From: Dickeya aquatica
GTDB lineage: Bacteria; Pseudomonadota; Gammaproteobacteria; Enterobacterales; Enterobacteriaceae
Direction of reading: 5' to 3'
Assembly (NCBI RefSeq): GCF_900095885.1
Contig: NZ_LT615367.1
Location: 2,542,001 to 2,606,000, forward strand
Length of the DNA: 64,000 bases
Part shown: positions 1 through 64,000 of the stretch, in pieces
Layout: every line of letters begins with the position of its first letter
Numbering within the stretch: the stretch's first letter is position 1
Translations under genes and position numbers: made by a program
Notes under the pieces: generated by a model
The model's database searches: none
Seen by the model: only the letters and a program-made list of their open reading frames with translations
Told to the model about the DNA's origin: nothing

Positions 1-32
1 ACCAGGCCCTAACCCGGTAAGAGAAGGGAAGA

Positions 33-1127
33 ATGAAAACCTACGTTAGCTTCAAAAATATTCAAAAAACCTACGATGGCGATCGCCTGGTGGTCAAAAA
101 CCTGAATCTGGATATTCAGGAAGGGGAATTTCTGACGATGCTTGGCCCATCGGGTTCGGGCAAAACCACCAGCCTGATGATGCTGGCCGGGTTCGAAACC
201 CCTACACAGGGTGAAATTCTGCTGCGTGATACGCCGCTGCATAACCTGCCACCTCATCAGCGCGGCATTGGCATGGTGTTTCAAAACTATGCGCTGTTTC
301 CTCATATGACCGTAGCGGAAAACCTCGCTTTCCCGCTGGCTATCCGCCGCATGAACCGTAGCGATATTAAAGAAAAAGTTGACCGGGTACTCGACCGGGT
401 GAAATTAACCAATCTGGCTGACCGCTATCCGGCACAAATGTCCGGCGGCCAGCAACAGCGGGTGGCGCTGGCGCGCGCGCTGGTGTTTGAACCCCGGCTG
501 GTGTTGATGGATGAGCCGCTGGGCGCGCTGGATAAACAGCTGCGTGAGCATATGCAACTGGAGATCAAAGCGCTGCACCGGGCGCTGGAGCTCACTGTGG
601 TCTATGTCACCCATGACCAAAGCGAAGCCATGACCATGTCTGACCGGGTTGCCGTGTTCAATGACGGCATTATTCAACAGATGGACAGCCCGAATGACAT
701 TTACGAACGCCCGCAGAACGCCTTTGTGGCGCAGTTTATCGGTGAAAATAACACGCTGATTGCCACGCACGCTGGCAGCGAAGGCGACTATTATCAGGCT
801 GAACTGGATGACGGCACCCTGCTGCGGGCGCTCAAGGTTCGGCCAAGCTCCCCTGGCCGCAAAATTCACCTGTGTATTCGCCCGGAGCGCGTGCGCGTTA
901 ACGCCAGCGTACTGCCGGATGGCGCACAGCAAGTCAGCGCCCGTATCCAGCAATTTATTTATCTGGGCGACCATGTGCGCATGATGACGGAGGTGGCCGG
1001 GCAACCACAGTTTATGGTGAAACTGCCTGCCAGCGAGGTTAACCCGAACTGGCAGTCTGGCAGCGAAGTGCGGCTCTCCTGGCTGCCCGAGCACCTGCGT
1101 GCACTCGATGCGCTCACAACCCATTAA
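33..1127 (+). CDS. ABC transporter ATP-binding protein, PotA-like (polyamine type)
   Basis: A 364-residue importer ATPase. Walker A GPSGSGKTT is at residues 38-46, the Q-loop Gln near 84, the signature MSGGQ at 136-140, Walker B LVLMDEP around 156-162 and the switch His in YVTHD near 194. The last 110 residues form a TOBE-type regulatory domain, as in PotA and FbpC proteins. It energises uptake of a small solute at the inner membrane; polyamine is the likeliest class, but the substrate cannot be read from the ATPase. The permease and binding-protein genes presumably lie before the window, since nothing downstream fits. A GA-rich Shine-Dalgarno (gaagggaag) precedes the ATG. Family certain, substrate inferred. 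Confidence 0.88.
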   Translation: MKTYVSFKNIQKTYDGDRLVVKNLNLDIQEGEFLTMLGPSGSGKTTSLMMLAGFETPTQGEILLRDTPLHNLPPHQRGIGMVFQNYALFPHMTVAENLAFPLAIRRMNRSDIKEKVDRVLDRVKLTNLADRYPAQMSGGQQQRVALARALVFEPRLVLMDEPLGALDKQLREHMQLEIKALHRALELTVVYVTHDQSEAMTMSDRVAVFNDGIIQQMDSPNDIYERPQNAFVAQFIGENNTLIATHAGSEGDYYQAELDDGTLLRALKVRPSSPGRKIHLCIRPERVRVNASVLPDGAQQVSARIQQFIYLGDHVRMMTEVAGQPQFMVKLPASEVNPNWQSGSEVRLSWLPEHLRALDALTTH

Positions 1128-1273
1128 ACCTATCGCACCAGATGGCAGCGCACAGTTGGCAGATGACGAACCGGTACAGCGTCTGCCAATATAGCCACTC
1201 TTATGCGAGTTGCCTGCGTGCAAGAGCGCACAGACTCGCAAGCCATCGCATTGATTAAGGGAGTGATTCCACC

Positions 1274-1504
1274 ATGCCACATGTCGCCATCAAGTATTTT
1301 CCCCGCAATCTGCCGGAAACCGTTAAACAGGATTTGGCAAACGAAATCAGTGAACTGCTCAAGAAGTACCTGAACGCAGAAGACAAGTCCATCTCGGTGG
1401 CGTTAACCGAAGTCCAGCCAGAGCGCTGGAAAGAGACGGTTTACGATATCGAAATCGGCCCGGAGCGGGACAATCTGACCAAAAAACCGGGGTATACGAT
1501 GTAA
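1274..1504 (+). CDS. pptA: 4-oxalocrotonate tautomerase-family protein PptA
   Basis: A 76-residue protein that follows E. coli PptA (77 aa) along its length: MPH start with the conserved Pro2 that is the catalytic base after Met removal, IKYFPRNLPE, the SISVALTEVQPERW block and the ending KKPGYTM. Small tautomerases catalyse keto-enol isomerisation; the physiological substrate of PptA is unknown. The start is fixed by the need for Pro at position 2 and by the upstream AGGGAGTG. It follows the ABC ATPase after a 146-bp gap and is probably an independent unit. Confidence 0.88.
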   Translation: MPHVAIKYFPRNLPETVKQDLANEISELLKKYLNAEDKSISVALTEVQPERWKETVYDIEIGPERDNLTKKPGYTM

Positions 1505-1830
1505 CGACAACATGCGGCATGGTGTCGGTATTCAGCGGCGAGACGCAGTGCCGGAATAATCAGTGTTACCCCGCCAAAGGCAAGGCTCATGATGGGCCTT
1601 GTATGCCGCTGGGGCACCTGCCCCCCGTTCCTGAGCAGACCGTATACCTGACCATGAATATGGCTCATGTTGTAATGAAATTAAGTCTCTTTCATCCCCC
1701 CCCGCTCTGACATAGGATATGAAAAATTAACTTACCGGCAACATGAAGACCACCGAGTGATAAAATAAAGTCATTTTATATCAATGTATTAACCGGGTTT
1801 TCATATCAGGCATCAGGATAAAAGAACACA
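1505..1830. other. Intergenic region upstream of mesX
   Basis: There is no credible gene here. The segment includes a run of C residues near 1697-1705 and then AT-rich DNA from about 1720 to 1830 that should hold the mesX promoter. I looked for tandem MetJ boxes (AGACGTCT) and saw no convincing pair. Confidence 0.5.
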
Positions 1831-2808
1831 ATGAATAAACATTTTACATTTACGATTAAGAGCAGTCGCTTTGATGAGCACTATAACCCTTCCGAAAGCA
1901 CGCGTATTACGACCAACTTTGCGAATTTGGCCAGAGGAGAGCGTCGTCAGGAGAACTTACGCAACACCTTAGTGATGATCGATAATCGCTTCAATACGCT
2001 GGCGCATTGGGATAATCCCAAAGGCGATCGTTATGCTGTCGAGCTTGAAATCATTTCTGTTGACCTGCATCTTGCCAATAATGACGGCACCTTTCCGGCA
2101 ATTGAAATATTAAAAACCAATATTGTCGATAAAAAAACCAACCAGCGTATCGAAGGGATTGTCGGCAACAACTTCTCTTCTTATGTACGAGATTATGATT
2201 TTAGTGTGTTGTTGTTAGAGCATAACAAGCAGCATGCCGAATTTAGCGTCCCAGATAATTTTGGCGTTTTGCATGGCAATATATTTAAACATTTTGTGAA
2301 CTCACAAGAATATAAAGATAACTTTAGCAAGGCACCGGTAATATGCTTGAGTGTTTCCAGTAAAGATACCTATCATCGCACGGGGAATCAGCATCCGGTC
2401 TTGGGCATAGAATACCAGCCCAACGGTTCTTCTTTGACCGAACAATATTTCGCAAAAATGGGCTTACAGGTTCGCTATTTTATGCCGCAACATAGCGTTG
2501 CGCCTTTGGCATTTTATTTTTCGGGTGACTTACTGAGTGATTACACCGATCTTGAGCTAATCAGTACCATCAGCACGATGGAAACATTCCAGAAAATTTA
2601 CCGCCCTGAGATTTACAATGCTAATTCCGCCGCCGGGCAATACTATCAACCCGATTTAAATCATCAGGATCATTCATTAACAAAGATTGTTTATGACCGG
2701 GAAGAGCGCAGCCAGCTGGCGATTAAACAAGGGAAATTTGCTGAAGAGCACTTCATCAAACCGTACCAGCCTATTCTTGAACAATGGTCTGCCCATTACG
2801 CGCGTTGA
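1831..2808 (+). CDS. mesX: DUF1852 protein MesX, partner of the MesD methionine synthase
   Basis: A 325-residue protein of the DUF1852 family, recognised by its N-terminus (FTIKSSRFDEHYNPSESTRITTNFANLARG) and by the methionine-synthase-like gene 28 bp downstream. In the MesD family of methionine synthases the DUF1852 protein and oxygen are required for activity, whereas methyl-folate and cobalamin are not, so MesX is thought to help supply the methyl group by an oxygen-dependent route. The mechanism and methyl donor are unknown. No signal peptide; predicted cytosolic. The ATG follows aggataaaag. Family call is from memory of the family and was not searched. Confidence 0.8.
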   Translation: MNKHFTFTIKSSRFDEHYNPSESTRITTNFANLARGERRQENLRNTLVMIDNRFNTLAHWDNPKGDRYAVELEIISVDLHLANNDGTFPAIEILKTNIVDKKTNQRIEGIVGNNFSSYVRDYDFSVLLLEHNKQHAEFSVPDNFGVLHGNIFKHFVNSQEYKDNFSKAPVICLSVSSKDTYHRTGNQHPVLGIEYQPNGSSLTEQYFAKMGLQVRYFMPQHSVAPLAFYFSGDLLSDYTDLELISTISTMETFQKIYRPEIYNANSAAGQYYQPDLNHQDHSLTKIVYDREERSQLAIKQGKFAEEHFIKPYQPILEQWSAHYAR

Positions 2809-2836
2809 TTCACCCAAAATTATAAGGTCACCTGCT

Positions 2837-3868
2837 ATGAAAATATTGCTACCTACCTCAACTGCGGGCAGTTTACCCAAACCCTCCTGGCTCGCCGAGC
2901 CGGAGAAATTGTGGTCTCCCTGGAAATTACAAAACGAAGAATTAATTGAAGGGAAAAAAGATGCTTTAAGTTTGTCGCTGTTTGATCAACTGCGTGCAGG
3001 CATTGATATTGTCAGTGATGGCGAACAAACACGCCAACATTTTGTCACCACCTTTATTGAACACCTGAGCGGCGTGGATTTTGAGAAACGTGAAGTCGTT
3101 AAAATTCGTAATCGCTATGACGCGAGCGTACCGACGGTTGTCGGGGCCGTAGCGCGTCAAAAACCTGTGTTTGTTGAAGATGCCAAATTCTTGCGTCAAC
3201 TCACCCGACAGCCGATTAAATGGGCCTTGCCTGGGCCGATGACGATGATTGATACACTCTATGATAACCACTATAAAAGCCGTGAAAAACTCGCCTGGGA
3301 ATTTGCCAAAATCCTCAATCAGGAAGCGAAAGAATTAGAGGCGGCGGGTGTTGATATTATCCAGTTTGATGAGCCGGCATTTAATGTTTTCTTTGATGAG
3401 GTGAATGACTGGGGGATCGCCGCATTAGAAAGAGCCATTGAAGGGCTGAAATGCGAAACGGCTGTACATATTTGCTATGGCTATGGCATCAAGGCCAATA
3501 CCGACTGGAAAAAAACGCTGGGGTCAGAGTGGCGGCAATATGAAGAAGCGTTCCCCAAATTGCAGACGTCTAATATCGATATCATCTCGCTGGAATGCCA
3601 TAACTCGCGTGTGCCAATGGATCTGCTGGAACTGATTCGCGGTAAAAAAGTCATGGTCGGGGCCATTGATGTGGCAACCAATACCATTGAAACACCAGAA
3701 GACGTCGCCAATACGCTACGAAAAGCCCTTCAGTTTGTCGATGCCGACAAGCTCTATCCTTCGACCAACTGTGGTATGGCCCCGTTATCTCGTCGGGTCG
3801 CCACCGGCAAGCTCAATGCGTTAAGTGCAGGCGCAGACATCGTGCGCAAAGAGCTTTCGGCTAAATAA
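2837..3868 (+). CDS. mesD: Core methionine synthase MesD (MetE C-terminal-like)
   Basis: About 343 residues starting MKILLPTSTAGSLPKP; a longer reading of the frame would overlap mesX, and AAGGTCACC lies just upstream of this ATG. It resembles only the catalytic barrel of cobalamin-independent methionine synthase: VSDGEQTRQHF, DIIQFDEPAF, the HICYGYG zinc-ligand segment, SLECHNS and a C-terminal STNCGMAPLSR cysteine motif. The folate-binding N-terminal half of MetE is missing, the hallmark of core synthases. It transfers a methyl group to homocysteine, and the adjacent DUF1852 gene marks it as MesD. Likely co-transcribed with mesX. Confidence 0.83.
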   Translation: MKILLPTSTAGSLPKPSWLAEPEKLWSPWKLQNEELIEGKKDALSLSLFDQLRAGIDIVSDGEQTRQHFVTTFIEHLSGVDFEKREVVKIRNRYDASVPTVVGAVARQKPVFVEDAKFLRQLTRQPIKWALPGPMTMIDTLYDNHYKSREKLAWEFAKILNQEAKELEAAGVDIIQFDEPAFNVFFDEVNDWGIAALERAIEGLKCETAVHICYGYGIKANTDWKKTLGSEWRQYEEAFPKLQTSNIDIISLECHNSRVPMDLLELIRGKKVMVGAIDVATNTIETPEDVANTLRKALQFVDADKLYPSTNCGMAPLSRRVATGKLNALSAGADIVRKELSAK

Positions 3869-3894
3869 CGCTGCTACATTGTTGATCATTAAAA

Positions 3895-3956
3895 ACTCAG
3901 TCCGTGTGGCGATCTGAACAATCGCCACATAACCTGAACCACCAAGCGGACTGAGT
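3895..3956. repeat. Nested inverted repeat after mesD
   Basis: Outer 10-bp arms ACTCAGTCCG (3895-3904) and CGGACTGAGT (3947-3956) are perfect complements. Inside them GTGGCGAT (3906-3913) and ATCGCCAC (3921-3928) form a second perfect 8-bp hairpin. It lies between two convergent genes. A terminator, a REP-like element or a tiny mobile relic are all possible; no U tract follows. Confidence 0.6.
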
Positions 3957-4024
3957 CATATTACTCATGACAAGATTACGGATGAAAAGCGGCGAATTTG
4001 TCTGATGCCGTCAACCCAATTTTT

Positions 4025-4648
4025 TTAGACCATACCATTATTGCCATGATGCAAAAATGCTGGCCGCTGATTCAAGCGCATAAACCACGCGTCAATGGCA
4101 GGCACGTCGGGGTGGGCAAACGGTGTCATTTTCCAGCGATTCACCGACAGCCCAAGCACCACATCCGCCAACGTAAACGTCTCACCTGCCGCCCATGCAC
4201 CGGTGCGCTGGAGCTGTTGTTCCAGAATACCCACACAGTGGTTCCACGCGTTAATACCCTCCTCAATCGCATTCTGGTCGTTGTAGGCGGGGTTCTTGCG
4301 CGCCAGAGCCGGGAACACATAACGCCAAGCGTTATTAAATTCGGTCGCCTGCCAGTCCATCCAGTGCTCAACGTTGGCACAGGCCCGCGGCTCGCGGGGA
4401 AGCAGGTCATCGCGCCCGGCTTTACGCGCCAGATAGCGACAAATCGAATTCGATTCCCACAGCACGAATTCATCGTCAATCAACACCGGCACCATGGCGT
4501 TCGGATTCATGGCACGAAAGGCATCGGTTTGCGTCGAGGCAAATCCGCTACCGTAATCCTCCTGCACATAATCCAGCCCCACTTCTTCGCAGGTCCAGAG
4601 CACTTTACGCACATTGATTGACGTCTTTTTTCCCAGTATTTTCAGCAT
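4025..4648 (-). CDS. Glutathione S-transferase family protein
   Basis: A 207-residue protein with the two-domain GST layout. The N-terminal thioredoxin-like half (about 1-80) holds KKTSINVRKVLW, NPNAMVPVL with the cis-Pro and the glutathione gamma-glutamyl contact ESNSICRYLA. The helical C-terminal half carries GETFTLADVVLG, the usual N-capping hydrophobic-staple region. The catalytic Ser is probably in the N-terminal KTSINV segment. It would conjugate or reduce electrophiles using glutathione in the cytosol; the substrate is unknown. Monocistronic on the minus strand, convergent with mesD. Confidence 0.85.
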   Translation of the reverse strand: MLKILGKKTSINVRKVLWTCEEVGLDYVQEDYGSGFASTQTDAFRAMNPNAMVPVLIDDEFVLWESNSICRYLARKAGRDDLLPREPRACANVEHWMDWQATEFNNAWRYVFPALARKNPAYNDQNAIEEGINAWNHCVGILEQQLQRTGAWAAGETFTLADVVLGLSVNRWKMTPFAHPDVPAIDAWFMRLNQRPAFLHHGNNGMV

Positions 4649-4933
4649 ACTTTGAATGTCCTTCTGCGTGATTAATCGTTCAAAAACACCCCACCAACCT
4701 TCTGTCTTCTTGCTACTGGCAGCAGCGCACTGGACACACCGAATGCACTAACGTCCTCGACATCAAAAAACAGTTTTACGGTAGCCAGACCACGCTTCAT
4801 ACTACTACCGGCGTTCTCTGTTGGCACTGACCTGCCTGCGTTACGTGGGTAGGAGCAGGCTCAAGTTCAGTCTGTTTGCTAAAAAGATTAACAATGATAA
4901 ATTAAATCAAATGATTGCGTGGAGGTGCTATAG

Positions 4934-6325
4934 ATGTATCAAACCATTAATATAACAGAGAAAGAGATCGAAGCATTATTGGCTACAGTTGAAGACCATT
5001 TTAATGATTTCAAAAGTAAGGATATTTCACCAAGTAAATTGCAAGAAACTTTTGTTGCGTTTGCAAATGCTGACGGCGGAAATATTTATGTAGGCATAGA
5101 AGATGCAAGTTCTGATCGAGAACGTATCTCAGGATTCAGCGAGCCAGAAGATGCTAATGCAATTATAGCTACTCTTTTAGAAAGTACTCATCCAGTTGTT
5201 GAAAATGTTGAAATTGACTACCTTAGAACAGCTAAAAATGACTTAATTCTTCATATAGATATTCCAAAAAGCCCCAAAGTTCATTACACGGCATCTGGGG
5301 ATTGTTTTTTAAGAACTAATGCTCAGAAGGTGAAAATAAAAGGTGAGAGGATTACTCAATTATCATATTCTAAAGGGGCTGAACCTTATGAGAAAAGAGC
5401 CGTTGATGTAGTAGAAACACAAGATATTTTAGATAGTGAACATTATTGTAATTATCTCGAAAGAATAAACACAACACAGGCACCTGAAATTTTCCTCAGA
5501 AAAAATAGGTTATTAACAAAAAAAGAAGGCGATTTAAGACCGAACGTGGGTTGTGTTTTGCTATTTGATGAAGAGCCGCAAGGTAGTTTAGATACTCGAT
5601 GTGCTGTTAAAATATACCGACTTAGAACGACAGAAACAGAATACAAGCGTGAACAGTTACAAGAAGATCCTGTAACAATTGATGGTCCTCTTGAGAGTGT
5701 CATTATTAAGACTATTGGAAAAGTGAAGGAGTACGTAGATGGCGCATCATTCAAAGATGGTGATAATCTTGTAAAACTGAGTTATCCAGCCGATGCATTA
5801 AAAGAAATATTGGTAAATGCGGTTATTCACCGTGATTACAGTTTGAATGATGATGTTCACGTAAAAGTTTACGATAATCGTATCGAAGTTTTAAGCCCTG
5901 GAAGATTACCGGGATATATGACGATTGAAAATTTATATGAAGAACGATTTTCTCGTAATCCGAATTTAGTGCGTTTGCTTCATAGACTACCAAATCCTGT
6001 GAATCATGATATAGGTGAAGGCCTCGATACGGCTAAGAATGAACTTAGGAAGGCGGGGTTAGTTGCACCTGAATTCGAAGAGAGAGGTAATAATTTTATT
6101 GTAACTGTAAAACATCAAACCATAGCTTCTATAGAAGATGTTATTATGAAGTATTTTTATGATAATCCAGATGGACATCTGACTAATAAGTTGGCTCGGC
6201 AGCTTAGTGGTGAGGATGATATGCAAAAGGTTAAAAAGGCATTACAAAAGCTTCGCGGGGATGGAAAAATTAAGCCTCTCGATCCAGATGCAAATGCTTT
6301 TAGATTTAAATATACAAAGGCATAG
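4934..6325 (+). CDS. AlbA_2 (Schlafen-type) and GHKL-ATPase domain protein
   Basis: A 463-residue protein. The N-terminal 130 residues are an AlbA_2/Schlafen-like nucleic-acid-binding domain (NDFKSKD, FVAFANADGGNIYVGIED). Residues about 290-380 are an HATPase_c_4 module (LKEILVNAVIHRDYS, then IEVLSPGRLPG). The last 80 residues look like a winged-helix. The gene is clearly more AT-rich than its neighbours and stands alone between two core genes, a sign of horizontal transfer. Such proteins are annotated as transcriptional regulators or RecG-like and are frequent in defence islands; neither role can be shown here. GGAGGTGC precedes the ATG. Confidence 0.8.
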   Translation: MYQTINITEKEIEALLATVEDHFNDFKSKDISPSKLQETFVAFANADGGNIYVGIEDASSDRERISGFSEPEDANAIIATLLESTHPVVENVEIDYLRTAKNDLILHIDIPKSPKVHYTASGDCFLRTNAQKVKIKGERITQLSYSKGAEPYEKRAVDVVETQDILDSEHYCNYLERINTTQAPEIFLRKNRLLTKKEGDLRPNVGCVLLFDEEPQGSLDTRCAVKIYRLRTTETEYKREQLQEDPVTIDGPLESVIIKTIGKVKEYVDGASFKDGDNLVKLSYPADALKEILVNAVIHRDYSLNDDVHVKVYDNRIEVLSPGRLPGYMTIENLYEERFSRNPNLVRLLHRLPNPVNHDIGEGLDTAKNELRKAGLVAPEFEERGNNFIVTVKHQTIASIEDVIMKYFYDNPDGHLTNKLARQLSGEDDMQKVKKALQKLRGDGKIKPLDPDANAFRFKYTKA

Positions 6326-6327
6326 TA

Positions 6328-6361
6328 AAAAGCCCCCGACCATCAGGCCAGGGGCTTTTAA
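6328..6361. terminator. Bidirectional intrinsic terminator
   Basis: AAAGCCCC and GGGGCTTT form a GC-rich stem with A residues before and T residues after it, so it can end both the AlbA_2 gene from the left and yiaY from the right. Confidence 0.8.
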
Positions 6362-6378
6362 TATTATTCCAATCACCA

Positions 6379-7527
6379 TCAGAACGCGGCGGCAAAAATT
6401 CCGACGATTTCCGCGTGAGTGGCTTTTTTCGGGTTGGTCAACCCGCACGCATCCTTCAGCGCGTTATCGGCCAGAATATTGAAGTCTTCTTCTTTCACGC
6501 CCAGATCTTTCAGGCCTGCCGGAATGCCGACATCACTCGCCAGTTGGCTGATGGCCTGAATCGCCGCTTCCGCTGCCTGCTGGTCGTTCAGCGCGGCAAC
6601 ATCTACACCCAATGCGACGGCAACGTCTTTCAGGCGCGGTGCTGCAACGGTAGCGTTATAACGCTCAACGTGCGGCAGCAGTACGGCGTTGCACACCCCA
6701 TGTGGCAGGTTGTAGAAGCCGCCCAGCTGGTGCGCCATCGCATGCACATAACCCAGCGAGGCGTTATTAAATGCCATGCCCGCCATGAACTGGGCATAGG
6801 CCATTTGCTCACGCGCCACCATGTTTTTACCGTCTTTCACCGCATCACGCAGATGATCACGGATCAGTTCAATGGCTTTAATCGCCACCGCGTCAGTAAT
6901 CGGGTTAGCGGCCGTTGACACATAGGCTTCAATGGCGTGGGTCAGCGCATCCATCCCGGTAGCGGCGGTCAGAGAGGCTGGCATACCGACCATCAGCGCC
7001 GGATCGTTGACAGACATCACCGGTGTGACGTTTTTATCCACGATGGCCATTTTTACATGGCGCACTTCATCAGTAATGATACAGAAACGGGTCATCTCCG
7101 ATGCCGTACCCGCGGTGGTGTTGATACCGATCAGCGGTAACTGCGGTTTGGCAGAGACATCCACGCCTTCATAATCAGCAATTTGACCGCCGTTGGTGGC
7201 CAGCAGTGCAATCCCTTTGGCACAGTCGTGCGAAGAACCGCCGCCCAGCGAGACGATACAATCGCTGTTGTTCGCTTTCAGTATGGCAAGCCCGGCGTCC
7301 ACATTGGCCACGGTCGGGTTAGGCTGGACACCATCATAAATGGCGCTTTCTACCTGGTATTTAGCCAGTAATGTCTGGACGGAGGCGGCAACCCCTATTT
7401 TATTCAAGACGCCATCCGTGACGATCAGGGCATGTTTAAACCCCTGTAACTGAATTTGACGAACGGCTTCTTCTAACGCCCCTTCACCCATCAGGTTTAA
7501 TGCCGGAATATAAAATATGCTGCTCAT
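6379..7527 (-). CDS. yiaY: Iron-containing alcohol dehydrogenase YiaY
   Basis: A 382-residue group III (Fe2+) alcohol dehydrogenase that is nearly colinear with E. coli YiaY. The NAD-binding [13 protein letters not shown], the [18 protein letters not shown] block and the metal-ligand stretch [12 protein letters not shown]...[12 protein letters not shown]...[13 protein letters not shown] are all present. It interconverts alcohols and aldehydes (YiaY also oxidises L-threonine in vitro) with NAD in the cytosol, useful for anaerobic redox balance beside nitrate respiration genes. Transcribed away from the nar cluster's end; own promoter presumably in 7528-7640. Confidence 0.9.
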
Positions 7528-7827
7528 TGTTCACCATCCCTCTATCACAGAGTGTTAACCTGAAGCCATCCTAGCATTGACATTTCCGGGCAAAATTGAC
7601 CAAAAGCAAACTTCTCTTACTCTCTGCGCCGGGGTGCTAAACCGATTTTGTTGCTATACATCAATCGGTATAAAAAAGTATGAGCAATGACAAATAAGTA
7701 TGTCATTAATCTGTCACCATGCACGGAAAGTGTGAAGATATTCACATATAGAGGAAAGGGGAAACAGACAGGGATAATCTGTTGTCACCCCAGCCACCAG
7801 GCGCAGCCCGTGGCTGGAGCGAAAGCG
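7528..7827. other. Intergenic region between narI and yiaY
   Basis: There is no gene in these 300 bases. A hairpin with arms CCAGCCAC (7790-7797) and GTGGCTGG (7810-7817) sits just beyond the narI stop and could end the nar operon, although no U tract is visible. The yiaY promoter should lie in the AT-rich part near 7560-7680. Confidence 0.45.
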
Positions 7828-8505
7828 CTAACGGCGGTTTCTCACCAACTGGTAACGGCGGGTCAGGTATTCAACCGGCGCACTCCAGACATGCACCAGA
7901 CGGCAGAATGGGAACAGCAGGAACAGCGTCATGCCCAATACCAGATGCACCTGGAAAATAAAGGCCACGTCATCCAGATAAGCCGATGCGCCGCCGCGGA
8001 ATGTCACCACCGCCTGCGCCCAGTTCACCAGCTTCATCATTTCGCTGCCGTCCATATGCTGCGCGGAAAACGGGATGGTCAACAGCCCTAACGCTGCCTG
8101 AATCACCAGCAAGGTCAAAATCAAGATATCGCCGGTGCTGGACGTGGCGCGAACGCGCGGATTGGTCAGCCGACGTCTTAACAGCAAGATACCGCCGACC
8201 AGCGTTAACATGCCGCAGGCACCACCACCGAACATCGCCATCTTCTGTTTCACCTCCAGCGGCAAAAACGACTCGTACATCCAGTGTGGCGTCATCATGC
8301 CGAGAAAGTGGCCGCCCAGCACGCCGAGAATGCCCAGATGAAACAGGTTTGACGCCAGTCGCATGCCTTTCTTATCGAGCATCTGACTGGAACCAGCGCG
8401 CCAGCTGTACTGACCGTAGTCATAACGCAGCCAACTGCCTGCCAGAAAAACCGCACCGGCAATGTAAGGGTAGATATCGAATAAAAACAGATTGAGGTAA
8501 TGCAT
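7828..8505 (-). CDS. narI: Respiratory nitrate reductase gamma subunit, cytochrome b NarI
   Basis: 225 residues, the same as E. coli NarI, when started at the ATG ([14 protein letters not shown]). An upstream GTG two codons earlier is possible, but alignment and AAGGAGAG spacing favour the ATG. Five membrane helices; the haem b ligands correspond to the two His of [14 protein letters not shown] and two His in the last third (QVHLVLG, RLVHVW). It oxidises quinol at the periplasmic face and passes electrons to NarH. The start overlaps the narJ stop as TGATG, indicating translational coupling. Last gene of narGHJI. Confidence 0.96.
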
Positions 8506-9224
8506 CAACACTCTCCTTTGACCGGTGACGCGTCAAGGTTCAGATAATGTGGTGTCGCGGCGTCGGCAAACCGGCGCTGATGGCGCGTCTGCTGCGCGGG
8601 CGCGCAACCGGCATCAGCCAGAAAACGCACCTGCTCCTCTTCCCACACGGCATCCAGCGCCTGCGGCGTATCGTCGCGGGTTTCTTGCGCCACTTTCACC
8701 GCCACCGCCTCGTTTGATGGCGCACAGGCAGCAAGCGTCAGCAGCAACTCCAGCAATAGCGCATAGTCACTGTCGCGCTGGCGCAGGCGTTCGGCCAGCA
8801 GCGTCATGATCGGCGCGATATCACGCAACCCATCACACGCCGCCTGCGGCTCACGCAGCGTCAAATACTCCAGATACAGCGGCAGGAAGTCCGGCAGCTC
8901 GCGGCAGTTCAGCGCCAGCCCGACCTCACGGTACTGCGCCAGCAAGTCCACCATCGCCTGACCACGGTCGCGCGACTCACCGTGGACGTGTTCAAATAGC
9001 AGCAACGACAGCGCACGACCGCGATCAAACAGCTCGCTGTAGCGCGCCTGCCTATCCAGCAGGTCACCCTGATAAAAATCGCCGATGAACTGCAACAACT
9101 GCGCGCTTTGGCGCAGCGGCAGCTCGTCGGCCTGCTCCAGCGCGTCCAGCATGTCCTGACGCTGCTGCCACAGCTCCGCATCCGGGTACTCCAGCAGCCG
9201 GGCGATAACGCGAAGGCTGATCAT
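8505..9224 (-). CDS. narJ: Nitrate reductase assembly chaperone NarJ
   Basis: 239 residues with the NarJ signature regions [11 protein letters not shown] near the N-terminus, [22 protein letters not shown] and [12 protein letters not shown]. NarJ is not part of the finished enzyme; it binds NarG and lets the molybdenum cofactor and the proximal Fe-S centre be inserted before membrane docking. The start overlaps the narH stop as ATGA. Confidence 0.95.
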
Positions 9225-10783
9225 GACTGGTTCTCCTGCATGTGCCGCTCGCTCATGGTCTGGGTTTTGCTGGTGACGTCGATGGCGTCGATACGGCGGC
9301 TGTTGAACAGGTTGAACGAGGAATCGCTGCCGTGGCAGCCATCGCCGAAGCTAAAGCCGCAGCCATGCGCTTGCGGGAAAGCTTCACGCGCCAGTTCACG
9401 GTGGCTGGACGGCACCACGAAGCGATCTTCATAGTTGGCGATCGCCAGATAACGGTACATCTCCTCAGCCTGAGACTGCGTCAGCCCCACTTGCTCCAGC
9501 GCACTGATATCGGTTATCTGCTCGACAGTCTGCGCCCGTTTGTAATGACGCATCGCCAGCATGCGCCGCAATGCACGCAGCACCGGGCGGGTATCGCCCG
9601 CCGTCAGCAGGTTGGCCAGATATTGCACCGGAATACGCAGGCTCTCGACGTCCGGCAGCACCCCGCTGTGCGCCAGATTGCCCGCATCGGCCGCTGACTG
9701 AATCGGTGACAACGGCGGCACGTACCATACCATCGGCAGTGTGCGGTATTCCGGGTGCAGCGGCAGCGCCAGTTGCCATTCCACCGCCAGTTTGTACACC
9801 GGCGACTGCTGTGCGGCTTCAATGACACTGAGCGCAATGCCATCACGCTGCGCCTGTGCAATCACCTCGGGGTCATGCGGGTCGAGGAAAATGTCTAACT
9901 GGCGGCCATACAGGTCGGTTTCACTCTCTGTGGAGGCCGCCTGTTCAATGCGGTCGGCATCGTAGAGCAGTACACCCAGATAGCGGATACGGCCCACGCA
10001 GGTTTCCGAGCACAGCGTCGGCATACCGGATTCGATGCGCGGATAGCAGAAAATACATTTTTCCGATTTGCCGCTCTTCCAGTTGAAATAGATTTTCTTG
10101 TACGGGCAGCCGGTCAGGCACATGCGCCAGCCACGGCATTTATCCTGATCGATCAGCACAATGCCGTCTTCCGCCCGTTTGTAAATCGCCCCACTCGGAC
10201 AGGTGGCGACACACGCCGGGTTAAGGCAGTGCTCGCACAGTCGCGGTAAGTACATCATGAAGGTGTTTTCGAACTGTCCGTACATGTCTTTCTGCATGTC
10301 GTCAAAGTTCTTGTCCTGCGAACGTTTGCTGAACTCGCCACCCAGATCGTCTTCCCAGTTCGGACCGTTTTCGATCTTCTCCATGCGCTGGCCGGTTATC
10401 AGCGAACGCGGGCGAGCCACTGGCTGATGCCGGCTTTCGCCAGCACGTTGCAGGTGTGCGTAGTCGTAGTCAAACGGCTCGTAGTAGTCATCCAGCGCCG
10501 GCACATCCGGGTTGGCGAAAATCTTCGACAGCACCCCAACACGGTTGCCCATGCGTGGCTCCAGTCGACCGTTGATCTTACGAATCCAGCCGCCTTTCCA
10601 TTTTTCCTGATCTTCCCAGGCATGCGGGTAGCCGGTGCCCGGTTTGGTTTCCACGTTGTTGAACCAGGCGTACTCCACCCCTTCGCGGCTGGTCCAGACG
10701 TTTTTACAGGTCACCGAACAGGTGTGGCAGCCAATGCATTTATCCAGATTCAGCACCATGCCGACTTGTGAACGAATTTTCAT
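9221..10783 (-). CDS. narH: Respiratory nitrate reductase beta subunit NarH
   Basis: 520 residues. Four cysteine clusters are visible: CIGCHTCSVTC near residue 19, CEHCLNPACVATCP, CRGWRMCLTGCP in which Trp replaces one Cys (the 3Fe-4S hallmark), and CIFCYPRIESGMPTLCSETC. They hold three 4Fe-4S and one 3Fe-4S centre that carry electrons from NarI haem to NarG. Its ATG shares the A of the narG TGA (TGATG). Confidence 0.97.
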   Translation of the reverse strand: MKIRSQVGMVLNLDKCIGCHTCSVTCKNVWTSREGVEYAWFNNVETKPGTGYPHAWEDQEKWKGGWIRKINGRLEPRMGNRVGVLSKIFANPDVPALDDYYEPFDYDYAHLQRAGESRHQPVARPRSLITGQRMEKIENGPNWEDDLGGEFSKRSQDKNFDDMQKDMYGQFENTFMMYLPRLCEHCLNPACVATCPSGAIYKRAEDGIVLIDQDKCRGWRMCLTGCPYKKIYFNWKSGKSEKCIFCYPRIESGMPTLCSETCVGRIRYLGVLLYDADRIEQAASTESETDLYGRQLDIFLDPHDPEVIAQAQRDGIALSVIEAAQQSPVYKLAVEWQLALPLHPEYRTLPMVWYVPPLSPIQSAADAGNLAHSGVLPDVESLRIPVQYLANLLTAGDTRPVLRALRRMLAMRHYKRAQTVEQITDISALEQVGLTQSQAEEMYRYLAIANYEDRFVVPSSHRELAREAFPQAHGCGFSFGDGCHGSDSSFNLFNSRRIDAIDVTSKTQTMSERHMQENQS

Positions 10784-13700
10784 CAGGCTTTCTCCTGCAG
10801 ATGAGGTTGCACATGGGAAGACAGGTCGTCATGGCTGTCCTCATCCAGCCAGTCGATGCGGTTCATTTTGCGAACCACCACAAACTCATCGCGGTTAGAA
10901 CCGACGGTGCCGTAATAGTTAAAGCCGTAAGCCAGTTGAGCGTAACCGCCAATCATATGGGTCGGTTTCGGGCAAACGCGCGTCACCGAGTTATGGATAC
11001 CACCGCGCTGGCCGGTAATTTCCGAGCCCGGCAGGTTTACCAAGCGCTCCTGCGCGTGGTACATCATGGTCATCCCGGCGGGAATACGCTGGCTCACCAC
11101 CGCACGTGCCGTCAGCGCACCGTTGGCGTTGAACACTTCCACCCAGTCGTTGTCGGCAATATTCAGTTCACGGGCGTCGTCTTCGCTCAGCCAGACAATT
11201 GGCCCGCCGCGCCCCAGTGTCAGCATCAGCAGGTTGTCGCTGTAGGTGGAGTGAATCCCCCACTTCTGATGCGGCGTCAGGAAGTTGAGCGCTTTTTCCG
11301 GGTTGCCGTTGGGCTTGTTGTTCAGCAACGGTTGTGCCGCGCGGGTATCCACCGGCGGGCGGTACACCAGCAGGCTTTCGCCGAAGGCCCGCATCCACTC
11401 ATGATCCTGATACAGTTGCTGGCGACCGGAGAGGGTGCGCCACGGGATCAGCTCATGCACGTTGGTGTAGCAGGCGTTGTAAGAGACATGCTCATCTTCA
11501 AGGCCAGACCAGGTGGGGCTGGAGATGATTTTGCGCGGCTGCGCCTGAATATCGCGGAAGCGGATTTTCTCGTCTTCTTTCGGGTGCGCCAGATGGGTGT
11601 GATCGCGCCCGGTGACCTTGCCCAACGCTTCCCAGGCTTTCACCGCTACCTGGCCGTTGGTTTCCGGTGCCAGCGACAAAATCACTTCGGCAGCATCGAT
11701 GGCGCTGTCGATTCTTGGGCGACCGGCTGCCGCGCCCGCTTCCTGCACGCGGTTCAGGCGTTTGAGGAAATCCACTTCGTTTTGGGTATTCCAGCTAATG
11801 CCTTTACCGCCGTTGCCGAGTTTATCCAGCAACGGGCCAAGTGAGGTAAAGCGGGCATACAGGTTCGGGTAGTCGCGCTCCACCACCATAATGTGCGGCG
11901 CGGTTTTCCCCGGAATCAGGTCACACTCGCCTTTTTTCCAGTCTTTCACGCCCAGCGGCTGCGCCAGTTCGGCGGCGGAGTCGTGCTGGATGGGCAGTGT
12001 CACCACATCGGTTTCGACCCCAAGGTGGCCCTGACACACGCGGGAGAAGGTTTTCGCCAGCCCTTTATAGATGTCCCAGTCGGTTTTCGACTCCCAGGCC
12101 GGGTCAACCGCTGCCGACAACGGATGAATGAACGGATGCATGTCCGAGGTGTTCATGTCGTCTTTTTCATACCAGGTAGCGGTCGGCAACACGATGTCGG
12201 AATAGAGACAGGTACTGGACATACGGAAATCCAGCGTCACCACCAGATCCAGTTTGCCTTCACCGCCTTGTGCGCGCCATTCCACTTCTTCCGGCGTCAC
12301 GGCACCCTGCTCGCCTAAATCTTGCCCCTGAATACCGTGTTCGGTGCCCAGCAGGTACTTAAGCATGTACTCATGGCCCTTACCGGAAGAACCCAGCAGG
12401 TTGGAGCGCCAGATAAACAGGTTACGCGGAAAGTTTTGCGGGTTGTCCGGTTGTTCGGCAGCAAAACGCAGACGACCGGTTTTCAGCTCCGCCACGGTGA
12501 ACTCCTGCGGCGACATGCCAGCGGCGGCGGCCTGCCCGGCGATATGCAGCGGGTTGGCCCCCAGTTGCGGCGCGGATGGCAGCCAGCCCATGCGCTCGGC
12601 GCGCACGTTAAAGTCAATCAGGCTGCCGCTAAAACGTGATGAGTCTGCCAGCGGTGACAAGAACTCTTGCGGCGCGACGGTTTCATAACGCCACTGGCTG
12701 GAGTGGTTATAGAAAAACGAGGTGCTGTTCATGTGGCGCGGCGGACGCTGCCAGTCCAGCCCGAACGCCAGCGGTAACCAGCCGGTTTGCGGGCGCAGTT
12801 TCTCCTGGCCAACATAGTGCGCCCAGCCGCCACCGCTCTGCCCGACACAGCCGCAGAAGATCAGCATATTGATGATGCCACGGTAGTTCATGTCGAGGTG
12901 ATACCAGTGGTTCATCCCGGCACCGACGATGATCATCGACCGGCCATGGGTTTTGTCGGCGTTGTCGGCAAATTCGCGCGCAATACGAATAATGTTCTGC
13001 CGTGACACACCGGTTATTTGCTCGGCCCACGCCGGGGTATAGGCTTTCACCTGATCGTAATCGCTGGCGCATTGTTCGTCATTCAGGCAGCGATCCACAC
13101 CGTAGTTGGCGAGTGTCAGGTCAAAAACGCTGGTGACTAACCCTTGCTGCCCATCGGCCAGCGTCAGGTGTTTCACCGGCAACTGATGCAGCAGTACCTC
13201 ATCAAGTGCGACACTGGCAAAATGTTCACTGGCCGCCCCGCCAAAATAGGGGAAGCCGACGGATACCACCTCGTCATGGTGGCCCAGCAAGCTCAGTTGC
13301 AGGTTCACTTCGCGCTGGCTTCCGCCTTCACGCGCTTCCAGGTTCCATTTACCCTGTTCGCCCCAGCGATAACCGATAGAACCCTGCGGTGCCACCAGCT
13401 CGCCGGTGGTTTCATCAATGGCGATGGTTTTCCATTCCGGGTTGTTTTCCTCGCCCAGATTGCCCACCAGGTCAGCAGCGCGCAGTAAACGTCCGGCGGC
13501 ATAGCTGCCGTCGGCACGCGGCTCCAGCAGCACCAGCATCGGCATGTCGGTATAGCGGCGCACGTAATCGGTAAAATACTGACGCGGCTGCCTGAGATGG
13601 AACTCGTTGAGGATAACGTGGCCCATTGCCAGCGCCAGCGCGCTGTCGGTGCCCTGTTTCGGGTTCAGCCACTGATCGCACAGTTTGGCGATTTCGGCGT

Positions 13701-14553
13701 AATCCGGGGTAATGGCGACCGTTTTAGTGCCTTTGTAACGCACTTCAGCAAAGAAATGCGCGTCAGGGGTACGGGTCTGCGGGACGTTAGAGCCCCAGGC
13801 GATAATGTACGACGAGTTATACCAGTCGGCCGATTCCGGCACGTCGGTTTGCTCGCCCCAGGTTTGCGGTGAGGCGGGCGGCAGGTCGCAATACCAGTCG
13901 TAAAAGCTCAGGCACACCCCGCCCAGCAGCGACAGGTAACGGGCACCGGCCGCATAGGACACCATCGACATCGCCGGGATCGGCGAAAAGCCAATAATCC
14001 GGTCGGGGCCGAAGGTTTTGGCGGTGTAGACGTTAGCAGCAGCAATCAGCTCATTCACTTCCTGCCAGTCGGCACGGACAAAACCACCGCGACCACGCAC
14101 TTGTTTATATTCTTTGGTTTTATTGGTATCGCCAACAATCGACGCCCAGGCATCGACCGGGTCGGCATGGTGCCGACGCGCTTCACGCCACAGTTTCATC
14201 AGGCGCTTGCGCATCATCGGGTATTTCAGGCGATTGGCACTGTAGAGATACCAGGAATAGCTGGCACCGCGTGGGCAGCCGCGCGGTTCATGGTTTGGCA
14301 GATCCGGTCGGGTGCGCGGGTAATCGGTTTGCTGCGTCTCCCAAGTGACCAGCCCGTTTTTGACGTAAATCTTCCAGCTGCACGAACCGGTACAGTTGAC
14401 GCCATGCGTCGAACGCACCACTTTGTCATGTTGCCAGCGGCTACGGTAGCCATCCTCCCAGTCACGATTAGTATTCAGCGTCTGACCGTGATCGCCGGAA
14501 AACGGCTCGGCCACCTGTTTGAAATAACGTAACCGGTCAAGAAATTTGCTCAT
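10783..14553 (-). CDS. narG: Respiratory nitrate reductase alpha subunit NarG
   Basis: 1256 residues from MSKFLDRLRYFKQ, aligning with E. coli NarG from its first residue. An in-frame extension of 17 codons upstream is rejected because this ATG has a good Shine-Dalgarno (caggagag). It is the Mo-bis-MGD catalytic subunit, reducing nitrate to nitrite at the cytoplasmic face. The N-terminus has the His-Cys FS0 ligands (STHGVNCTGSCSW) and the twin-arginine-like remnant NYRSRW region; GYNSSYI-type and TWYEKDDMNTSDMHPF motifs follow. No frameshift in 3.8 kb. Operon narGHJI. Confidence 0.97.
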   Translation of the reverse strand: MSKFLDRLRYFKQVAEPFSGDHGQTLNTNRDWEDGYRSRWQHDKVVRSTHGVNCTGSCSWKIYVKNGLVTWETQQTDYPRTRPDLPNHEPRGCPRGASYSWYLYSANRLKYPMMRKRLMKLWREARRHHADPVDAWASIVGDTNKTKEYKQVRGRGGFVRADWQEVNELIAAANVYTAKTFGPDRIIGFSPIPAMSMVSYAAGARYLSLLGGVCLSFYDWYCDLPPASPQTWGEQTDVPESADWYNSSYIIAWGSNVPQTRTPDAHFFAEVRYKGTKTVAITPDYAEIAKLCDQWLNPKQGTDSALALAMGHVILNEFHLRQPRQYFTDYVRRYTDMPMLVLLEPRADGSYAAGRLLRAADLVGNLGEENNPEWKTIAIDETTGELVAPQGSIGYRWGEQGKWNLEAREGGSQREVNLQLSLLGHHDEVVSVGFPYFGGAASEHFASVALDEVLLHQLPVKHLTLADGQQGLVTSVFDLTLANYGVDRCLNDEQCASDYDQVKAYTPAWAEQITGVSRQNIIRIAREFADNADKTHGRSMIIVGAGMNHWYHLDMNYRGIINMLIFCGCVGQSGGGWAHYVGQEKLRPQTGWLPLAFGLDWQRPPRHMNSTSFFYNHSSQWRYETVAPQEFLSPLADSSRFSGSLIDFNVRAERMGWLPSAPQLGANPLHIAGQAAAAGMSPQEFTVAELKTGRLRFAAEQPDNPQNFPRNLFIWRSNLLGSSGKGHEYMLKYLLGTEHGIQGQDLGEQGAVTPEEVEWRAQGGEGKLDLVVTLDFRMSSTCLYSDIVLPTATWYEKDDMNTSDMHPFIHPLSAAVDPAWESKTDWDIYKGLAKTFSRVCQGHLGVETDVVTLPIQHDSAAELAQPLGVKDWKKGECDLIPGKTAPHIMVVERDYPNLYARFTSLGPLLDKLGNGGKGISWNTQNEVDFLKRLNRVQEAGAAAGRPRIDSAIDAAEVILSLAPETNGQVAVKAWEALGKVTGRDHTHLAHPKEDEKIRFRDIQAQPRKIISSPTWSGLEDEHVSYNACYTNVHELIPWRTLSGRQQLYQDHEWMRAFGESLLVYRPPVDTRAAQPLLNNKPNGNPEKALNFLTPHQKWGIHSTYSDNLLMLTLGRGGPIVWLSEDDARELNIADNDWVEVFNANGALTARAVVSQRIPAGMTMMYHAQERLVNLPGSEITGQRGGIHNSVTRVCPKPTHMIGGYAQLAYGFNYYGTVGSNRDEFVVVRKMNRIDWLDEDSHDDLSSHVQPHLQEKA

Positions 14554-14656
14554 CCGGACTCTCCTGCTGCGGAGCCTGACGGCTCCTGTCGTTATGAAAT
14601 ACACCCGACGGGTTGCTCACTGGGGCGTAGCGTAGCCAGCAGAAGGGAGCCTGAAC

Positions 14657-14670
14657 TTGACAGCGATCAA
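14657..14670 (-). promoter_or_regulatory. FNR box upstream of narG
   Basis: On the minus strand the sequence reads TTGAT-CGCT-GTCAA, nine of ten consensus positions for FNR (TTGAT-N4-ATCAA). A centre at -41.5 puts the start of transcription near 14622, where TACGCT (14635-14630) could be the -10. That gives a leader of about 70 nt to the narG ATG. Anaerobic activation is expected. Confidence 0.75.
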
Positions 14671-15162
14671 GCAAGCCCGGGCCCGCGCCGGACGGCAACG
14701 GCAGAAATACCACCAAAGGATTATCCGAAAAAAACAATCTAATAAACTGATAAAAAAGGAAATTTATTGATATGCAACGATCAGGTGAGCCGATACTTAC
14801 CCCCGGTGACTATTTGGAGGTAGTAGGCTCATGCGCCGGGTTGTAAATACGTCAGCTATCAATACATCAGCGTTCAGGTAGGAAAGGTCATCGTACCAAG
14901 ATGTGAATGGAAACATTACTTGATAGAAAGCGCATCTGGACTGAGAAGAATTTAAACCAGATGTAATCTGACAGATACCTGTATAAATAACCGGCAACTG
15001 CCAGATCAGGTCGGAGCTAATATTTTTATGGTGGGAAATATTTTCATTTCAACCATAATGATTTGCTGTTAAAAGAAATAAGAACAGCCTGACTTGCATC
15101 AAAAATACTTGATACTGCCTATAACCAGTTGTTCTTATTAATAAATAATTACTATTAAATTA
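14671..15162. other. Intergenic region between narG promoter and the FYVE-finger gene
   Basis: About 490 bases with no gene that I can support. The stretch is AT-rich, like the acquired gene to its right. The NarL/IHF region of narG would be expected in its left part, but I saw no clear paired heptamers. Confidence 0.4.
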
Positions 15163-16161
15163 TTATGGATAGAAATTGGCACAAGTAATACACACTTTCT
15201 GTAATCCCTGATTACCATTATCAGCGGATACTCTAACATTTTTTTCTCTGGTACACGTATCGCAAATCAGTTTTGCACAAATTCGGCAGTGATGTCTATG
15301 CCATTTACTGACCGCAGCATTGCACACTTGACAGAGACCATGGGAATCTGGAGTCCATAGCCTGTTGCTCACTTGTATTGCTCCAGGCTTTGCTGTGGCT
15401 GCATCTGAAACCTTCCAAGTACTTACCTTATACCACATTGCTTCATTTATCTTCGAAGCCGCAACAAACCGATCCCTTATATCATCTACCGTTGGAAAGC
15501 TACCTAAAAATTGGTGTACTTGAAGGTTCGCATTATTTATATTCTCACAATTTGCTGAAGGGGAACATGTACCGTAGAATAGCTCCTTAGCAGCCAAACG
15601 ATTTTCTTTATCATCTCCAATCATCACTTTCGTAAGATGCTCTATAAATTTCACACAGGTAAACTTTTGATCACGTTGAATATCAGTTGTAAGGTTGTAT
15701 CCTGTGACACCAACTGCCATATACCCTTGATATATCTTTATATCACTATTGAAAATGACCAATGTAAAACTATGACAGCCAAGACAAACCCCATAATAAC
15801 CGTCTTTATTAAGTACATTATTTATTAACCACTTAAGGCATTCCTCTTTGCTCAGAATGGCTCCGGACTTCCCTTGTTTGTTGTCAAATATTATTTTCCA
15901 TTCCCCTGTAATAATCTGATCTCGCAAATAGGAAGTTACTTGTCCACATGAAGATTGGAAATTGTCCGCACCAGATGAGAACCGATTGTAAATAGTCCCC
16001 ATGTCATGGGAAGGGAATGTTCCATTTTGATCAATAAAGCTATAAGCAAGCGTAGTAGGATCAAATATCTTTACTTCCAGCTCATAAGGTTTTATTGCAT
16101 GGTCGGGTAATGTATTCCTTGCTGCATAAAACCCATCACGAATGTCATTTACAGTATGCAT
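15163..16161 (-). CDS. Hypothetical protein with C-terminal FYVE-type zinc finger
   Basis: 332 residues from the ATG that has GGAGG four bases upstream; an earlier in-frame ATG (16179) has no ribosome site. Residues 269-327 carry a complete FYVE signature: W269-x-x-D272, C277-x2-C280, RHHCR at 289-293 with C292-x2-C295, C300-x2-C303 and K-V-C324-x2-C327. This gives eight zinc ligands in cross-brace order. A short motif is duplicated: TVNDIRDGFYAAR (3-15) and TVDDIRDRFVAAS (224-236). C72 (SSCGQVTSYL) and H130 followed by YQ (144-145) resemble a papain-fold Cys-His arrangement, but this is a weak guess. No signal peptide or membrane helix. AT-rich and lodged between narK and narG, hence acquired. 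Function unknown. Confidence 0.72.
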   Translation of the reverse strand: MHTVNDIRDGFYAARNTLPDHAIKPYELEVKIFDPTTLAYSFIDQNGTFPSHDMGTIYNRFSSGADNFQSSCGQVTSYLRDQIITGEWKIIFDNKQGKSGAILSKEECLKWLINNVLNKDGYYGVCLGCHSFTLVIFNSDIKIYQGYMAVGVTGYNLTTDIQRDQKFTCVKFIEHLTKVMIGDDKENRLAAKELFYGTCSPSANCENINNANLQVHQFLGSFPTVDDIRDRFVAASKINEAMWYKVSTWKVSDAATAKPGAIQVSNRLWTPDSHGLCQVCNAAVSKWHRHHCRICAKLICDTCTREKNVRVSADNGNQGLQKVCITCANFYP

Positions 16162-16419
16162 ATATCCTCCAGTAGCCATGTATGGTTAAGAAATTTAAAA
16201 ATTCATATAAAAAAGTCAGAGTCAATTTAAATTAATGATTTCTATATAGCTTAGAGGCAAAATGAATATGGCTATAGGTGGAAACAATTCAATGTTAGGT
16301 TAAATGAATGGAAACGAAATTTGAATACAAATTAACTCATGTTTTTTCACCATACTGCCTATTATATAACTTTGACCATAGCGGTTCTCATAGTAACCGG
16401 ATCGCATAAAACACAGCGT
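16162..16419. other. AT-rich intergenic region upstream of the FYVE-finger gene
   Basis: There is no gene here. The promoter of the minus-strand gene should lie at 16165-16260. To the right the sequence runs into an IS relic. Confidence 0.4.
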
Positions 16420-16677
16420 TGGCCGATAAGAGGTATTCGAGTCAGTCTCTGCGTTATTATCTGAAAAAAGGACTAAAATCCGCTATTCCATTCAGGTCAA
16501 ATGAAAAGGCCAGCCGGGATAAACTGAGAAAACTCAATATCCGGTGGTACAAAAACGTAACGTCGTTGAACGCTGTTTTGCCCGCCTGAAAGAGCACCGC
16601 CGTATTGCCATCGGCCAGAGAAAACAGCCAGAAACGACCTGCTTATGCTTAAACTGGGAGTCATTCGGTTATTTTTA
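16420..16677 (+). mobile_element. IS5-family transposase relic (3' end, frameshifted)
   Basis: Translation in two adjoining frames gives RYSSQSLRYYLKKGLKSAIPFRSN, then after a frame change RNVVERCFARLKEHRRIAI. The second block is the characteristic C-terminal DDE-region motif of IS5/IS427-type transposases (RNVVER-F-RLK--RRIA). The N-terminal two thirds and both terminal repeats are missing. It marks the edge of the DNA inserted between narK and narG. Confidence 0.75.
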
Positions 16678-16795
16678 AAGCAGCAATTAAGTTAATGATG
16701 AGATGACAACAAGGCCGTGTGCATTGCCAGCACGGCCTTGTTGCCAGCATTAGTTGCTGGAGTTGTCTGGTTATCGCCACTGCCGAGACACTGAC

Positions 16796-18187
16796 TTAGC
16801 CGCGTGCGTTACGCCCGTAGCACAGCCAGGTAATCAGCACGCAGGCGACATAAAACAGCACAAAAATTTTCATCGCCCCGGCCGGTGAACCGGTCAGCGC
16901 CAGTGAGGTGCCAAAGGCTTTGGGAATGAAGAACCCCCCGATAGCCCCTATCGCCGAAATAAAGCCCAGCGCCGCCGCCGTATCGGTCACGGCCATGCGC
17001 TGTGCTTGCGCGTCACTGCCACCGGCTGCGGTGACACGGGCAAGGGTCAGGCCGCGGAAAATCACCGCAATCATCTGAAACGTCGAGCCGCTGCCCAGCC
17101 CGGCGGTTAAAAACAGCAGCATGAAAATGCCAAAGAACAGCAGGAAAGACCCCGGTTGATTTTCTCCCGGCAGTGCCGTAAACAGCAGCAGAGAGAACAC
17201 CGCCATCAACATAAAGGTGATGAGCGTGACCTTCACACCGCCAAACCGGTCTGACAGCATGCCACCTACCGGCCTTGCCAGTGCGCCCAACAACGGGCCA
17301 AAGAAGGCATAGTGCAAAACAATCACATCCGGGAACTGGGTTTTTGACAGCATGGCAAACCCGGCGGAAAAGCCGATAAACGAGCCGAACGCCGATAGAT
17401 ACAGCACGCTGAGGATCCACAAATGTGCGCGTTTGAGCACCGGCAACTGCTGGCGCAGCGACGCCTTAGCGGTGGACAGATCGTTCATGCCAAACCAGGC
17501 GGCCGCCGAGGCGATAAGCAGCAGTGGCACCCAGACCCAGGGCGCATTTTGTAACCACACCTGGCTGCCATCCGGTTGCATGATGCCGTTGCCGGTAAAA
17601 CTCAGCACCGGCAGGAAAATCACCACGGGTACCAGCAGTTGCATCACACTGACACCCAGATTGCCGAAGCCACCGTTTAATCCCAGCGCGCTGCCTTGCT
17701 GTGCCTTGGGAAAAAAGAAACTGATATTGGCCATGCTGGAGGCAAAGTTAGCACCGGCAAACCCGCACAACAGGGAGATGATGATGAAGACGTTATAATC
17801 CGTCTGCGGGTTTTGCACAGCAAACCCAAGCCACACGCAGGGAATGACCAGGATAACGGTGCTCAATGTTGTCCAGCGCCGCCCACCGGCCAGCGGAATG
17901 ATAAACGAGTAAGGTACGCGCAGCAGCGCACCAGATACCGATGGCAGCGCCGTCAGCATAAACAGTTGATCGGTACTAAAATGAAAACCAACCTTGTTCA
18001 GGTTAACGGCAACGGTGCTAAATAACATCCAGACACAAAAGGCCAGCAACAGGCAAGGGATTGAAATCCAAAGATTACGTCGGGCAATGTGACGCCCGGA
18101 CTGGTGCCAAAACAGTGTCTCTTCCGGTCGCCATTCCCGGATAACCGTCTGTCGTGACGAATCTGGCGTAGTAGTGGAGTGTGTCAT
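16796..18187 (-). CDS. narK: Nitrate/nitrite transporter NarK
   Basis: 463 residues from MTHSTTT, the same length as E. coli NarK and colinear with it; a TTG three codons upstream is too close to the ribosome site. Major facilitator protein with 12 membrane helices and the nitrate signature motifs GFAGANFASSMANISFFFP and GLGSGSTFQMIAVIFR, with the substrate-binding Arg in LLRVPYSF and the second Arg in the other half. It imports nitrate and exports nitrite. Divergent from narXL. In E. coli it directly precedes narG; here 2.2 kb of foreign DNA intervenes. Confidence 0.95.
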   Translation of the reverse strand: MTHSTTTPDSSRQTVIREWRPEETLFWHQSGRHIARRNLWISIPCLLLAFCVWMLFSTVAVNLNKVGFHFSTDQLFMLTALPSVSGALLRVPYSFIIPLAGGRRWTTLSTVILVIPCVWLGFAVQNPQTDYNVFIIISLLCGFAGANFASSMANISFFFPKAQQGSALGLNGGFGNLGVSVMQLLVPVVIFLPVLSFTGNGIMQPDGSQVWLQNAPWVWVPLLLIASAAAWFGMNDLSTAKASLRQQLPVLKRAHLWILSVLYLSAFGSFIGFSAGFAMLSKTQFPDVIVLHYAFFGPLLGALARPVGGMLSDRFGGVKVTLITFMLMAVFSLLLFTALPGENQPGSFLLFFGIFMLLFLTAGLGSGSTFQMIAVIFRGLTLARVTAAGGSDAQAQRMAVTDTAAALGFISAIGAIGGFFIPKAFGTSLALTGSPAGAMKIFVLFYVACVLITWLCYGRNARG

Positions 18188-18258
18188 AAATAACAAGCCT
18201 CAGTCAGAAAAGCGCTCTATTCTCACGCGCCACCTTAGAAGGTCTGCACCGGGTAACG

Positions 18259-18272
18259 TTGATGTGCATCAA
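18259..18272 (-). promoter_or_regulatory. FNR box of narK
   Basis: TTGAT-GTGC-ATCAA is a perfect FNR consensus, 72 bp upstream of the narK ATG. A class II position (-41.5) would place the start near 18224. Confidence 0.85.
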
Positions 18273-18421
18273 CCCCCTGACGGGTAAAATGCCGCCGACG
18301 CGCGCGCTCCACTTCCAAAGGAGTAGCCAGATTTATAATAAATAATCATTAAATTTCAGATTATTAGCACGAAACGCGGCGCATACCTTCTCGCCGGTTT
18401 TAGGGCGCGGAAATTCAGGAT

Positions 18422-18437
18422 TACCCCTTTATGGGTA
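18422..18437. promoter_or_regulatory. NarL/NarP 7-2-7 binding site
   Basis: TACCCCT-TT-ATGGGTA is a perfect inverted pair of TACYYMT heptamers with 2-bp spacing, the high-affinity arrangement for phospho-NarL. It lies between narK and narX, about 157 bp upstream of the narK FNR box and about 135 bp before the narX start, and could serve both promoters. Confidence 0.8.
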
Positions 18438-18569
18438 TAGGGTTGTCTACCAAAATAAGAAAAAATGCCCTGGTGGCGTGGGTCGCGGCCTGAGGGCGCG
18501 CTATCGGCCTGTTTCTGCGGCAGTTTACGGCTATGCCAACGTATTTTCTTTCGTACAGGCGGTTTCTTG

Positions 18570-20381
18570 ATGTTCAGACGCTTTCAGTTCCCTCTCTCGC
18601 TGGTCAATCAGGTGGTGCTGTTAATGCTGCTACAAGGCTTGCTGGGTATCGCGGGTATGGCGGTGTCAAGCTGGATGTCGCAGGGGATTCAGGGGAATGC
18701 GCACGCTATCAACAAGGCTGGCTCCCTGCGGATGCAAAGCTATCGGCTGCTCTCCCTGCTGCCGCTAGACCGACAGCACACGCACTATTTGCAAGAGCTG
18801 GAGCAAGATGCCTACAGCGAGGATTTGCAGCAAGCCGTAACACGCGAACAACTGGATGACGGATTGATAGCGCTACAGCGCTACTGGGCAGAACAGCTCA
18901 AACCCCGCCTGAGTCAGGCATCACACCCCAGTGACGCCAGCGCTGCCGTGGCCGACTTCGTCCATCAACTGGATGCGCTGGTGCTCACTATCGACCAGAA
19001 AACCGAAGCGCATCTGCGCCTGGCAACCCAGGTGCAGCGGATATTTATCGGCATCATGCTGCTGCTCTTGCTGTTGACCTTTTTTTATCTGCGCCACCGA
19101 TTGTTGTCCCCGTTACACAAGCTGATGGCGATGGCCCGAGCCATCGGCCAGGGTGAATTTACACAGCGCGTGACCCTGCGCGGTCACGATGAAATGAGTA
19201 CGCTTGCCCACACACTAAACGCCATGTCGGATGAATTATCCGCCATTTACCGTTCGCTGGAGCGCCGTGTAGCCGAAAAAACCGCCGATTTACAACAAAA
19301 AAACGAGACGCTGGCATTTCTTTATCGCGCCAGCCGCCGCCTGCACACCCGCGCCCCACTGTGCAGCCGCCTGTTACCCGTGCTGGATGAGCTCGGTGAG
19401 CTGATCCCGCTTTATGATATTCGCCTGCAACTGTATGAGGATAATCATCAACCACAGTTAGCCGCCTCGGGGCTGACTCATCTGCCCGATCCGCAAACCT
19501 GCCCGGATAATCACTGCCCGCGAGCTTGTCACCGGCTTACGCCATCTCAGCGTGAAGAAGGGAAAGCGGTAAGCTGGGATTTGCACGATAAGCTGGGGCG
19601 CTATGGCCGGGTGCTGGCCTGGATGCCTGCCCCGCAATCGCTCACGCCGGACCAGCACCAGTTGCTCAACACGCTACTCGAGCAGCTTACCGGTACGCTG
19701 GCGCTGGAGCGGCAGTCCAGCCATCGGCAACAGTTGATGTTAATGGAGGAGCGGGCAACCATCGCGCGTGAATTACACGACTCTATCGCCCAATCGCTCT
19801 CGTGCCTGAAAATTCAGCTCAGTTGCCTGCAAATGCAACACACCTCACTGCCCGAAGAGGTACAGCAGCAGTTGGCTGCGATGCGTGATGAAATTAACAC
19901 CGCCTATCGGCAGTTGCGGGAATTGCTCACCACGTTCCGGCTTCAGTTGTCAGAATCAGGCTTGCTGGCGGCACTGCGAGCTACCGTAGCGGAGTTCAAC
20001 TCACGCCTTGGTTACAATATCGAGCTGCAATACCTGTTGCCGTTGCAGTCGGTATCGGCCCATCAGGGCATTCATTTACTGCAAATCATTCGTGAAGCCC
20101 TGAGCAATATTTATAAGCACGCGCAGGCCAGCGCCGTCACTATTACACTGCGCCAGCATCAAGGGCATATTGAGTTGCAGGTACGTGATAACGGCATCGG
20201 CATCCGTGATGATGCCTCGCGCCTGAATCACTATGGCCTGATTATCATGCGCGATCGCGCCCGTAGCCTGAATGGCGAGCTCACGATTCAGCGCCTTGTG
20301 TCTGGTGGCACAGAGGTCTGTGTTCGCTTTCAGGCAGACTACCGCCAGCCCAACGAATTAACAGGAGAAAACCATGCCTGA
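18570..20381 (+). CDS. narX: Nitrate/nitrite sensor histidine kinase NarX
   Basis: 603 residues from [16 protein letters not shown], chosen because E. coli NarX begins there; the frame is open 35 codons further upstream. TM1 spans about 12-35, followed by the nitrate-binding P-box [17 protein letters not shown], then TM2 at about 150-170, a HAMP segment, a cysteine cluster ([10 protein letters not shown]) in the central module, and a HisKA_3 kinase with phospho-His near residue 403 ([11 protein letters not shown]) and the ATPase [12 protein letters not shown] box. It phosphorylates NarL when nitrate is present. It overlaps narL by 8 bp. Confidence 0.96.
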
Positions 20382-21066
20382 CCACCTCTCTGAGGACATA
20401 CCGGATGCCTCCCCGCTGCCGGGCAATGATACCGCGACGGTTCTGCTGATTGACGACCACCCTATGCTGCGTAACGGTGTTAAACAGTTGCTCAGTATGG
20501 CACCGGATTTACGTGTGGTCGGCGAGGCCAGCCACGGGGCGCAGGGGGTTGAACTGGCCGCACAGCTTGACCCTGACCTGATTCTGCTGGATTTGAACAT
20601 GCCCGGCATGAATGGCCTGGCCACCCTCTCCCGCCTGCGCGAGACGGCGCTTTCTGGCCGGATTGTGGTGTTTACCGTTTCCAACCACGAAGAGGATGTC
20701 ATCAGCGCCTTTAGAGGCGGGGCGGATGGCTACCTTCTCAAAGACATGGAGCCGGAAGATCTGCTGGTTGCGCTGCATCAGGCAGCAGCCGGAAAAATGG
20801 TGCTCAGTGACACACTGACACCGGTACTGGCGGCCAGTCTGCGCGAAGCGCGCAGCAGCGATACGCGCGATATTCAACTGCTAACGCCGCGAGAAAAAGA
20901 CATTCTCAAGCTGATTGCCCAGGGTCTGCCCAATAAAGTGATTGCCCGCAAACTCGATATTACGGAAAGCACGGTGAAAGTGCATGTGAAACATTTGCTG
21001 AAAAAAATGAAATTGCGCTCCCGGGTAGAAGCCGCCGTGTGGGTGGTTCAGGAAAAGATTTTTTAA
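20374..21066 (+). CDS. narL: Nitrate/nitrite response regulator NarL
   Basis: 230 residues. The receiver domain has the acidic pair in LLIDDHPML and phospho-acceptor Asp73 in [10 protein letters not shown]. The C-terminal LuxR-type helix-turn-helix is [42 protein letters not shown]. It activates narG and narK and represses other anaerobic pathways. The N-terminus is about 14 residues longer than in E. coli; an internal start is not excluded, but the overlap with narX argues for this one. Confidence 0.96.
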
Positions 21067-21317
21067 CCGCAAAAGGGCAGTCACCGGCCCTTAAACACTG
21101 CGTCATCCTTTGATGCTAAAAACCACAGTAAAGCCTCCCCACTTACATTTCCATACGTAAGTTTGCACCGCAACGGATAGCGTAACACCCCCTCATGGTT
21201 TTTCGTACTTTATCGCCATTTCGCCAGATATTTCCCCACATTCCTGTTCCAGACTGACGCTGTTGGGCATGTCAGTTTGACTGCGTTTTCACCAGGCGCA
21301 AACCGGAGGAGAAGAGA

Positions 21318-22586
21318 GTGAACGTCAAAGAACGGTTTATCGGGCTGGAGTGGCTGCGCTTTTTGCTCGGCTGTTATGTGATGATCTACCACACAATACA
21401 TGTCTACCCGCAGCGAGAAACGATCCCGTTTCTCAGCGAGCTGACCAGCATGGGGTTCTTTGCCACCAGCACCTTCTTTGTGCTCTCGGGTTTTTTGCTC
21501 AGCCATGTCTATCTGCGCGATGGCAAGCTCAGGGAGCCGGCGCGGCATTTTTTAGCCAGGCGTTTATTCAACCTGTACCCGATTCACCTTATCGGCCTGA
21601 CGTCATCGATTGTTGTCGTCAGCCTCATGCATTGGCTGGCCATTCCCCCTGACGGCCCGCTCGCCAGCGCCCGTTTTGTCATTTATGACAGTAATGATCC
21701 CAGCGTGTTACCCGAAACATTGCGCCACTACATGAATAACCCCGAGCTGGCCCTAAACGGTTTATTACAGCTGTTAATGCTTCAGGCCTGGAACCCCTAT
21801 TTTTTGACATTCAATGCCCCGTTGTGGTCAGTTTCAACCCTGTTTTTCTTTTATCTGTTGTTCCCTGTGCTGGCTCCGCCGCTGGCCCGCAGTCGTTACC
21901 CACGATTATGGTTAATACTGATTTTCGCACTCTATTTGCTGGCCCCGCTTTGGGTTATCTGGCATCACCTGTATGGCACACCCTACACCGGATTGCTACA
22001 GCGTAACCCCTTGTTACGCTTACCAGAATTCCTGGCCGGAATACTCAGTTACACCCTTTTTCGCCAATACCGTGATGGTCAGCACCCGCCGCTGAGCCAG
22101 CCGCAGCGTAACGCCCTGGCCGGGTTTATCGGTACCTGTTTTATACTGGCAACCGGGCTGTTCACTCACGGCGAACACTATTGGTATTTCCTGTTACACA
22201 ATGGTCTATTGCTGCCAGCGCAAATCGCACTGGTGTGGTTATTTGCCGACCAGCGCGAGCCTGCCAGCGAACACCTGAAAAACTGGGCCACGCGGCTTGG
22301 CGCGGCCTCGTTATCGATTTTTGCACTGCACGTTCCGCTGTTTAACCTGTTCCGCACGCTGGAGCAGCTACTGCGCGGCGATCCGTGGTCATGTTTTTAT
22401 CACTGGGATGCTTTCATTGACGCGGCAGGGCGCGTTAACCTCTCGATGACCGGTTATGCCCTGTTCCTGTTAACCACGGTCGTATTGTGCATGCTCTTTC
22501 AGGAACATGTGGTCGTGCGCATGAAGCTGTCACTGACAGCGCGTTTTCTGAGGCCACGCTTTACACCATCACGCAGCACCGCGTGA
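21318..22586 (+). CDS. Acyltransferase 3 family membrane protein
   Basis: 422 residues from a GTG start with GGAGGA seven bases upstream. It has the acyltransferase-3 (OafA/YrhL) pattern: GLEWLRFLLGCYVMIYH at the N-terminus, where the His is the family's catalytic candidate, then FFVLSGFLLSHVY and FLARRLFNLYPIHL, with about ten membrane helices. These enzymes transfer acetyl or succinyl groups to surface sugars at the inner membrane. No glycan genes adjoin, so the acceptor is unknown. Confidence 0.83.
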   Translation: MNVKERFIGLEWLRFLLGCYVMIYHTIHVYPQRETIPFLSELTSMGFFATSTFFVLSGFLLSHVYLRDGKLREPARHFLARRLFNLYPIHLIGLTSSIVVVSLMHWLAIPPDGPLASARFVIYDSNDPSVLPETLRHYMNNPELALNGLLQLLMLQAWNPYFLTFNAPLWSVSTLFFFYLLFPVLAPPLARSRYPRLWLILIFALYLLAPLWVIWHHLYGTPYTGLLQRNPLLRLPEFLAGILSYTLFRQYRDGQHPPLSQPQRNALAGFIGTCFILATGLFTHGEHYWYFLLHNGLLLPAQIALVWLFADQREPASEHLKNWATRLGAASLSIFALHVPLFNLFRTLEQLLRGDPWSCFYHWDAFIDAAGRVNLSMTGYALFLLTTVVLCMLFQEHVVVRMKLSLTARFLRPRFTPSRSTA

Positions 22587-22834
22587 CAGTTAACCACAAC
22601 GGTGACGGCACGGATGCCCCTGGTGTGATAGCCCTCTCCGTTATAGCCGTAAATCATTAATTACATCGTTTATAACAATTTCCATTCTAATTCAGTCGCA
22701 CTTATACCTAGAGACAAAACGCAATTCCTGTTAATGTTTGCCCCGCCGGAATAAAAACTGGCATATCGATGCAGCGGCAGCCCCGCTGAACGGCGTCTTT
22801 CACTTTTTAGTCACCCACAGTTTTATCTGACATC

Positions 22835-23890
22835 ATGACACATTCCAAACACGTTCTTTCGTCACTGAGTCTGTTCGTCACGCTCAGTGTTGCTGGCATG
22901 TCTGCAAGCCATGCAGATACCGTCTGGTTAACCAACGGCGACAAAATCAGCGGCCAGATCACGCTGCTCGATAGCGGCAAACTGTTTATCAAAACCGATT
23001 ACGCTGACACCGTATCCGTCACCTGGGACAAAGTGAAAACCTTCCAGACTGACCACGGATTAGTGATTCAGGGTCAACGCTACGAAAAAGGGGTACTCTA
23101 CCCGGCTATCAAGGCGTCTGAAAATTCACGCGCGATTGTCGCCCAACCGGTCAGTACGGATGGCCAGCAGGTCAGCGCCGGGCAGGAAACGCTGCCGTTA
23201 TCCGACATTAACTCGATGGTGGTGCCACGCCGTTGGGTGGAAGATTTCTCCTGGAAAGGCAACATTGATGTGAGCCTGGCCCATAAGAAAAGCTCCACTG
23301 AAACGGATAACCGTGATGTGACGCTCAACACCCGTCTGCGTCATGGTACATGGCGTCATAATCTTGATGCCAGCTACCACATGACCAAAGAAGACAATGT
23401 GGAAAGCACCAAAAATGCAGCGGGTGAATACGCGCTGGACAAGTTCATTGATGAACACTGGTTCTGGCAGGGTCGTTACGAGTACAAACGTGACTGGGTA
23501 GAAAACATCAAGATCAACCGTTCTTTTGGTACTGGTCCGGGTTATCAGTTCTGGGATAACGATTTGGGGGCATTTTCTGTCACCACGCTGGTCAACGCCC
23601 AGACCTTCATCTATCGCAATGACAGTGAAGATAACTTCTACTCCAGCGGCCTGAAATGGAACTATAGCCGCTTCCTGTTCAGTAAACGTACCGAACTGTT
23701 TACCGACGGTGAGGTGGGTCGCTCATTTGACAGCACCACGCCCCTCTACTTCAAAGCCGGTGCGGGCCTGCGCTTAAAAGTGACTGACTGGTCTTCCGTC
23801 AGCATGAAGGTTTCGCGCAACCGTACTGAAAGCGTTCAGGGCAACGTCAACGACACACTCTATACGCTCGGTCTGGGCGTCGGCTGGTAA
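22835..23890 (+). CDS. DUF481 outer-membrane protein, YdiY-like
   Basis: 351 residues with a signal peptide (hydrophobic LSLFVTLSVAGMSA, cleavage near ASHA-DT). A short soluble segment (VWLTNGDKISGQITLL, about 30-75) is followed by a DUF481 beta-barrel from about residue 130 to the last residue, ending ...YTLGLGVGW with the aromatic C-terminus typical of barrel insertion. E. coli YdiY (252 aa) is shorter and lacks the extra N-terminal part. Function of the family is unknown. Confidence 0.8.
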   Translation: MTHSKHVLSSLSLFVTLSVAGMSASHADTVWLTNGDKISGQITLLDSGKLFIKTDYADTVSVTWDKVKTFQTDHGLVIQGQRYEKGVLYPAIKASENSRAIVAQPVSTDGQQVSAGQETLPLSDINSMVVPRRWVEDFSWKGNIDVSLAHKKSSTETDNRDVTLNTRLRHGTWRHNLDASYHMTKEDNVESTKNAAGEYALDKFIDEHWFWQGRYEYKRDWVENIKINRSFGTGPGYQFWDNDLGAFSVTTLVNAQTFIYRNDSEDNFYSSGLKWNYSRFLFSKRTELFTDGEVGRSFDSTTPLYFKAGAGLRLKVTDWSSVSMKVSRNRTESVQGNVNDTLYTLGLGVGW

Positions 23891-23942
23891 TGACCGCCGC
23901 CCGCTTTAAGCCATAAGGCTGCGGCGAGAATAGCCTGAACGA

Positions 23943-23976
23943 AAAAAGCCCGGTTTCATTTCAAACCGGGCTTTTT
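23943..23976. terminator. Bidirectional terminator between ydiY-like gene and prc
   Basis: A perfect 14-bp stem, AAAAAGCCCGGTTT with AAACCGGGCTTTTT, around a 6-base loop. Confidence 0.92.
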
Positions 23977-24008
23977 ATTAGCCGCCGACCGCCATAACCG
24001 TTATATCC

Positions 24009-26030
24009 TCACTGAGGCTTAGCCAAGGTTTTAGACAGGTCTTGCGCGATTTGCACCGTTTCACTCAGATAGGCATCAGGGTCCTGATAATCCTTCGGCA
24101 AATCATCCAGTGATTTTAACGGCGGTTTGCCCTGACGCTTCAAACGATCGTTGATACGCATCAACCGGCTCGCTTCCTCTTCGTTGTTGTCCTTCTGGCG
24201 CTGTGCCAGATTCAGCGACACATGGTTACGCTTCTCTTTCATCTCCTGATAGCGTGCCACATCCTGCTGAATGAACTGGAATTCAGGGTCTTTGGCGATA
24301 CGGGCATTGTGCTGCTCAAGCAGTCCCGGCAACAGTGGTTTCACATCTCCCATCACCGAATAGCTGGCTGGCTTAATGCTGTCCCACGGTAACGCGTTGT
24401 CTTCAAATTTCTCACCGGTATCCACCACCTCGTTGCCTGTCGGCATGATGATATCCGGCGTCACACCTTTGCGCTGCGTACTGCCGCCATTGATGCGATA
24501 GAATTTCTGGATGGTGTACTGCACCGACCCCAGCGCAGGCCACTCCGGGCGCAGCATCTGATCATAAATTCGGTTGACTGAGCGGTACTGTTGCACCGTG
24601 CCCTTACCAAACGTCGGTTCCCCGACAATCAGCGCCCGGCCATAATCTTGCATTGCAGCGGCAAAGATTTCCGATGCCGACGCACTGAAACGATCGACCA
24701 GTACCACCAGCGGCCCTTTGTAATAGAGCGTGTCGTCGGTATCACTGTCTTCACGGATCTTGCCGTTATTATCACGTACCTGGACGACCGGCCCGCTCGG
24801 AATAAACAGCCCGGACAAGCTAACCGCCTCTGTCAACGCACCACCGCCGTTGCCACGCAGGTCAATAATAATGCTGCTGACATGTTCTTTTTCCAGTTTC
24901 TGCAACTGGACTTTCACATCATCCGTCAGCCCGACATAGAACCCTGGAATATCCAGCACGCCAACTTTATCTTTCCCGGCCTCTTTTACCGACATTTTCA
25001 CCGCGCGATCCTCAAGGCGGATACGCTCACGGGTCAGGGTAATCTGCTGCGTTTTAGTACCTTTACCGGCGGGCAGCACCTCCAGGCGCACCTTGCTGCC
25101 TTTCGGCCCCTTGATAAGCGCGACCACATCATCCAGACGCCAGCCAATCACATCTACCATCGGTTTACCTGACTGGCCCACGCCGACAATGCGATCGCCC
25201 ACGCTAATGCGTTTGCTCTTCGCCGCCGGGCCGCCAGGCACCATCGAGTTAATCACCGTGTAGTCTTCGTCCATTTGCAATACCGCACCAATGCCTTCAA
25301 GCGACAGGCTCATCTCGGTATTGAATTGTTCGGTATTGCGTGGTGACAGGTAGCTGGTGTGCGGGTCTATTTCACGCGCAAACGCATTCATCACCATCTG
25401 GAATACGTCTTCACTGTTGGTCTGTGCCAAACGACGCACGGCAAACTGATAACGCTTGGTGAGCGTTTCTTTGATTTCTGCGTCGGCCTTTCCGGTCAGC
25501 TTCAGGCTCAACCAATCGTATTTTACCTTGGCGTCCCACAGCGCGTTCAGCTCTTGTGCGTTCTGTGGCCAGGGCGCTTTGGCCCTATCTAAATCAATGA
25601 CATCGCTGCCATTCACATTGACCGGTTTTTCCAGCAAGGAGAGCGCGTACTGATAACGTTCAAACCGACGCTTCTGCGCCAGGTTGTACATGGTATACGG
25701 CAAGGTCAGTTTGCCGTTTTTCAGATCGTCACCCAATTGCGCTTTCTGATCGGCAAATTGCGCCACATCGGAAGCCAACAGCACATTGTGGCTGTAATCG
25801 AGCATATTGAGATAACGATCGAAGATCTTGCCGGAGAACTGCGCATCCAGCATGAACTGACGGTAATGAGAGCGCAGGAAACGTGATGCCACACGTTCAC
25901 TGACGGTCGAATGTTGCGCTTCCGGCTGCAACAGCGGGATCTGCTCTTCACGGGTGATGGTTTCGCTGGCAACACCATACCCGGAGAGCAACAGTAAACT
26001 TAAAACGGTTGCTTTAACAAAAGTGTTCAT
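24009..26030 (-). CDS. prc: Carboxy-terminal processing protease Prc (Tsp)
   Basis: 673 residues. Signal peptide at 1-21 (TVLSLLLLSGYGVAS). The PDZ domain is around 235-330 (LSLEGIGAVL, GDRIVGVGQ). The catalytic S41 domain has the Ser in DRFSASASEIFAAA and the Lys in GEPTFGKGTVQ. It degrades periplasmic proteins with non-polar C-termini, trims FtsI and controls MepS. Downstream of proQ in the conserved msrC-proQ-prc order. Confidence 0.96.
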   Translation of the reverse strand: MNTFVKATVLSLLLLSGYGVASETITREEQIPLLQPEAQHSTVSERVASRFLRSHYRQFMLDAQFSGKIFDRYLNMLDYSHNVLLASDVAQFADQKAQLGDDLKNGKLTLPYTMYNLAQKRRFERYQYALSLLEKPVNVNGSDVIDLDRAKAPWPQNAQELNALWDAKVKYDWLSLKLTGKADAEIKETLTKRYQFAVRRLAQTNSEDVFQMVMNAFAREIDPHTSYLSPRNTEQFNTEMSLSLEGIGAVLQMDEDYTVINSMVPGGPAAKSKRISVGDRIVGVGQSGKPMVDVIGWRLDDVVALIKGPKGSKVRLEVLPAGKGTKTQQITLTRERIRLEDRAVKMSVKEAGKDKVGVLDIPGFYVGLTDDVKVQLQKLEKEHVSSIIIDLRGNGGGALTEAVSLSGLFIPSGPVVQVRDNNGKIREDSDTDDTLYYKGPLVVLVDRFSASASEIFAAAMQDYGRALIVGEPTFGKGTVQQYRSVNRIYDQMLRPEWPALGSVQYTIQKFYRINGGSTQRKGVTPDIIMPTGNEVVDTGEKFEDNALPWDSIKPASYSVMGDVKPLLPGLLEQHNARIAKDPEFQFIQQDVARYQEMKEKRNHVSLNLAQRQKDNNEEEASRLMRINDRLKRQGKPPLKSLDDLPKDYQDPDAYLSETVQIAQDLSKTLAKPQ

Positions 26031-26049
26031 GCCCTGGTTGGCCTCCGTA

Positions 26050-26781
26050 TCAGAACTGCAAATGTTCTGCGCGTACGATCATCGCCAGACCGGAAGCCAG
26101 TTGAACCCGGACTCCGTCTTTCGCTATCTCAAGCACAGTGGCATCCATGGCGTTTTTGCCAGCCCTGACTTTGATTTCCTGGCCAATTTTCAGGCTGGAA
26201 ATGTCCGTCACACTCTGGTGTTCAGGCTTCGCCACACGGGCAGCTTTAGGCTGACGGGGTTTGGATTCAGCAACGGATGGTGAGGAAGACGAAGACGGTG
26301 CGGTACGGGAAGCCGGACGAGGTTTACGCGGAGCGTGAGCGGCTCCCTCACGGTCACGGCGCACAGCCCCTTTACCGGCGGGACGTGGACGTGCGGGTTC
26401 CGCCTCGCCAGATTCACGTCTTTTCGCCTGCTGCTCGGCACGTTGTGCCTGCACCCGGGCTTTCGCTTCTTCCAGTTGCTTGCGCGCATGTTCGACATGC
26501 TGCTGCTCAAGCTCCCCACAGGGATTGCCATCGAGATCAACACGCTGTGCACCCAACTTGATGCCATACAGATAGCGCCAGCTTGAGGTATACAAGCGTA
26601 GTGCTGACCGTAACTGTGTTTTACTGACGTGCTCAGATTCGGATACTCGGTTGACCAAGTCCTGAAAAATGCCAATCTTTAATGGACGCGCTTCACCTTC
26701 AATCGTAAAACAGAGCGGAAAACGCTCTGCCAGATAAGCGATCACTTCTTTACTGCTGTTCAACTTAGGTTGATTTTCCAT
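26050..26781 (-). CDS. proQ: RNA chaperone ProQ
   Basis: 243 residues. The FinO/ProQ RNA-binding domain is at about 5-125 ([40 protein letters not shown]), followed by a long basic, Pro/Ser-rich linker and a Tudor-like C-terminal domain ([21 protein letters not shown]). It binds structured sRNAs and mRNA 3' ends. It is 11 residues longer than E. coli ProQ, all in the linker. 19 bp separate it from prc. Confidence 0.95.
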
Positions 26782-26865
26782 GAAATTTCCTGATTACAAC
26801 GGGTTTGCCAACCAGCGCAGGCATGAACAGGCGTCATTATAATGACGCCATCAGCAATTGCCACG

Positions 26866-27370
26866 TTATCCTTGTCGCAACATACGAGAATTAATAAAAG
26901 TCAGCACATCACTCTGGGATAATTGCTGACACAGCGCCGCTACCAGTGCCTCCAGGCCCTGTTCATCGGCTGCATCGAAGCGGTCATAAATCGTGCTGTC
27001 AATGTCCAGCACGCCAACCAGTACGCCATCGACCACCATCGGCAGGACAATTTCGGCATTACTGGCAGCATCACACGCGATATGGCCGGGAAATGCGTGG
27101 ACATCCCCCACCGCTGAACGCGATTTTCCAGCACGGCGCGCCCACAAACGCCTTTTCCTGCTGCAATACGCACACAGGCAGGGCGGCCTTGAAACGGCCC
27201 TAAAACAGCGTGTCACCCTCCAGCAGGTAAAACCCGGCCCAATTCACCGCTTCCAGACGCTCAAACAACAGCGCACTGCTGTTGGATAAAATCGTGATGA
27301 AACGATCTTCTCGGCAATCAGCGCCGACAGGTCGTTCACCAATTCATCATAAAATTGTTCTTTTTTTCAT
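26866..27370 (-). pseudogene. msrC: Free methionine-(R)-sulfoxide reductase MsrC, frame broken
   Basis: The GAF-domain enzyme is readable over its full length only with four one-base corrections. The A run after the ATG (27361-27367) has one A too many, and one G is missing near 27311, near 27206 and near 27112. After correction it reads MKKEQFYDELVNDLSALIAG..., NWAGFYLL, then RPACVRIAAGKGVCGRAV with the active-site cysteines, and GHIACDAASNAEIVLPMVV. The enzyme reduces free Met-R-sulfoxide. Protein conservation is otherwise intact, which suggests sequencing error rather than decay. Confidence 0.82.
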
Positions 27371-27650
27371 TTTGCAAATAGGCAGAAAGTATTTTTACAG
27401 CCCGCGCAATAGCTCAGGCCGCCGCATCATGACAGAGAGAATCGGATAAGGATGCTACAGGATTTCTCTTGCCAGCCCAACCATATCCCCCGGATATCAC
27501 CACGCCGACACCCTGTAACAATCGCGCTAACAACCTCAGCGCGACGAACAGATCCGTTTCTCAGGGCACTAGCGTAGCAGTGATTTTGTGTCATCCATCA
27601 TTCAGTTACACTATGATAATACCTGTCCTGTTAACCTGCCCGCAGGAAAT

Positions 27651-28913
27651 ATGAAAATTTATAACGCCGCCCCGGCTTGCGTGGCGGTTGATGCAGCCTG
27701 TGCAATAGCGCCAAAGCGCAGGCGCTGCCCGCAATGTGATGCGCACTTTACGCTGCCAGACTTACAACGCCAGCATGGCTATTGTCCTCGCTGTGACGCT
27801 CATGTCGCCAGCGGGCGGGACTGGTCTATCGCCCGCCTTGCTGCGATGGCCGTTGCCATGCTGGTGCTGATGCCATTTGCCTATACCGAGCCGCTTATCA
27901 ATATCCGGCTATTTGGCGTTTCTATCAGTGCCAGCTTGCTGGAAGGCATCTGGCAAATCACGCGTCAAGGGCACCCGCTTACCGCCAGCATGGTGGCATT
28001 CTGTACCATTGGCGCACCGCTAACGCTGGTAACGGCTCTGCTCTATCTGTTTTTTGCTCCGCGCATAGGGATGAACCTGCGTCCGGCGCTGTTATTGTTC
28101 GCGCGTCTTAAAGAGTGGGTCATGCTCGATGTCTACCTGGTCGGCATGGCGGTTTCTGCCATAAAGGTGCGCGAATTCTCCGAAGTGCTTCCCGGTCAGG
28201 GGTTGCTGGCATTTATTGCCGTGATGCTGTTAAGTTTATTGACCCTTATCCATCTCAACCCGGAACAGTTGTGGCAGCGTTTTTACCCGCAACGCCCGTT
28301 GCGAGCGCTGCCTGCCCATGCACGCGTCTGCTTATCATGCCACTTTACCTCGGCTCCTGATGGCAAGGGCCGCTGTCAGCGCTGCCATGTTCCGCTGACG
28401 GCTCGCCGGCCTTACAGCCTGCAAAATCCTGGTCAGCCCTGCTTGCCGCCGTTATTTTGCTCATCCCGCGAATTGGTTGCCCATTTCGATAATCTACGTC
28501 AATGGCGTGCGGCGCGAAGACACGATACTGTCGGGCATTGTGTCGCTGGCCAGCGGCAATGTCCGGTGGCGGTGATTGTTTTTATTGCCAGTATTCTGGT
28601 GCCTTTTTTCAAAGTGCTCGCCACCGCCTCGCTCCTGCTCAGTATTCATGCACAGACACCACGCGGCCTGCTCGTGCGCATGAGGTTACTGCGTGCCATG
28701 CGCTGGGTTGGCCGCTGGTCAATGCTGGATTTGTTTGTTATCGCCCTGACGATGTCGCTGGTTAATCGTGACCAGTTGCTGGCCTTCACGATGGGGCCTG
28801 CCGCGTTCTATTTTGGCGCAGCGGTGGTACTGACAATATTGTCTGTTGAATGGCTGGATAGCCGCTTGATGTGGGATAACGACAGACGTGGAACAAAAAT
28901 TGATGCGGAGTAA
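27651..28913 (+). CDS. letA: Lipid-transport integral membrane protein LetA (YebS, PqiA family)
   Basis: About 420 residues from MKIYNAAP, after AGGAA. Two zinc-ribbon modules (CPQCDAHF...CPRCDAH and CLSCHF...CQRCH) alternate with two blocks of membrane helices (PqiA domains). LetA works with LetB in phospholipid traffic across the envelope. Between about 28428 and 28563 the reading is scrambled. Restoring single bases near 28430 (A), 28471 (G) and 28563 (C) gives [27 protein letters not shown]..., the proper second PqiA start. The three deletions cancel, so the frame stays open, but about 45 residues are wrong. Confidence 0.85.
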
Positions 28914-28925
28914 TGTGAAATAGCC

Positions 28926-31543
28926 ATGCAGAACCCAACGCCCTCGGCGAAGCCAGAATCAAAACCCGCCGTCGGCTCTCGTTTTGGCTGCTGCCACTGG
29001 TCGCCTTACTCATCGCAGGCTGGCTGCTTTATACCAATCAGCAAGAGCGGGGAGCCACTATTACGATTGATTTTGTCTCGGCCGATGGCATTGTGCCGGG
29101 ACGTACCCCGGTGCGCTACAGGGTGTGGAAGTGGGCACGGTGCGCAGCATAAAACTCGGTGATGACCTGCGCACCATTCAGGTTATCGCCAGCATCCGCA
29201 ATGATATGAAAGATGCGCTGCGCAGCGCGACGCAATTCTGGCTCGTCACGCCCAAAGCCTCTCTGGCCGGTGTTTCCGGGCTCGATGCGCTGGTCGGGGG
29301 TAACTATATCGGCATGTTACCCGGCTCAGGCTCACCGGTGCGCCACTTTGTCGCGCAAGATACGCAACCCAAATACCGGGTTAACAGCGGTGAATTATTG
29401 GTGCATTTGCGGGCGGATGATCTGGGCTCATTGAACGCCGGTTCACTGGTGTATTTTCGCAAAATCCCGGTCGGAAAGGTGTATGACTACAGCATCAACC
29501 CGGATCACCGCGGTGTCGTCATCGATGTGTTGATCGATCGCCGCTTCACCACGCTGGTCAAAACAAACAGCCGGTTTTGGAATGTCTCCGGTCTGAAAGC
29601 CGATGTCAGCCTGAACGGGGCGACTATCGACATGCAGAATCTGTCAGCACTGGTCAACGGCGCAGTGGCATTTGACTCGCCCGAACCCGGTGACGCCGCT
29701 CCGGCTGACCAAAATTACGACCTGTACCCTGATTTGGCACAAAGCCAGCGCGGGGTTCAGATAACCCTGGATTTGCCTTCCGGCGATGGCCTGCACGCCG
29801 GGCGCACGCCACTGCTTTATCAGGGGCTTGAGGTTGGTACGCTGCAACGCCTGACGCTTGGCGAAAATCAGCGCGTCACCGGCGAGCTTATCGTTGACCC
29901 ATCCGTTGTGCCGCTGTTACGCGAACAAACACGCATTGAACTTGCAGCACCCAAACTGTCGCTGGCACAAATGAACCTGCCAGCCCTGCTGGGCGGTGCA
30001 ACCTTCACACTCATCCCCGGTGAGGGAGAAGCCAGACAGCACTTCGTGGTAGCCGACACCATGCAACACGCGTTGCAACAGCCGGGTGTCCTGCACATCG
30101 AGCTGACGGCCAGCCAGAGTTACGGCATCGACAGCGGCCAGCCGGTGATGTTGCATGGCGTGAAAATCGGTCAGATAGCACGCCGTACCCTGACCGATAC
30201 CAGCGTGAATTTTATCGCCGTCATCGACAGCCAATATCGCCATTTGTTGCATCAGGACAGCCAGTTCATCGCCAGCAGTCAGATCAATGTCAAACTGGGG
30301 CTCGATGGCGTGCAGGTTCTGGGGGCCAGCGCTCAGGAGTGGCTCAGTGGTGGGGTCACCGTGCTGCCGGCCGCAACGGCGCACCACAATCCCGCTACCC
30401 GCTCTACAGCGATAAAGAAAAAGCCAGTGCCGGTGTCACCGGAACCTCACTGCCCACCACGCTGACGCTGCAAACGACAGCCTGCCGGATATACAAGAAG
30501 GTTCACTGGTGCTGTATCGCAAATTTCCAGTCGGCGAAATCACCCGCATCCGACCGGATGCCGAATGGTTCACCATTGATGTGGCCATTCGTCCCGAATA
30601 CCGCAAATTGCTGAGTGAAAACAGCGTGTTCTGGGCTGAAGGCGGCGCAAAAGTGCAGCTCAACGGCGCGGGCCTGACCGTACAGGCTTCGCCCCTGAGC
30701 CGTGCCCTGAAAGGCGCTATCAGTTTTGATAATGTGGACGGTGCCGCCGATGTTCAAACCGCTAAACGGCCGTTGTATAGCAACGAAACGGCCGCACGGG
30801 CCGTTGGCAGCCGCATTACGCTGCGCACTTATGATGCCAGCAAGCTCTCAACAGGGATGCCAATCCGTTATCTGGGCATTGATATCGGCCAGCTTGAATC
30901 ACTCAAACTGTCCGAACAACGTGATGAAGTGCGGGTACAAGCGGTGCTGTACCCCGAATACGTGCGCCATTTTGCCCGGGCAGGCACGCGGTTTTCCGTC
31001 GTCACACCGGAGATTTCCGCCGCGGGTGTTAACCATCTGGAAACCTTGATCCAGCCCTATATCAATGCCGATCCGGGTAACGGCGTTCAGACCCGTAATT
31101 TCGAACTGCAAAAAGCCACCATTTCCGATTCGCGCTATCAGGATGGATTGAATATCAGTGTGGACACCGCTGAGGCCGGCTCATTACAGATAGGCACACC
31201 GGTACTGTTTCGCGGCATTGAAGTCGGCACCGTTACCGGCCTGACGCTCGGCCCGCTGTCTGACCGGGTATCGGTAGCCTTGCGTATCAGCAAGCGTCAC
31301 GCGCAACTGGTGCGCGACAACTCGGTATTCTGGCTGGCATCAGGCTACAACTTGCAATTTGGCCTGACGGGGGGCGTTATCAAAAGTGGCACGTTCCAGC
31401 AATTCATTCGTGGTGGTATCGCTTTTGCCACACCGCCCGCCACGCCACTGGCCCCCGCAACCTTAGCCGGTAAACACTTCCTGCTGCATAACGAGGAGCC
31501 GGGTGGCTGGCGTGACTGGGGCACTGCGCTGCCAGAGCGCTAA
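28926..31543 (+). pseudogene. letB: MCE-domain tunnel protein LetB (YebT), frame broken
   Basis: Full-length LetB (about 870 residues, seven tandem MCE domains) is encoded with four one-base deletions: near 28949 (just after the start), 29124 (TACAGG should be TACCAGG), 30372 (CCGGCC should be CCGGGCC) and 30471 (ACGAC should be ACCGAC). The pieces read FWLLPLVALLIAGW (the inner-membrane anchor), GIVPGRTPVRYQGVEVGTV, then six further MCE repeats ending FATPP. It forms a hydrophobic tube across the periplasm for lipids. All defects are in homopolymers and the protein is otherwise conserved. Confidence 0.85.
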
Positions 31544-31567
31544 CCCGTCACATTGTCAGTCCTTCAC

Positions 31568-31594
31568 CGCTCGCCCGCGCCATGCGGGTGAGCG
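31568..31594. terminator. Hairpin after letB
   Basis: CGCTCGCCCGC and GCGGGTGAGCG form an 11-bp stem (one G-T pair) with a 5-base loop between letB and rsmF. No U tract follows, so termination is uncertain. Confidence 0.4.
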
Positions 31595-31710
31595 GCCTCC
31601 CTTCATCGCACTCAGATATGATAAAATCCCGGCTTCGATTGTTGTTGTAACGGAAACCATGCCGTGACCAAGGCTACCTCTTCACCCTCAAGCCCGAATT
31701 TCTCAGCACG

Positions 31711-33123
31711 ATGCAGGCCATCATGCCCGCCCATCTAGCCATGGATGAGTTTATCGCCGCCTGCCAGCGCCCGCTACGGCGCAGCATTCGCGTCAATACA
31801 TTGAAAATCAGCGTCTCGGCCTTTCTCGAACGGGTCGCGCCTTATGGCTGGGCGCTCCAGCCTATCCCGTGGTGTAGCGAGGGGTTTTGGCTGCAACAAA
31901 CGCACGAGGATACCCTGCGCCTGGGCAACACTTTAGAGCACCTCAGCGGCCTGTTTTACATTCAGGAGGCCAGTTCCATGCTGCCCGTCAGTGCGCTGTT
32001 TATGGGGGATGTCTTGCCTGAAGAGAAGCGGGTGCTGGATATGGCGGCCGCGCCAGGCTCCAAAACTACGCAAATCGCCGCCCGCCTGCACAATCGGGGG
32101 CTGATTGTTGCGAATGAATACTCAGCCAGCCGGGTCAAGGTCTTGCATGCCAATCTGCATCGTTGCGGTGTCAGCAACACGGCACTGACACACTTTGATG
32201 GCCGGGTGTTTGGGGCTGCGCTGCCTGATACCTTCGATGCTATTTTGCTTGATGCGCCCTGCTCCGGTGAAGGCGTGGTTCGCAAAGACCCGGCAGCCAT
32301 GAGCCACTGGTCAACCGACAGCATCGATGAGATAGCCGCAACCCAGCGAGAATTGATCTTAAGTGCATTTCACGCCCTGAAACCCGGCGGTGTACTGATT
32401 TACTCGACCTGCACACTCAATCATCAGGAAAACCAGCATGTCTGCCGCTGGTTGCTGAACCAATTTCCCGAGGCCTGCACCATCGAACCGCTGGACGCCT
32501 TATTCTCACAGGCATCTCAGGCGATCACTGAAGAAGGGTTTTTACACGTTTTCCCGCAAATTTATGACAGTGAAGGGTTTTTCGTCGCACGTTTACGTAA
32601 GACCGCCAGTGTTCCCGGTTTGCCCGAACCCCGTTATAAAGTGGGCAAACTACCGTTCACCCCTGTCCCGCCGAAAGAAGCATTACCGCTGCGTCAGGCC
32701 GCTGAGCAGCGCGGCCTGTTCTGGCGCGAACAGCAGTTACAGCTCTGGCAACGGGATGATGAAATCTGGCTATTCCCCGTCGCGTTACAACCGCTCCTTG
32801 GCAAAATGCGTTTTTCACGTATGGGCATCAAACTGGCCGAGCGTATTGCCAAAGGCTACCGCTGGCAGCACGAAGCCGTGGTCGCACTGGGCGTGGGCGG
32901 GCAAACGCCGTGTCTGGAGCTCAACACACAACAGGTGGTTGACTGGTTTCAGGGGAAAGATCTCTATCCAGAAAGCGCCACCGGGCGCGATGAGGTCTTG
33001 CTGACCTGGCATCAGGCCGCGCTGGGGTTAAGTAAGCCGGTTGGTGCACGGCTGAAAAACACGCTGCCACGCGACCTGGTGCGCGATGGCGCGGCTATTA
33101 CACCGGTAAACCGGCCGCGGTGA
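31711..33123 (+). CDS. rsmF: 16S rRNA m5C1407 methyltransferase RsmF
   Basis: Residues match E. coli RsmF. The SAM-binding [13 protein letters not shown], the [10 protein letters not shown] motif with one catalytic Cys, the second Cys in YSTCTLN and a C-terminal PUA-like RNA-binding part are visible. It makes m5C at position 1407 of 16S rRNA. The given ATG is internal. The protein probably starts at GTG 31664 ([10 protein letters not shown]...), which is out of frame by one base, and a missing C in AGCCCGAA near 31696 would join them. This is the twelfth homopolymer defect of the 27-31.7 kb stretch. Confidence 0.9.
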
Positions 33124-33206
33124 ACCTCCTCGGCGGCCCCCGGCTGACATTTTTCGGCTACACTCTCACTCAGGGCAAGGCTGCACGTTGACGTCTTGGG
33201 GGCGTT

Positions 33207-33401
33207 ATGTTCGCACTGGTGATTTTTGTCTGTTACCTCGGCGGTAACTGCGAGAGTCTGGTCGCGGGAACCTACATTAATGAACCACAGTGCCTGAGCG
33301 CCATGGAGGAGCAACAAATTCGTAACGGCGGCTGTTTTCCGGTGGATGAATTTCATCACGGCGACTGGCAACCCGCTCGTGAATACCGTGACCGCCAATA
33401 A
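33207..33401 (+). CDS. yebW: Small DUF1482 protein YebW
   Basis: 64 residues, close to E. coli YebW: MFALVIFVCYLGGNCESLV, NEPQCLSAM, IRNGGCFPVDEF and the WQPAREY ending, with conserved cysteines at about 9, 15, 30 and 44. The position after rsmF is the same as in E. coli. The hydrophobic N-terminus may be a signal or membrane anchor. Function unknown. Confidence 0.8.
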   Translation: MFALVIFVCYLGGNCESLVAGTYINEPQCLSAMEEQQIRNGGCFPVDEFHHGDWQPAREYRDRQ

Positions 33402-33482
33402 CCGCGACCTGTCGTCATCCATCACCACCGTGGGCACCGACGCTTTCGCACGGTGTTGCCACTCTCCTGTTGATCAACACAC

Positions 33483-33514
33483 CGGGCAATGTCATACGAT
33501 AACGACATTGCCCG
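33483..33514. terminator. Perfect 11-bp hairpin between convergent genes
   Basis: CGGGCAATGTC and GACATTGCCCG flank a 10-base loop between yebW and the chemoreceptor gene. A shared terminator is likely, though the T runs are poor. Confidence 0.5.
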
Positions 33515-33569
33515 AACAGCAATAGATGCGCCGCAGTAGCCAGACAATCAATGGCCGACGGTATGCCCG

Positions 33570-35591
33570 TCAGAATTTTACCCACTCATCGTCTGCCGAA
33601 TGCGATTTCGCCGCTTTACCTGCACCGTGCGGCGCGCCTTTTTTCTGCGCGGGCTTGCGCGTTGCGCGGGGTTTTGCCAGCAGCAGCGGTGCCTCATCGC
33701 TGCCAGAGCGACCGTGCTTATCGTGATGAGAATGCAGGTCGTGATGAGAAGGGCGATCATCTCCCAGATGGAAGACTGATACGGTATGAGCCAGCCGCTG
33801 GGCCTGATCCTCCAGTGAATTCGCAGCAGAAGAGGACTCTTCAACCAGTGCCGCATTCTGTTGCGTCGTCGTATCAAGCTCAGACACCGCCTGTGCGATT
33901 TGCGAGATCCCACGGCTTTGTTCATCAGAGGCAGAAGCAATTTCTCCCATGATGTCAAACACATGGGTAACTGAACGAACGATATCCTGCATCGTTTTAC
34001 CGGCCTCATCAACCAGAGCAGAGCCGGTGTTAACCCGGGATACCGACTCGTGAATCAACCCCTCAATTTCTTTCGCTGCCTGTGAACTGCGCTGGGCCAG
34101 ATTACGCACTTCACTGGCCACCACGGCAAACCCACGGACCTTGCTCCCCGCACGCGCAGCCTCTACCGCGGCATTCAGCGCCAGAATGTTGGTTTGAAAG
34201 GCAATGCTGTTAATGACCGAGGTAATTTCCGAAATGCGTTTAGAGCTGCCGGATATTTCATCCATGGTTTTCACCACATTACTGACAATATCGCCACCTT
34301 TTATCGCATTTTGTGATGCTTCCGATGCCAGTTGTGATGCATGATGCGCATTTTCCGAATTCTGTTTTACGGTTGAGGTTAACTGCTCCATGCTGGCGGC
34401 CGTTTCCACCACCGCGGCAGATTGTTGTTCGGTACGCGAGGAGAGATCGGCATTACCGGCAGCAATTTCTGCTGATGCTAACGCCACCTGCCCAACGCCT
34501 GCACGAATGTCGTGGATCATGGTGCGCAATTTGTCATTCATGGCGGCCATGGCGGTAATCAACATGCCAAGTTCATCACGGCGCGTGGTGTGGATAGACG
34601 AGGAGAGATCGCCATTGGCTATCCGCTCGGCAACAGACAGCCCGAGTTTAATCGGCGTCACGATTTGTACCGAGATACGCCATGCCATGATAATGCCAAG
34701 CAGGATAACCGCCAGGCTGGTAAACAGCATTTTGACTTCAGAGGAACGCGTCGTTTGCGCGGAATTCTCAAGCTGTTGATTGAACAGGTCAGCAACATCG
34801 GTATTCAGTTTATCGGCGGCCGCGCTCATGGCCTGACCGGCGTTGGTTTCCTCCTGAAACGCCGCAAGGTAAGCCGGTGCAGACTGGCGATATTGCAGGA
34901 AATAATCCCAGCTGTTTTTTAGCCACACTTGCATCTCAGTGGTGAGCTGGCCGTTTCTTTCCTTGATGAGTTTTTCAGCATCATCAATACTTTTCAATGT
35001 GATAGCCAGTGTGTTAGCCGAGGGAGCCAACAGCAAATCATGCGCGACATCGCGAATATCCGCCATGCTCTGCCCTAACTGAAACAGCATCACTTGCGTA
35101 TCTGCGGGAATGCCGTTGGCCTTATTCCATTTGCCGTAAAACGCCGCAAGCACCCCTTCACTCTCCTCCTGGCTGATTTTTAGCCCAGCGGCATCACGCT
35201 TTTTGCTGGTAGCCAAAAAGGCCTCACGCGTTGCCCGGTAGTTTTTCAAATCCTGGCTGATGCTCTCCAGATCATTAATGATTGCTTGACTGCCACCAAT
35301 CGCGTTAGCCTGCCGGAGAATACTCTCCATTTGATTCAGTAATTCGCCATTTTTATCGATAAAGCTGTAATCATGGGTGAACTGGAATTGCACTCTCAGT
35401 ATGCGTGCCTGGGCCAGCGTCGCATTCAGTTGATTAGTTATCGCCGCATTATCATTATTTTTTGCAACACTACGAAATCCGAATATCCCGGAAATTAATA
35501 CGATTAATGACAATAACAATACCGATCCAAATCCTAGAGATAATTTTGTACCAAGCTTAATATTCTCGTATTTACCACCCAAAATACTCAT
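33570..35591 (-). CDS. Methyl-accepting chemotaxis protein with helical-bimodular sensor
   Basis: 673 residues. TM1 is at about 17-38 ([19 protein letters not shown]) and TM2 at about 285-308. The 250-residue periplasmic part between them is all-helical, like HBM sensors (McpS type), which bind organic acids; the ligand is unknown. A HAMP domain and the signalling hairpin follow ([26 protein letters not shown]). The tail is a Pro/His-rich linker ending in EWVKF, which fits the xWxxF CheR/CheB docking pentapeptide, so this is a high-abundance-type receptor able to recruit adaptation enzymes. Confidence 0.9.
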
Positions 35592-36233
35592 AGCACCACC
35601 TGTTTTTTGACTATTTTGATTCAGTCGCAGCCGTTATTCCGGGCATGCAGCCATGATGGATAAAAATATCGCCATATCATCATAAAAAATGACAATGTAT
35701 CTTCCTGCCATGCCTCAGCTATCGGATATACGTGCGGTATTAGCCAGTCAGCGTCAGAAGGAAAGGCTGATAAGGAGCCAAAACCTGCCGATGCGGGCAG
35801 CCCAATACCAAGCGGGACGGAACAGCATAACCACAACACGGGCACAGCACAGAAGAGATAGCAGCATACATTTGCCTTTGCTATCACGGGTTATCCCTGC
35901 CACTACTCACCACGGAGTATCGCGCTCTTTTTAATGTAGTTTACAAATAGAAAAAATAAACACTGAATAGTTAGAGGGGTATCACAAGTTATTTCAACAA
36001 ATAACTCAGCCAACGGTTAATACCATTTAATATAAAGATATAGTGATAAAACCTATGACCATGAGCAACAAAACTAAAAATAAAAAACATTTTCCGGCAA
36101 CATCAACTAAAATGCGCGCCGGTACTATCACGCTACTGTCCGCGCTCAAGAATGATAATCGATGCCAAACATGCCACCCGCTTCCCCGGCACGATGCCTG
36201 ATATTGCCAGAGAAGCGGAACATGAGGGAAAAC
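35592..36233. other. Intergenic region at the left edge of the P2-like element
   Basis: There is no supported gene. The 88-residue frame at 35621-35887 on the minus strand has no ribosome site and odd composition. DNA from 35930 to 36070 is very AT-rich. A P2-type attachment site or integrase would be expected near here, but I find neither an integrase gene nor a recognisable att core. Confidence 0.4.
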
Positions 36234-37103
36234 TCAGAGGCTGGGCGTCATTGTCAGTACCACCACCCCACACGGCGTAACCTCATCCACACCGCATTGA
36301 AACTGTAACCCCCCGCCATCAACCTGCATTCTGCGCCCCGGCAGCAACGCGACGTCATAGATATCGTTTTTACCATCAATATCCAGTAGCCAGCGACCAT
36401 TACTGATGCTGGTCACATCAGTATCGACCAGCCAGCACGCTGCACTGCCTTCCACCAGTTGTGGTGTATGCACGCCTTGCGGAATAAACTGCGCGTCCAC
36501 TTTCCACTCACCTGCTGACTGTAGCTTGCCGGTTTTAAGCACATAACGCGGAATTAACCGGATGGCGTCATCATCTGGCGCTGATGGCGCTGATTCATGC
36601 TGGCGGGGAGTGCCTTTACCGGTTGCCAGCCAGGCCAGCGATACCCCGGTATCCAGCGCACAAGTGACCACCACATCACCGGGAAAAAAGTCGCGCCGGA
36701 TCCAGGTGCTGATGGTTCCTGGGGCTATCCCCAACAGGTCGCCCAGCTCTTTTTGTGTGCTAAAGCCATACGCATCAAGCATACGGCGTAACACCGCTTT
36801 ACCCCCGGAAGACAAAATTTGCTCATACAACGCTTTGCCTTGCAGCGGCGTTTTAGGTGGCGAGACATTCGCATTTGCGAATTCACCTGTCATTAACCAC
36901 CCCGCATCAGCACCGGTGTCAAGGGCACATTTTAAAACAATATTACCCGGTACACTCCCTCGCTGAACCCAATTACTGATGGTATTGGTCGGTATATCGG
37001 TTACTTCGCTCAGTTCCTTCTGAGTTTTAACTCCATAGCTTGACATGATCCGCTCAAGTACGGAGGCCGCTGACACGGCACTACTATTTGTATTCAAAAA
37101 CAC
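36234..37103 (-). CDS. CI-type phage repressor with duplicated DNA-binding domain
   Basis: 289 residues. Two copies of a CI-type helix-turn-helix stand in tandem. The first is about 15-75 (VLERIMSSYGVKTQKELSE, TISNWVQRGSVP, CALDTGADAGWLMTG) and the second about 103-165 (VLRRMLDAYGFSTQKELGD, TISTWIRRDFFP, CALDTGVSLAWLATG). A C-terminal domain (about 180-289) resembles the oligomerisation domain of 186-type CI and lacks the Ala-Gly/Ser-Lys signature of self-cleaving repressors. Divergent from the early genes; should silence them until SOS. Confidence 0.85.
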   Translation of the reverse strand: MFLNTNSSAVSAASVLERIMSSYGVKTQKELSEVTDIPTNTISNWVQRGSVPGNIVLKCALDTGADAGWLMTGEFANANVSPPKTPLQGKALYEQILSSGGKAVLRRMLDAYGFSTQKELGDLLGIAPGTISTWIRRDFFPGDVVVTCALDTGVSLAWLATGKGTPRQHESAPSAPDDDAIRLIPRYVLKTGKLQSAGEWKVDAQFIPQGVHTPQLVEGSAACWLVDTDVTSISNGRWLLDIDGKNDIYDVALLPGRRMQVDGGGLQFQCGVDEVTPCGVVVLTMTPSL

Positions 37104-37199
37104 CTCACGAGTATTTACATATACACGTTACGTGTTTTATAGTGTCTACACAGCACATGTAACACCATAGAACACCTTGGCCTGGGGAGATATTGCTTT
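37104..37199. promoter_or_regulatory. Divergent repressor/early promoter region with palindromic operator
   Basis: ACACG-TTA-CGTGT (37123-37135) is a 13-bp palindrome in the middle of the 96-bp gap, with partial copies nearby (acaccatagaacacc). It is the obvious candidate operator for the adjacent CI. Confidence 0.5.
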
Positions 37200-37676
37200 A
37201 TGTCTGATGAGATTTCAATTCCATCACTCATTTCTGAGGATAATCCTACGCCTGCACCGCAGGCCGCCCTGGCAAACATCGTACAGTCTGCGGGAGTACA
37301 GCCGCATTATGCTATACCCGGCACTCACGCTAATGCTTTCTCCGGCTTGCAAGAGAAAGCGCATCAACACGTTGCTGCCAGCCTAAAAACCGGTATATCC
37401 GACAACAACGTACCACACAAAAAGAGACGCGGTATGTTAATACGTACGCAAACGTCAAATTATTTTGCAAATGCAAAAAAAAGTTTCAGCGATTCTTCGT
37501 TATGCCACACCAAACTATCGGACAATGCTCATCGCGGTCTGCTTATCGGGCATCACCGTGGCACACAGATGGCGTATGGTGAAACACAAACATTGATTTC
37601 GAAAATTCGAATTTCACAATACGTAAAACCGCAGCCACACAACCGTTCTGTGGTAAAGATGAGTCAGCCCCGATGA
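37200..37676 (+). CDS. Hypothetical early phage protein
   Basis: 158 residues with no family that I recognise. Acidic N-terminus, then a basic His/Lys/Arg-rich second half. The position, first gene rightward of the repressor, is where P2-like phages place Cox or CII-like regulators, but no helix-turn-helix is obvious. GGAGA precedes the ATG at good spacing, and its stop overlaps the next gene as ATGA, which supports translation. Confidence 0.55.
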   Translation: MSDEISIPSLISEDNPTPAPQAALANIVQSAGVQPHYAIPGTHANAFSGLQEKAHQHVAASLKTGISDNNVPHKKRRGMLIRTQTSNYFANAKKSFSDSSLCHTKLSDNAHRGLLIGHHRGTQMAYGETQTLISKIRISQYVKPQPHNRSVVKMSQPR

Positions 37677-38182
37677 AAATCCATTATGCCTTTACCACCG
37701 ATCACTTGCTGGCTTTACCGCCACATTTGCGAGCGCTGATCGGAAAACACTTTGCGGATTCACGCTGGGCGCAGACTCGGGGTTTTTATCAGCAGTTATC
37801 GGAGCGTTACCGGCGCACACTGTGTTTTCATGCCGCCTTGCACCAGCGCTGGTGTACTTATCAGCTTGATGAAATGGATGAGATGGCGCGCGAGCGTCTG
37901 GTCAACGCCATGAACGAGCTTCGCCATGCGTTCTGCTCGGATGAAAAGCCAGCGTCACTGTTTGCATCAGTACGCGCACTTCGCCTGAGCGAGCGCCGCA
38001 CGCTGTTCTTCCATGCTGGCCTCAGCACACGGGAGTTTGACCAACCGCTCAGGCGGCTTGAGGAACAGGACTGCCTTTGGTCAGGCCCGCTGGTCAGAGC
38101 CCTGGATGAGTTAAACGGCTTGTTTGCCGATGCGCCTGACGTGCTGACCAGCGTCCGGCCTGAACACTACTTATCCCTATAA
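37673..38182 (+). CDS. Hypothetical early phage protein, helical
   Basis: 169 residues, not recognised. Rich in Arg, Leu and aromatic residues with two similar segments: RRTLCFHAALHQR around 44-56 and RRTLFFHAGLSTR around 105-117, followed by acidic stretches. This suggests an internal duplication of a helical unit. Coupled to the preceding gene through an ATGA overlap. Cytosolic; role unknown. Confidence 0.6.
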   Translation: MKIHYAFTTDHLLALPPHLRALIGKHFADSRWAQTRGFYQQLSERYRRTLCFHAALHQRWCTYQLDEMDEMARERLVNAMNELRHAFCSDEKPASLFASVRALRLSERRTLFFHAGLSTREFDQPLRRLEEQDCLWSGPLVRALDELNGLFADAPDVLTSVRPEHYLSL

Positions 38183-38341
38183 CCCGCAGGCGGTATCACG
38201 CCGTACGCGGTGGATAGCGAGGCCTCTGCGCGCACGTTACCGGCAATGGGGCAGTGACCGCACATTTTTGATTCACATAACGCGTGCAACAGGCGGCCAT
38301 CAGGCTGCCGGGATACTCGCACCTCCGACACAGGAAAATGT

Positions 38342-38530
38342 ATGAAAAACAACCTTAACCACACATTGTTAATCCGTGACACCGAGCAGGCACTGGCCTG
38401 CCGCTACAGCGAACATCTGGAGCGTCTGGCGCAGCACGCCGGGCAGGAAAATCTGTCTGCCGACGAGCTGGTCGCCTTGTTAGAACAAGAAGCAGAAAAA
38501 ATCCGCCACCACCTGTGGGAGACGCACTGA
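38342..38530 (+). CDS. Small phage protein, DUF2732-like
   Basis: 62 residues, helical and acidic, with LSADELVALLEQEAEKIR near the end, which recalls the DUF2732 small proteins found upstream of gene A in P2-like phages. AGGAAAATGT places a ribosome site before the ATG. The stop overlaps the next start (TGATG). Confidence 0.55.
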   Translation: MKNNLNHTLLIRDTEQALACRYSEHLERLAQHAGQENLSADELVALLEQEAEKIRHHLWETH

Positions 38531-38754
38531 TGGCCGACAGCATGGATATCTCTCAGGAACAGCAGGCGCTATTGCTGGATGCACAAATTGCCAAGGCGCG
38601 CAAAACCGTGTCTGTCACCACCGCCCATGTCTGTGAGGATTGTGATGCACCGATTCCAGAAGCCCGTCGTCAGGCCATCCCCGGCGTGGTTTGTTGCGTC
38701 ACCTGTCAGGAAATTCGCGAACATCAGCAACGTCACTATCGTCCGGCATTGTGA
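38530..38754 (+). CDS. TraR/DksA-type zinc-finger protein
   Basis: 74 residues from MADSMDISQE. A C4 zinc finger (CEDC...CVTC with 17 residues between the pairs) preceded by a helical N-terminus is the TraR/DksA layout, typical of P2 orf82. TraR-class proteins bind the RNA polymerase secondary channel and change promoter use without ppGpp. Translationally coupled to the gene before it. Confidence 0.82.
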   Translation: MADSMDISQEQQALLLDAQIAKARKTVSVTTAHVCEDCDAPIPEARRQAIPGVVCCVTCQEIREHQQRHYRPAL

Positions 38755-38905
38755 CAGACCGGCTGCGCCGGGCCATAGCCGACCTGGCGCAGCGGTATTT
38801 ACCTTTTTCCATGCGTGATGCGTTTTTTGTTTAACCACGGCGGTGCTCAGTTAATGACTTTAGTTACCCACTCACACGCTTTCATTCCCCACGCTGCGGC
38901 AAACC

Positions 38906-41062
38906 ATGACACACTCGCTTTTGGCAAATAACATGCAATCCCACTTCAATGCCGGCAAGTCAGACCGCCAAAACGCTCGCGAAGAACCACACTGGGCCTA
39001 CGACTGGAATGTGCCACGTCCGGCGATTGCCGCAGAGTCCGTGCAGGTGTCAGCACCGATGCTGCAACAAGGGCAAGCGGTGTTGTATCGACTGGCGCAA
39101 TTACCACGCTTTCTGGCCCAACATTTTCGTCGCCGATTTGACTATCTCCGGCAACAGCGCGGCCTGTATGCCGCCTTTCACTACCTGCTGGCAGTCGTGG
39201 CACGACGCTTATTACCGCGCATTGAAACCGTTATCGCCCAACACCAACTGAATACGGCACGTTGCCCGGCATGGCTTGGCGAAAGTGAAGACTATAACCA
39301 GTTGCCCGAGATGCCAGACAAACGGCTGACCCGTTTTGCTGCAAGAATTGCCGCACACATGCTTGATGCCTATAACGCCCGTTGCGACGCGCACCCGCTG
39401 GCCGGTCAGGCGACATTACTGCGTGAGGATATCCAGTCACAACTCTACAGCCAACTGGCCACACAGGCACACGCCTTACACGTCACGCCACTGCACTGGC
39501 AGAGGCTGCACAGCCGCACGCTAACGCTCCAGCAGGCTTTTGCGGGCCTCGTCAGGCTGGTTAACGCAAAGTGGTGGGAGCGCCAGCTAAAAATTCAGCG
39601 CAGCCGCTGGCGTGAAGCGTTGTGGATAGCCAGTGGCGAGGTCAGCCGGGCGGCGACGCCATGCCTGAGCCGTCAGGCGATGCTGGAAATTCATGCTCGT
39701 CGCCTGGCCACACAAGATTTTCTGCAAAGCCGTGAGCTGGAAAATGTACGCAGTGGTGAACGCCTTGACTTGCATGATACCGTTATGGCGAGCATTGCCA
39801 ACCCGGCGATTCGGCGGATGGAATTAATGACCATGCTGGCGGGTATCGAGCACTACGCTATCCAGCACCATCATATCGGTATGCTGATAACGATCACCGC
39901 GCCCGGCCACTTCCACCCGACACGCATCCACGGTGAACGGCAGGTATTGCCGAATCCCCGCTGGTTACCTGACTGCCCTACCCCAAAATGGGCCCAACAC
40001 TACCTGGTCAGGCAGTGGGGGAAAATGCGTACCGCCTTTAAAGACAACGCCCTACAGGTTTACGGGCTACGCGTGGTGGAGCCGCATCACGATGGTACGC
40101 CGCACTGGCACCTGATGCTTTACTGCGAGCGGGCACAGCGGCAATCGGTTATCGATATCGTGCGGCGTTACAGCCAGGGGAAGAATGCTCTCGCACCACA
40201 CGCCAGCCGCCAGTTCGACTGCAAGCATATCAATCGCGGCGGCGCAACGGCTTACATCGCAAAATATATCGCCAAGAATATTGACGGCTACGCGCTGGAT
40301 GGCGAAAAGGATAATGAAACCGGTAAACCACTGCGTGAAATGGCTGCCAGCGCCTGCGCCTGGGCTTCGCTCTGGCGTATCCCTCAGTTCCATTTTATTG
40401 GCCTGCCGGGGATTGGCGTTTATCGCGAATGCCGACGCATTCGCAGCCGCTCCATCAAAGAGGAGTTAGGTGAGCATGCTGAAGCCGTGAGGCTGGCCGC
40501 CGACCAGGGTGACTTTGCCGGTTACATTGAGGCACAGGGCGGAGCCAACGTTTCCCGAAAACAGCAATCAGTACGGATTGCCCGGGCAACCAGCGATCGC
40601 CTGAATGCTTATGATGAACCACAGGTACGCACTGTTGGCATTCGCTCTGCCAAGGCAGGCAGCGAGCGGCTTTTCACCACCCGGCCGGACGAATGGCGCA
40701 TTGTGGCGAAAAAGGCTGATAGCCAACCGACATTACCGTCACACACCGCTCGCCCTTGGAGTTCTGTCAATAACTGTGGAAACACACCGGAACCTGTGTG
40801 TGCATTTAGCGATACGCCTCGTCATCCTTCAGCCCGCTTAACCTATTCTCAGCGCGATTATCTGGCCTCGTTGCGCCCGCGCCTGAGCCGTGATGGCATT
40901 GAAACATCGCGCGTTGAACGCGAGGCGCTGGCACGGGGGGCTCAGGTAAAAATTAATGGTCAACTGCTTGATGAATTTAGGAATAAAGCTATATCCGCTT
41001 TTGATGAAAAGCGCATGATAGCGTCACAGGTTCTGCACTTATGGGTTGACGAAGACTACTGA
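38906..41062 (+). CDS. A: Rolling-circle replication endonuclease A
   Basis: 718 residues, P2 gpA family. The HUH metal motif is in HDGTPHWHLML (about 395-405) and the two catalytic tyrosines fall at 450 and 454 in YIAKYIAK, the same numbers as in P2 gpA. It nicks the element's origin, stays linked to the 5' end through Tyr and drives rolling-circle replication; P2 has its origin inside gene A. The intact frame and catalytic residues are surprising in an element without capsid genes. Confidence 0.93.
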   Translation: MTHSLLANNMQSHFNAGKSDRQNAREEPHWAYDWNVPRPAIAAESVQVSAPMLQQGQAVLYRLAQLPRFLAQHFRRRFDYLRQQRGLYAAFHYLLAVVARRLLPRIETVIAQHQLNTARCPAWLGESEDYNQLPEMPDKRLTRFAARIAAHMLDAYNARCDAHPLAGQATLLREDIQSQLYSQLATQAHALHVTPLHWQRLHSRTLTLQQAFAGLVRLVNAKWWERQLKIQRSRWREALWIASGEVSRAATPCLSRQAMLEIHARRLATQDFLQSRELENVRSGERLDLHDTVMASIANPAIRRMELMTMLAGIEHYAIQHHHIGMLITITAPGHFHPTRIHGERQVLPNPRWLPDCPTPKWAQHYLVRQWGKMRTAFKDNALQVYGLRVVEPHHDGTPHWHLMLYCERAQRQSVIDIVRRYSQGKNALAPHASRQFDCKHINRGGATAYIAKYIAKNIDGYALDGEKDNETGKPLREMAASACAWASLWRIPQFHFIGLPGIGVYRECRRIRSRSIKEELGEHAEAVRLAADQGDFAGYIEAQGGANVSRKQQSVRIARATSDRLNAYDEPQVRTVGIRSAKAGSERLFTTRPDEWRIVAKKADSQPTLPSHTARPWSSVNNCGNTPEPVCAFSDTPRHPSARLTYSQRDYLASLRPRLSRDGIETSRVEREALARGAQVKINGQLLDEFRNKAISAFDEKRMIASQVLHLWVDEDY

Positions 41063-41074
41063 ATAAAATACTGT
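41046..41074 (+). promoter_or_regulatory. Sigma-70 promoter of the SOS operon
   Basis: TTGACG (41046-41051), a 17-bp spacer and TACTGT (41069-41074). The -35 lies inside the end of gene A and the -10 overlaps a LexA box. Confidence 0.6.
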
Positions 41075-41086
41075 ATATAAATACAG
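41071..41086 (+). promoter_or_regulatory. LexA (SOS) box
   Basis: CTGTATATAAATACAG matches the LexA consensus CTGT-(AT-rich N8)-ACAG exactly, 22 bp before the next start codon. Confidence 0.9.
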
Positions 41087-41107
41087 TCTCACAATGGAAG
41101 AGGTACC

Positions 41108-41329
41108 GTGGAACAGACTGAAAACAGAGACCTGACCTTGTCAAGGATTAGATTAATTGCTGATATGTCTTTGATATCACAATGCAACCCTGATGAAATG
41201 AAGATAGCCATGTCGTTAATCGCCGACTTGTCTCACGGTGAACTGACCACAGAGGATTACTTTCAATTTCTGACGCTCAGCGGTGATGGACAACGGCTAA
41301 AAGCATGGTTCGAACAACATTTGTTGTGA
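41108..41329 (+). CDS. SOS-controlled small protein, candidate antirepressor
   Basis: 73 residues, acidic and helical, not recognised; it is neither DinI nor an evident Tum. The promoter overlaps a perfect LexA box, so DNA damage should switch it on. In phage 186 the LexA-controlled Tum protein inactivates the non-cleavable CI; a similar role here is an inference from position and regulation only. AGAGGTACC supplies the ribosome site, with a GTG... GAACAG-type start read as ATG-equivalent. Confidence 0.65.
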   Translation: MEQTENRDLTLSRIRLIADMSLISQCNPDEMKIAMSLIADLSHGELTTEDYFQFLTLSGDGQRLKAWFEQHLL

Positions 41330-41335
41330 GGAATT

Positions 41336-41524
41336 ATGATGAGTGATGATCCAAAGGAAACGTTTTGGCCCCTGGCGCAACACGCCGGGCGAATGAATGG
41401 ATATTCTCTGTGGCGACAGTGCCAGACAAATACACAGCAGCAAATTTTTTATACACTAACAGACTATACCTTAAATAATTTGTGTTGCAGGAAAGCGACC
41501 TTAGCGCTAATACCCAGGCACTGA
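41336..41524 (+). CDS. Hypothetical small protein in the SOS operon
   Basis: 62 residues, not recognised (MMSDDPKETFWPLAQHAGRM...). It follows the SOS-controlled gene by 6 bp behind GAGGAATT, so it is probably in the same transcript. The C-terminal 15 residues may be read-through of DNA joined by a deletion, because the P2 capsid block should begin near here. Confidence 0.4.
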   Translation: MMSDDPKETFWPLAQHAGRMNGYSLWRQCQTNTQQQIFYTLTDYTLNNLCCRKATLALIPRH

Positions 41525-42163
41525 TATCTATCAGTCACCAAACGTAAATCGCGCAACCCACACCAGTGCAACCAGGTATACAGAATAAAGGTTAAGAATA
41601 CCCAGCAGGATATGTATACATTGATGTAAAGACCATGCCTGACCCAGTGCGAACCTGTTTTAAAATGATTTTTACACAGCAACGGCAACACGGAATTAAG
41701 GATATCTGCCCATGTAAAATGGATTTCTGTCCGCCTATTTCTGCACGTTAAAATTAACGACAGGATAAATAAAAATCGGTAGCACCGTTACAGGATTGCC
41801 GGGAATAACAGACGATAATTTCGTTGCATGACTTTCACCAACGGAAATGTTGTCTCCCGACAATCCTGCGCTTATTTCCCGCCTTTTTTCTCATTGCCCA
41901 TTTCCCGTGTTATCTCCCCTTTCCGCTGGAAAGCGGCATATCGTGTTGTGCCATCCGTCAGCCACCTGTCCATTATTGTCGAGCCCTTCAATACGCCGCA
42001 GGATGATAAAACCCGGCCCGCTGTTTTTCGGCTGTGAATATTCCGCCTGACTCTGGTCTGGCTATTTTTATCATCATGCTGATACCCGCAATCCGACGGA
42101 TAACCGAAACCGCCTCACTGGTTATCCGTCGGTGACGGGTAGCGCTGTTTATAAGGGTTCTGT
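41525..42163. other. Gene-free gap where P2 has capsid and terminase genes
   Basis: 640 bases without a credible gene, at the position of P2 Q-P-O-N-M-L. It holds a perfect 13-bp inverted repeat (42093-42105 and 42120-42132) and the motif TGTTGTGCCATC (41944-41955), which recurs before the sheath gene. It looks like a deletion scar that now acts as the leader and promoter of the first tail block. Confidence 0.5.
42093..42132. repeat. Perfect 13-bp inverted repeat before gene X
   Basis: CCGACGGATAACC and GGTTATCCGTCGG around 14 bases. As RNA it is a stable hairpin without a U tract, about 30 nt before the X start. Attenuator or deletion scar are both possible. Confidence 0.6.
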
Positions 42164-42367
42164 ATGAAAGTTTACGCCCATCAGGACGACACCCTCGATG
42201 CGCTGTGCTACCGCTATTACGGTCAAACACGCGAGGTAGTCGAAACGGTGCTGCAATCCAATCCCGGCCTGGCTGACTTCGGCCCGGTATTGCCTCATGG
42301 CACCGCCGTTATCCTGCCGGATATCACGGTGTCCGACACACAGGAAAGTATCAACATCTGGGAATAG
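42164..42367 (+). CDS. X: Tail protein X (LysM-like)
   Basis: 67 residues with the P2 gpX pattern: a LysM-like fold, DTLDALCYRYYGQT, VLQSNPGLADFGPVLPHGTAVILP. It sits near the tail tip and helps tail assembly. In P2 it is followed by holin and endolysin; here R comes next, 65 bp away. Confidence 0.92.
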   Translation: MKVYAHQDDTLDALCYRYYGQTREVVETVLQSNPGLADFGPVLPHGTAVILPDITVSDTQESINIWE

Positions 42368-42432
42368 CGACAGTCGGCCTGACCATGACACACCAGGCTT
42401 GTGCCGCTTTTTATTACACCGGGAACCACAAT

Positions 42433-42894
42433 ATGCAAAAACCGCAAAGTCTTAAACTCGCGCTGACAACAGCATTGCCTGCGTTAAGCTCGCAGTTTCA
42501 ATTCCGTATTCAGGATGGCGAAATTGCCGCGTTACAGGAACCTTCACTGTCATTCGAGTACCGTTACCAGCTACTGCTGACGCTGAGCAACTTTACTGAC
42601 AATCCCGATACCTTGTTTGTCACCGTGCTGTTATGGGTGCGCCAGAACCAGCCCGAATTGTTAACGCGTGACAGTATTCGCCAGCAAGGTATCAGTTTCA
42701 CTATCGACCACAACCCGGACGGTTCTTCCTCCTTGTCAGTGCGACTGAAATTGACCGAACGTCATCGTGTACGGGAAGAAAACCAGACACTGCGTGTTAA
42801 CTACGAGCCAGAACCGCAACCACCAGAACCGGTAACACGGCCAACCTCGTTGTACATCGGCGGCGAACTCGTCAGCCAGTGGCGCAGCAACTAA
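42433..42894 (+). CDS. R: Tail completion protein R
   Basis: 153 residues from MQKPQSLKLAL. P2 gpR family: SFEYRYQLLLTLSNFTD, LLWVRQNQPELL and a Pro-rich stretch before GGELVSQW. gpR and gpS complete the neck end of the tail. Gene S is absent here, which fits a tail that never joins a head. An in-frame upstream ATG (42385) has no ribosome site. Confidence 0.85.
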   Translation: MQKPQSLKLALTTALPALSSQFQFRIQDGEIAALQEPSLSFEYRYQLLLTLSNFTDNPDTLFVTVLLWVRQNQPELLTRDSIRQQGISFTIDHNPDGSSSLSVRLKLTERHRVREENQTLRVNYEPEPQPPEPVTRPTSLYIGGELVSQWRSN

Positions 42895-43080
42895 GCCCAC
42901 ACCGGCTTCATCTTACCGTTGTCAGTTGCGATGCAAGGCAGCCGTATGCTGACGCTAACAACGACATGACCTATCGACCACCCGGCATTCCACCCCGGAG
43001 CACGCGGCCAAGGGTTGTCCCCGGCGCTGCACAACACCGGAATATTGTTTGCCCCTGTGGGAAAACGCATGCTTCTAACC

Positions 43081-43707
43081 ATGAATACATACGAATATCT
43101 CTCCGAAATCCAGCGCGCACTGCGCAACCTGATCCGTATTGGCGTTATCACTGATGTCGATACCCAACAGGCGCGTTGCCGCGTGCAAACCGGTGGCATC
43201 GTCACCGGATGGCTCCACTGGCTGTCTCGTCGTGCGGGAAGTTCCCGTGAATGGTGGGCACCGTCGGTGGGTGAACAGGTACTCATCCTTTCGATTGGAG
43301 GTGAACTGAATAGCGCATTCGTCTTACCGGGTATTTACAGCGAGCAGCACCCCGCGCCATCAACATCCGCAGACGCCTGCCACATCCACTTTCCTGACGG
43401 CGCAGTGCTGGAATATGAACCCGCCACCAGCGCGCTGACCGTGACAGGCATCAAAACCGCCACCGTGGTGGCATCCGAATCGGTCTCGGTTACCACCCGT
43501 AATGTCACCATCAAGGCCAGCGAACGTATTCGGCTCGATACACCAGAAGTGGTCTGTACCGGCAAGCTGATTGTGCAGCAAGGTGGCAGCATCACCGGCA
43601 GCGTGACCCACTCCGGCGGAAGTTTCAGCTCGAACGGCGTGGTGGTACATACCCATCAGCACAGTGGTGTGAAAGGTGGTGGCGATACAACAGGAGGGCC
43701 GCTATGA
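43081..43707 (+). CDS. V: Baseplate spike protein V
   Basis: 208 residues from MNTYEYLSEIQRALRNLIR, aligned with P2 gpV; upstream in-frame starts are not homologous. An OB-fold follows (ARCRVQTGGIVTGWLHWLSRRAG, WWAPSVGEQVLILSIGGELNSAFVLPGIYS), then a beta-helix spike and a His-containing tip, HTHQHSGV, which binds an iron ion in P2. The trimer pierces the target cell membrane. Overlaps W by ATGA. Confidence 0.95.
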   Translation: MNTYEYLSEIQRALRNLIRIGVITDVDTQQARCRVQTGGIVTGWLHWLSRRAGSSREWWAPSVGEQVLILSIGGELNSAFVLPGIYSEQHPAPSTSADACHIHFPDGAVLEYEPATSALTVTGIKTATVVASESVSVTTRNVTIKASERIRLDTPEVVCTGKLIVQQGGSITGSVTHSGGSFSSNGVVVHTHQHSGVKGGGDTTGGPL

Positions 43708-44054
43708 CGCGTGCGTCTTACAGCGGTATGAACCGCAATACCGGTATGCAATTAAGCGAAGTGGAAAATTTGCGCCAGAGCGTGCGTGACATCCTGATAA
43801 CCCCACAGGGCAGCCGGGTGATGCGCCGCGATTACGGCTCATTGCTTTCCACACTCATCGACCAGCCACAAACGCCGGCGCTGAAATTACAGGTTCAGGC
43901 CGCCTGCTATGTGGCACTGCTGAAATGGGAACCCCGGCTGACGCTGACGTCAATTGCCATGGAGAGCCATTATGACGGCCAGCTGATTGTGGATATTTCC
44001 GGCTACCTGTCTGACAGCGGCAGCCCACTTTCATTAACTATTCCCGTGAGTTGA
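43704..44054 (+). CDS. W: Baseplate wedge protein W (gp25-like)
   Basis: 116 residues with the gp25/lysozyme-like motif LRQSVRDILITPQGSRVMRRDYGS. It starts sheath polymerisation at the baseplate. It is coupled to V. Confidence 0.94.
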   Translation: MTRASYSGMNRNTGMQLSEVENLRQSVRDILITPQGSRVMRRDYGSLLSTLIDQPQTPALKLQVQAACYVALLKWEPRLTLTSIAMESHYDGQLIVDISGYLSDSGSPLSLTIPVS

Positions 44055-44058
44055 GATC

Positions 44059-45573
44059 ATGCCTATTATCGATTTAAGTCAATTACCCGCCCCCAGCGTG
44101 GTCGAAACGCTGGATTATGAAACCCTGCTGGCAACCCGAAAGGAAACGTTGCTCTCTCTTTATAGCGCCGATGAGCGAGAGGCCATCGCCCGGGCCCTGA
44201 CGCTGGAGTCAGAGCCACTGGTCAAGCTGTTGCAGGAAAATGCCTATCGGGAGCTGTTATTGCGCCAGCGCATTAACGAAGCGGCCAAGGCCGGAATGCT
44301 GGCGTTCGCCCTGGGCAACGATCTTGACCAGTTGGGCGCTAACGTTAACGTCACACGTTTGGTTATTACACCGGCAGATACCAGCACCTTACCGCCAACC
44401 GCTGCGGTGCTGGAATCGGACACCGATTTCCGTTTGCGCATCCAGCAAGCCTATGAAGGCTTCAGTGTCGCAGGATCTATCGGTGCCTATCAGTTTCATG
44501 GGCGCAGCGCCAGCGGGCAGGTTGCTGATATTTCAGTCATCAGCCCGGGCCCGGCTCAGGTGCTGGTTTCGGTGTTATCAAGAGAAAAAGACGGTACTGC
44601 CAGTGATGCGCTGATTGCGACCGTCAACACGGCACTGAACGCCGAGGACGTACGCCCGGTCGCTGACCGGGTTACGGTCAAATCCGCAGTGATAGTGCCT
44701 TATGATATCAGTGCCACGCTCTATCTCTACCCAGGGCCGGAAGCTGAACCTATCCGTGCGGCGGCCGAGAAAAAACTCCAGACCTACGTCAGCAGTCAGC
44801 ATCGCTTAGGCCGCGATATTCGCCGTTCAGCGATTTACGCCGCCTTGCATGTTGAAGGGGTACAGCGTGTCGAACTGACCCGGCCGGCGGCAGATATCGT
44901 TCTGGACAATACCCAGGCCTCATACTGCACCGGTTATGCCTTGACGCTGGGGGAACGGATGAGTAAAAGCCCCTTATTACCACCGGGCTCCTCGTCGCTG
45001 GAACATAACGTTGCCGTCACCGGAGCCAGTCTGGAGCAACTCCCGCTCCCGCTACGACAGCTCTGGAACCCAGACAACTGCCCGGTCGAACTGTTACCGT
45101 ATCTGGCCTGGACAGTCTCCGTTGACCGCTGGGACGAGAGCTGGTCTGAGGCCATCAAGCGAAAAGTCATCAAAGATGCTTTTTTCATTCATCGCCACAA
45201 AGGCACTATCGGAGCACTTCGTCGGGTTGTCGAACCGTTGGGCTACCTGATTCGCATCAAAGAGTGGTGGCAAACGGGTGATGCGCCGGGCACCTTCAGG
45301 CTGGACATCGGTATTCAGGAGTCGGGTATCACCGAGGCGTCATTTCAGGAGCTTGAGCGCCTGATTGCGGATGCCAAGCCAGTCAGCCGCCAGCTACTGG
45401 GGCTGAACATCAATCTCGATACCACCGGCAGCGTTTCGCTCGGTGCCGGCTCTTACAGCGGCGATGAACTCACCATCTACCCCTATTTCCCTGAAACTAT
45501 TAATGTTTCTGGCGACACCTTCACGGGGGGAGCGGTACACCTTATCGATGACTTATATGTCAGCGGGGGGTAA
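44059..45573 (+). CDS. Baseplate protein J fused to I
   Basis: 504 residues in one frame. Residues 1 to about 300 are P2 gpJ (wedge; ERRINEA-type core, YEGFSVAGSIGAYQFH, GRDIRRSAIYAALHVEGVQRVEL). From Met at about 301 (MSKSPLLPPGSSSLEHNVA) it is gpI, which joins wedge to fibre (LRQLWNPDNCP, FFIHRHKGTIGALRRV). In P2 J and I are separate with an ATGA overlap. Removing one G from the GGGGG run at 44948-44954 restores a J stop (TGA) overlapping the I ATG. So the fusion depends on one base and could be real or an error. Confidence 0.9.
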   Translation: MPIIDLSQLPAPSVVETLDYETLLATRKETLLSLYSADEREAIARALTLESEPLVKLLQENAYRELLLRQRINEAAKAGMLAFALGNDLDQLGANVNVTRLVITPADTSTLPPTAAVLESDTDFRLRIQQAYEGFSVAGSIGAYQFHGRSASGQVADISVISPGPAQVLVSVLSREKDGTASDALIATVNTALNAEDVRPVADRVTVKSAVIVPYDISATLYLYPGPEAEPIRAAAEKKLQTYVSSQHRLGRDIRRSAIYAALHVEGVQRVELTRPAADIVLDNTQASYCTGYALTLGERMSKSPLLPPGSSSLEHNVAVTGASLEQLPLPLRQLWNPDNCPVELLPYLAWTVSVDRWDESWSEAIKRKVIKDAFFIHRHKGTIGALRRVVEPLGYLIRIKEWWQTGDAPGTFRLDIGIQESGITEASFQELERLIADAKPVSRQLLGLNINLDTTGSVSLGAGSYSGDELTIYPYFPETINVSGDTFTGGAVHLIDDLYVSGG

Positions 45574-45590
45574 CGCCATGTATGCCGACA

Positions 45591-45613
45591 AGCCAGCGCC
45601 GCTGGCTTTTTTT
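45591..45613 (+). terminator. Terminator after J-I
   Basis: AGCCAGC-GCC-GCTGGCT followed by TTTTT is a canonical intrinsic terminator. It separates the baseplate block from the fibre gene, which would then need its own promoter in 45614-45800. Confidence 0.8.
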
Positions 45614-45800
45614 ACGCATAAAACCCGCCTGTTGTCCTGAATCTGTATAAACGTCGAACAGATGCGGACTGATTATCCCCCACGCATACTGACAAAACCC
45701 AACCACAGCCGGTTCACCGTGCGGCCAATATCGGTCATGAACCCGGCTTCCTGATGCTGCCTGACAGCATCCTATCTTGTTAACCATATGAGTAATCTGC

Positions 45801-47224
45801 ATGAGTACAAAATACTTTGCTTTACTGACTAACACCGGCGCGGCAAAGCTGGCGAATGCCACCGCGCTAGGTGGCCATCTGACGATTACGCAGATGGCCA
45901 TCGGTGATGGAGGTGGCAGCCTGCCAACGCCATCACCCAGCCAGACCAGTCTGGTCAATGAAAAACGCCGTGCTCCGCTCAATGCCTTGAGTATCGACCC
46001 CAAAAATACTAACCAAATCATCGCTGAGCAGGTTATCCCTGAAAACGAGGGCGGCTGGTGGATTCGGGAAATTGGTCTGTATGACAGCGATGGCGATATG
46101 GTGGCGGTGGCAAACTGTGCGGAAACGTACAAACCGCAAATGCAGGAAGGCTCCGGCCGGGTGCAAACCGTTCGTATGATTTTGATAGTCAACAATGCCG
46201 ATACCGTCACGCTAAAAATTGACCCCGCGGTGGTGCTGGCAACGCGTAAATATGTTGATGATAAAACTATCGAGGTCAAAGCCTATACCGACAGCAAACT
46301 CACCGATCACCTTGCAGCGACCAACCCTCACCCACAGTATGCGCCACTGCTTAGCCCCGCACTGACCGGCACGCCTACTGCGCCAACCGCCGATAAAAGC
46401 AGTAACTCAACCCAGTTGGCCACAACCGCGTTTGTCAAAAATACCGCGCTGACTAAAGAGCAAAACGGTGCGGATATCGTCGATAAAACCGCATTTCTCG
46501 CAAACCTGGGTTTAAGCGACAAGTTCGCCGGGCGCTATTTACAGACCATTAAATACACCGCTTCCGGCCAATATACCTCGAGTCCAGGCACGCAAAAAAT
46601 CATTGTCGAAATGGTCGGAGGGGAGCGAGCGGTGCCAGTGCGCCAACGGTTAATGCCGACACCTATACCGCCTCAGGCGGCGGTGGCGGTGGCGGTGGCT
46701 ATCTGAAATTTTTAGTTGATCTTAAACAAATCACCCTCAAAAACACTACGATCACTATTGGCGCTGGCGGCGCATCCGTTACAGGATCAAATGGTAATGC
46801 AGGTGGGATCTCTTGGTTTGGTAAGCAAGCTGCTACAGGTGGAGCCACAGGTAACATTTGTTATTTGTCACAGCAGTTCTATGCAGTTAATGGCCCAAGT
46901 ACCGTATCTTTTCCGGGTAATCCAGGTAGAGGCATTTTTGCACCCGAAACAGGGTATGTACTAATTACGGCAAAAAATGGACATTATGGTGGCTGGGGGT
47001 ATCTGGGGCCGTCTGGTCAATTAGGTGGATATGGCGGTGCCAGTCACTTCTCGGGAAATGGCATGATGACCGGTAATGCAGATTCTGGAAGTAATGGTGC
47101 AATCGCGGGGCCAGGAGCTGGTGGCGGCGGAACATGCAGCGCACCCGGCGGTACAGTTAATACATCAGCCAAACCCTCAGGTGCTGGTGCTGATGGCATT
47201 GTTATTATTCATGAGTATTCATAA
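45801..47224 (+). pseudogene. H: Tail fibre H, frame broken by one base
   Basis: The N-terminal part (1-300) is P2 gpH-like: KYFALLTNTGAAKLANATALG, AIGDGGGSLPTPSPSQT, EQVIPENEGGWWIREIGLYD, PHPQYAPLLSPALTGTPTAPTA. Codons at 46491-46520 include the left crossover site (FLANLGLSD). Just after VEMVGG (46614-46622) one G is missing from a G run. With GGGGG the frame continues through a Gly-rich receptor-binding C-terminus (SAPTVNADTYTASGGGGGG..., FWFGKQ-type, GAIAGPGAGGGG) to IVIIHEYS at 47224. The C-terminal half lies in the invertible segment. Confidence 0.85.
46495..46520 (+). other. Left crossover site of the invertible segment
   Basis: A Hin/Gin-type 26-bp site: TTCTCGCAAACC, central TG, then GGTTTAAGCGAC. 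It lies in frame inside H. The same 25 bases occur inverted at 50388-50412. Compare hix/gix, which also have AAACC-NN-GGTTT cores. Confidence 0.88.
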
Positions 47225-47454
47225 TGATCAAAAAATACGCCCTGATAAAAAATGGCAGCTACTATGTGGAAAATACCCTTGTTGCCGATGAAAATTTTAC
47301 GATACAAGGTTATTATCTGATTGAAATCAGCGAGGAAAACCCGGCACAGCCTGGCGCATATTACAATCCAACTGATGGCAAATTTTACGGTGATGCGGCT
47401 TACACCACGGATTACCGAACCCCACCATTCCCATTGAACGGCTTTGCACAATAG
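47224..47454 (+). CDS. Small tail-fibre-associated protein
   Basis: 76 residues starting at the last base of the H stop (one-base overlap). YALIKNGSYYVENTLVADEN, then GAYYNPTDGKFYGD resembles the short proteins that follow Gly-rich fibres in tail loci and may be a minimal chaperone replacing Tfa. Not assigned to a family. Confidence 0.6.
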   Translation: MIKKYALIKNGSYYVENTLVADENFTIQGYYLIEISEENPAQPGAYYNPTDGKFYGDAAYTTDYRTPPFPLNGFAQ

Positions 47455-47488
47455 CGTTCTCTTTTCGGGACTCTGATTCTGTCAGAAC

Positions 47489-47522
47489 AACAGTCTGGAG
47501 TTGACCTTCAGGCTGTTTTTTC
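47489..47522 (+). terminator. Terminator of the first fibre module
   Basis: AACAGTCTGGAG pairs with CTTCAGGCTGTT (two G-U pairs in RNA) around TTGAC and is followed by TTTTTCTC. Confidence 0.7.
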
Positions 47523-47704
47523 TCTCTCGTCATGCCTGCCACGGGTTTCGCCTTCTCACCGGATATCCCCCTCTCTGTTGCATTGGCCCCATGCCGGTGA
47601 AACATCTTTCGCTATAATTATTTAGCCAAAGTATTTCCCCATCGGAAATAATTGTTTACAGTGTAAGCCATTTTGAACATTGATGGCTTGATGGGAGTAA
47701 CAGC

Positions 47705-49048
47705 GTGGCAGGTGATAGCGCAATTGATGTACGCCAGTTGATTAATCTGCGCCCGGTCGGGGCTTACCAGAAACTGATTATTTTTCTTTGCTTTTGTATT
47801 ATTGCGCTGGATGGCATGGACATTGCCATTATGGGGTTTATCGCCCCGTCGCTTAAAGCGGCCTGGGGATCGGGTAATGCAGAGCTGGCGGTGGTTATCA
47901 GTGCCGCGCTCATTGGCCTGGCTATCGGTGCCATGGTTTCCGGGCCACTGGCGGACTGGCGCGGGCGCAAAATGATTATTATCGCCAGCGTGCTGTTGTT
48001 CGGTCTGTGGACTCTACTGGCTGCATTTTCACAGAATGTGCACCACATGGTGATGTTTCGTTTTCTGACCGGTCTTGGGCTGGGTGCGGCGATGCCGAAC
48101 GTCGGCACACTGGTATCCGAATTTGCACCGGAGAAAAAACGCTCTTTTATCATCACGGTCGTGTTTTGCGGCTTCAGCTTTGGCGCGGCAAGCGGCGGTT
48201 TTGCGGCTTCATGGATGATCCCAAACTGGGGCTGGCATTCCGTATTACTGATGGGGGGAATATTACCCTTACTGTTGTTGCCTTTTTTATGGGCCAGATT
48301 GCCGGAATCAGTACAATTTCTGGTCAGCAAACGCGCCTCTTCTGCCGAAATTCATGCGATTATCAACAAGGTCGCGCCGGGAGCCAGCCTGCCTGATAGT
48401 CAATTTGTGATGCCTGCCACGCGTAAAGAAGCCGCTTTTGCCATGCAACTGGTGCTGTCGCGTCCTTATCGTTTCGGCAGTTTTATGCTGTGGGCGGCTA
48501 TTTTTGCGGGTTTATTTATGGTGTATCTGCTGGGAAGCTGGTTACCTACCGTTATCAAAGACGCAGGAATGAGTGTCACCCAGGCAACGATAATTACGGC
48601 ATTGTATCAAGCCGGTGGCACGTTTGGCTCACTGTTTGCGGGCTGGCTGATGGATAAGGTGAACCCGCATTGGGCCCTGGGAATAATTTATGCCACAGGC
48701 GGTGTTGCCACCGCCATGATTGGCGTTACGCATGATTATTTCGTGTTACTGGCGCTGGTTGCGTTTAGCAGCGGCTTTTGCCTCAACGGCGCAAACACAG
48801 GCATGAATGCGTTATCCGCACGTTATTATCCAACATCTGCGCGGGCCACCGGGTCAGGTTGGATGCATGGCATCGGACGTATGGGCGCTATCATGAGTGC
48901 TTTTGTCGGGGCTCAGGTCGTCAGTATGGGCTGGGGGTTAACCACGCTGTTTGCCGTTCTGGCAATCCCTGCCTTGTTGACCGCGTTGATGATTTTAGCA
49001 AAAGGCCAGTTTGGCTATCACTCACGGCCTGTTACCGGGCTGGCTTGA
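47705..49048 (+). CDS. MFS transporter, aromatic acid:H+ symporter family
   Basis: 447 residues from a GTG after GGGAG. Twelve helices. The AAHS signature is clear: IIALDGMDIAIMGFIAPSLKAAWG, GPLADWRGRKMIIIASVLLFG with the loop-2 motif, and FRFLTGLGLGAAMPNVGTLVSEFAPEKKR. Relatives (PcaK, MhpT) import protocatechuate, 4-hydroxybenzoate or phenylpropanoids, sensible substrates for a plant pathogen; the actual one is unknown. It is a chromosomal-type gene lying within the invertible fibre segment, with its own promoter presumably at 47523-47690. Confidence 0.88.
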   Translation: MAGDSAIDVRQLINLRPVGAYQKLIIFLCFCIIALDGMDIAIMGFIAPSLKAAWGSGNAELAVVISAALIGLAIGAMVSGPLADWRGRKMIIIASVLLFGLWTLLAAFSQNVHHMVMFRFLTGLGLGAAMPNVGTLVSEFAPEKKRSFIITVVFCGFSFGAASGGFAASWMIPNWGWHSVLLMGGILPLLLLPFLWARLPESVQFLVSKRASSAEIHAIINKVAPGASLPDSQFVMPATRKEAAFAMQLVLSRPYRFGSFMLWAAIFAGLFMVYLLGSWLPTVIKDAGMSVTQATIITALYQAGGTFGSLFAGWLMDKVNPHWALGIIYATGGVATAMIGVTHDYFVLLALVAFSSGFCLNGANTGMNALSARYYPTSARATGSGWMHGIGRMGAIMSAFVGAQVVSMGWGLTTLFAVLAIPALLTALMILAKGQFGYHSRPVTGLA

Positions 49049-49089
49049 TACTGCCGCAACGGTATCGTATTCCTCTGCTGTTAAGTAAA

Positions 49090-49108
49090 CGCCCGGCCAG
49101 GCCGGGCG
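49090..49108. terminator. GC-rich hairpin between MFS gene and smrA
   Basis: CGCCCGGC-CAG-GCCGGGCG, between convergent genes. No strong T run on either side; probably a shared terminator. Confidence 0.5.
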
Positions 49109-49135
49109 CGTTGAGACAATCAACGATTAAGCATA

Positions 49136-49705
49136 TCAGCGACATCGCCTGGCATGTCGTTCACGGTTTTCAAGCTTCGCCTGCTCCGATTTTCGCAGCG
49201 ACACATAGCACGCGCCAGACCCGCCGTGAAACGGCTGTGCCGGGCAAAACGCCTGCACCGTGTCAAACTGTTGCAGCCAGCGGAACAAATAATTGCGCAC
49301 CACGTTGTTATGCGCATTATCACGACTACTTTTACCATGAATAATCAAAAGATTACGTAAACTATCATGCTGCGCCTGTCGCATGAACGTAAATAACAAT
49401 TGTCTGCAATCTGCAACCGGTTTTCGCAACAAATTGAGGCTGGCATCCAGCGTGTATTTTCCCTGGCGCAGTTTATCCACCACACCTTGCTGCACACCTT
49501 CTCGCTTGAACTCCAGCGGCGTATCACATGAAAACAGGTCGAGAAATCCGGTAATCAAAACATTGTCTGGCTCCGGCTCTGGCACACGATGCACCTGTGC
49601 GTTTGCAGTGGCGGGTTTAAGGTGCATAACGGTGACGGACGGTTTCAGCGGTTTGACATCACCCATCTCATTCATAAACAGGGCTTTTTCTTCTGGAAGC
49701 ATCAT
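49136..49705 (-). CDS. smrA: Smr-domain DNA endonuclease SmrA
   Basis: 189 residues, close to E. coli SmrA (YdaL): LITGFLDLF, LEFKREGVQQGVVDKLRQGKYTLDASLNLLRKPV, then the Smr core LLIIHGKSSRD and GGSGACYVSLRKSEQAKLENRERHARR. Smr domains of this clade nick DNA. AGGAGAG precedes the double ATG. An ordinary core gene in enterobacteria, so its presence between two fibre modules needs explanation. Confidence 0.9.
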   Translation of the reverse strand: MMLPEEKALFMNEMGDVKPLKPSVTVMHLKPATANAQVHRVPEPEPDNVLITGFLDLFSCDTPLEFKREGVQQGVVDKLRQGKYTLDASLNLLRKPVADCRQLLFTFMRQAQHDSLRNLLIIHGKSSRDNAHNNVVRNYLFRWLQQFDTVQAFCPAQPFHGGSGACYVSLRKSEQAKLENRERHARRCR

Positions 49706-49872
49706 GTCTCTCCTGCGTGGGGCAACCTGCCGCTACTATAACGAGGGCCACAAAAAATATCACCTCGCTTTCAGCCAATACCCATACACGATGGGGAGCG
49801 CTCATGGTGTATGGGGTGAGTAATATTGATAGGCTAATCGGTATGCCTTGTGACCTCAACTCACCTGAAGAC

Positions 49873-50390
49873 TCAGGCAGCCTTTACGATGTAGCTAAAG
49901 GCGATGTTGCGGGGGCGAATGCTGATCCAATTCGGTTTGTCACTATTAAAGACCATATTGTTAGAGGTGCCAGAAACGCCATTATCGACAGATACCGTTG
50001 ATGTTATATCCAAAGAATTGGGAGCATAACACTTGCTATTATTGGGAGAAAAACCTGTAGCCATACTGTCTGGCTCTGAAAATGGCATACCGATAGAAAC
50101 GTTCGAGCCATGTATATCAGAGCCATTGTAATCCATCATTGCCGTACGCAAATGGGTCGCTTTTTGTGCGGATAATACACCCGCCCCGCATCCACACCGC
50201 GCCCATCATCCCAGCCACGAATAAATTCTCCTCGCAGGTCTGGCAGCACGCCAGCAGGATAGGCCCGTGCCAATTTCGGATAAAGGGTTTTATCAAACGC
50301 TTGACCATTACATTTCAACCAACCGGCGGCGGGGTTGCCTGTGGCCACGGTAACGGGATACCGGCCAAATCCCCTGTTTTTAATACATCG
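49873..50390 (-). pseudogene. Alternative tail-fibre C-terminus, silent orientation
   Basis: Headless fibre module on the minus strand, beginning in the right crossover site. It reads LSDVLKTGDLAGIPLPWPQATP, then AGWLKCNGQAFDKTLYPKLA, then LPDLRGEFIRGWDDGRGVDAGR, then LSAQKATHLRTAMMDYNG and the closing RNIAFSYIVKAA. Two one-base deletions break it, near 50322-50334 and near 50172-50180. It is a collar-domain fibre unlike the Gly-rich module 1. Inversion would join it to H. No Tfa gene follows it on its strand; smrA comes next. Confidence 0.8.
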
Positions 50391-50412
50391 CTTAAACCCA
50401 GGTTTGCGAGAA
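50387..50412 (-). other. Right crossover site of the invertible segment
   Basis: Inverted copy of the left site, with 25 of 26 positions identical (last base differs). It ends 44 bp before the invertase start codon, the usual arrangement in gin and pin systems. Confidence 0.88.
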
Positions 50413-50455
50413 CACAAACAGAGAAATACAATCAGTTTTTTCAGGAGGTTAGAGA

Positions 50456-51010
50456 ATGTTGATTGGTTATGCCAGGGTCTCCACCAGCGATCAAAATACT
50501 GAATTACAGAAAAATGCATTAATCAGCGCAAAATGTGAGCTGATTTTTGAAGACCAGGCCAGCGGCAAACACGCGCGTCGGCCCGGCCTTAAACGGGCAA
50601 TGCGCAAACTCAAACCCGGAGATACATTTATCGTCTGGAAGCTCGACCGGCTCGGGCGCAGCGTGCGTGATTTGATAACCATGGTGTCGGACTTGCAAGC
50701 CAGAGGCATTCATTTTCGCAGCCTCACAGATGCCATTGATACCTCAACACCCGCCGGGCGCTTCTTTTTCCATGTGATGAGTGCGCTGGCAGAAATGGAA
50801 CGTGAGCTGATTGTCGAGCGCACCCGTGCCGGGCTGGCCGCAGCCAGGGCAGCAGGCCGTATTGGCGGCAGGCGGCGTATTATGACGCCTGAAACCCTTG
50901 AACGGGCCAAAATGCTGCTGGATAACGGTGCCACTCGCTGGCAAATCGCTAATATTATTGGTGTATCAGAAAAAACCATTTATAAATATTTTCCGGTGGG
51001 GAATATTTAG
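50456..51010 (+). CDS. Serine DNA invertase, Pin/Gin/Hin family
   Basis: 184 residues. Catalytic Ser near position 9-10 in GYARVSTSDQN; the conserved FEDQASGKHARRPGL, VWKLDRLGRSVRDL and AEMERELIVERTRAGLAAARAAGRIGGR follow. The C-terminal helix-turn-helix (TRWQIANIIGVSEKTIYKY) binds the 26-bp sites. It inverts DNA between oppositely oriented sites, usually with Fis and an enhancer located in the 5' part of the invertase gene. AGGAGG precedes the ATG. Confidence 0.95.
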   Translation: MLIGYARVSTSDQNTELQKNALISAKCELIFEDQASGKHARRPGLKRAMRKLKPGDTFIVWKLDRLGRSVRDLITMVSDLQARGIHFRSLTDAIDTSTPAGRFFFHVMSALAEMERELIVERTRAGLAAARAAGRIGGRRRIMTPETLERAKMLLDNGATRWQIANIIGVSEKTIYKYFPVGNI

Positions 51011-51173
51011 ACGGAAATTATATTTCCGGCTAAAATATCACCTTTATTTGGATATTAAAAATAACGTCACTCCTGCCTGATACAACAACCTTATAATGAG
51101 TTATAGGTATTTTCACGAAAGAATAGCGAGGTAAAACACACCCATGTCGGGTTAATTAACCAAGAGAGAAAAT

Positions 51174-51812
51174 ATGAAAAAATACCACTCCCCTCGCTCG
51201 CTCAATTTAACCCTCGGTAAAGAGAGCCTGTATAAAGATAACCACATCCATATTGGCACCGTATCACTTGCCTGCTGCAAGTGTCAGGATGATAACGCGG
51301 TGACGCCAGCCCCGGTAACACCGGTTGAAAGCCTGAAAGATCTTATCGGTATGCCGCAACCCTGGCCGCTGGCAGACGCGCCGGAAGGCTGGCTGAAATG
51401 TAATGGCCAGGCCTTTGATACTGCAAAATATCCACAGCTGGCGAAACTCTACCCCACCGGAAAATTACCCGATTTACGCGGTGAGTTTATTCGTGGCTGG
51501 GATGACGCACGAAGTATAGATGCTGATCGTCAGCTCTTATCTGAACAAACGGATGCGATTCGTAATATCACAGGCAATCTGTATTACGGGGTGGATGCTG
51601 ACGGCCCGCTCAATGAAAGCTATTTCAGCGGCGCACTGTATTACGACCTCAAGGCAATAGTAAAAGACACCAAAAATAACGGGTCATGGACTAACAGCAA
51701 TGTAGCGAATGCATGGGCACCTGCCATTTTTGATGCCTCTCGCGTCGTTCCTACTGCTGCTGAAAACCGCCCGCGCAATGTCGCCTTTAGCTATATCGTC
51801 AAAGCAGGCTAA
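51174..51812 (+). CDS. Tail-collar fibre protein (second, fixed fibre)
   Basis: 212 residues. The collar module (IGMPQPWPLADAPEGWLKCNGQAFD, LPDLRGEFIRGWDD, NRPRNVAFSYIVKAG) is close to the silent fibre module in the inverted segment. Instead of the long H N-terminus it has its own 40-residue head (MKKYHSPRSLNLTLGKES..., CCKCQDD). It lies outside the crossover sites, so it is expressed in either orientation. It may be a separate short fibre or a captured C-terminus. Confidence 0.8.
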   Translation: MKKYHSPRSLNLTLGKESLYKDNHIHIGTVSLACCKCQDDNAVTPAPVTPVESLKDLIGMPQPWPLADAPEGWLKCNGQAFDTAKYPQLAKLYPTGKLPDLRGEFIRGWDDARSIDADRQLLSEQTDAIRNITGNLYYGVDADGPLNESYFSGALYYDLKAIVKDTKNNGSWTNSNVANAWAPAIFDASRVVPTAAENRPRNVAFSYIVKAG

Positions 51813-51814
51813 TT

Positions 51815-52426
51815 ATGACAATACCTAATGGCAATACCACCGAACTTAATGAACAGGGGCTGAGTACCCATGCCGGGTATTTTCAGGTCTACCACATTGA
51901 CCCACAAACGCGCGAATATATCGGCAGCAGCCGTGAATACCTGATGGAGGGGGTCGGTATCCCGGCACACAGTTTTGCCGATGCACCGCCGGATGCCACG
52001 CCAGAGCAGGCTATCGTGCGCAGTCAGGATGGCCTGGGCTGGGACAGCGTGGTGGATTACCGTGGTCGCACAGCCTATGACAAACAAACGCGTCAGGCCA
52101 CTCCCCTCACTCAACCGGGTGCATTAGCGGATAACCTGACACTGTTGGTGCCGCAAACCGAGTGTGATGTCTGGCAAGGTGAACAGTGGCAAACAGATAC
52201 CAAGGCCATGCAGGCGCTACAGGTTAACGCCGCCAGCGCTCAACGCAGTGAGTACCTTGCCCGTGCGCAGCAGCAACTGGTCGTATTGCAGGATGCGGTT
52301 GATCTGAATATCGCCACCGAGCAAGAAACCGCTGCACTGAAAGCCTGGAAAACCTATCGGGTTCAGCTAAACCGGATTGATGTCTCAAACGCACCGGACA
52401 TTGACTGGCCTGCCATGCCTGCCTGA
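51815..52426 (+). CDS. Tail fibre assembly protein (Tfa family)
   Basis: 203 residues, with the Tfa/gpG C-terminal pattern: WDSVVDYRGRTAYDKQT, LTLLVPQTECDVWQGEQWQTDT, LDAVDLNIATEQETAALKAWKTYRVQLNRID and the closing WPAMPA. Chaperone that helps the fibre trimerise and may stay at its tip. Two bases after the second fibre gene. It may serve all three fibre C-termini. Confidence 0.9.
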   Translation: MTIPNGNTTELNEQGLSTHAGYFQVYHIDPQTREYIGSSREYLMEGVGIPAHSFADAPPDATPEQAIVRSQDGLGWDSVVDYRGRTAYDKQTRQATPLTQPGALADNLTLLVPQTECDVWQGEQWQTDTKAMQALQVNAASAQRSEYLARAQQQLVVLQDAVDLNIATEQETAALKAWKTYRVQLNRIDVSNAPDIDWPAMPA

Positions 52427-52662
52427 TAACCTCTGCGTTTCCCCCTCCTCCACGGATGCCGTTGCCTGATGCGCGGCATCCGTTTTTTTATTGTATTCCC
52501 CGCCTGTGATACCGAAAAAAACCACAACCCATTGTTTTATTTGAAAATAAAAAAAATAACTGTTCATGTCTGTTGTGCCATCGGATAGCAAACCCCATTC
52601 GCATGCCTTCTGTTTCGCAACAAGGCACTATGACTCGCACCCCACAACAGGAGACATTCTTG
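52427..52662 (+). promoter_or_regulatory. Leader of the FI-D operon
   Basis: The AT-rich 236-bp gap must hold the late promoter of the sheath operon. It contains TGTTGTGCCATC (52571-52582), identical to 41944-41955 before the other tail block. A variant TGTTGTCC lies at about 45629 before H. Candidate site for the Ogr-type activator, although the P2 site has a different written consensus (TGT-N12-ACA). Confidence 0.35.
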
Positions 52663-53832
52663 ATGAGTGATTATCATCACGGTACGCAGGTCGTCGAAAT
52701 CAACGACGGAACCCGCGTCATTTCAACAGTATCAACGGCGATCGTCGGTATGGTTTGCACCGCACCGGACGCAGACGCCACCACTTTTCCACTTAACACC
52801 CCTGTACTGATTACCGATGTACTGGCCGCCGTTGGTAAAGCAGGTAAAACCGGTACGCTGGCCGCTGCGCTGCAAGCTATCGGCGACCAAACCAAACCGG
52901 TAACGGTGGTTGTGCGCGTTGCCACCGGCGCGAACGAAGCTGAAACCGTGTCCAACATCATCGGCGGTGCCGATGCCAACGGAAAATATACCGGCCTGAA
53001 AGCGCTGCTGGATGCGCAGGCAGTCACGGGCGTGAAACCTCGGATTCTGGGCGTTCCCGGTCTGGACTCACTGCCAGTTGCGACCGCACTGGCCTCCATC
53101 TGCCAGTCACTGCGTGCATTTGGCTACGTCAGTGCGTATGGCTGTAAAACGCAGTCTGATGCCATCAAATACCGTGGCAACTTCAGCCAGCGTGAACTGA
53201 TGGTGATTTGGCCTGATTTTATCGCCTGGGATACCGCGGCCAATGCCAGTAACACCGCATACGCGACCGCTCGTGCACTGGGCCTGCGTGCCAAAATCGA
53301 CCAGGAAACCGGCTGGCACAAAACCCTGTCTAACGTCGGCGTGAACGGTGTCACCGGCATTTCTGCCAGCGTGTACTGGGATCTGCAAACCATCGGCAGC
53401 GACGCTGACTTGCTCAACGAAGCGGGCGTCACCACGCTGGTACGTAAAGACGGTTTCCGCTTCTGGGGCAACCGCACCTGCTCCAGCGATCCGCTGTTCT
53501 TGTTTGAAAACTACACCCGTACTGCCCAGGTACTGGCTGACACCATGGCCGAAGCCCACATGTGGGCGGTGGACAAACCGGTAAGCGCAACGCTTATCCG
53601 TGACATCGTTGAAGGCATTAAAGCCAAATTCCGCGAACTGAAATCCAACGGCTACATCATCGATGCAGACTGCTGGTTCGATGAAAACGCCAACGATAAA
53701 GACACGCTGAAGGCCGGCAAATTGTATATCGATTACGAATATACCCCGGTGCCGCCACTGGAAAACCTCACGCTGCGTCAGCGCATCACCGACAAGTATC
53801 TGGTGAACCTGGCCGCATCCGTTAAAAGCTAA
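52663..53832 (+). CDS. FI: Tail sheath protein FI
   Basis: 389 residues from MSDYHHGTQVVEIN, with AGGAGA upstream; upstream starts in the same frame lack ribosome sites. P2 FI family: GVNGVTGISASVYWDL, GFRFWGNRTCSSDPLFLFENYTRTAQVLADTMAEAHMWAVD. The sheath contracts and drives the tube into the target cell. Confidence 0.96.
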   Translation: MSDYHHGTQVVEINDGTRVISTVSTAIVGMVCTAPDADATTFPLNTPVLITDVLAAVGKAGKTGTLAAALQAIGDQTKPVTVVVRVATGANEAETVSNIIGGADANGKYTGLKALLDAQAVTGVKPRILGVPGLDSLPVATALASICQSLRAFGYVSAYGCKTQSDAIKYRGNFSQRELMVIWPDFIAWDTAANASNTAYATARALGLRAKIDQETGWHKTLSNVGVNGVTGISASVYWDLQTIGSDADLLNEAGVTTLVRKDGFRFWGNRTCSSDPLFLFENYTRTAQVLADTMAEAHMWAVDKPVSATLIRDIVEGIKAKFRELKSNGYIIDADCWFDENANDKDTLKAGKLYIDYEYTPVPPLENLTLRQRITDKYLVNLAASVKS

Positions 53833-53846
53833 GGAGCGACTGACTC

Positions 53847-54365
53847 ATGGCACTGCCACGCAAACTTAAATACCTCAACCTGTTCAACGACGGTATGAGC
53901 TACATGGGCCAGGTGCACTCTGTCACCCTGCCGAAACTGACCCGCAAACTGGAAAACTACCGTGGCGGCGGTATGCATGGCGCCGCACCGGTAGACTTCG
54001 GTCTGGACGATGAAGCACTGATGCTGGAGTGGAGCATGGGCGGTCTGCCGGATACCACTTTCTGGAGCCAGTATGCCCTGCCGGGCGCTGATGCAGTTCC
54101 GTTGCGCTTTGCCGGTTCTTACCAGCGCGATGACACCGGTGATGTCACTGCCGTTGAAATCGTACTGCGTGGTCGTCACAAGTCTATCGACAGTGGCGAG
54201 TCCAAGCAGGGTGAAGAGACTGAAGTGAAAATTTCCACCCAGTGCACTTACTACAAACTGATTATTGATGGCGTCGAAATGATCGAAATCGACACCATTA
54301 ACATGATTGAAAAAGTCAACGGCGTTGACCGTCTGGCACAGCACCGCCGTAATATCGGCCTGTAA
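53847..54365 (+). CDS. FII: Tail tube protein FII
   Basis: 172 residues, exactly the P2 FII length. ALPRKLKYLNLFNDGMSYMG, LTRKLENYRGGGMHG, and a C-terminal KVNGVDRLAQHRRNIGL. It stacks as hexamers to form the inner tube. 14 bp after FI. Confidence 0.96.
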   Translation: MALPRKLKYLNLFNDGMSYMGQVHSVTLPKLTRKLENYRGGGMHGAAPVDFGLDDEALMLEWSMGGLPDTTFWSQYALPGADAVPLRFAGSYQRDDTGDVTAVEIVLRGRHKSIDSGESKQGEETEVKISTQCTYYKLIIDGVEMIEIDTINMIEKVNGVDRLAQHRRNIGL

Positions 54366-54391
54366 TCGGTCTAATCGATCTCACCCTTTTT

Positions 54392-54409
54392 GGCCAGCCA
54401 AGGCTGGCC
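54392..54409 (+). terminator. Hairpin between FII and E
   Basis: GGCCAGCC-AA-GGCTGGCC is a perfect 8-bp stem followed by TGTTTCC. It is probably a partial terminator or mRNA stabiliser that makes tube and sheath more abundant than the E-T-U-D products. Confidence 0.55.
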
Positions 54410-54438
54410 TGTTTCCCCCTTAAACAGGAGTTTTTATT

Positions 54439-54729
54439 ATGACGGCTGACGCAATTGTACAAGACAACGTGATAACCCTGAGCACCCCGGTTAAACGAGG
54501 TGAAACTCTGCTCGAAACTATTACTGTGATTAAGCCAACCGCTGGCACTTTGCGAGGCATCGGCCTGGCTGCGCTGGCAAATGCTGACGTTGAAGCATTG
54601 ATAAAAGTGCTACCACGCATGACCTACCCTTCTCTTACCGAGGCCGATGTTGCTGCACTGGATCTGTCGGATCTACTGCTGTTCGCCGGTAAGGTGATCG
54701 GTTTTTTGGCTCCGAACTCGGCACGGTAA
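54439..54729 (+). CDS. E: Tail protein E (tape-measure chaperone)
   Basis: 96 residues, P2 gpE-like (VITLSTPVKRGETLLETITVIKPTAGTLRGIGL, ALLKVLPRMTYP-type core, LDLSDLLLFAGKVIGFL). Binds the tape measure before tube assembly. Its last third contains a slippery heptamer, so a fraction of ribosomes shifts into E'. AGGAG lies upstream. Confidence 0.9.
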   Translation: MTADAIVQDNVITLSTPVKRGETLLETITVIKPTAGTLRGIGLAALANADVEALIKVLPRMTYPSLTEADVAALDLSDLLLFAGKVIGFLAPNSAR

Positions 54730-54881
54730 CGTTGCCGAAGGGCCTCACCGTTGACGACCTGATGGCGGACATCGCCGTGGTTTTCCACTGGCCGCCATCA
54801 GAACTTTATCCCATGGGCCTGGCAGAGCTCGTTCGCTGGCGGGCCAAAGCATTAGAACGAAGTGGACAAACCAATGAGTAA
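54439..54881 (+). CDS. E': E+E' frameshift product
   Basis: If ribosomes slip by -1 at 54702-54708, translation continues GSELGTVTLPKGLTVDDLMADI, VVFHWPPSELYPMGLAELVRWRAKALERSG and ends at TAA 54879-54881. This is the P2 E+E' arrangement, analogous to lambda G-GT. E' overlaps the T start by 8 bases. Confidence 0.85.
54702..54708 (+). promoter_or_regulatory. Programmed -1 ribosomal frameshift site
   Basis: T-TTT-TTG in the correct phase relative to the E codons (GGT TTT TTG). It is the same heptamer as in P2 gene E. The E' frame is open from here for about 57 codons. Confidence 0.88.
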
Positions 54882-57258
54882 ACTCTCCAGTCTCAGTGGC
54901 CTGTTGGCGAAAGCCGCGCAAATGGGAAGTCAGCTATACCAGGCACAAAGTGGTGTGGACTCTACCCAGGAAGATGAGCGTACCGCCAGTCAGCGTATGG
55001 ATGCGCTGGCTTCATTGATTGATGGCGCAACAAAACAAGCTGAGGACATATCAAACATTGCCGATCAGGCGAAAGAAACCGCAGATGCAGGCAAAAAAGT
55101 AGGCCGCCGTTATCAGGCCTTAAAACGTCTTCGCCGCATGAAAGCGGCCAAACAGAACAATCCGCCAAGTGACGAAACTGCACCAGATGATGCAACATCT
55201 GGCGAACCGGACACAGAAAAGCCCGTAGCAACCAAACGCAGTCCTACACAAAAGCTGCGTAAGACGCTCTCTCAAACCGCGAAATCGGGTGAGATGGTCA
55301 AGGATTTCGGCGAAAAAGGGGCTGAACTCTCCAAAAGCTTGAAGGATAAAGTGACTGAACTGGGGGAAATATTTGCTCCAGCCAAAGATACCCCACTCGC
55401 ACCAGAGGCCAGCACTAAGGCATCGTTAACCCCTTCACCAGAGGCTAATACCCAGGTTAATGGAGTAACATCCGCTAACTCAACGAGTTATACCAACAGC
55501 ACCAATACCAATACCAATACCAATACCAATACCAGCAATAGCGAATCTTCATCTTCACAGCTAGCGGAATCGCTCGCGAAGCCAATAACCCGTCAGCAAA
55601 CGCCCCCTGCTGACGATGATGCATCTCCTGCTGAAAGAGTAACATCAGCCTCACCATTATCATCAAATGGAAGCGATACCATCAGTGTCCCTGCATTGCA
55701 GGCTCGTCTGGCTATTGCCCTGCTACGATCTGAACTTTCCTATCTCAGCAATACGGTGATGTCCGTGCTGGGTCACAACCAGACATCCGTTGAAGAGTTT
55801 CGTTCTTCAATATCCACCGTAGATCCCGCAGCAAAATCTGCTGCACTTGGGATCAATAAAACGCAGTCAATGCTCAATCTGTTGCGCGAGACACCGGCAC
55901 AACAACCAGTGACGCCTTTAACAATCCCAAGCGAAGACAGCCTTCTCAACACACCTGATGCAATATTAAATCCTGCCACACAAAGCCAGAGTGAGGAAAA
56001 CATATACATCAGCACGATATCAGCAAACACAGAGAACCAGAGCGGTGATCAAACAAACCTTCTTCAAGAGACACTGGCTAATTTGCTGACCCCCGTCATT
56101 ACCGTTAACTGCATATGTTCACATGAACAAAGTACCGCTATCGCCGCCACCGGTATCAATGCTGCACCCACCGCTGCGCTCAATACAGGTAATACAGGTA
56201 ATGCAGGTAATGCAGGTAATGCAGGTAATGCAGGTAATGCAGGTAATGCAGGTAATGCAGGTAATGCAGGTAATGCAGGTAATGCAGGTAATGCAGGTAA
56301 TGCAGGTAATAATACCCCGGCACCACAAGTAGATAGCGTTCGTCAACTGAGTGATGCCGCACAACAATGCCAATCCAGCCTTGAGAATTGTGGTCAGTCG
56401 TCATCAGGTATTATCAATACGATAATCAGTGTGTTATCTGTGGGTGAAAGTGTTTTTGGTGTCATTGGTTCAATTGGCACCCTGGTCGGTACAGTATCAG
56501 AAGGGGTTGGTGGTATTATTGCAGCTTTCGAGTTCCTTTCTCCGATATTTATGGCAATTGGCAGTGCGATTACTGCTGCGCTATCAACACTTACCCTTCC
56601 CATTATTGGTATTATTGCATTAGTCGCGGCGGGCGCAGCTTTAATATATAAATACTGGGAACCAATTGGAAATTTCCTTTCCAGTGTATTCAATGGATTC
56701 ATTCAATCATTAGGCCCTGTTGAGGAACTATTCGCTCGCGTCAAATCTATTTTTGATGGTTTACTGGGTATCGTAGGTAGTATCGTCTCTTATTTCAAAG
56801 AGATGATTGCGCCAATAAAAATGTCCCAAGAGGAACTAGAAAAATTGAGAAAGATAGGCGAATACGTTGGAAAATTCCTCGGTGAGGTATTAATGGCACC
56901 ATTCAAGCTAGTCAACAAAATGCTAGATGGCGCAGAATGGTTGAAAAATACAGCAAAGAATACCTTTTCCGGTGGAAATGATAAAGATAAAAAAGAAGGG
57001 GAAAATGGCGCGAATGCAAATTCTGAGTTATCGAAACCTGATACAGAAACCATCGGTCAAAAATATACGCCAATCAAATCAGGGGATAATAAAAACTTCC
57101 AAGATAATAGCGTTATTAACAACAACGTTCAGATTCATGTGCCTGCGGGGAGCAATCCAGATCAAATTAAACAACACGTTGATGAATCTCTACAGAATCA
57201 GAGACAAAGCAAAACAGATTACAGCCAAAGCATGATGAGTGCTGAATTACTAGGATAA
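54874..57258 (+). CDS. T: Tail tape measure protein T
   Basis: 794 residues from MSKLSSLSGLLAKAAQ, overlapping E' as in P2 (an upstream in-frame ATG at 54862 is inside E'). The length sets tail length. The N-terminal half is Ser/Thr/Ala-rich and helical with two low-complexity tracts (NT repeats near 210-220, NAG repeats 437-478). Hydrophobic helices at about 515-595 (FGVIGSIGTLVG, IGSAITAALSTLTLPIIGIIALVAAGAALIY) may enter the target membrane. The C-terminus is polar. More AT-rich than FI/FII. Confidence 0.92.
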   Translation: MSKLSSLSGLLAKAAQMGSQLYQAQSGVDSTQEDERTASQRMDALASLIDGATKQAEDISNIADQAKETADAGKKVGRRYQALKRLRRMKAAKQNNPPSDETAPDDATSGEPDTEKPVATKRSPTQKLRKTLSQTAKSGEMVKDFGEKGAELSKSLKDKVTELGEIFAPAKDTPLAPEASTKASLTPSPEANTQVNGVTSANSTSYTNSTNTNTNTNTNTSNSESSSSQLAESLAKPITRQQTPPADDDASPAERVTSASPLSSNGSDTISVPALQARLAIALLRSELSYLSNTVMSVLGHNQTSVEEFRSSISTVDPAAKSAALGINKTQSMLNLLRETPAQQPVTPLTIPSEDSLLNTPDAILNPATQSQSEENIYISTISANTENQSGDQTNLLQETLANLLTPVITVNCICSHEQSTAIAATGINAAPTAALNTGNTGNAGNAGNAGNAGNAGNAGNAGNAGNAGNAGNAGNAGNNTPAPQVDSVRQLSDAAQQCQSSLENCGQSSSGIINTIISVLSVGESVFGVIGSIGTLVGTVSEGVGGIIAAFEFLSPIFMAIGSAITAALSTLTLPIIGIIALVAAGAALIYKYWEPIGNFLSSVFNGFIQSLGPVEELFARVKSIFDGLLGIVGSIVSYFKEMIAPIKMSQEELEKLRKIGEYVGKFLGEVLMAPFKLVNKMLDGAEWLKNTAKNTFSGGNDKDKKEGENGANANSELSKPDTETIGQKYTPIKSGDNKNFQDNSVINNNVQIHVPAGSNPDQIKQHVDESLQNQRQSKTDYSQSMMSAELLG
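55501..55533 (+). repeat. 6-bp tandem repeat in T
   Basis: Five consecutive ACCAAT units plus a partial one, encoding alternating Thr-Asn. Confidence 0.85.
56182..56307 (+). repeat. 9-bp tandem repeat in T (14 units)
   Basis: Two AATACAGGT units are followed by twelve identical AATGCAGGT units, encoding (NTG)2(NAG)12. Identical units of whole codons can expand or contract by slippage without breaking the frame. Confidence 0.95.
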
Positions 57259-57272
57259 AGAGGACAACTATC

Positions 57273-57767
57273 ATGATGTTAACTTTAGGGCTCTTTGTAT
57301 TTCACCTAAAAACATTGCCATATTCCTCACTGAAAAGAGATGTGAAATATCGATGGTCCGAAAACAACCGCTTTGGCTATCGAGCTGCATTTCAATATTT
57401 AGGTAAAGGCACGGATACAATTACCCTATCGGGGAAAATAATCCCAGAAGTTTCAGGAATAACCAGCCAATTATCGATGTTTGCCCTGGAATTTATGGCT
57501 GATTCTGGTCGAGCCTGGCCTTTAATTGAGGGAAGCGGGAAAATTTATGGTATGTTTATCGTCGATGGATTTAATTACACTAATAGTGATTTATTCTCGA
57601 ACGGTAGCGCACGTAGTATTGACTTCACACTCTCTTTAAAACGAGTCGATGATTCACTCATCGATATGTTTGGTGATTTATACGGCCAGGCTAAAGAGTT
57701 ATATGACAGTAAGGTTTCACCGGCACTCGCATCCATTAAAGACTCAGTGAGTAAAATATCATTATGA
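57273..57767 (+). CDS. U: Tail protein U
   Basis: 164 residues, P2 gpU-like: MLTLGLFVFHLKTLPYSSLKRD, LSGKIIPEVSG, EFMADSGRAWPLIEGSGKIYGMFIVDG, IDFTLSLKRVDDSL. P2 begins with several Met too, so the first ATG is kept; AGAGGACA is the ribosome site. Minor tail component at the tube end. Overlaps D by ATGA. Confidence 0.93.
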   Translation: MMLTLGLFVFHLKTLPYSSLKRDVKYRWSENNRFGYRAAFQYLGKGTDTITLSGKIIPEVSGITSQLSMFALEFMADSGRAWPLIEGSGKIYGMFIVDGFNYTNSDLFSNGSARSIDFTLSLKRVDDSLIDMFGDLYGQAKELYDSKVSPALASIKDSVSKISL

Positions 57768-58960
57768 TTGTTAATAATCGTATTGGAATCGGCACCAGTC
57801 TTGCGCCTGATGTCAAAATCACACTTGACAGATCAACTAATGAAAAAAACAATGCTTCGCCAGCTGAACATACTGAATTTAAATTACATGACAGATTAGT
57901 AAAATTATCTATTACAGATAATGCTGGCACTCAGGCTGACCAATTAACCCTTACCCTGGATGATAGTGATGGGCGGCTTTTATTACCGGAAAGAGGCCAA
58001 AAGTTAATCGTCAGCATTGGTTGGAAAAATCAACCATTAACATTGATGGGAAGCTATTGCGTCGATACGGTTAAGTATTCTGGTTATCCAACCATCCTGG
58101 ATATTACCGCTCATAGCGTTGATTTTCGCGGTTCATTCACGACACCAATAGAAGCCTCCTACCATGATACTACGTTAGGCGATATCGCCCGCACCATTGC
58201 AGAAAGAAATAACCTGTTCTACTCAATCGATGAATCACTATCGAAAATTTCGATTATCAGTGAACATCAATCACGAGAGTCCGATGTGGTTTTCATTTCC
58301 CGACTGGCGAAGAAACACTCGGGAACAGCAACGGTTAAAAAAGATACGTTGATCCTATTCATTGAGGGAAAAGGTATCAGTAGCCACGGCGACACCCCGA
58401 CACCCTATTCTCTTGAACGCAGTGATGGTGATAAGTTTGAATTCGAACTGGCAGACAGGCCACTTGCCAGTGCCGTAGTCGCCAATTGGCACAGCACCAG
58501 TGATGCAAAAACACATAATGTGAAGATCAGTCGTAAATATGCGGCGGAACCCCGCACAGAGACGGTGCATCCGGCGGCGAAAACACCGGAGAATAACGCA
58601 TCAACTGACCAGCCAAACTACACAGCGGGTAACAAGAATAACCAACAGGCACTACAACAGACCTATGCCTCACAACAGGAGGCAATGCAAGCAGCACTGA
58701 GTCGATGGCGAGAGATACAGCGGCAAGGGGTCAAACTCTCCGTCGACCTGGCAAAGGGAGTAACCACGCTTAAACCCGGTGGACTAGTGCGGGTGAAAGG
58801 CTTTAAAAATATCATTGACGAAAAACTTTGGTCGATAAAAACCGTGGTGCATAACCTGAATGCAAAGGGTTTTTTAACTTCATTGACTCTCGAGATTGCC
58901 ACTCAGGAAGTGGAATACACCATCAGTTACGATGTTAATTTGAAGCCCGTAAAAAAATAA
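57764..58960 (+). CDS. D: Tail hub protein D
   Basis: 398 residues, P2 gpD family: FKLHDRLVKLSITDNAGTQADQLTLTLDDSDGRL near the N-terminus, SDVVFISRLAKKHSGTATVKKD in the middle and SRWREIQRQGVKLSVDL with WSIKTVVHNLNAKGFLTSLTLE at the end. gpD forms the hub between tube and spike V. Last gene of the FI-D operon. Confidence 0.93.
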   Translation: MIVNNRIGIGTSLAPDVKITLDRSTNEKNNASPAEHTEFKLHDRLVKLSITDNAGTQADQLTLTLDDSDGRLLLPERGQKLIVSIGWKNQPLTLMGSYCVDTVKYSGYPTILDITAHSVDFRGSFTTPIEASYHDTTLGDIARTIAERNNLFYSIDESLSKISIISEHQSRESDVVFISRLAKKHSGTATVKKDTLILFIEGKGISSHGDTPTPYSLERSDGDKFEFELADRPLASAVVANWHSTSDAKTHNVKISRKYAAEPRTETVHPAAKTPENNASTDQPNYTAGNKNNQQALQQTYASQQEAMQAALSRWREIQRQGVKLSVDLAKGVTTLKPGGLVRVKGFKNIIDEKLWSIKTVVHNLNAKGFLTSLTLEIATQEVEYTISYDVNLKPVKK

Positions 58961-58967
58961 CTCCTTT

Positions 58968-59002
58968 TTCGAATTTGAAGTTTGCAAATTCGAATTTGAA
59001 GT
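58968..59002 (+). promoter_or_regulatory. Direct-repeat/palindrome operator before ogr
   Basis: TTCGAATTTGAAGT occurs twice (58968-58981, 58989-59002), 21 bp apart or two helical turns. The second overlaps a perfect 14-bp palindrome CAAATTCGAATTTG (58985-58998). TATATG at 59008-59013 could be a -10. Likely regulator-binding sites for the ogr promoter. Confidence 0.5.
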
Positions 59003-59056
59003 GTACTATATGTGTAAGACGTTTCACTAACCCGTACACATAAGGTGATTTCAACA

Positions 59057-59251
59057 ATGATGCATTGTCCTCTGTGCCGTCATGCCGCTCACGCCCGTTC
59101 CAGCCGCTATTTATCGGAGAACACCAAGGAGCGCTACCATCAGTGCACTAACGTAAATTGCGGCCATACCTTTGTCACCATGGAAGCGATTACCCGCTCC
59201 ATCATGGTGCCAGGTAAAACCGAACCGGTTGAAAGCGAACGCCGCCCATAA
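59057..59251 (+). CDS. ogr: Ogr/Delta-type zinc-finger activator
   Basis: 64 residues from MMHCPLCRHAAHARSSRYLSENTKERYHQC. C-x2-C ... C-x4-C zinc ligands (CPLC, CTNVNC) and the family's SRYLSE segment. Ogr proteins contact the RNA polymerase alpha subunit and turn on P2 late (tail) promoters. AAGGTGA precedes the ATG. Confidence 0.93.
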   Translation: MMHCPLCRHAAHARSSRYLSENTKERYHQCTNVNCGHTFVTMEAITRSIMVPGKTEPVESERRP

Positions 59252-59301
59252 CTGACTCCCACTCCGCGTCACGCGTTTTTTGACTTTCTCTGACCGTCTT
59301 T

Positions 59302-59325
59302 CCCCGCCGCCCGGCGGGGTTTTTT
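59302..59325 (+). terminator. Terminator after ogr
   Basis: CCCCGCC-GCCC-GGCGGGG followed by TTTTTT. Closes the tail element. Confidence 0.9.
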
Positions 59326-59580
59326 ATGCCATGAACACGGCGGGATATACACAAAAAGTGTTTTATCACTACTGAGCCTGCGATAAGAAAAACCTCTTAT
59401 TGACGTTGGCCGCCGGTGGATTTTAGTATCAGGACGCTTTTGCTGATTTTCAGTCACTTGCGCTGGCATCACCATATCGCAAGGGAATGAATCCTGCCGT
59501 GACGAGGGTGCCCTTTCCGACCCTCAAAAATCAGACGTATTCCCCCTCGTTTTGATCTAGACGGACTCAGGAGATAACTC
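59326..59580. other. Junction between tail element and guaD
   Basis: 255 bases with no gene. The right attachment site should lie here, but no repeat of the left edge was recognised by eye. AACTCAGGAGATAACTC just before guaD holds its ribosome site. Confidence 0.4.
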
Positions 59581-60927
59581 ATGGACTCCCTCCCACACCC
59601 GATTACCGCTGCCCGGCAGCACTCGCCAGACCGCGTGCGACAAGCCTACCGTGCCAGCCTGCTGCACTTTACGGCCGACCCGCTTCACAACCCGCAGGCC
59701 ACCCAGTTTATCGACGACGGGTTGCTGATTGTCTGTGATGGTTACATTGAGCAGGCCCTTCCCTACAGCCAGATGGACAATCACCGCCTCGCTTCGCTGG
59801 AGATGATTGACTATCGCGGGCATTTATTGATGCCGGGCTTTATCGATACCCACGTTCATTTTCCGCAACTGGAGATGATAGCCTCATACGGTGAGCAATT
59901 GTTATCCTGGCTGAATACCTATACTTTCCCCACCGAGCGTAAATTCGCCGATGCGCACTACGCCGGCGAGCGGGCCGACTTTTTCATCCATGAACTGCTG
60001 CGCCACGGCACCACCACAGCGCTGGTGTTTGCCACGGTTCATCCGCAGTCGGTCGAGGCACTGTTTCAGGCAGCACAGGCACAAGACATGTGCCTGATTG
60101 CAGGCAAGGTGATGATGGATAGCCATGCTCCAGATGACCTGTGCGATACGCCAGAGCAGAGCTACGCGCAATCAAAAGCGCTGATAGAAAAATGGCATCG
60201 GCGCGGGCGGCTGCACTACGCCGTCACGCCGCGTTTTGCCGCGACATCCAGCCACGAGCAACTGGCACTGGCGGGAAAACTGTTGCGGGAGTACCCGGAT
60301 GTTTATCTGCACACCCATCTTGCAGAAAATAAGGACGAAATAGCCTGGGTGAAATCGCTGTTTCCCGGGCATCGTCACTACCTTGATGTCTATCACCACC
60401 ACGGCCTGACGGGACGCCGCTGCGTGTTCGCCCATGCCATTCATCTGCACGGGGATGAAGTCGAGCTGCTGGCGCAAAGCCAGTCTGCCGTGGCCTTTTG
60501 CCCCTGTTCGAATCTGTTTTTAGGCAGCGGCCTGTTCCGGCTACACGCGCTTAAAGCCGCCGGCATACGCATTGGCATCGGCACGGATGTGGGGGCGGGC
60601 ACCAGCCTGTCACTGCTGCAAACCCTCAGTGATGGTTACAAAGTACAACAGCTACAGGGCGAAAAACTCTCCGCGCGCGAAGGGTTTTATCAGGCCACCC
60701 TTGGCGCAGCGGCCGCCTTATCGCTGGATGATCAACTGGGCAATTTTCTGCCGGGAAAAGCGGCCGATTTTGTGGTGCTGGACTGGGCCGCCACCCCGCT
60801 ACAGCACTTGCGCCAGCAGCACGCCACCTCACCGGATGACCGCTTGTTCGCCCTGATGATGCAAGGTGATGACAGAAATATCAGGGCAACTTATATAAAG
60901 GGGCGTTGTGCCTACCAACGAACCTGA
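59581..60927 (+). CDS. guaD: Guanine deaminase GuaD
   Basis: 448 residues, colinear with E. coli GuaD. Zinc ligands are in PGFIDTHVHFPQ, the His of HTHLAENKDE, FAHAIHLHGDE and the Asp in GIGTDVGAG. Signature EQLLSWLNTYTFPTERKFAD. It hydrolyses guanine to xanthine and ammonia, the first step in using guanine as nitrogen source. Own ribosome site (AGGAG). First core gene after the tail element. Confidence 0.95.
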   Translation: MDSLPHPITAARQHSPDRVRQAYRASLLHFTADPLHNPQATQFIDDGLLIVCDGYIEQALPYSQMDNHRLASLEMIDYRGHLLMPGFIDTHVHFPQLEMIASYGEQLLSWLNTYTFPTERKFADAHYAGERADFFIHELLRHGTTTALVFATVHPQSVEALFQAAQAQDMCLIAGKVMMDSHAPDDLCDTPEQSYAQSKALIEKWHRRGRLHYAVTPRFAATSSHEQLALAGKLLREYPDVYLHTHLAENKDEIAWVKSLFPGHRHYLDVYHHHGLTGRRCVFAHAIHLHGDEVELLAQSQSAVAFCPCSNLFLGSGLFRLHALKAAGIRIGIGTDVGAGTSLSLLQTLSDGYKVQQLQGEKLSAREGFYQATLGAAAALSLDDQLGNFLPGKAADFVVLDWAATPLQHLRQQHATSPDDRLFALMMQGDDRNIRATYIKGRCAYQRT

Positions 60928-61215
60928 CGTGCCCCCTGCCTCCCGGCAGGCGGTATTAGGCAAAAAATGCCGCTGCCTGCTGGCTTAACTGAGGTGATAG
61001 CTATAATCAATACCGAATGGAAATTTTGAGATACATCGCCCTATAGGGTGATCCTTCACACAATTTATTAAAAAAAATAACGTTGTGGGCCTCACTTACC
61101 GATAACAGTCTTTGAACCACATCGGAGAAGGGTTTCAGCCAGTTGCGGAATGGCGGCACATTGGGCTGGGCATATTTGCTCACCCGCCAATCATTATTAT
61201 CAGTAAGGTTTCATC
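60928..61215. other. Intergenic region guaD to diguanylate cyclase
   Basis: Just after guaD a hairpin CCTGCC-TCCC-GGCAGG (60935-60950) may terminate transcription, though T residues are lacking. The AT-rich 61050-61080 stretch may hold the downstream promoter. Confidence 0.35.
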
Positions 61216-63033
61216 ATGATTCCCTCACGCCATCGCGATAACGAAAACCAGCAACAGATCCTCGAGCGCATGCTGGCTATTTTTGATGCACAGCCCGCTG
61301 AAGAAATGACGCGGCTCACGCGCATTACCCGCCGTTTTTTTCAGATTAACAGCGTGGTGATTTCGCTGGTGAATCACGAGCGGCAGTGGTTTTTATCCAG
61401 CGCCAATTTCCCCCACCAGGAACCGGCCATTGAATTTTCCTTTTGTATTCATACTGTCACGGCCAATACCCCGCTGGTCATTCCTGATACCCGTCTGGAT
61501 GCACGTTTTGCCAGTAACCCATTGGTGAGCGGCCCACAGGCGATTCGGTTTCATGCCAGCTACCCGCTGCGCTCAACCACGGATGTGCCGCTTGGTGCAC
61601 TGTGTCTGTACCACGATCAGCCGCGAACATTCGATGAAGAGGAACTACAACAGCTCAGCGATTTGGCGTTCATCGTGCAAACCGGGCTGCAAAAAGTGGA
61701 GATGCAGGCACGCGAAGCAATTGCGCAGGAACAGCTTTATCAGTCGGACTATATCAATCAGCAGATTTTTTCACGCGCGGCCATTGGCCTGGCGCTGGTA
61801 GCCCCTGACCAGCGCCCCCTCAAGTTCAATCCGGCTTTTTGTGACATGCTCGGTTACGATGAGGCCACATTGCTGGCCCTGCCGGTGGAAAGCGTTGTAC
61901 ACCCGGATGACATGCCTACCTTGAACCATGAGCACCGCTTACTTATCGACAACGACCTGTCGGAAAGCACCCAACTGCGGCGTTACGTTCGTGCCGATGG
62001 CAGCGACTTGTGGGCTCTGGTTTCCATATCTGTCCTGTTTCAGCCGGACGGCAGTAAATTCGGCCTGTTGCTGGCGCTCACTGACCTCAGCCAGCAAAAA
62101 GCCACCGAACAAACCCTGCTTGACCTCAGCCAGGAACTGGAGAAGCGGGTGGATCAGCGTACCGCTGAACTGCGCCAGCGTAATCGGTTCATTCAGGATC
62201 TTACTGACAATATCCCGGCGATGATTTCCTGCATCACACCGGATAACCGGTTGTCGTTTGCTAACCGTCACCTGCGCAAGCTGCTGGAAAAGCTGACTGG
62301 CCATAATCCCCCTTTTGAGCGCGATATTCATGAGCTGTTTCGCCCCCAGGAACTTGGCTTGTTTATGCCCAAACTGGAAGAGTCACGGCAAAAACAGCAG
62401 GCCTTATCATTCGAACATGTCCTTGATATGCCGGACGGTAACCCGATTACCTTTCACACCGAGCTGGTGCCAGCTACCTCTTTAGAATTAGGTACTTATA
62501 TTCTTTCTACCGACATCACGCACCTGACAGTATTGCGCGATCAACTGGCTTTCGAGGCCAACCACGACCACCTGACCGGTTTGCCCAACCGGCGCGCAGT
62601 AATCAGTTATCTTAATCGTCAGGCCAGTAAGAAACGGCGCGGCGCACTGGCATTATTATTTTTTGATATCAATAACTTCAAAAGTTATAACGACCGGTTT
62701 GGTCACGACTTTGGCGACCGGGTTATTAAAACCTTTGCCCGACTGTTGCGCAAACATACCCGCTCGTATGATTTTATCGGCCGTTTATCCGGCGACGAAT
62801 TCTTGATGATCATCCACGAACAGCGCAACCTGCTGAGTGAGATCCGCATCATTACGCAAAAACTCAAAGAGCGGATAGAGAAACCCGTTACCATTCGTAA
62901 TCAGCTCATCACCTTATCAGCAAGCATCGGTCATGCCATTTTGCCTAAAGGGGTGCCACTGGATGCCAATGCGCTCATTCGCCAGGCCGACACCGCCATG
63001 TACCGTGCCAAACGCCGCCACATGCTGGGTTAA
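61216..63033 (+). CDS. GAF-PAS-PAS diguanylate cyclase
   Basis: 605 residues. An N-terminal GAF domain (about 20-165; FQINSVVISLVNHERQWF, FCIHTVTANTPLVIPDT) is followed by PAS 1 (about 180-300; AAIGLALVAPDQRPLKFNPAFCDMLGYDEA), a coiled coil (TEQTLLDLSQELEKRVDQRTAELRQ) and PAS 2 (about 325-435). The GGDEF domain is about 445-605, with the active-site loop SGDEF and the RxxD inhibitory site (RSYD) five residues before it. It should make c-di-GMP from GTP and be product-inhibited. No transmembrane segment. Next to an aerotaxis receptor, which suggests motility control, but this is only context. Confidence 0.9.
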   Translation: MIPSRHRDNENQQQILERMLAIFDAQPAEEMTRLTRITRRFFQINSVVISLVNHERQWFLSSANFPHQEPAIEFSFCIHTVTANTPLVIPDTRLDARFASNPLVSGPQAIRFHASYPLRSTTDVPLGALCLYHDQPRTFDEEELQQLSDLAFIVQTGLQKVEMQAREAIAQEQLYQSDYINQQIFSRAAIGLALVAPDQRPLKFNPAFCDMLGYDEATLLALPVESVVHPDDMPTLNHEHRLLIDNDLSESTQLRRYVRADGSDLWALVSISVLFQPDGSKFGLLLALTDLSQQKATEQTLLDLSQELEKRVDQRTAELRQRNRFIQDLTDNIPAMISCITPDNRLSFANRHLRKLLEKLTGHNPPFERDIHELFRPQELGLFMPKLEESRQKQQALSFEHVLDMPDGNPITFHTELVPATSLELGTYILSTDITHLTVLRDQLAFEANHDHLTGLPNRRAVISYLNRQASKKRRGALALLFFDINNFKSYNDRFGHDFGDRVIKTFARLLRKHTRSYDFIGRLSGDEFLMIIHEQRNLLSEIRIITQKLKERIEKPVTIRNQLITLSASIGHAILPKGVPLDANALIRQADTAMYRAKRRHMLG

Positions 63034-63059
63034 TGCCCGAGACTCTTGCACGAATACCT

Positions 63060-63095
63060 CTGCCTGCATGAATTAAGGTGCAGGCAGTTGCTTTA
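63060..63095 (+). terminator. Terminator-like hairpin after the cyclase gene
   Basis: CTGCCTGCA and TGCAGGCAG pair perfectly around 10 bases and are followed by TTGCTTT. Confidence 0.55.
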
Positions 63096-63779
63096 GCCAC
63101 ATCGGCGGTTGAGATGATTGTGCATCGCCAGAGAGCACGCGATAAGAACTATTTATACTAATATGTTTCATTGATTATTCTTTATTCGTTGCATTATTCG
63201 AAAATAATAAAATACCGGCCAGAGATTAACGTAAAGAGATACGCGCCCTTTAGTCACACGGTTTTCACTATTTAGCTATTCACAACATTATTTCGCTATA
63301 TATGTTTTTCTCGTGATGAGAGTCACATTTTAAAGAGTATCTCTTTTTGATTGCCGATGGGTTTTAGCGGCATCCCTGACAGCACATACCCTCATGCCGT
63401 GCGGGTGACGCCCGGCCGTGTTTATTAAATGTTATTTTTTAATTATAAGATTGTGATGGCGAATAGTTATTTTGATTTGAAAATGAAATTCCCCATACAA
63501 GTGCTAGATTTAAAATAACCACAATAAAAAAGGCCTCATCACTACTGGTGCTGCAAATGATTCGCACGAATGATGGCGGATGTTTCACCATAGCGTACAC
63601 ACAGCAATGATTTCGCTCGCCGGTTGATGCCTGTCAATAAAGAGGTGGTTGCATTAAGCACAGGTTATGTTGCTGTATTCGCCCCTTTCGATAATCGATG
63701 ACGAATAACGACTGTGCTGTCTGTTTTCAAATCGCAATACCTGATGTCCAGACTAAAATAATCTTTAAGAGGACTTGAA
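63096..63779. other. Long AT-rich region before the aer-like gene
   Basis: About 680 bases without a gene. I found no convincing sigma-28 promoter; TTCGATAA at 63687-63694 matches the -10 in part but has no partner -35. An unannotated sRNA cannot be excluded. Confidence 0.4.
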
Positions 63780-64000
63780 ATGCGTAATAATCAGCCAGTC
63801 ACACAGCGGGAATACATTTTTGACAAGGATGCGACACTCATGTCAGTTACTGACGTGAACAGCCATATTGTGTACGCGAACGATGCATTCATTGAAGTCA
63901 GTGGCTTTCACCCTGACGAAATCGAAGGTCAGCCACATAATTTTGTCCGTCACCCGGATATGCCCGTCGAAGCGTTTCGTGATATGTGGGAGACGCTAAA
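63780..64000 (+). CDS. aer: Aer-like aerotaxis receptor, 5' part only
   Basis: The first 73 residues are visible before the window ends. They align with E. coli Aer: YIFDKDATLMSVTDVNSHIVYANDAFIEVSG, then EGQPHNFVRHPDMPVEAFRDMW. This is the PAS domain that binds FAD and senses redox state; membrane anchor, HAMP and signalling parts would follow outside. TAAGAGGA precedes the ATG. A PAS-MCP paralogue is possible. Confidence 0.85.
   Translation, partial: MRNNQPVTQREYIFDKDATLMSVTDVNSHIVYANDAFIEVSGFHPDEIEGQPHNFVRHPDMPVEAFRDMWETL

What the first reader, a model, noticed from the sequence alone, without database searches (positions are those of the whole stretch)
46495..50412. Invertible tail-fibre segment that carries an MFS transporter and smrA
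Seen: TTCTCGCAAACC-TG-GGTTTAAGCGA at 46495 recurs inverted at 50388-50412, 25 bases identical, with the AAACC-NN-GGTTT core of hix/gix sites. The left copy is in frame in H, and the right copy opens a fibre C-terminus on the other strand. A Pin/Gin-type invertase starts 44 bp to the right. Known: such systems switch fibre specificity (Mu G, P1 C, e14 P segments) and carry only fibre and Tfa genes. Odd: between the two C-termini lie an aromatic-acid MFS transporter and smrA, both chromosomal-type genes. Each flip would reverse them, so host gene expression could be coupled to tail target choice.
Basis: partly seen in the sequence, partly recalled or inferred. Interest (0 to 1): 0.92.

Follow-up and report, generated by a model that had tools for sequence, protein, structure and literature searches.

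The report
Bacteriocin fibre switch enclosing host genes
A DNA segment that can probably flip to change the target-recognition fibre of a phage-tail-like bacteriocin in Dickeya bacteria also carries two or three ordinary host genes, and comparison of species suggests these genes ride along under their own control rather than being switched by the flip.

Summary
A perfect 25-bp inverted repeat (46495-46519, 50388-50412) bounds 3,868 bp beside an intact Gin-like serine invertase, inside a P2-type tail cluster without recognised head genes, of the dickeyocin P2D1 kind: a bacteriocin's fibre switch, not a phage's. Invertase, MFS and smrA orthologues occur in 9 of 9 Dickeya genomes held, side by side in the 8 where one contig or scaffold spans them; five also enclose a phytase-like esterase gene. 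One single-contig relative (G004) has the whole segment reversed against both chromosomal flanks, with the smrA-linked fibre fused to H; the homologous fibre is silent in G008. The reversal carries the host genes. Coupled expression is not supported: MFS and smrA have conserved upstream regions, are under purifying selection (dN/dS 0.025-0.114), and terminator-like hairpins precede MFS in 9 of 9 and smrA in 5 of 9 loci (not smrA in the window). Two sister genera hold host genes in the tail cluster without the invertase; Lonsdalea keeps them between phage-type regulators without tail genes. Likeliest: ancient passengers enclosed by a fibre switch. Not shown: flipping within one strain. In the window both fibre ends are frame-broken.

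The parts
36234..37103 (-). phage repressor (cI-like) at the left edge of the cluster
   Evidence: phrog_4 transcriptional repressor, 2e-55; same place in G001, G002, G004-G008 and G022
38906..41062 (+). P2 A-like replication initiator
   Evidence: phrog_91 'nicking at origin of replication', 2e-232
42385..45573 (+). tail genes R, V, W, J and I (J and I run together in this assembly; two overlapping frames in relatives)
   Evidence: PHROGs tail and tail-terminator families; tblastn frames in relatives; P2 gene letters recalled
45801..46494 (+). constant N-terminal part of fibre gene H
   Evidence: PF12571, 8.5e-66; 231 aa at 83-94% identity in the 8 other Dickeya genomes
46495..46519 (+). left recombination site (hix-like)
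   Evidence: exact 25-bp inverted partner; both copies exact in G002, G004, G005, G008, one shared substitution in G001
46520..47224 (+). H-side variable fibre end (glycine-rich); frame lost in this assembly
   Evidence: open in the site's frame for 242 codons in G001 and G002, 69 here
47224..47454 (+). small gene after the fibre end (76 aa, no Pfam or NCBIfam family)
   Evidence: 88% in G001, 66% in G002
47489..47517 (+). terminator-like hairpin between fibre operon and MFS
   Evidence: hairpin in the same place with changed bases in G001 and G002
47631..47682 (+). conserved region upstream of MFS
   Evidence: near-identical in 9 of 9 Dickeya loci; core kept in G022 and Lonsdalea L041
47705..49048 (+). 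MFS transporter (nearest PcaK family, below its cut-off), host-type cargo
   Evidence: dN/dS 0.025-0.053 in 6 pairs
49090..49108 (.). terminator-like hairpin between the convergent MFS and smrA
49136..49705 (-). smrA, host-type cargo; only close copy in the genome
   Evidence: NF033154, 226 bits over cut-off 180; dN/dS 0.072-0.114 in 6 pairs
49735..49763 (-). smrA promoter-like hexamers GTGATA-17-TATAGT
   Evidence: TATAGTA in 9 of 9 Dickeya loci, GTGATATT in 8 of 9
49781..49815 (-). hairpin between silent fibre and smrA, no T-run here
   Evidence: terminator-like in 5 of 9 loci, not in the window
49873..50387 (-). silent alternative fibre end (Collar domain), broken frame in this assembly
   Evidence: PF07484, 1.3e-11; open for 159-187 codons in G001, G002, G004, G005, G008
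50388..50412 (-). right recombination site (hix-like)
50456..51010 (+). Gin/Pin-type serine DNA invertase
   Evidence: orthologue at 89-95% in 8 of 8 other Dickeya genomes
51174..52426 (+). separate Collar fibre gene and tail fibre assembly gene outside the segment
   Evidence: PF07484 and PF02413; PHROGs
52573..58960 (+). tail genes FI, FII, T, U, D
   Evidence: PHROGs sheath, 'head closure' label for FII, tail tape measure, tail proteins; gene letters recalled
59057..59236 (+). Ogr-like activator gene at the right edge
   Evidence: phrog_603 transcriptional regulator, 4e-28; 85% to the Lonsdalea ORF in the same place; name ogr recalled

Best explanation
A Gin-type invertase recombines the two 25-26 bp sites and flips the segment, so that either of two fibre ends is joined to the constant start of H in a P2D1-type tailocin; this changes which bacteria the particle binds. 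The enclosed host genes (MFS, smrA and in some species a phytase-like esterase gene) entered the tail cluster before Dickeya split from its sister genera and were enclosed as passengers. They keep their own upstream regions and flanking hairpins, so the flip reverses them without a programmed effect on them. Shown: anatomy, conservation across the genus, reversal of the whole segment in one relative, selection on the cargo. Inferred: the catalytic act, change of target, present-day flipping, order of events, and neutrality for the cargo.
For: Exact inverted sites and core, both copies also exact in G002, G004, G005, G008, and one shared substitution in both copies of G001. Invertase of the DNA-invertase families, 89-95% in 8 of 8 other Dickeya genomes, dN/dS 0.035-0.058 in 6 pairs. 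Both fibre ends open in the site's frame in 10 of 10 modules of G001, G002, G004, G005, G008. G004: MFS/smrA reversed against H, invertase, rsmF and guaD; its H-side, smrA-linked module matches the silent smrA-linked module of G008 at 89.5% over 901 bp. Hairpins beside the cargo, conserved upstream regions, purifying selection on cargo. Sister genera: G022 has esterase-MFS-smrA and G089 esterase-smrA inside the tail cluster, with no invertase match in the 47.9 and 53.4 kb fetched. Four Lonsdalea loci keep smrA-MFS between cI and guaD with no tail genes found; the Ogr-like gene was read in L041.
Against: No reads were available, and no two strains of one species could be compared with certainty. 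In G004, G005 and G008 the repeat extends to 136-211 exact bases because both fibres share their start, so ordinary homologous recombination could also flip the segment (or mislead a short-read assembly), and the breaks at both sites in the G003, G006 and G007 assemblies can come from the repeat alone. A conserved Fis enhancer pair was not established by a crude consensus. In the window, G001, G002 and G006 the smrA hairpin fails the terminator criterion. The promoter scan of the window found no more sites than its shuffles (9 against 9.1). MFS is broken in G001 and G022. In the window itself both fibre ends are frame-broken.
Confidence: 0.78

Rival explanations
1. Orientation-coupled expression: in one state the SOS-induced tail operon reads on into MFS, in the other into smrA, so fibre choice and a host function switch together.
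For: In the window, G001 and G002 MFS, and in the 8 genomes with a spanning contig or scaffold smrA, lies downstream of a fibre end in the same direction. The tail genes are strongly induced by mitomycin C in D. dadantii 3937 (fibre gene 191-fold at 2 h, PMC12297226 passages). In the window, G001, G002 and G006 the smrA-side hairpin lacks a qualifying T-run.
Against: Terminator-like hairpins stand before MFS in 9 of 9, before the esterase gene in 5 of 5 and before smrA in 5 of 9 Dickeya loci. Control: mononucleotide shuffles of the 200 nt before smrA and 250 nt before MFS gave a hit in 21 and 22 of 360; the esterase gene had no control. Upstream regions of MFS and smrA are conserved, in part also in a Lonsdalea locus without a tail. 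The cargo differs between species and MFS is broken in G001 and G022.
Confidence: 0.1
2. The invertase no longer acts here; the reversal in G004 is an old or RecA-made rearrangement through the shared fibre starts.
For: Shared exact repeats of 136-211 bp in G004, G005, G008. 5 of 6 genomes with continuous sequence, the window included, share one orientation. The window's fibres are broken.
Against: The invertase frame is intact and under purifying selection, dN/dS 0.035-0.058. The 25-bp sites are kept even where the neighbouring DNA of the two copies differs (window, G001, G002: exact repeat of 25-28 bp only). Both alternative ends stay open in the site's frame in five relatives.
Confidence: 0.1
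3. The arrangement is an assembly artefact that joins two loci.
For: The assemblies of G003, G006 and G007 break or carry N gaps exactly at the sites.
Against: The same set of genes lies in continuous sequence in the window, G001, G002, G004, G005 and G008, and a paper on D. solani lists smrA, pcaK and hin in one prophage (PMC6127512, passages).
Confidence: 0.02

Closest known systems
Carotovoricin Er of Pectobacterium, switched by the invertase Ein
   Same: A tailocin of a soft-rot bacterium whose fibre locus is inverted by an invertase (Nguyen 2001, not seen itself; cited in passages of PMC13195805 and PMC13280938).
   Different: Sheath of P2D1 only 34% identical to that of carotovoricin Er (PMC10719855 section 6); no host genes in the segment are mentioned in the passages read (MFS and transporter: 0 occurrences in PMC13195805).
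Dickeyocin P2D1 of Dickeya dadantii 3937
   Same: P2-type tail genes without head genes in Dickeya; our cluster is of this kind. The locus-tag gap between the fibre gene (RS12070) and the side fibre gene (RS12100) would fit an enclosed segment (inference).
   Different: In the main text of three P2D1 papers, searches for invert-, recombinase, endonuclease and transporter words gave 0 occurrences. The inversion and the enclosed host genes are the addition here.
D. solani group I prophage (PMC6127512)
   Same: Reported to hold smrA, pcaK and hin; strain IFB0223 has two copies of about 20 genes, called a duplication (passages).
   Different: No inversion, fibre fusion or recombination site is described in the passages read; the whole word inversion and the words 'tail fib...' do not occur in its main text.
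Mu G, P1 C and e14 P segments
   Same: Serine invertase, short inverted sites, fibre ends exchanged, segments of 1.8-4.2 kb (passages of PMC12529663).
   Different: To my knowledge (recalled) those segments hold fibre and fibre-assembly genes; here host-type genes take up about half of the segment (1,914 of 3,868 bp).

Membership tests
Gin/Hin-type invertible fibre switch | small serine invertase with resolvase domain and HTH, closest to known DNA invertases | tested here: met
   PF00239 + PF02796; DNA-invertase chains 4m6f and 3uj3 at E 4e-69 and 1e-68 (recalled as Gin); phrog_125 DNA invertase 3e-85
Gin/Hin-type invertible fibre switch | two inverted sites of about 26 bp with a two-base centre and AAACC/GGTTT arms (motif recalled) | tested here: met
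Gin/Hin-type invertible fibre switch | constant fibre start with two alternative in-frame ends | tested here: met
   10 of 10 modules in G001, G002, G004, G005, G008 open to a fibre stop in the site's frame; 0 of 2 in the window
Gin/Hin-type invertible fibre switch | both orientations occur | tested here: met
   between species only: G004 reversed in continuous sequence, G006 reversed between N gaps; not tested within a strain
Gin/Hin-type invertible fibre switch | recombinational enhancer with two Fis sites about 48 bp apart (recalled) | tested here: inconclusive
   a full match to a degenerate consensus at +71 of the gene in 8 of 8; one-mismatch pairs 49 bp apart at +301/+350 in 5 of 8 (window, G001, G002, G004, G006); no pair in all 8, no control
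Gin/Hin-type invertible fibre switch | invertase catalyses inversion at these sites | not testable with these tools
   needs a DNA assay
P2D1-type tailocin | P2-like tail genes present, head and DNA-packaging genes absent | tested here: met
   tail families found; among 18 cluster proteins scanned no capsid, portal or terminase family (FII bears the PHROG label 'head closure', and T one weak 'virion structural' hit). The other sense-strand ORFs of 150 aa or more at 36-59 kb are MFS and smrA; ORFs under 150 aa were not scanned
P2D1-type tailocin | kills related bacteria as a particle | not testable with these tools
   reported for D. dadantii 3937 (PMC10719855 abstract), not for this strain

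The most novel reading that the evidence does not exclude
The segment is a true two-state switch for host genes as well: on SOS induction, tail-operon transcription reaches MFS in one state and smrA in the other (most plausibly smrA in the window lineage, whose hairpin lacks a T-run), so a bacteriocin's target choice is bound to a transport or DNA-processing state of its producer.
Probability: 0.1. Interest if true: 0.8.

Novelty: new variant of a known kind. Interest (0 to 1): 0.52.

Why it matters
It gives the P2D1-type bacteriocin of a crop-pathogen genus a specificity switch that I did not find described, so cells of one clone may carry different killing spectra. It suggests that functional host genes, including the only close smrA of each genome, can live for a long time inside a site-specific inversion. 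That makes a general question testable: how genes tolerate being flipped, and whether enclosed host genes stabilise a switch by making its deletion costly.

Tried and rejected
Coupled expression was examined through promoters, terminators and selection and found unlikely. Breaks of draft assemblies at the sites first looked like evidence for mixed orientations; rejected as such after one search showed long shared repeats in three species. Phage records: only one distant match, of the smrA part, so the cargo is not a common phage gene set. IMG/VR: no contig with the MFS; four stretches with the exact site or its one-base variant; among the best 80 of 420 relatives kept for H, seven are Dickeya-like (83-85% identity). 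L180 carries at H a fibre end whose longest matches are the smrA-linked ends of G008, G004 and G003 (89.5, 88.7 and 85.4%), which suggests the reversed state; but fibre ends also change sides between species (G002 against G004, G003 against G005), so this is not counted. The exact site was found in 1 of 149 family genomes, the window's own, so it is not widespread outside the genus sample. A first terminator script had a loop error and missed hairpins; corrected. Fis enhancer scan inconclusive. dN/dS used one aligned piece per gene; for MFS in the window/G001 pair only 260 codons. Structure prediction was not used.
Full report
Observation. The window holds an exact 25-base inverted repeat at 46495-46519 and 50388-50412, with no other match within three mismatches and none in 100 shuffles. 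The left copy is in frame in the fibre gene H, whose first 150 residues match Pfam Phage_tail_fib. The right copy, on the other strand, opens a second fibre end with a Collar domain. Forty-three bases further right starts a serine invertase whose nearest solved relatives are two DNA-invertase chains (recalled as Gin). Between the fibre ends lie an MFS gene and smrA in convergent order.

What the element is. From 36 to 59 kb the cluster has a phage repressor, a P2 A-like protein and P2-like tail genes, and none of the 18 proteins scanned with PHROGs falls in a capsid, portal or terminase family (FII has the label 'head closure', T one weak 'virion structural' hit). The remaining sense ORFs of 150 aa or more are MFS and smrA; smaller ORFs were not scanned. 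This fits the description of dickeyocin P2D1 of D. dadantii 3937, a P2-tail bacteriocin without head genes (PMC10719855: abstract, section 6 and passages). The genus is Dickeya: two of the unnamed same-genus genomes have contigs of the same length, with the gene at the same place, as D. oryzae ZYY5 and D. undicola 2B12 (G002 and G003; L040 and L039).

Conservation. The invertase is 89-95% identical in 8 of 8 other Dickeya genomes. MFS orthologues are found in 9 of 9 genus genomes (in two pieces in G001) and a single close smrA in 9 of 9. MFS, smrA and invertase lie together in the window and in the 7 others where one contig or scaffold spans them; in G003 they are on separate contigs, and the H and invertase contigs end inside the site. 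Both sites are exact in G002, G004, G005 and G008, and G001 has the same single substitution in both copies. In G006 and G007 each site falls in a 100-N gap. The inner segment measures 3,749 to 4,863 bp in the six genomes with continuous sequence, the window included. In G004-G008 it also holds a gene of the Phytase-like Pfam family (PF13449; read in G022); G000-G003 have no match to it at E 1e-60.

Both orientations. Relative to rsmF, H, the invertase and guaD, the order is H-fibre-(esterase)-MFS-smrA-fibre-invertase in the window, G001, G002, G005, G008 and, across gaps, G007. It is reversed in G004 and, across gaps, in G006. G004 is a single contig. Its H-side module, linked to smrA, matches the silent smrA-linked module of G008 at 89.5% over 901 bp. 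So the whole segment, host genes included, has turned round. Against over-reading: in G004, G005 and G008 the two fibres share 136-211 exact bases from the site inwards, so RecA could also do it, and the breaks in drafts do not prove mixed populations. No within-strain evidence was obtainable.

Both fibre ends usable. In G001, G002, G004, G005 and G008 all 10 modules are open in the site's frame for 154-242 codons. In the window the H-side end stops after 69 codons and the silent end after 31, and J and I run into one frame.

Are the host genes switched? The region upstream of MFS has a near-identical block of about 50 bp in 9 of 9 Dickeya loci, with its core kept in G022 and in Lonsdalea L041. 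smrA has TATAGTA in 9 of 9 and GTGATATT in 8 of 9. Hairpins followed by T-runs stand before MFS in 9 of 9, before the esterase gene in 5 of 5 and before smrA in 5 of 9 (misses: window, G001, G002, G006). The scans covered 420, 300 and 330 nt; all the hits counted lie within the 250 nt (MFS) and 200 nt (smrA) used for the control, where mononucleotide shuffles gave a hit in 22 and 21 of 360; the esterase gene had no control. All 9 have a hairpin before smrA. The promoter scan of the window alone found no more sites than its shuffles (9 against 9.1; terminator-like 16 against 8.6), so the promoter claim rests on conservation. dN/dS is 0.025-0.053 for MFS (6 pairs), 0.072-0.114 for smrA (6), 0.055-0.102 for the esterase gene (3) and 0.035-0.058 for the invertase (6). 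MFS is broken in G001 and G022, so it is dispensable in some lineages or misread there.

Origin. G022 (another genus; Musicola is my guess) has I, esterase, MFS, smrA, fibre, Tfa, FI, and G089 (perhaps Prodigiosinella) has several H-fibre-Tfa sets, esterase, smrA, FI; neither has an invertase match in the 47.9 and 53.4 kb fetched. Four Lonsdalea loci have rsmF, cI, smrA, MFS, guaD without recognisable tail genes. In each, short DNA matches remain to the stretch after the A-like gene and to the stretch after D; in L041 the latter is an Ogr-like ORF. MFS and smrA are reversed there relative to the flanks in 4 of 4. In an outgroup (G161) smrA and MFS flank a LysR-type gene beside fnr- and uspE-like genes (gene names by my reading of the ORFs). 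So the host genes probably entered the tail cluster before these genera parted, and a fibre switch encloses them in Dickeya. Whether the switch is ancestral and lost elsewhere, or new in Dickeya, is open; the reversed Lonsdalea pair mildly favours an old switch.

Literature. In the main text of three P2D1 papers the searched words for invertase, inversion, recombinase, transporter and endonuclease do not occur (PMC10719855 read in section 6 and passages, the other two in passages). PMC6127512 lists smrA, pcaK and hin in a D. solani prophage and reports two copies of about 20 genes in strain IFB0223, explained as duplication; the whole word inversion does not occur in it (passages only). PMC13195805 and PMC13280938 describe inverted fibre loci in Pectobacterium and Xenorhabdus tailocins (passages). 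PMC7325237 (passages) has nothing on this locus. A 2025 Mol Ecol paper on these tailocins is not held. The statement that this switch is undescribed rests on searches of an open-access library, whose listings were in part cut short (12 of 471 shown, 20 of 26); supplements and subscription papers were not seen.

Noticed in passing
window 44059-45573, 46520-46706, 49873-50387: Several frame breaks within about 6 kb of the tail cluster (J/I run together, both fibre ends cut short), near short G or C runs; five relatives are open in both fibre ends. Either indel errors of the assembly or decay of the tailocin in this strain.
   Followed up: partly
G089 stretch L286-L288: A related tail cluster without an invertase match carries several tandem sets of H-type fibre and fibre assembly genes before the esterase gene and smrA: multiplication of fibres in place of inversion.
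   Followed up: partly
L041, L042, L043, L064 (Lonsdalea): No tail genes were found while a repressor, smrA, MFS and (read in L041) an Ogr-like activator remain, so phage-type regulators seem to survive without a phage to regulate.
   Followed up: partly
L068, L069, L067, L010 fibre modules: Similar fibre ends lie on the MFS side in one species and on the smrA side in another (G002 against G004, G003 against G005), so fibre ends move between sides independently of the cargo.
   Followed up: partly
G000:C1 at 0.16, 1.73, 1.92, 3.20 and 3.68 Mb: Other fibre pieces 76-78% identical to about 190 bp of the silent fibre lie elsewhere in the same chromosome (six places): a possible pool for exchange.
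   Followed up: no
D. solani IFB0223 prophage (PMC6127512): The published 20-gene duplication with two copies of smrA, pcaK and hin could be real or an assembly product of mixed orientations.
   Followed up: no
window 54862-57258: The tape-measure-like protein carries a collagen-like repeat run (Pfam Collagen at residues 443-484, just above its cut-off).
   Followed up: no
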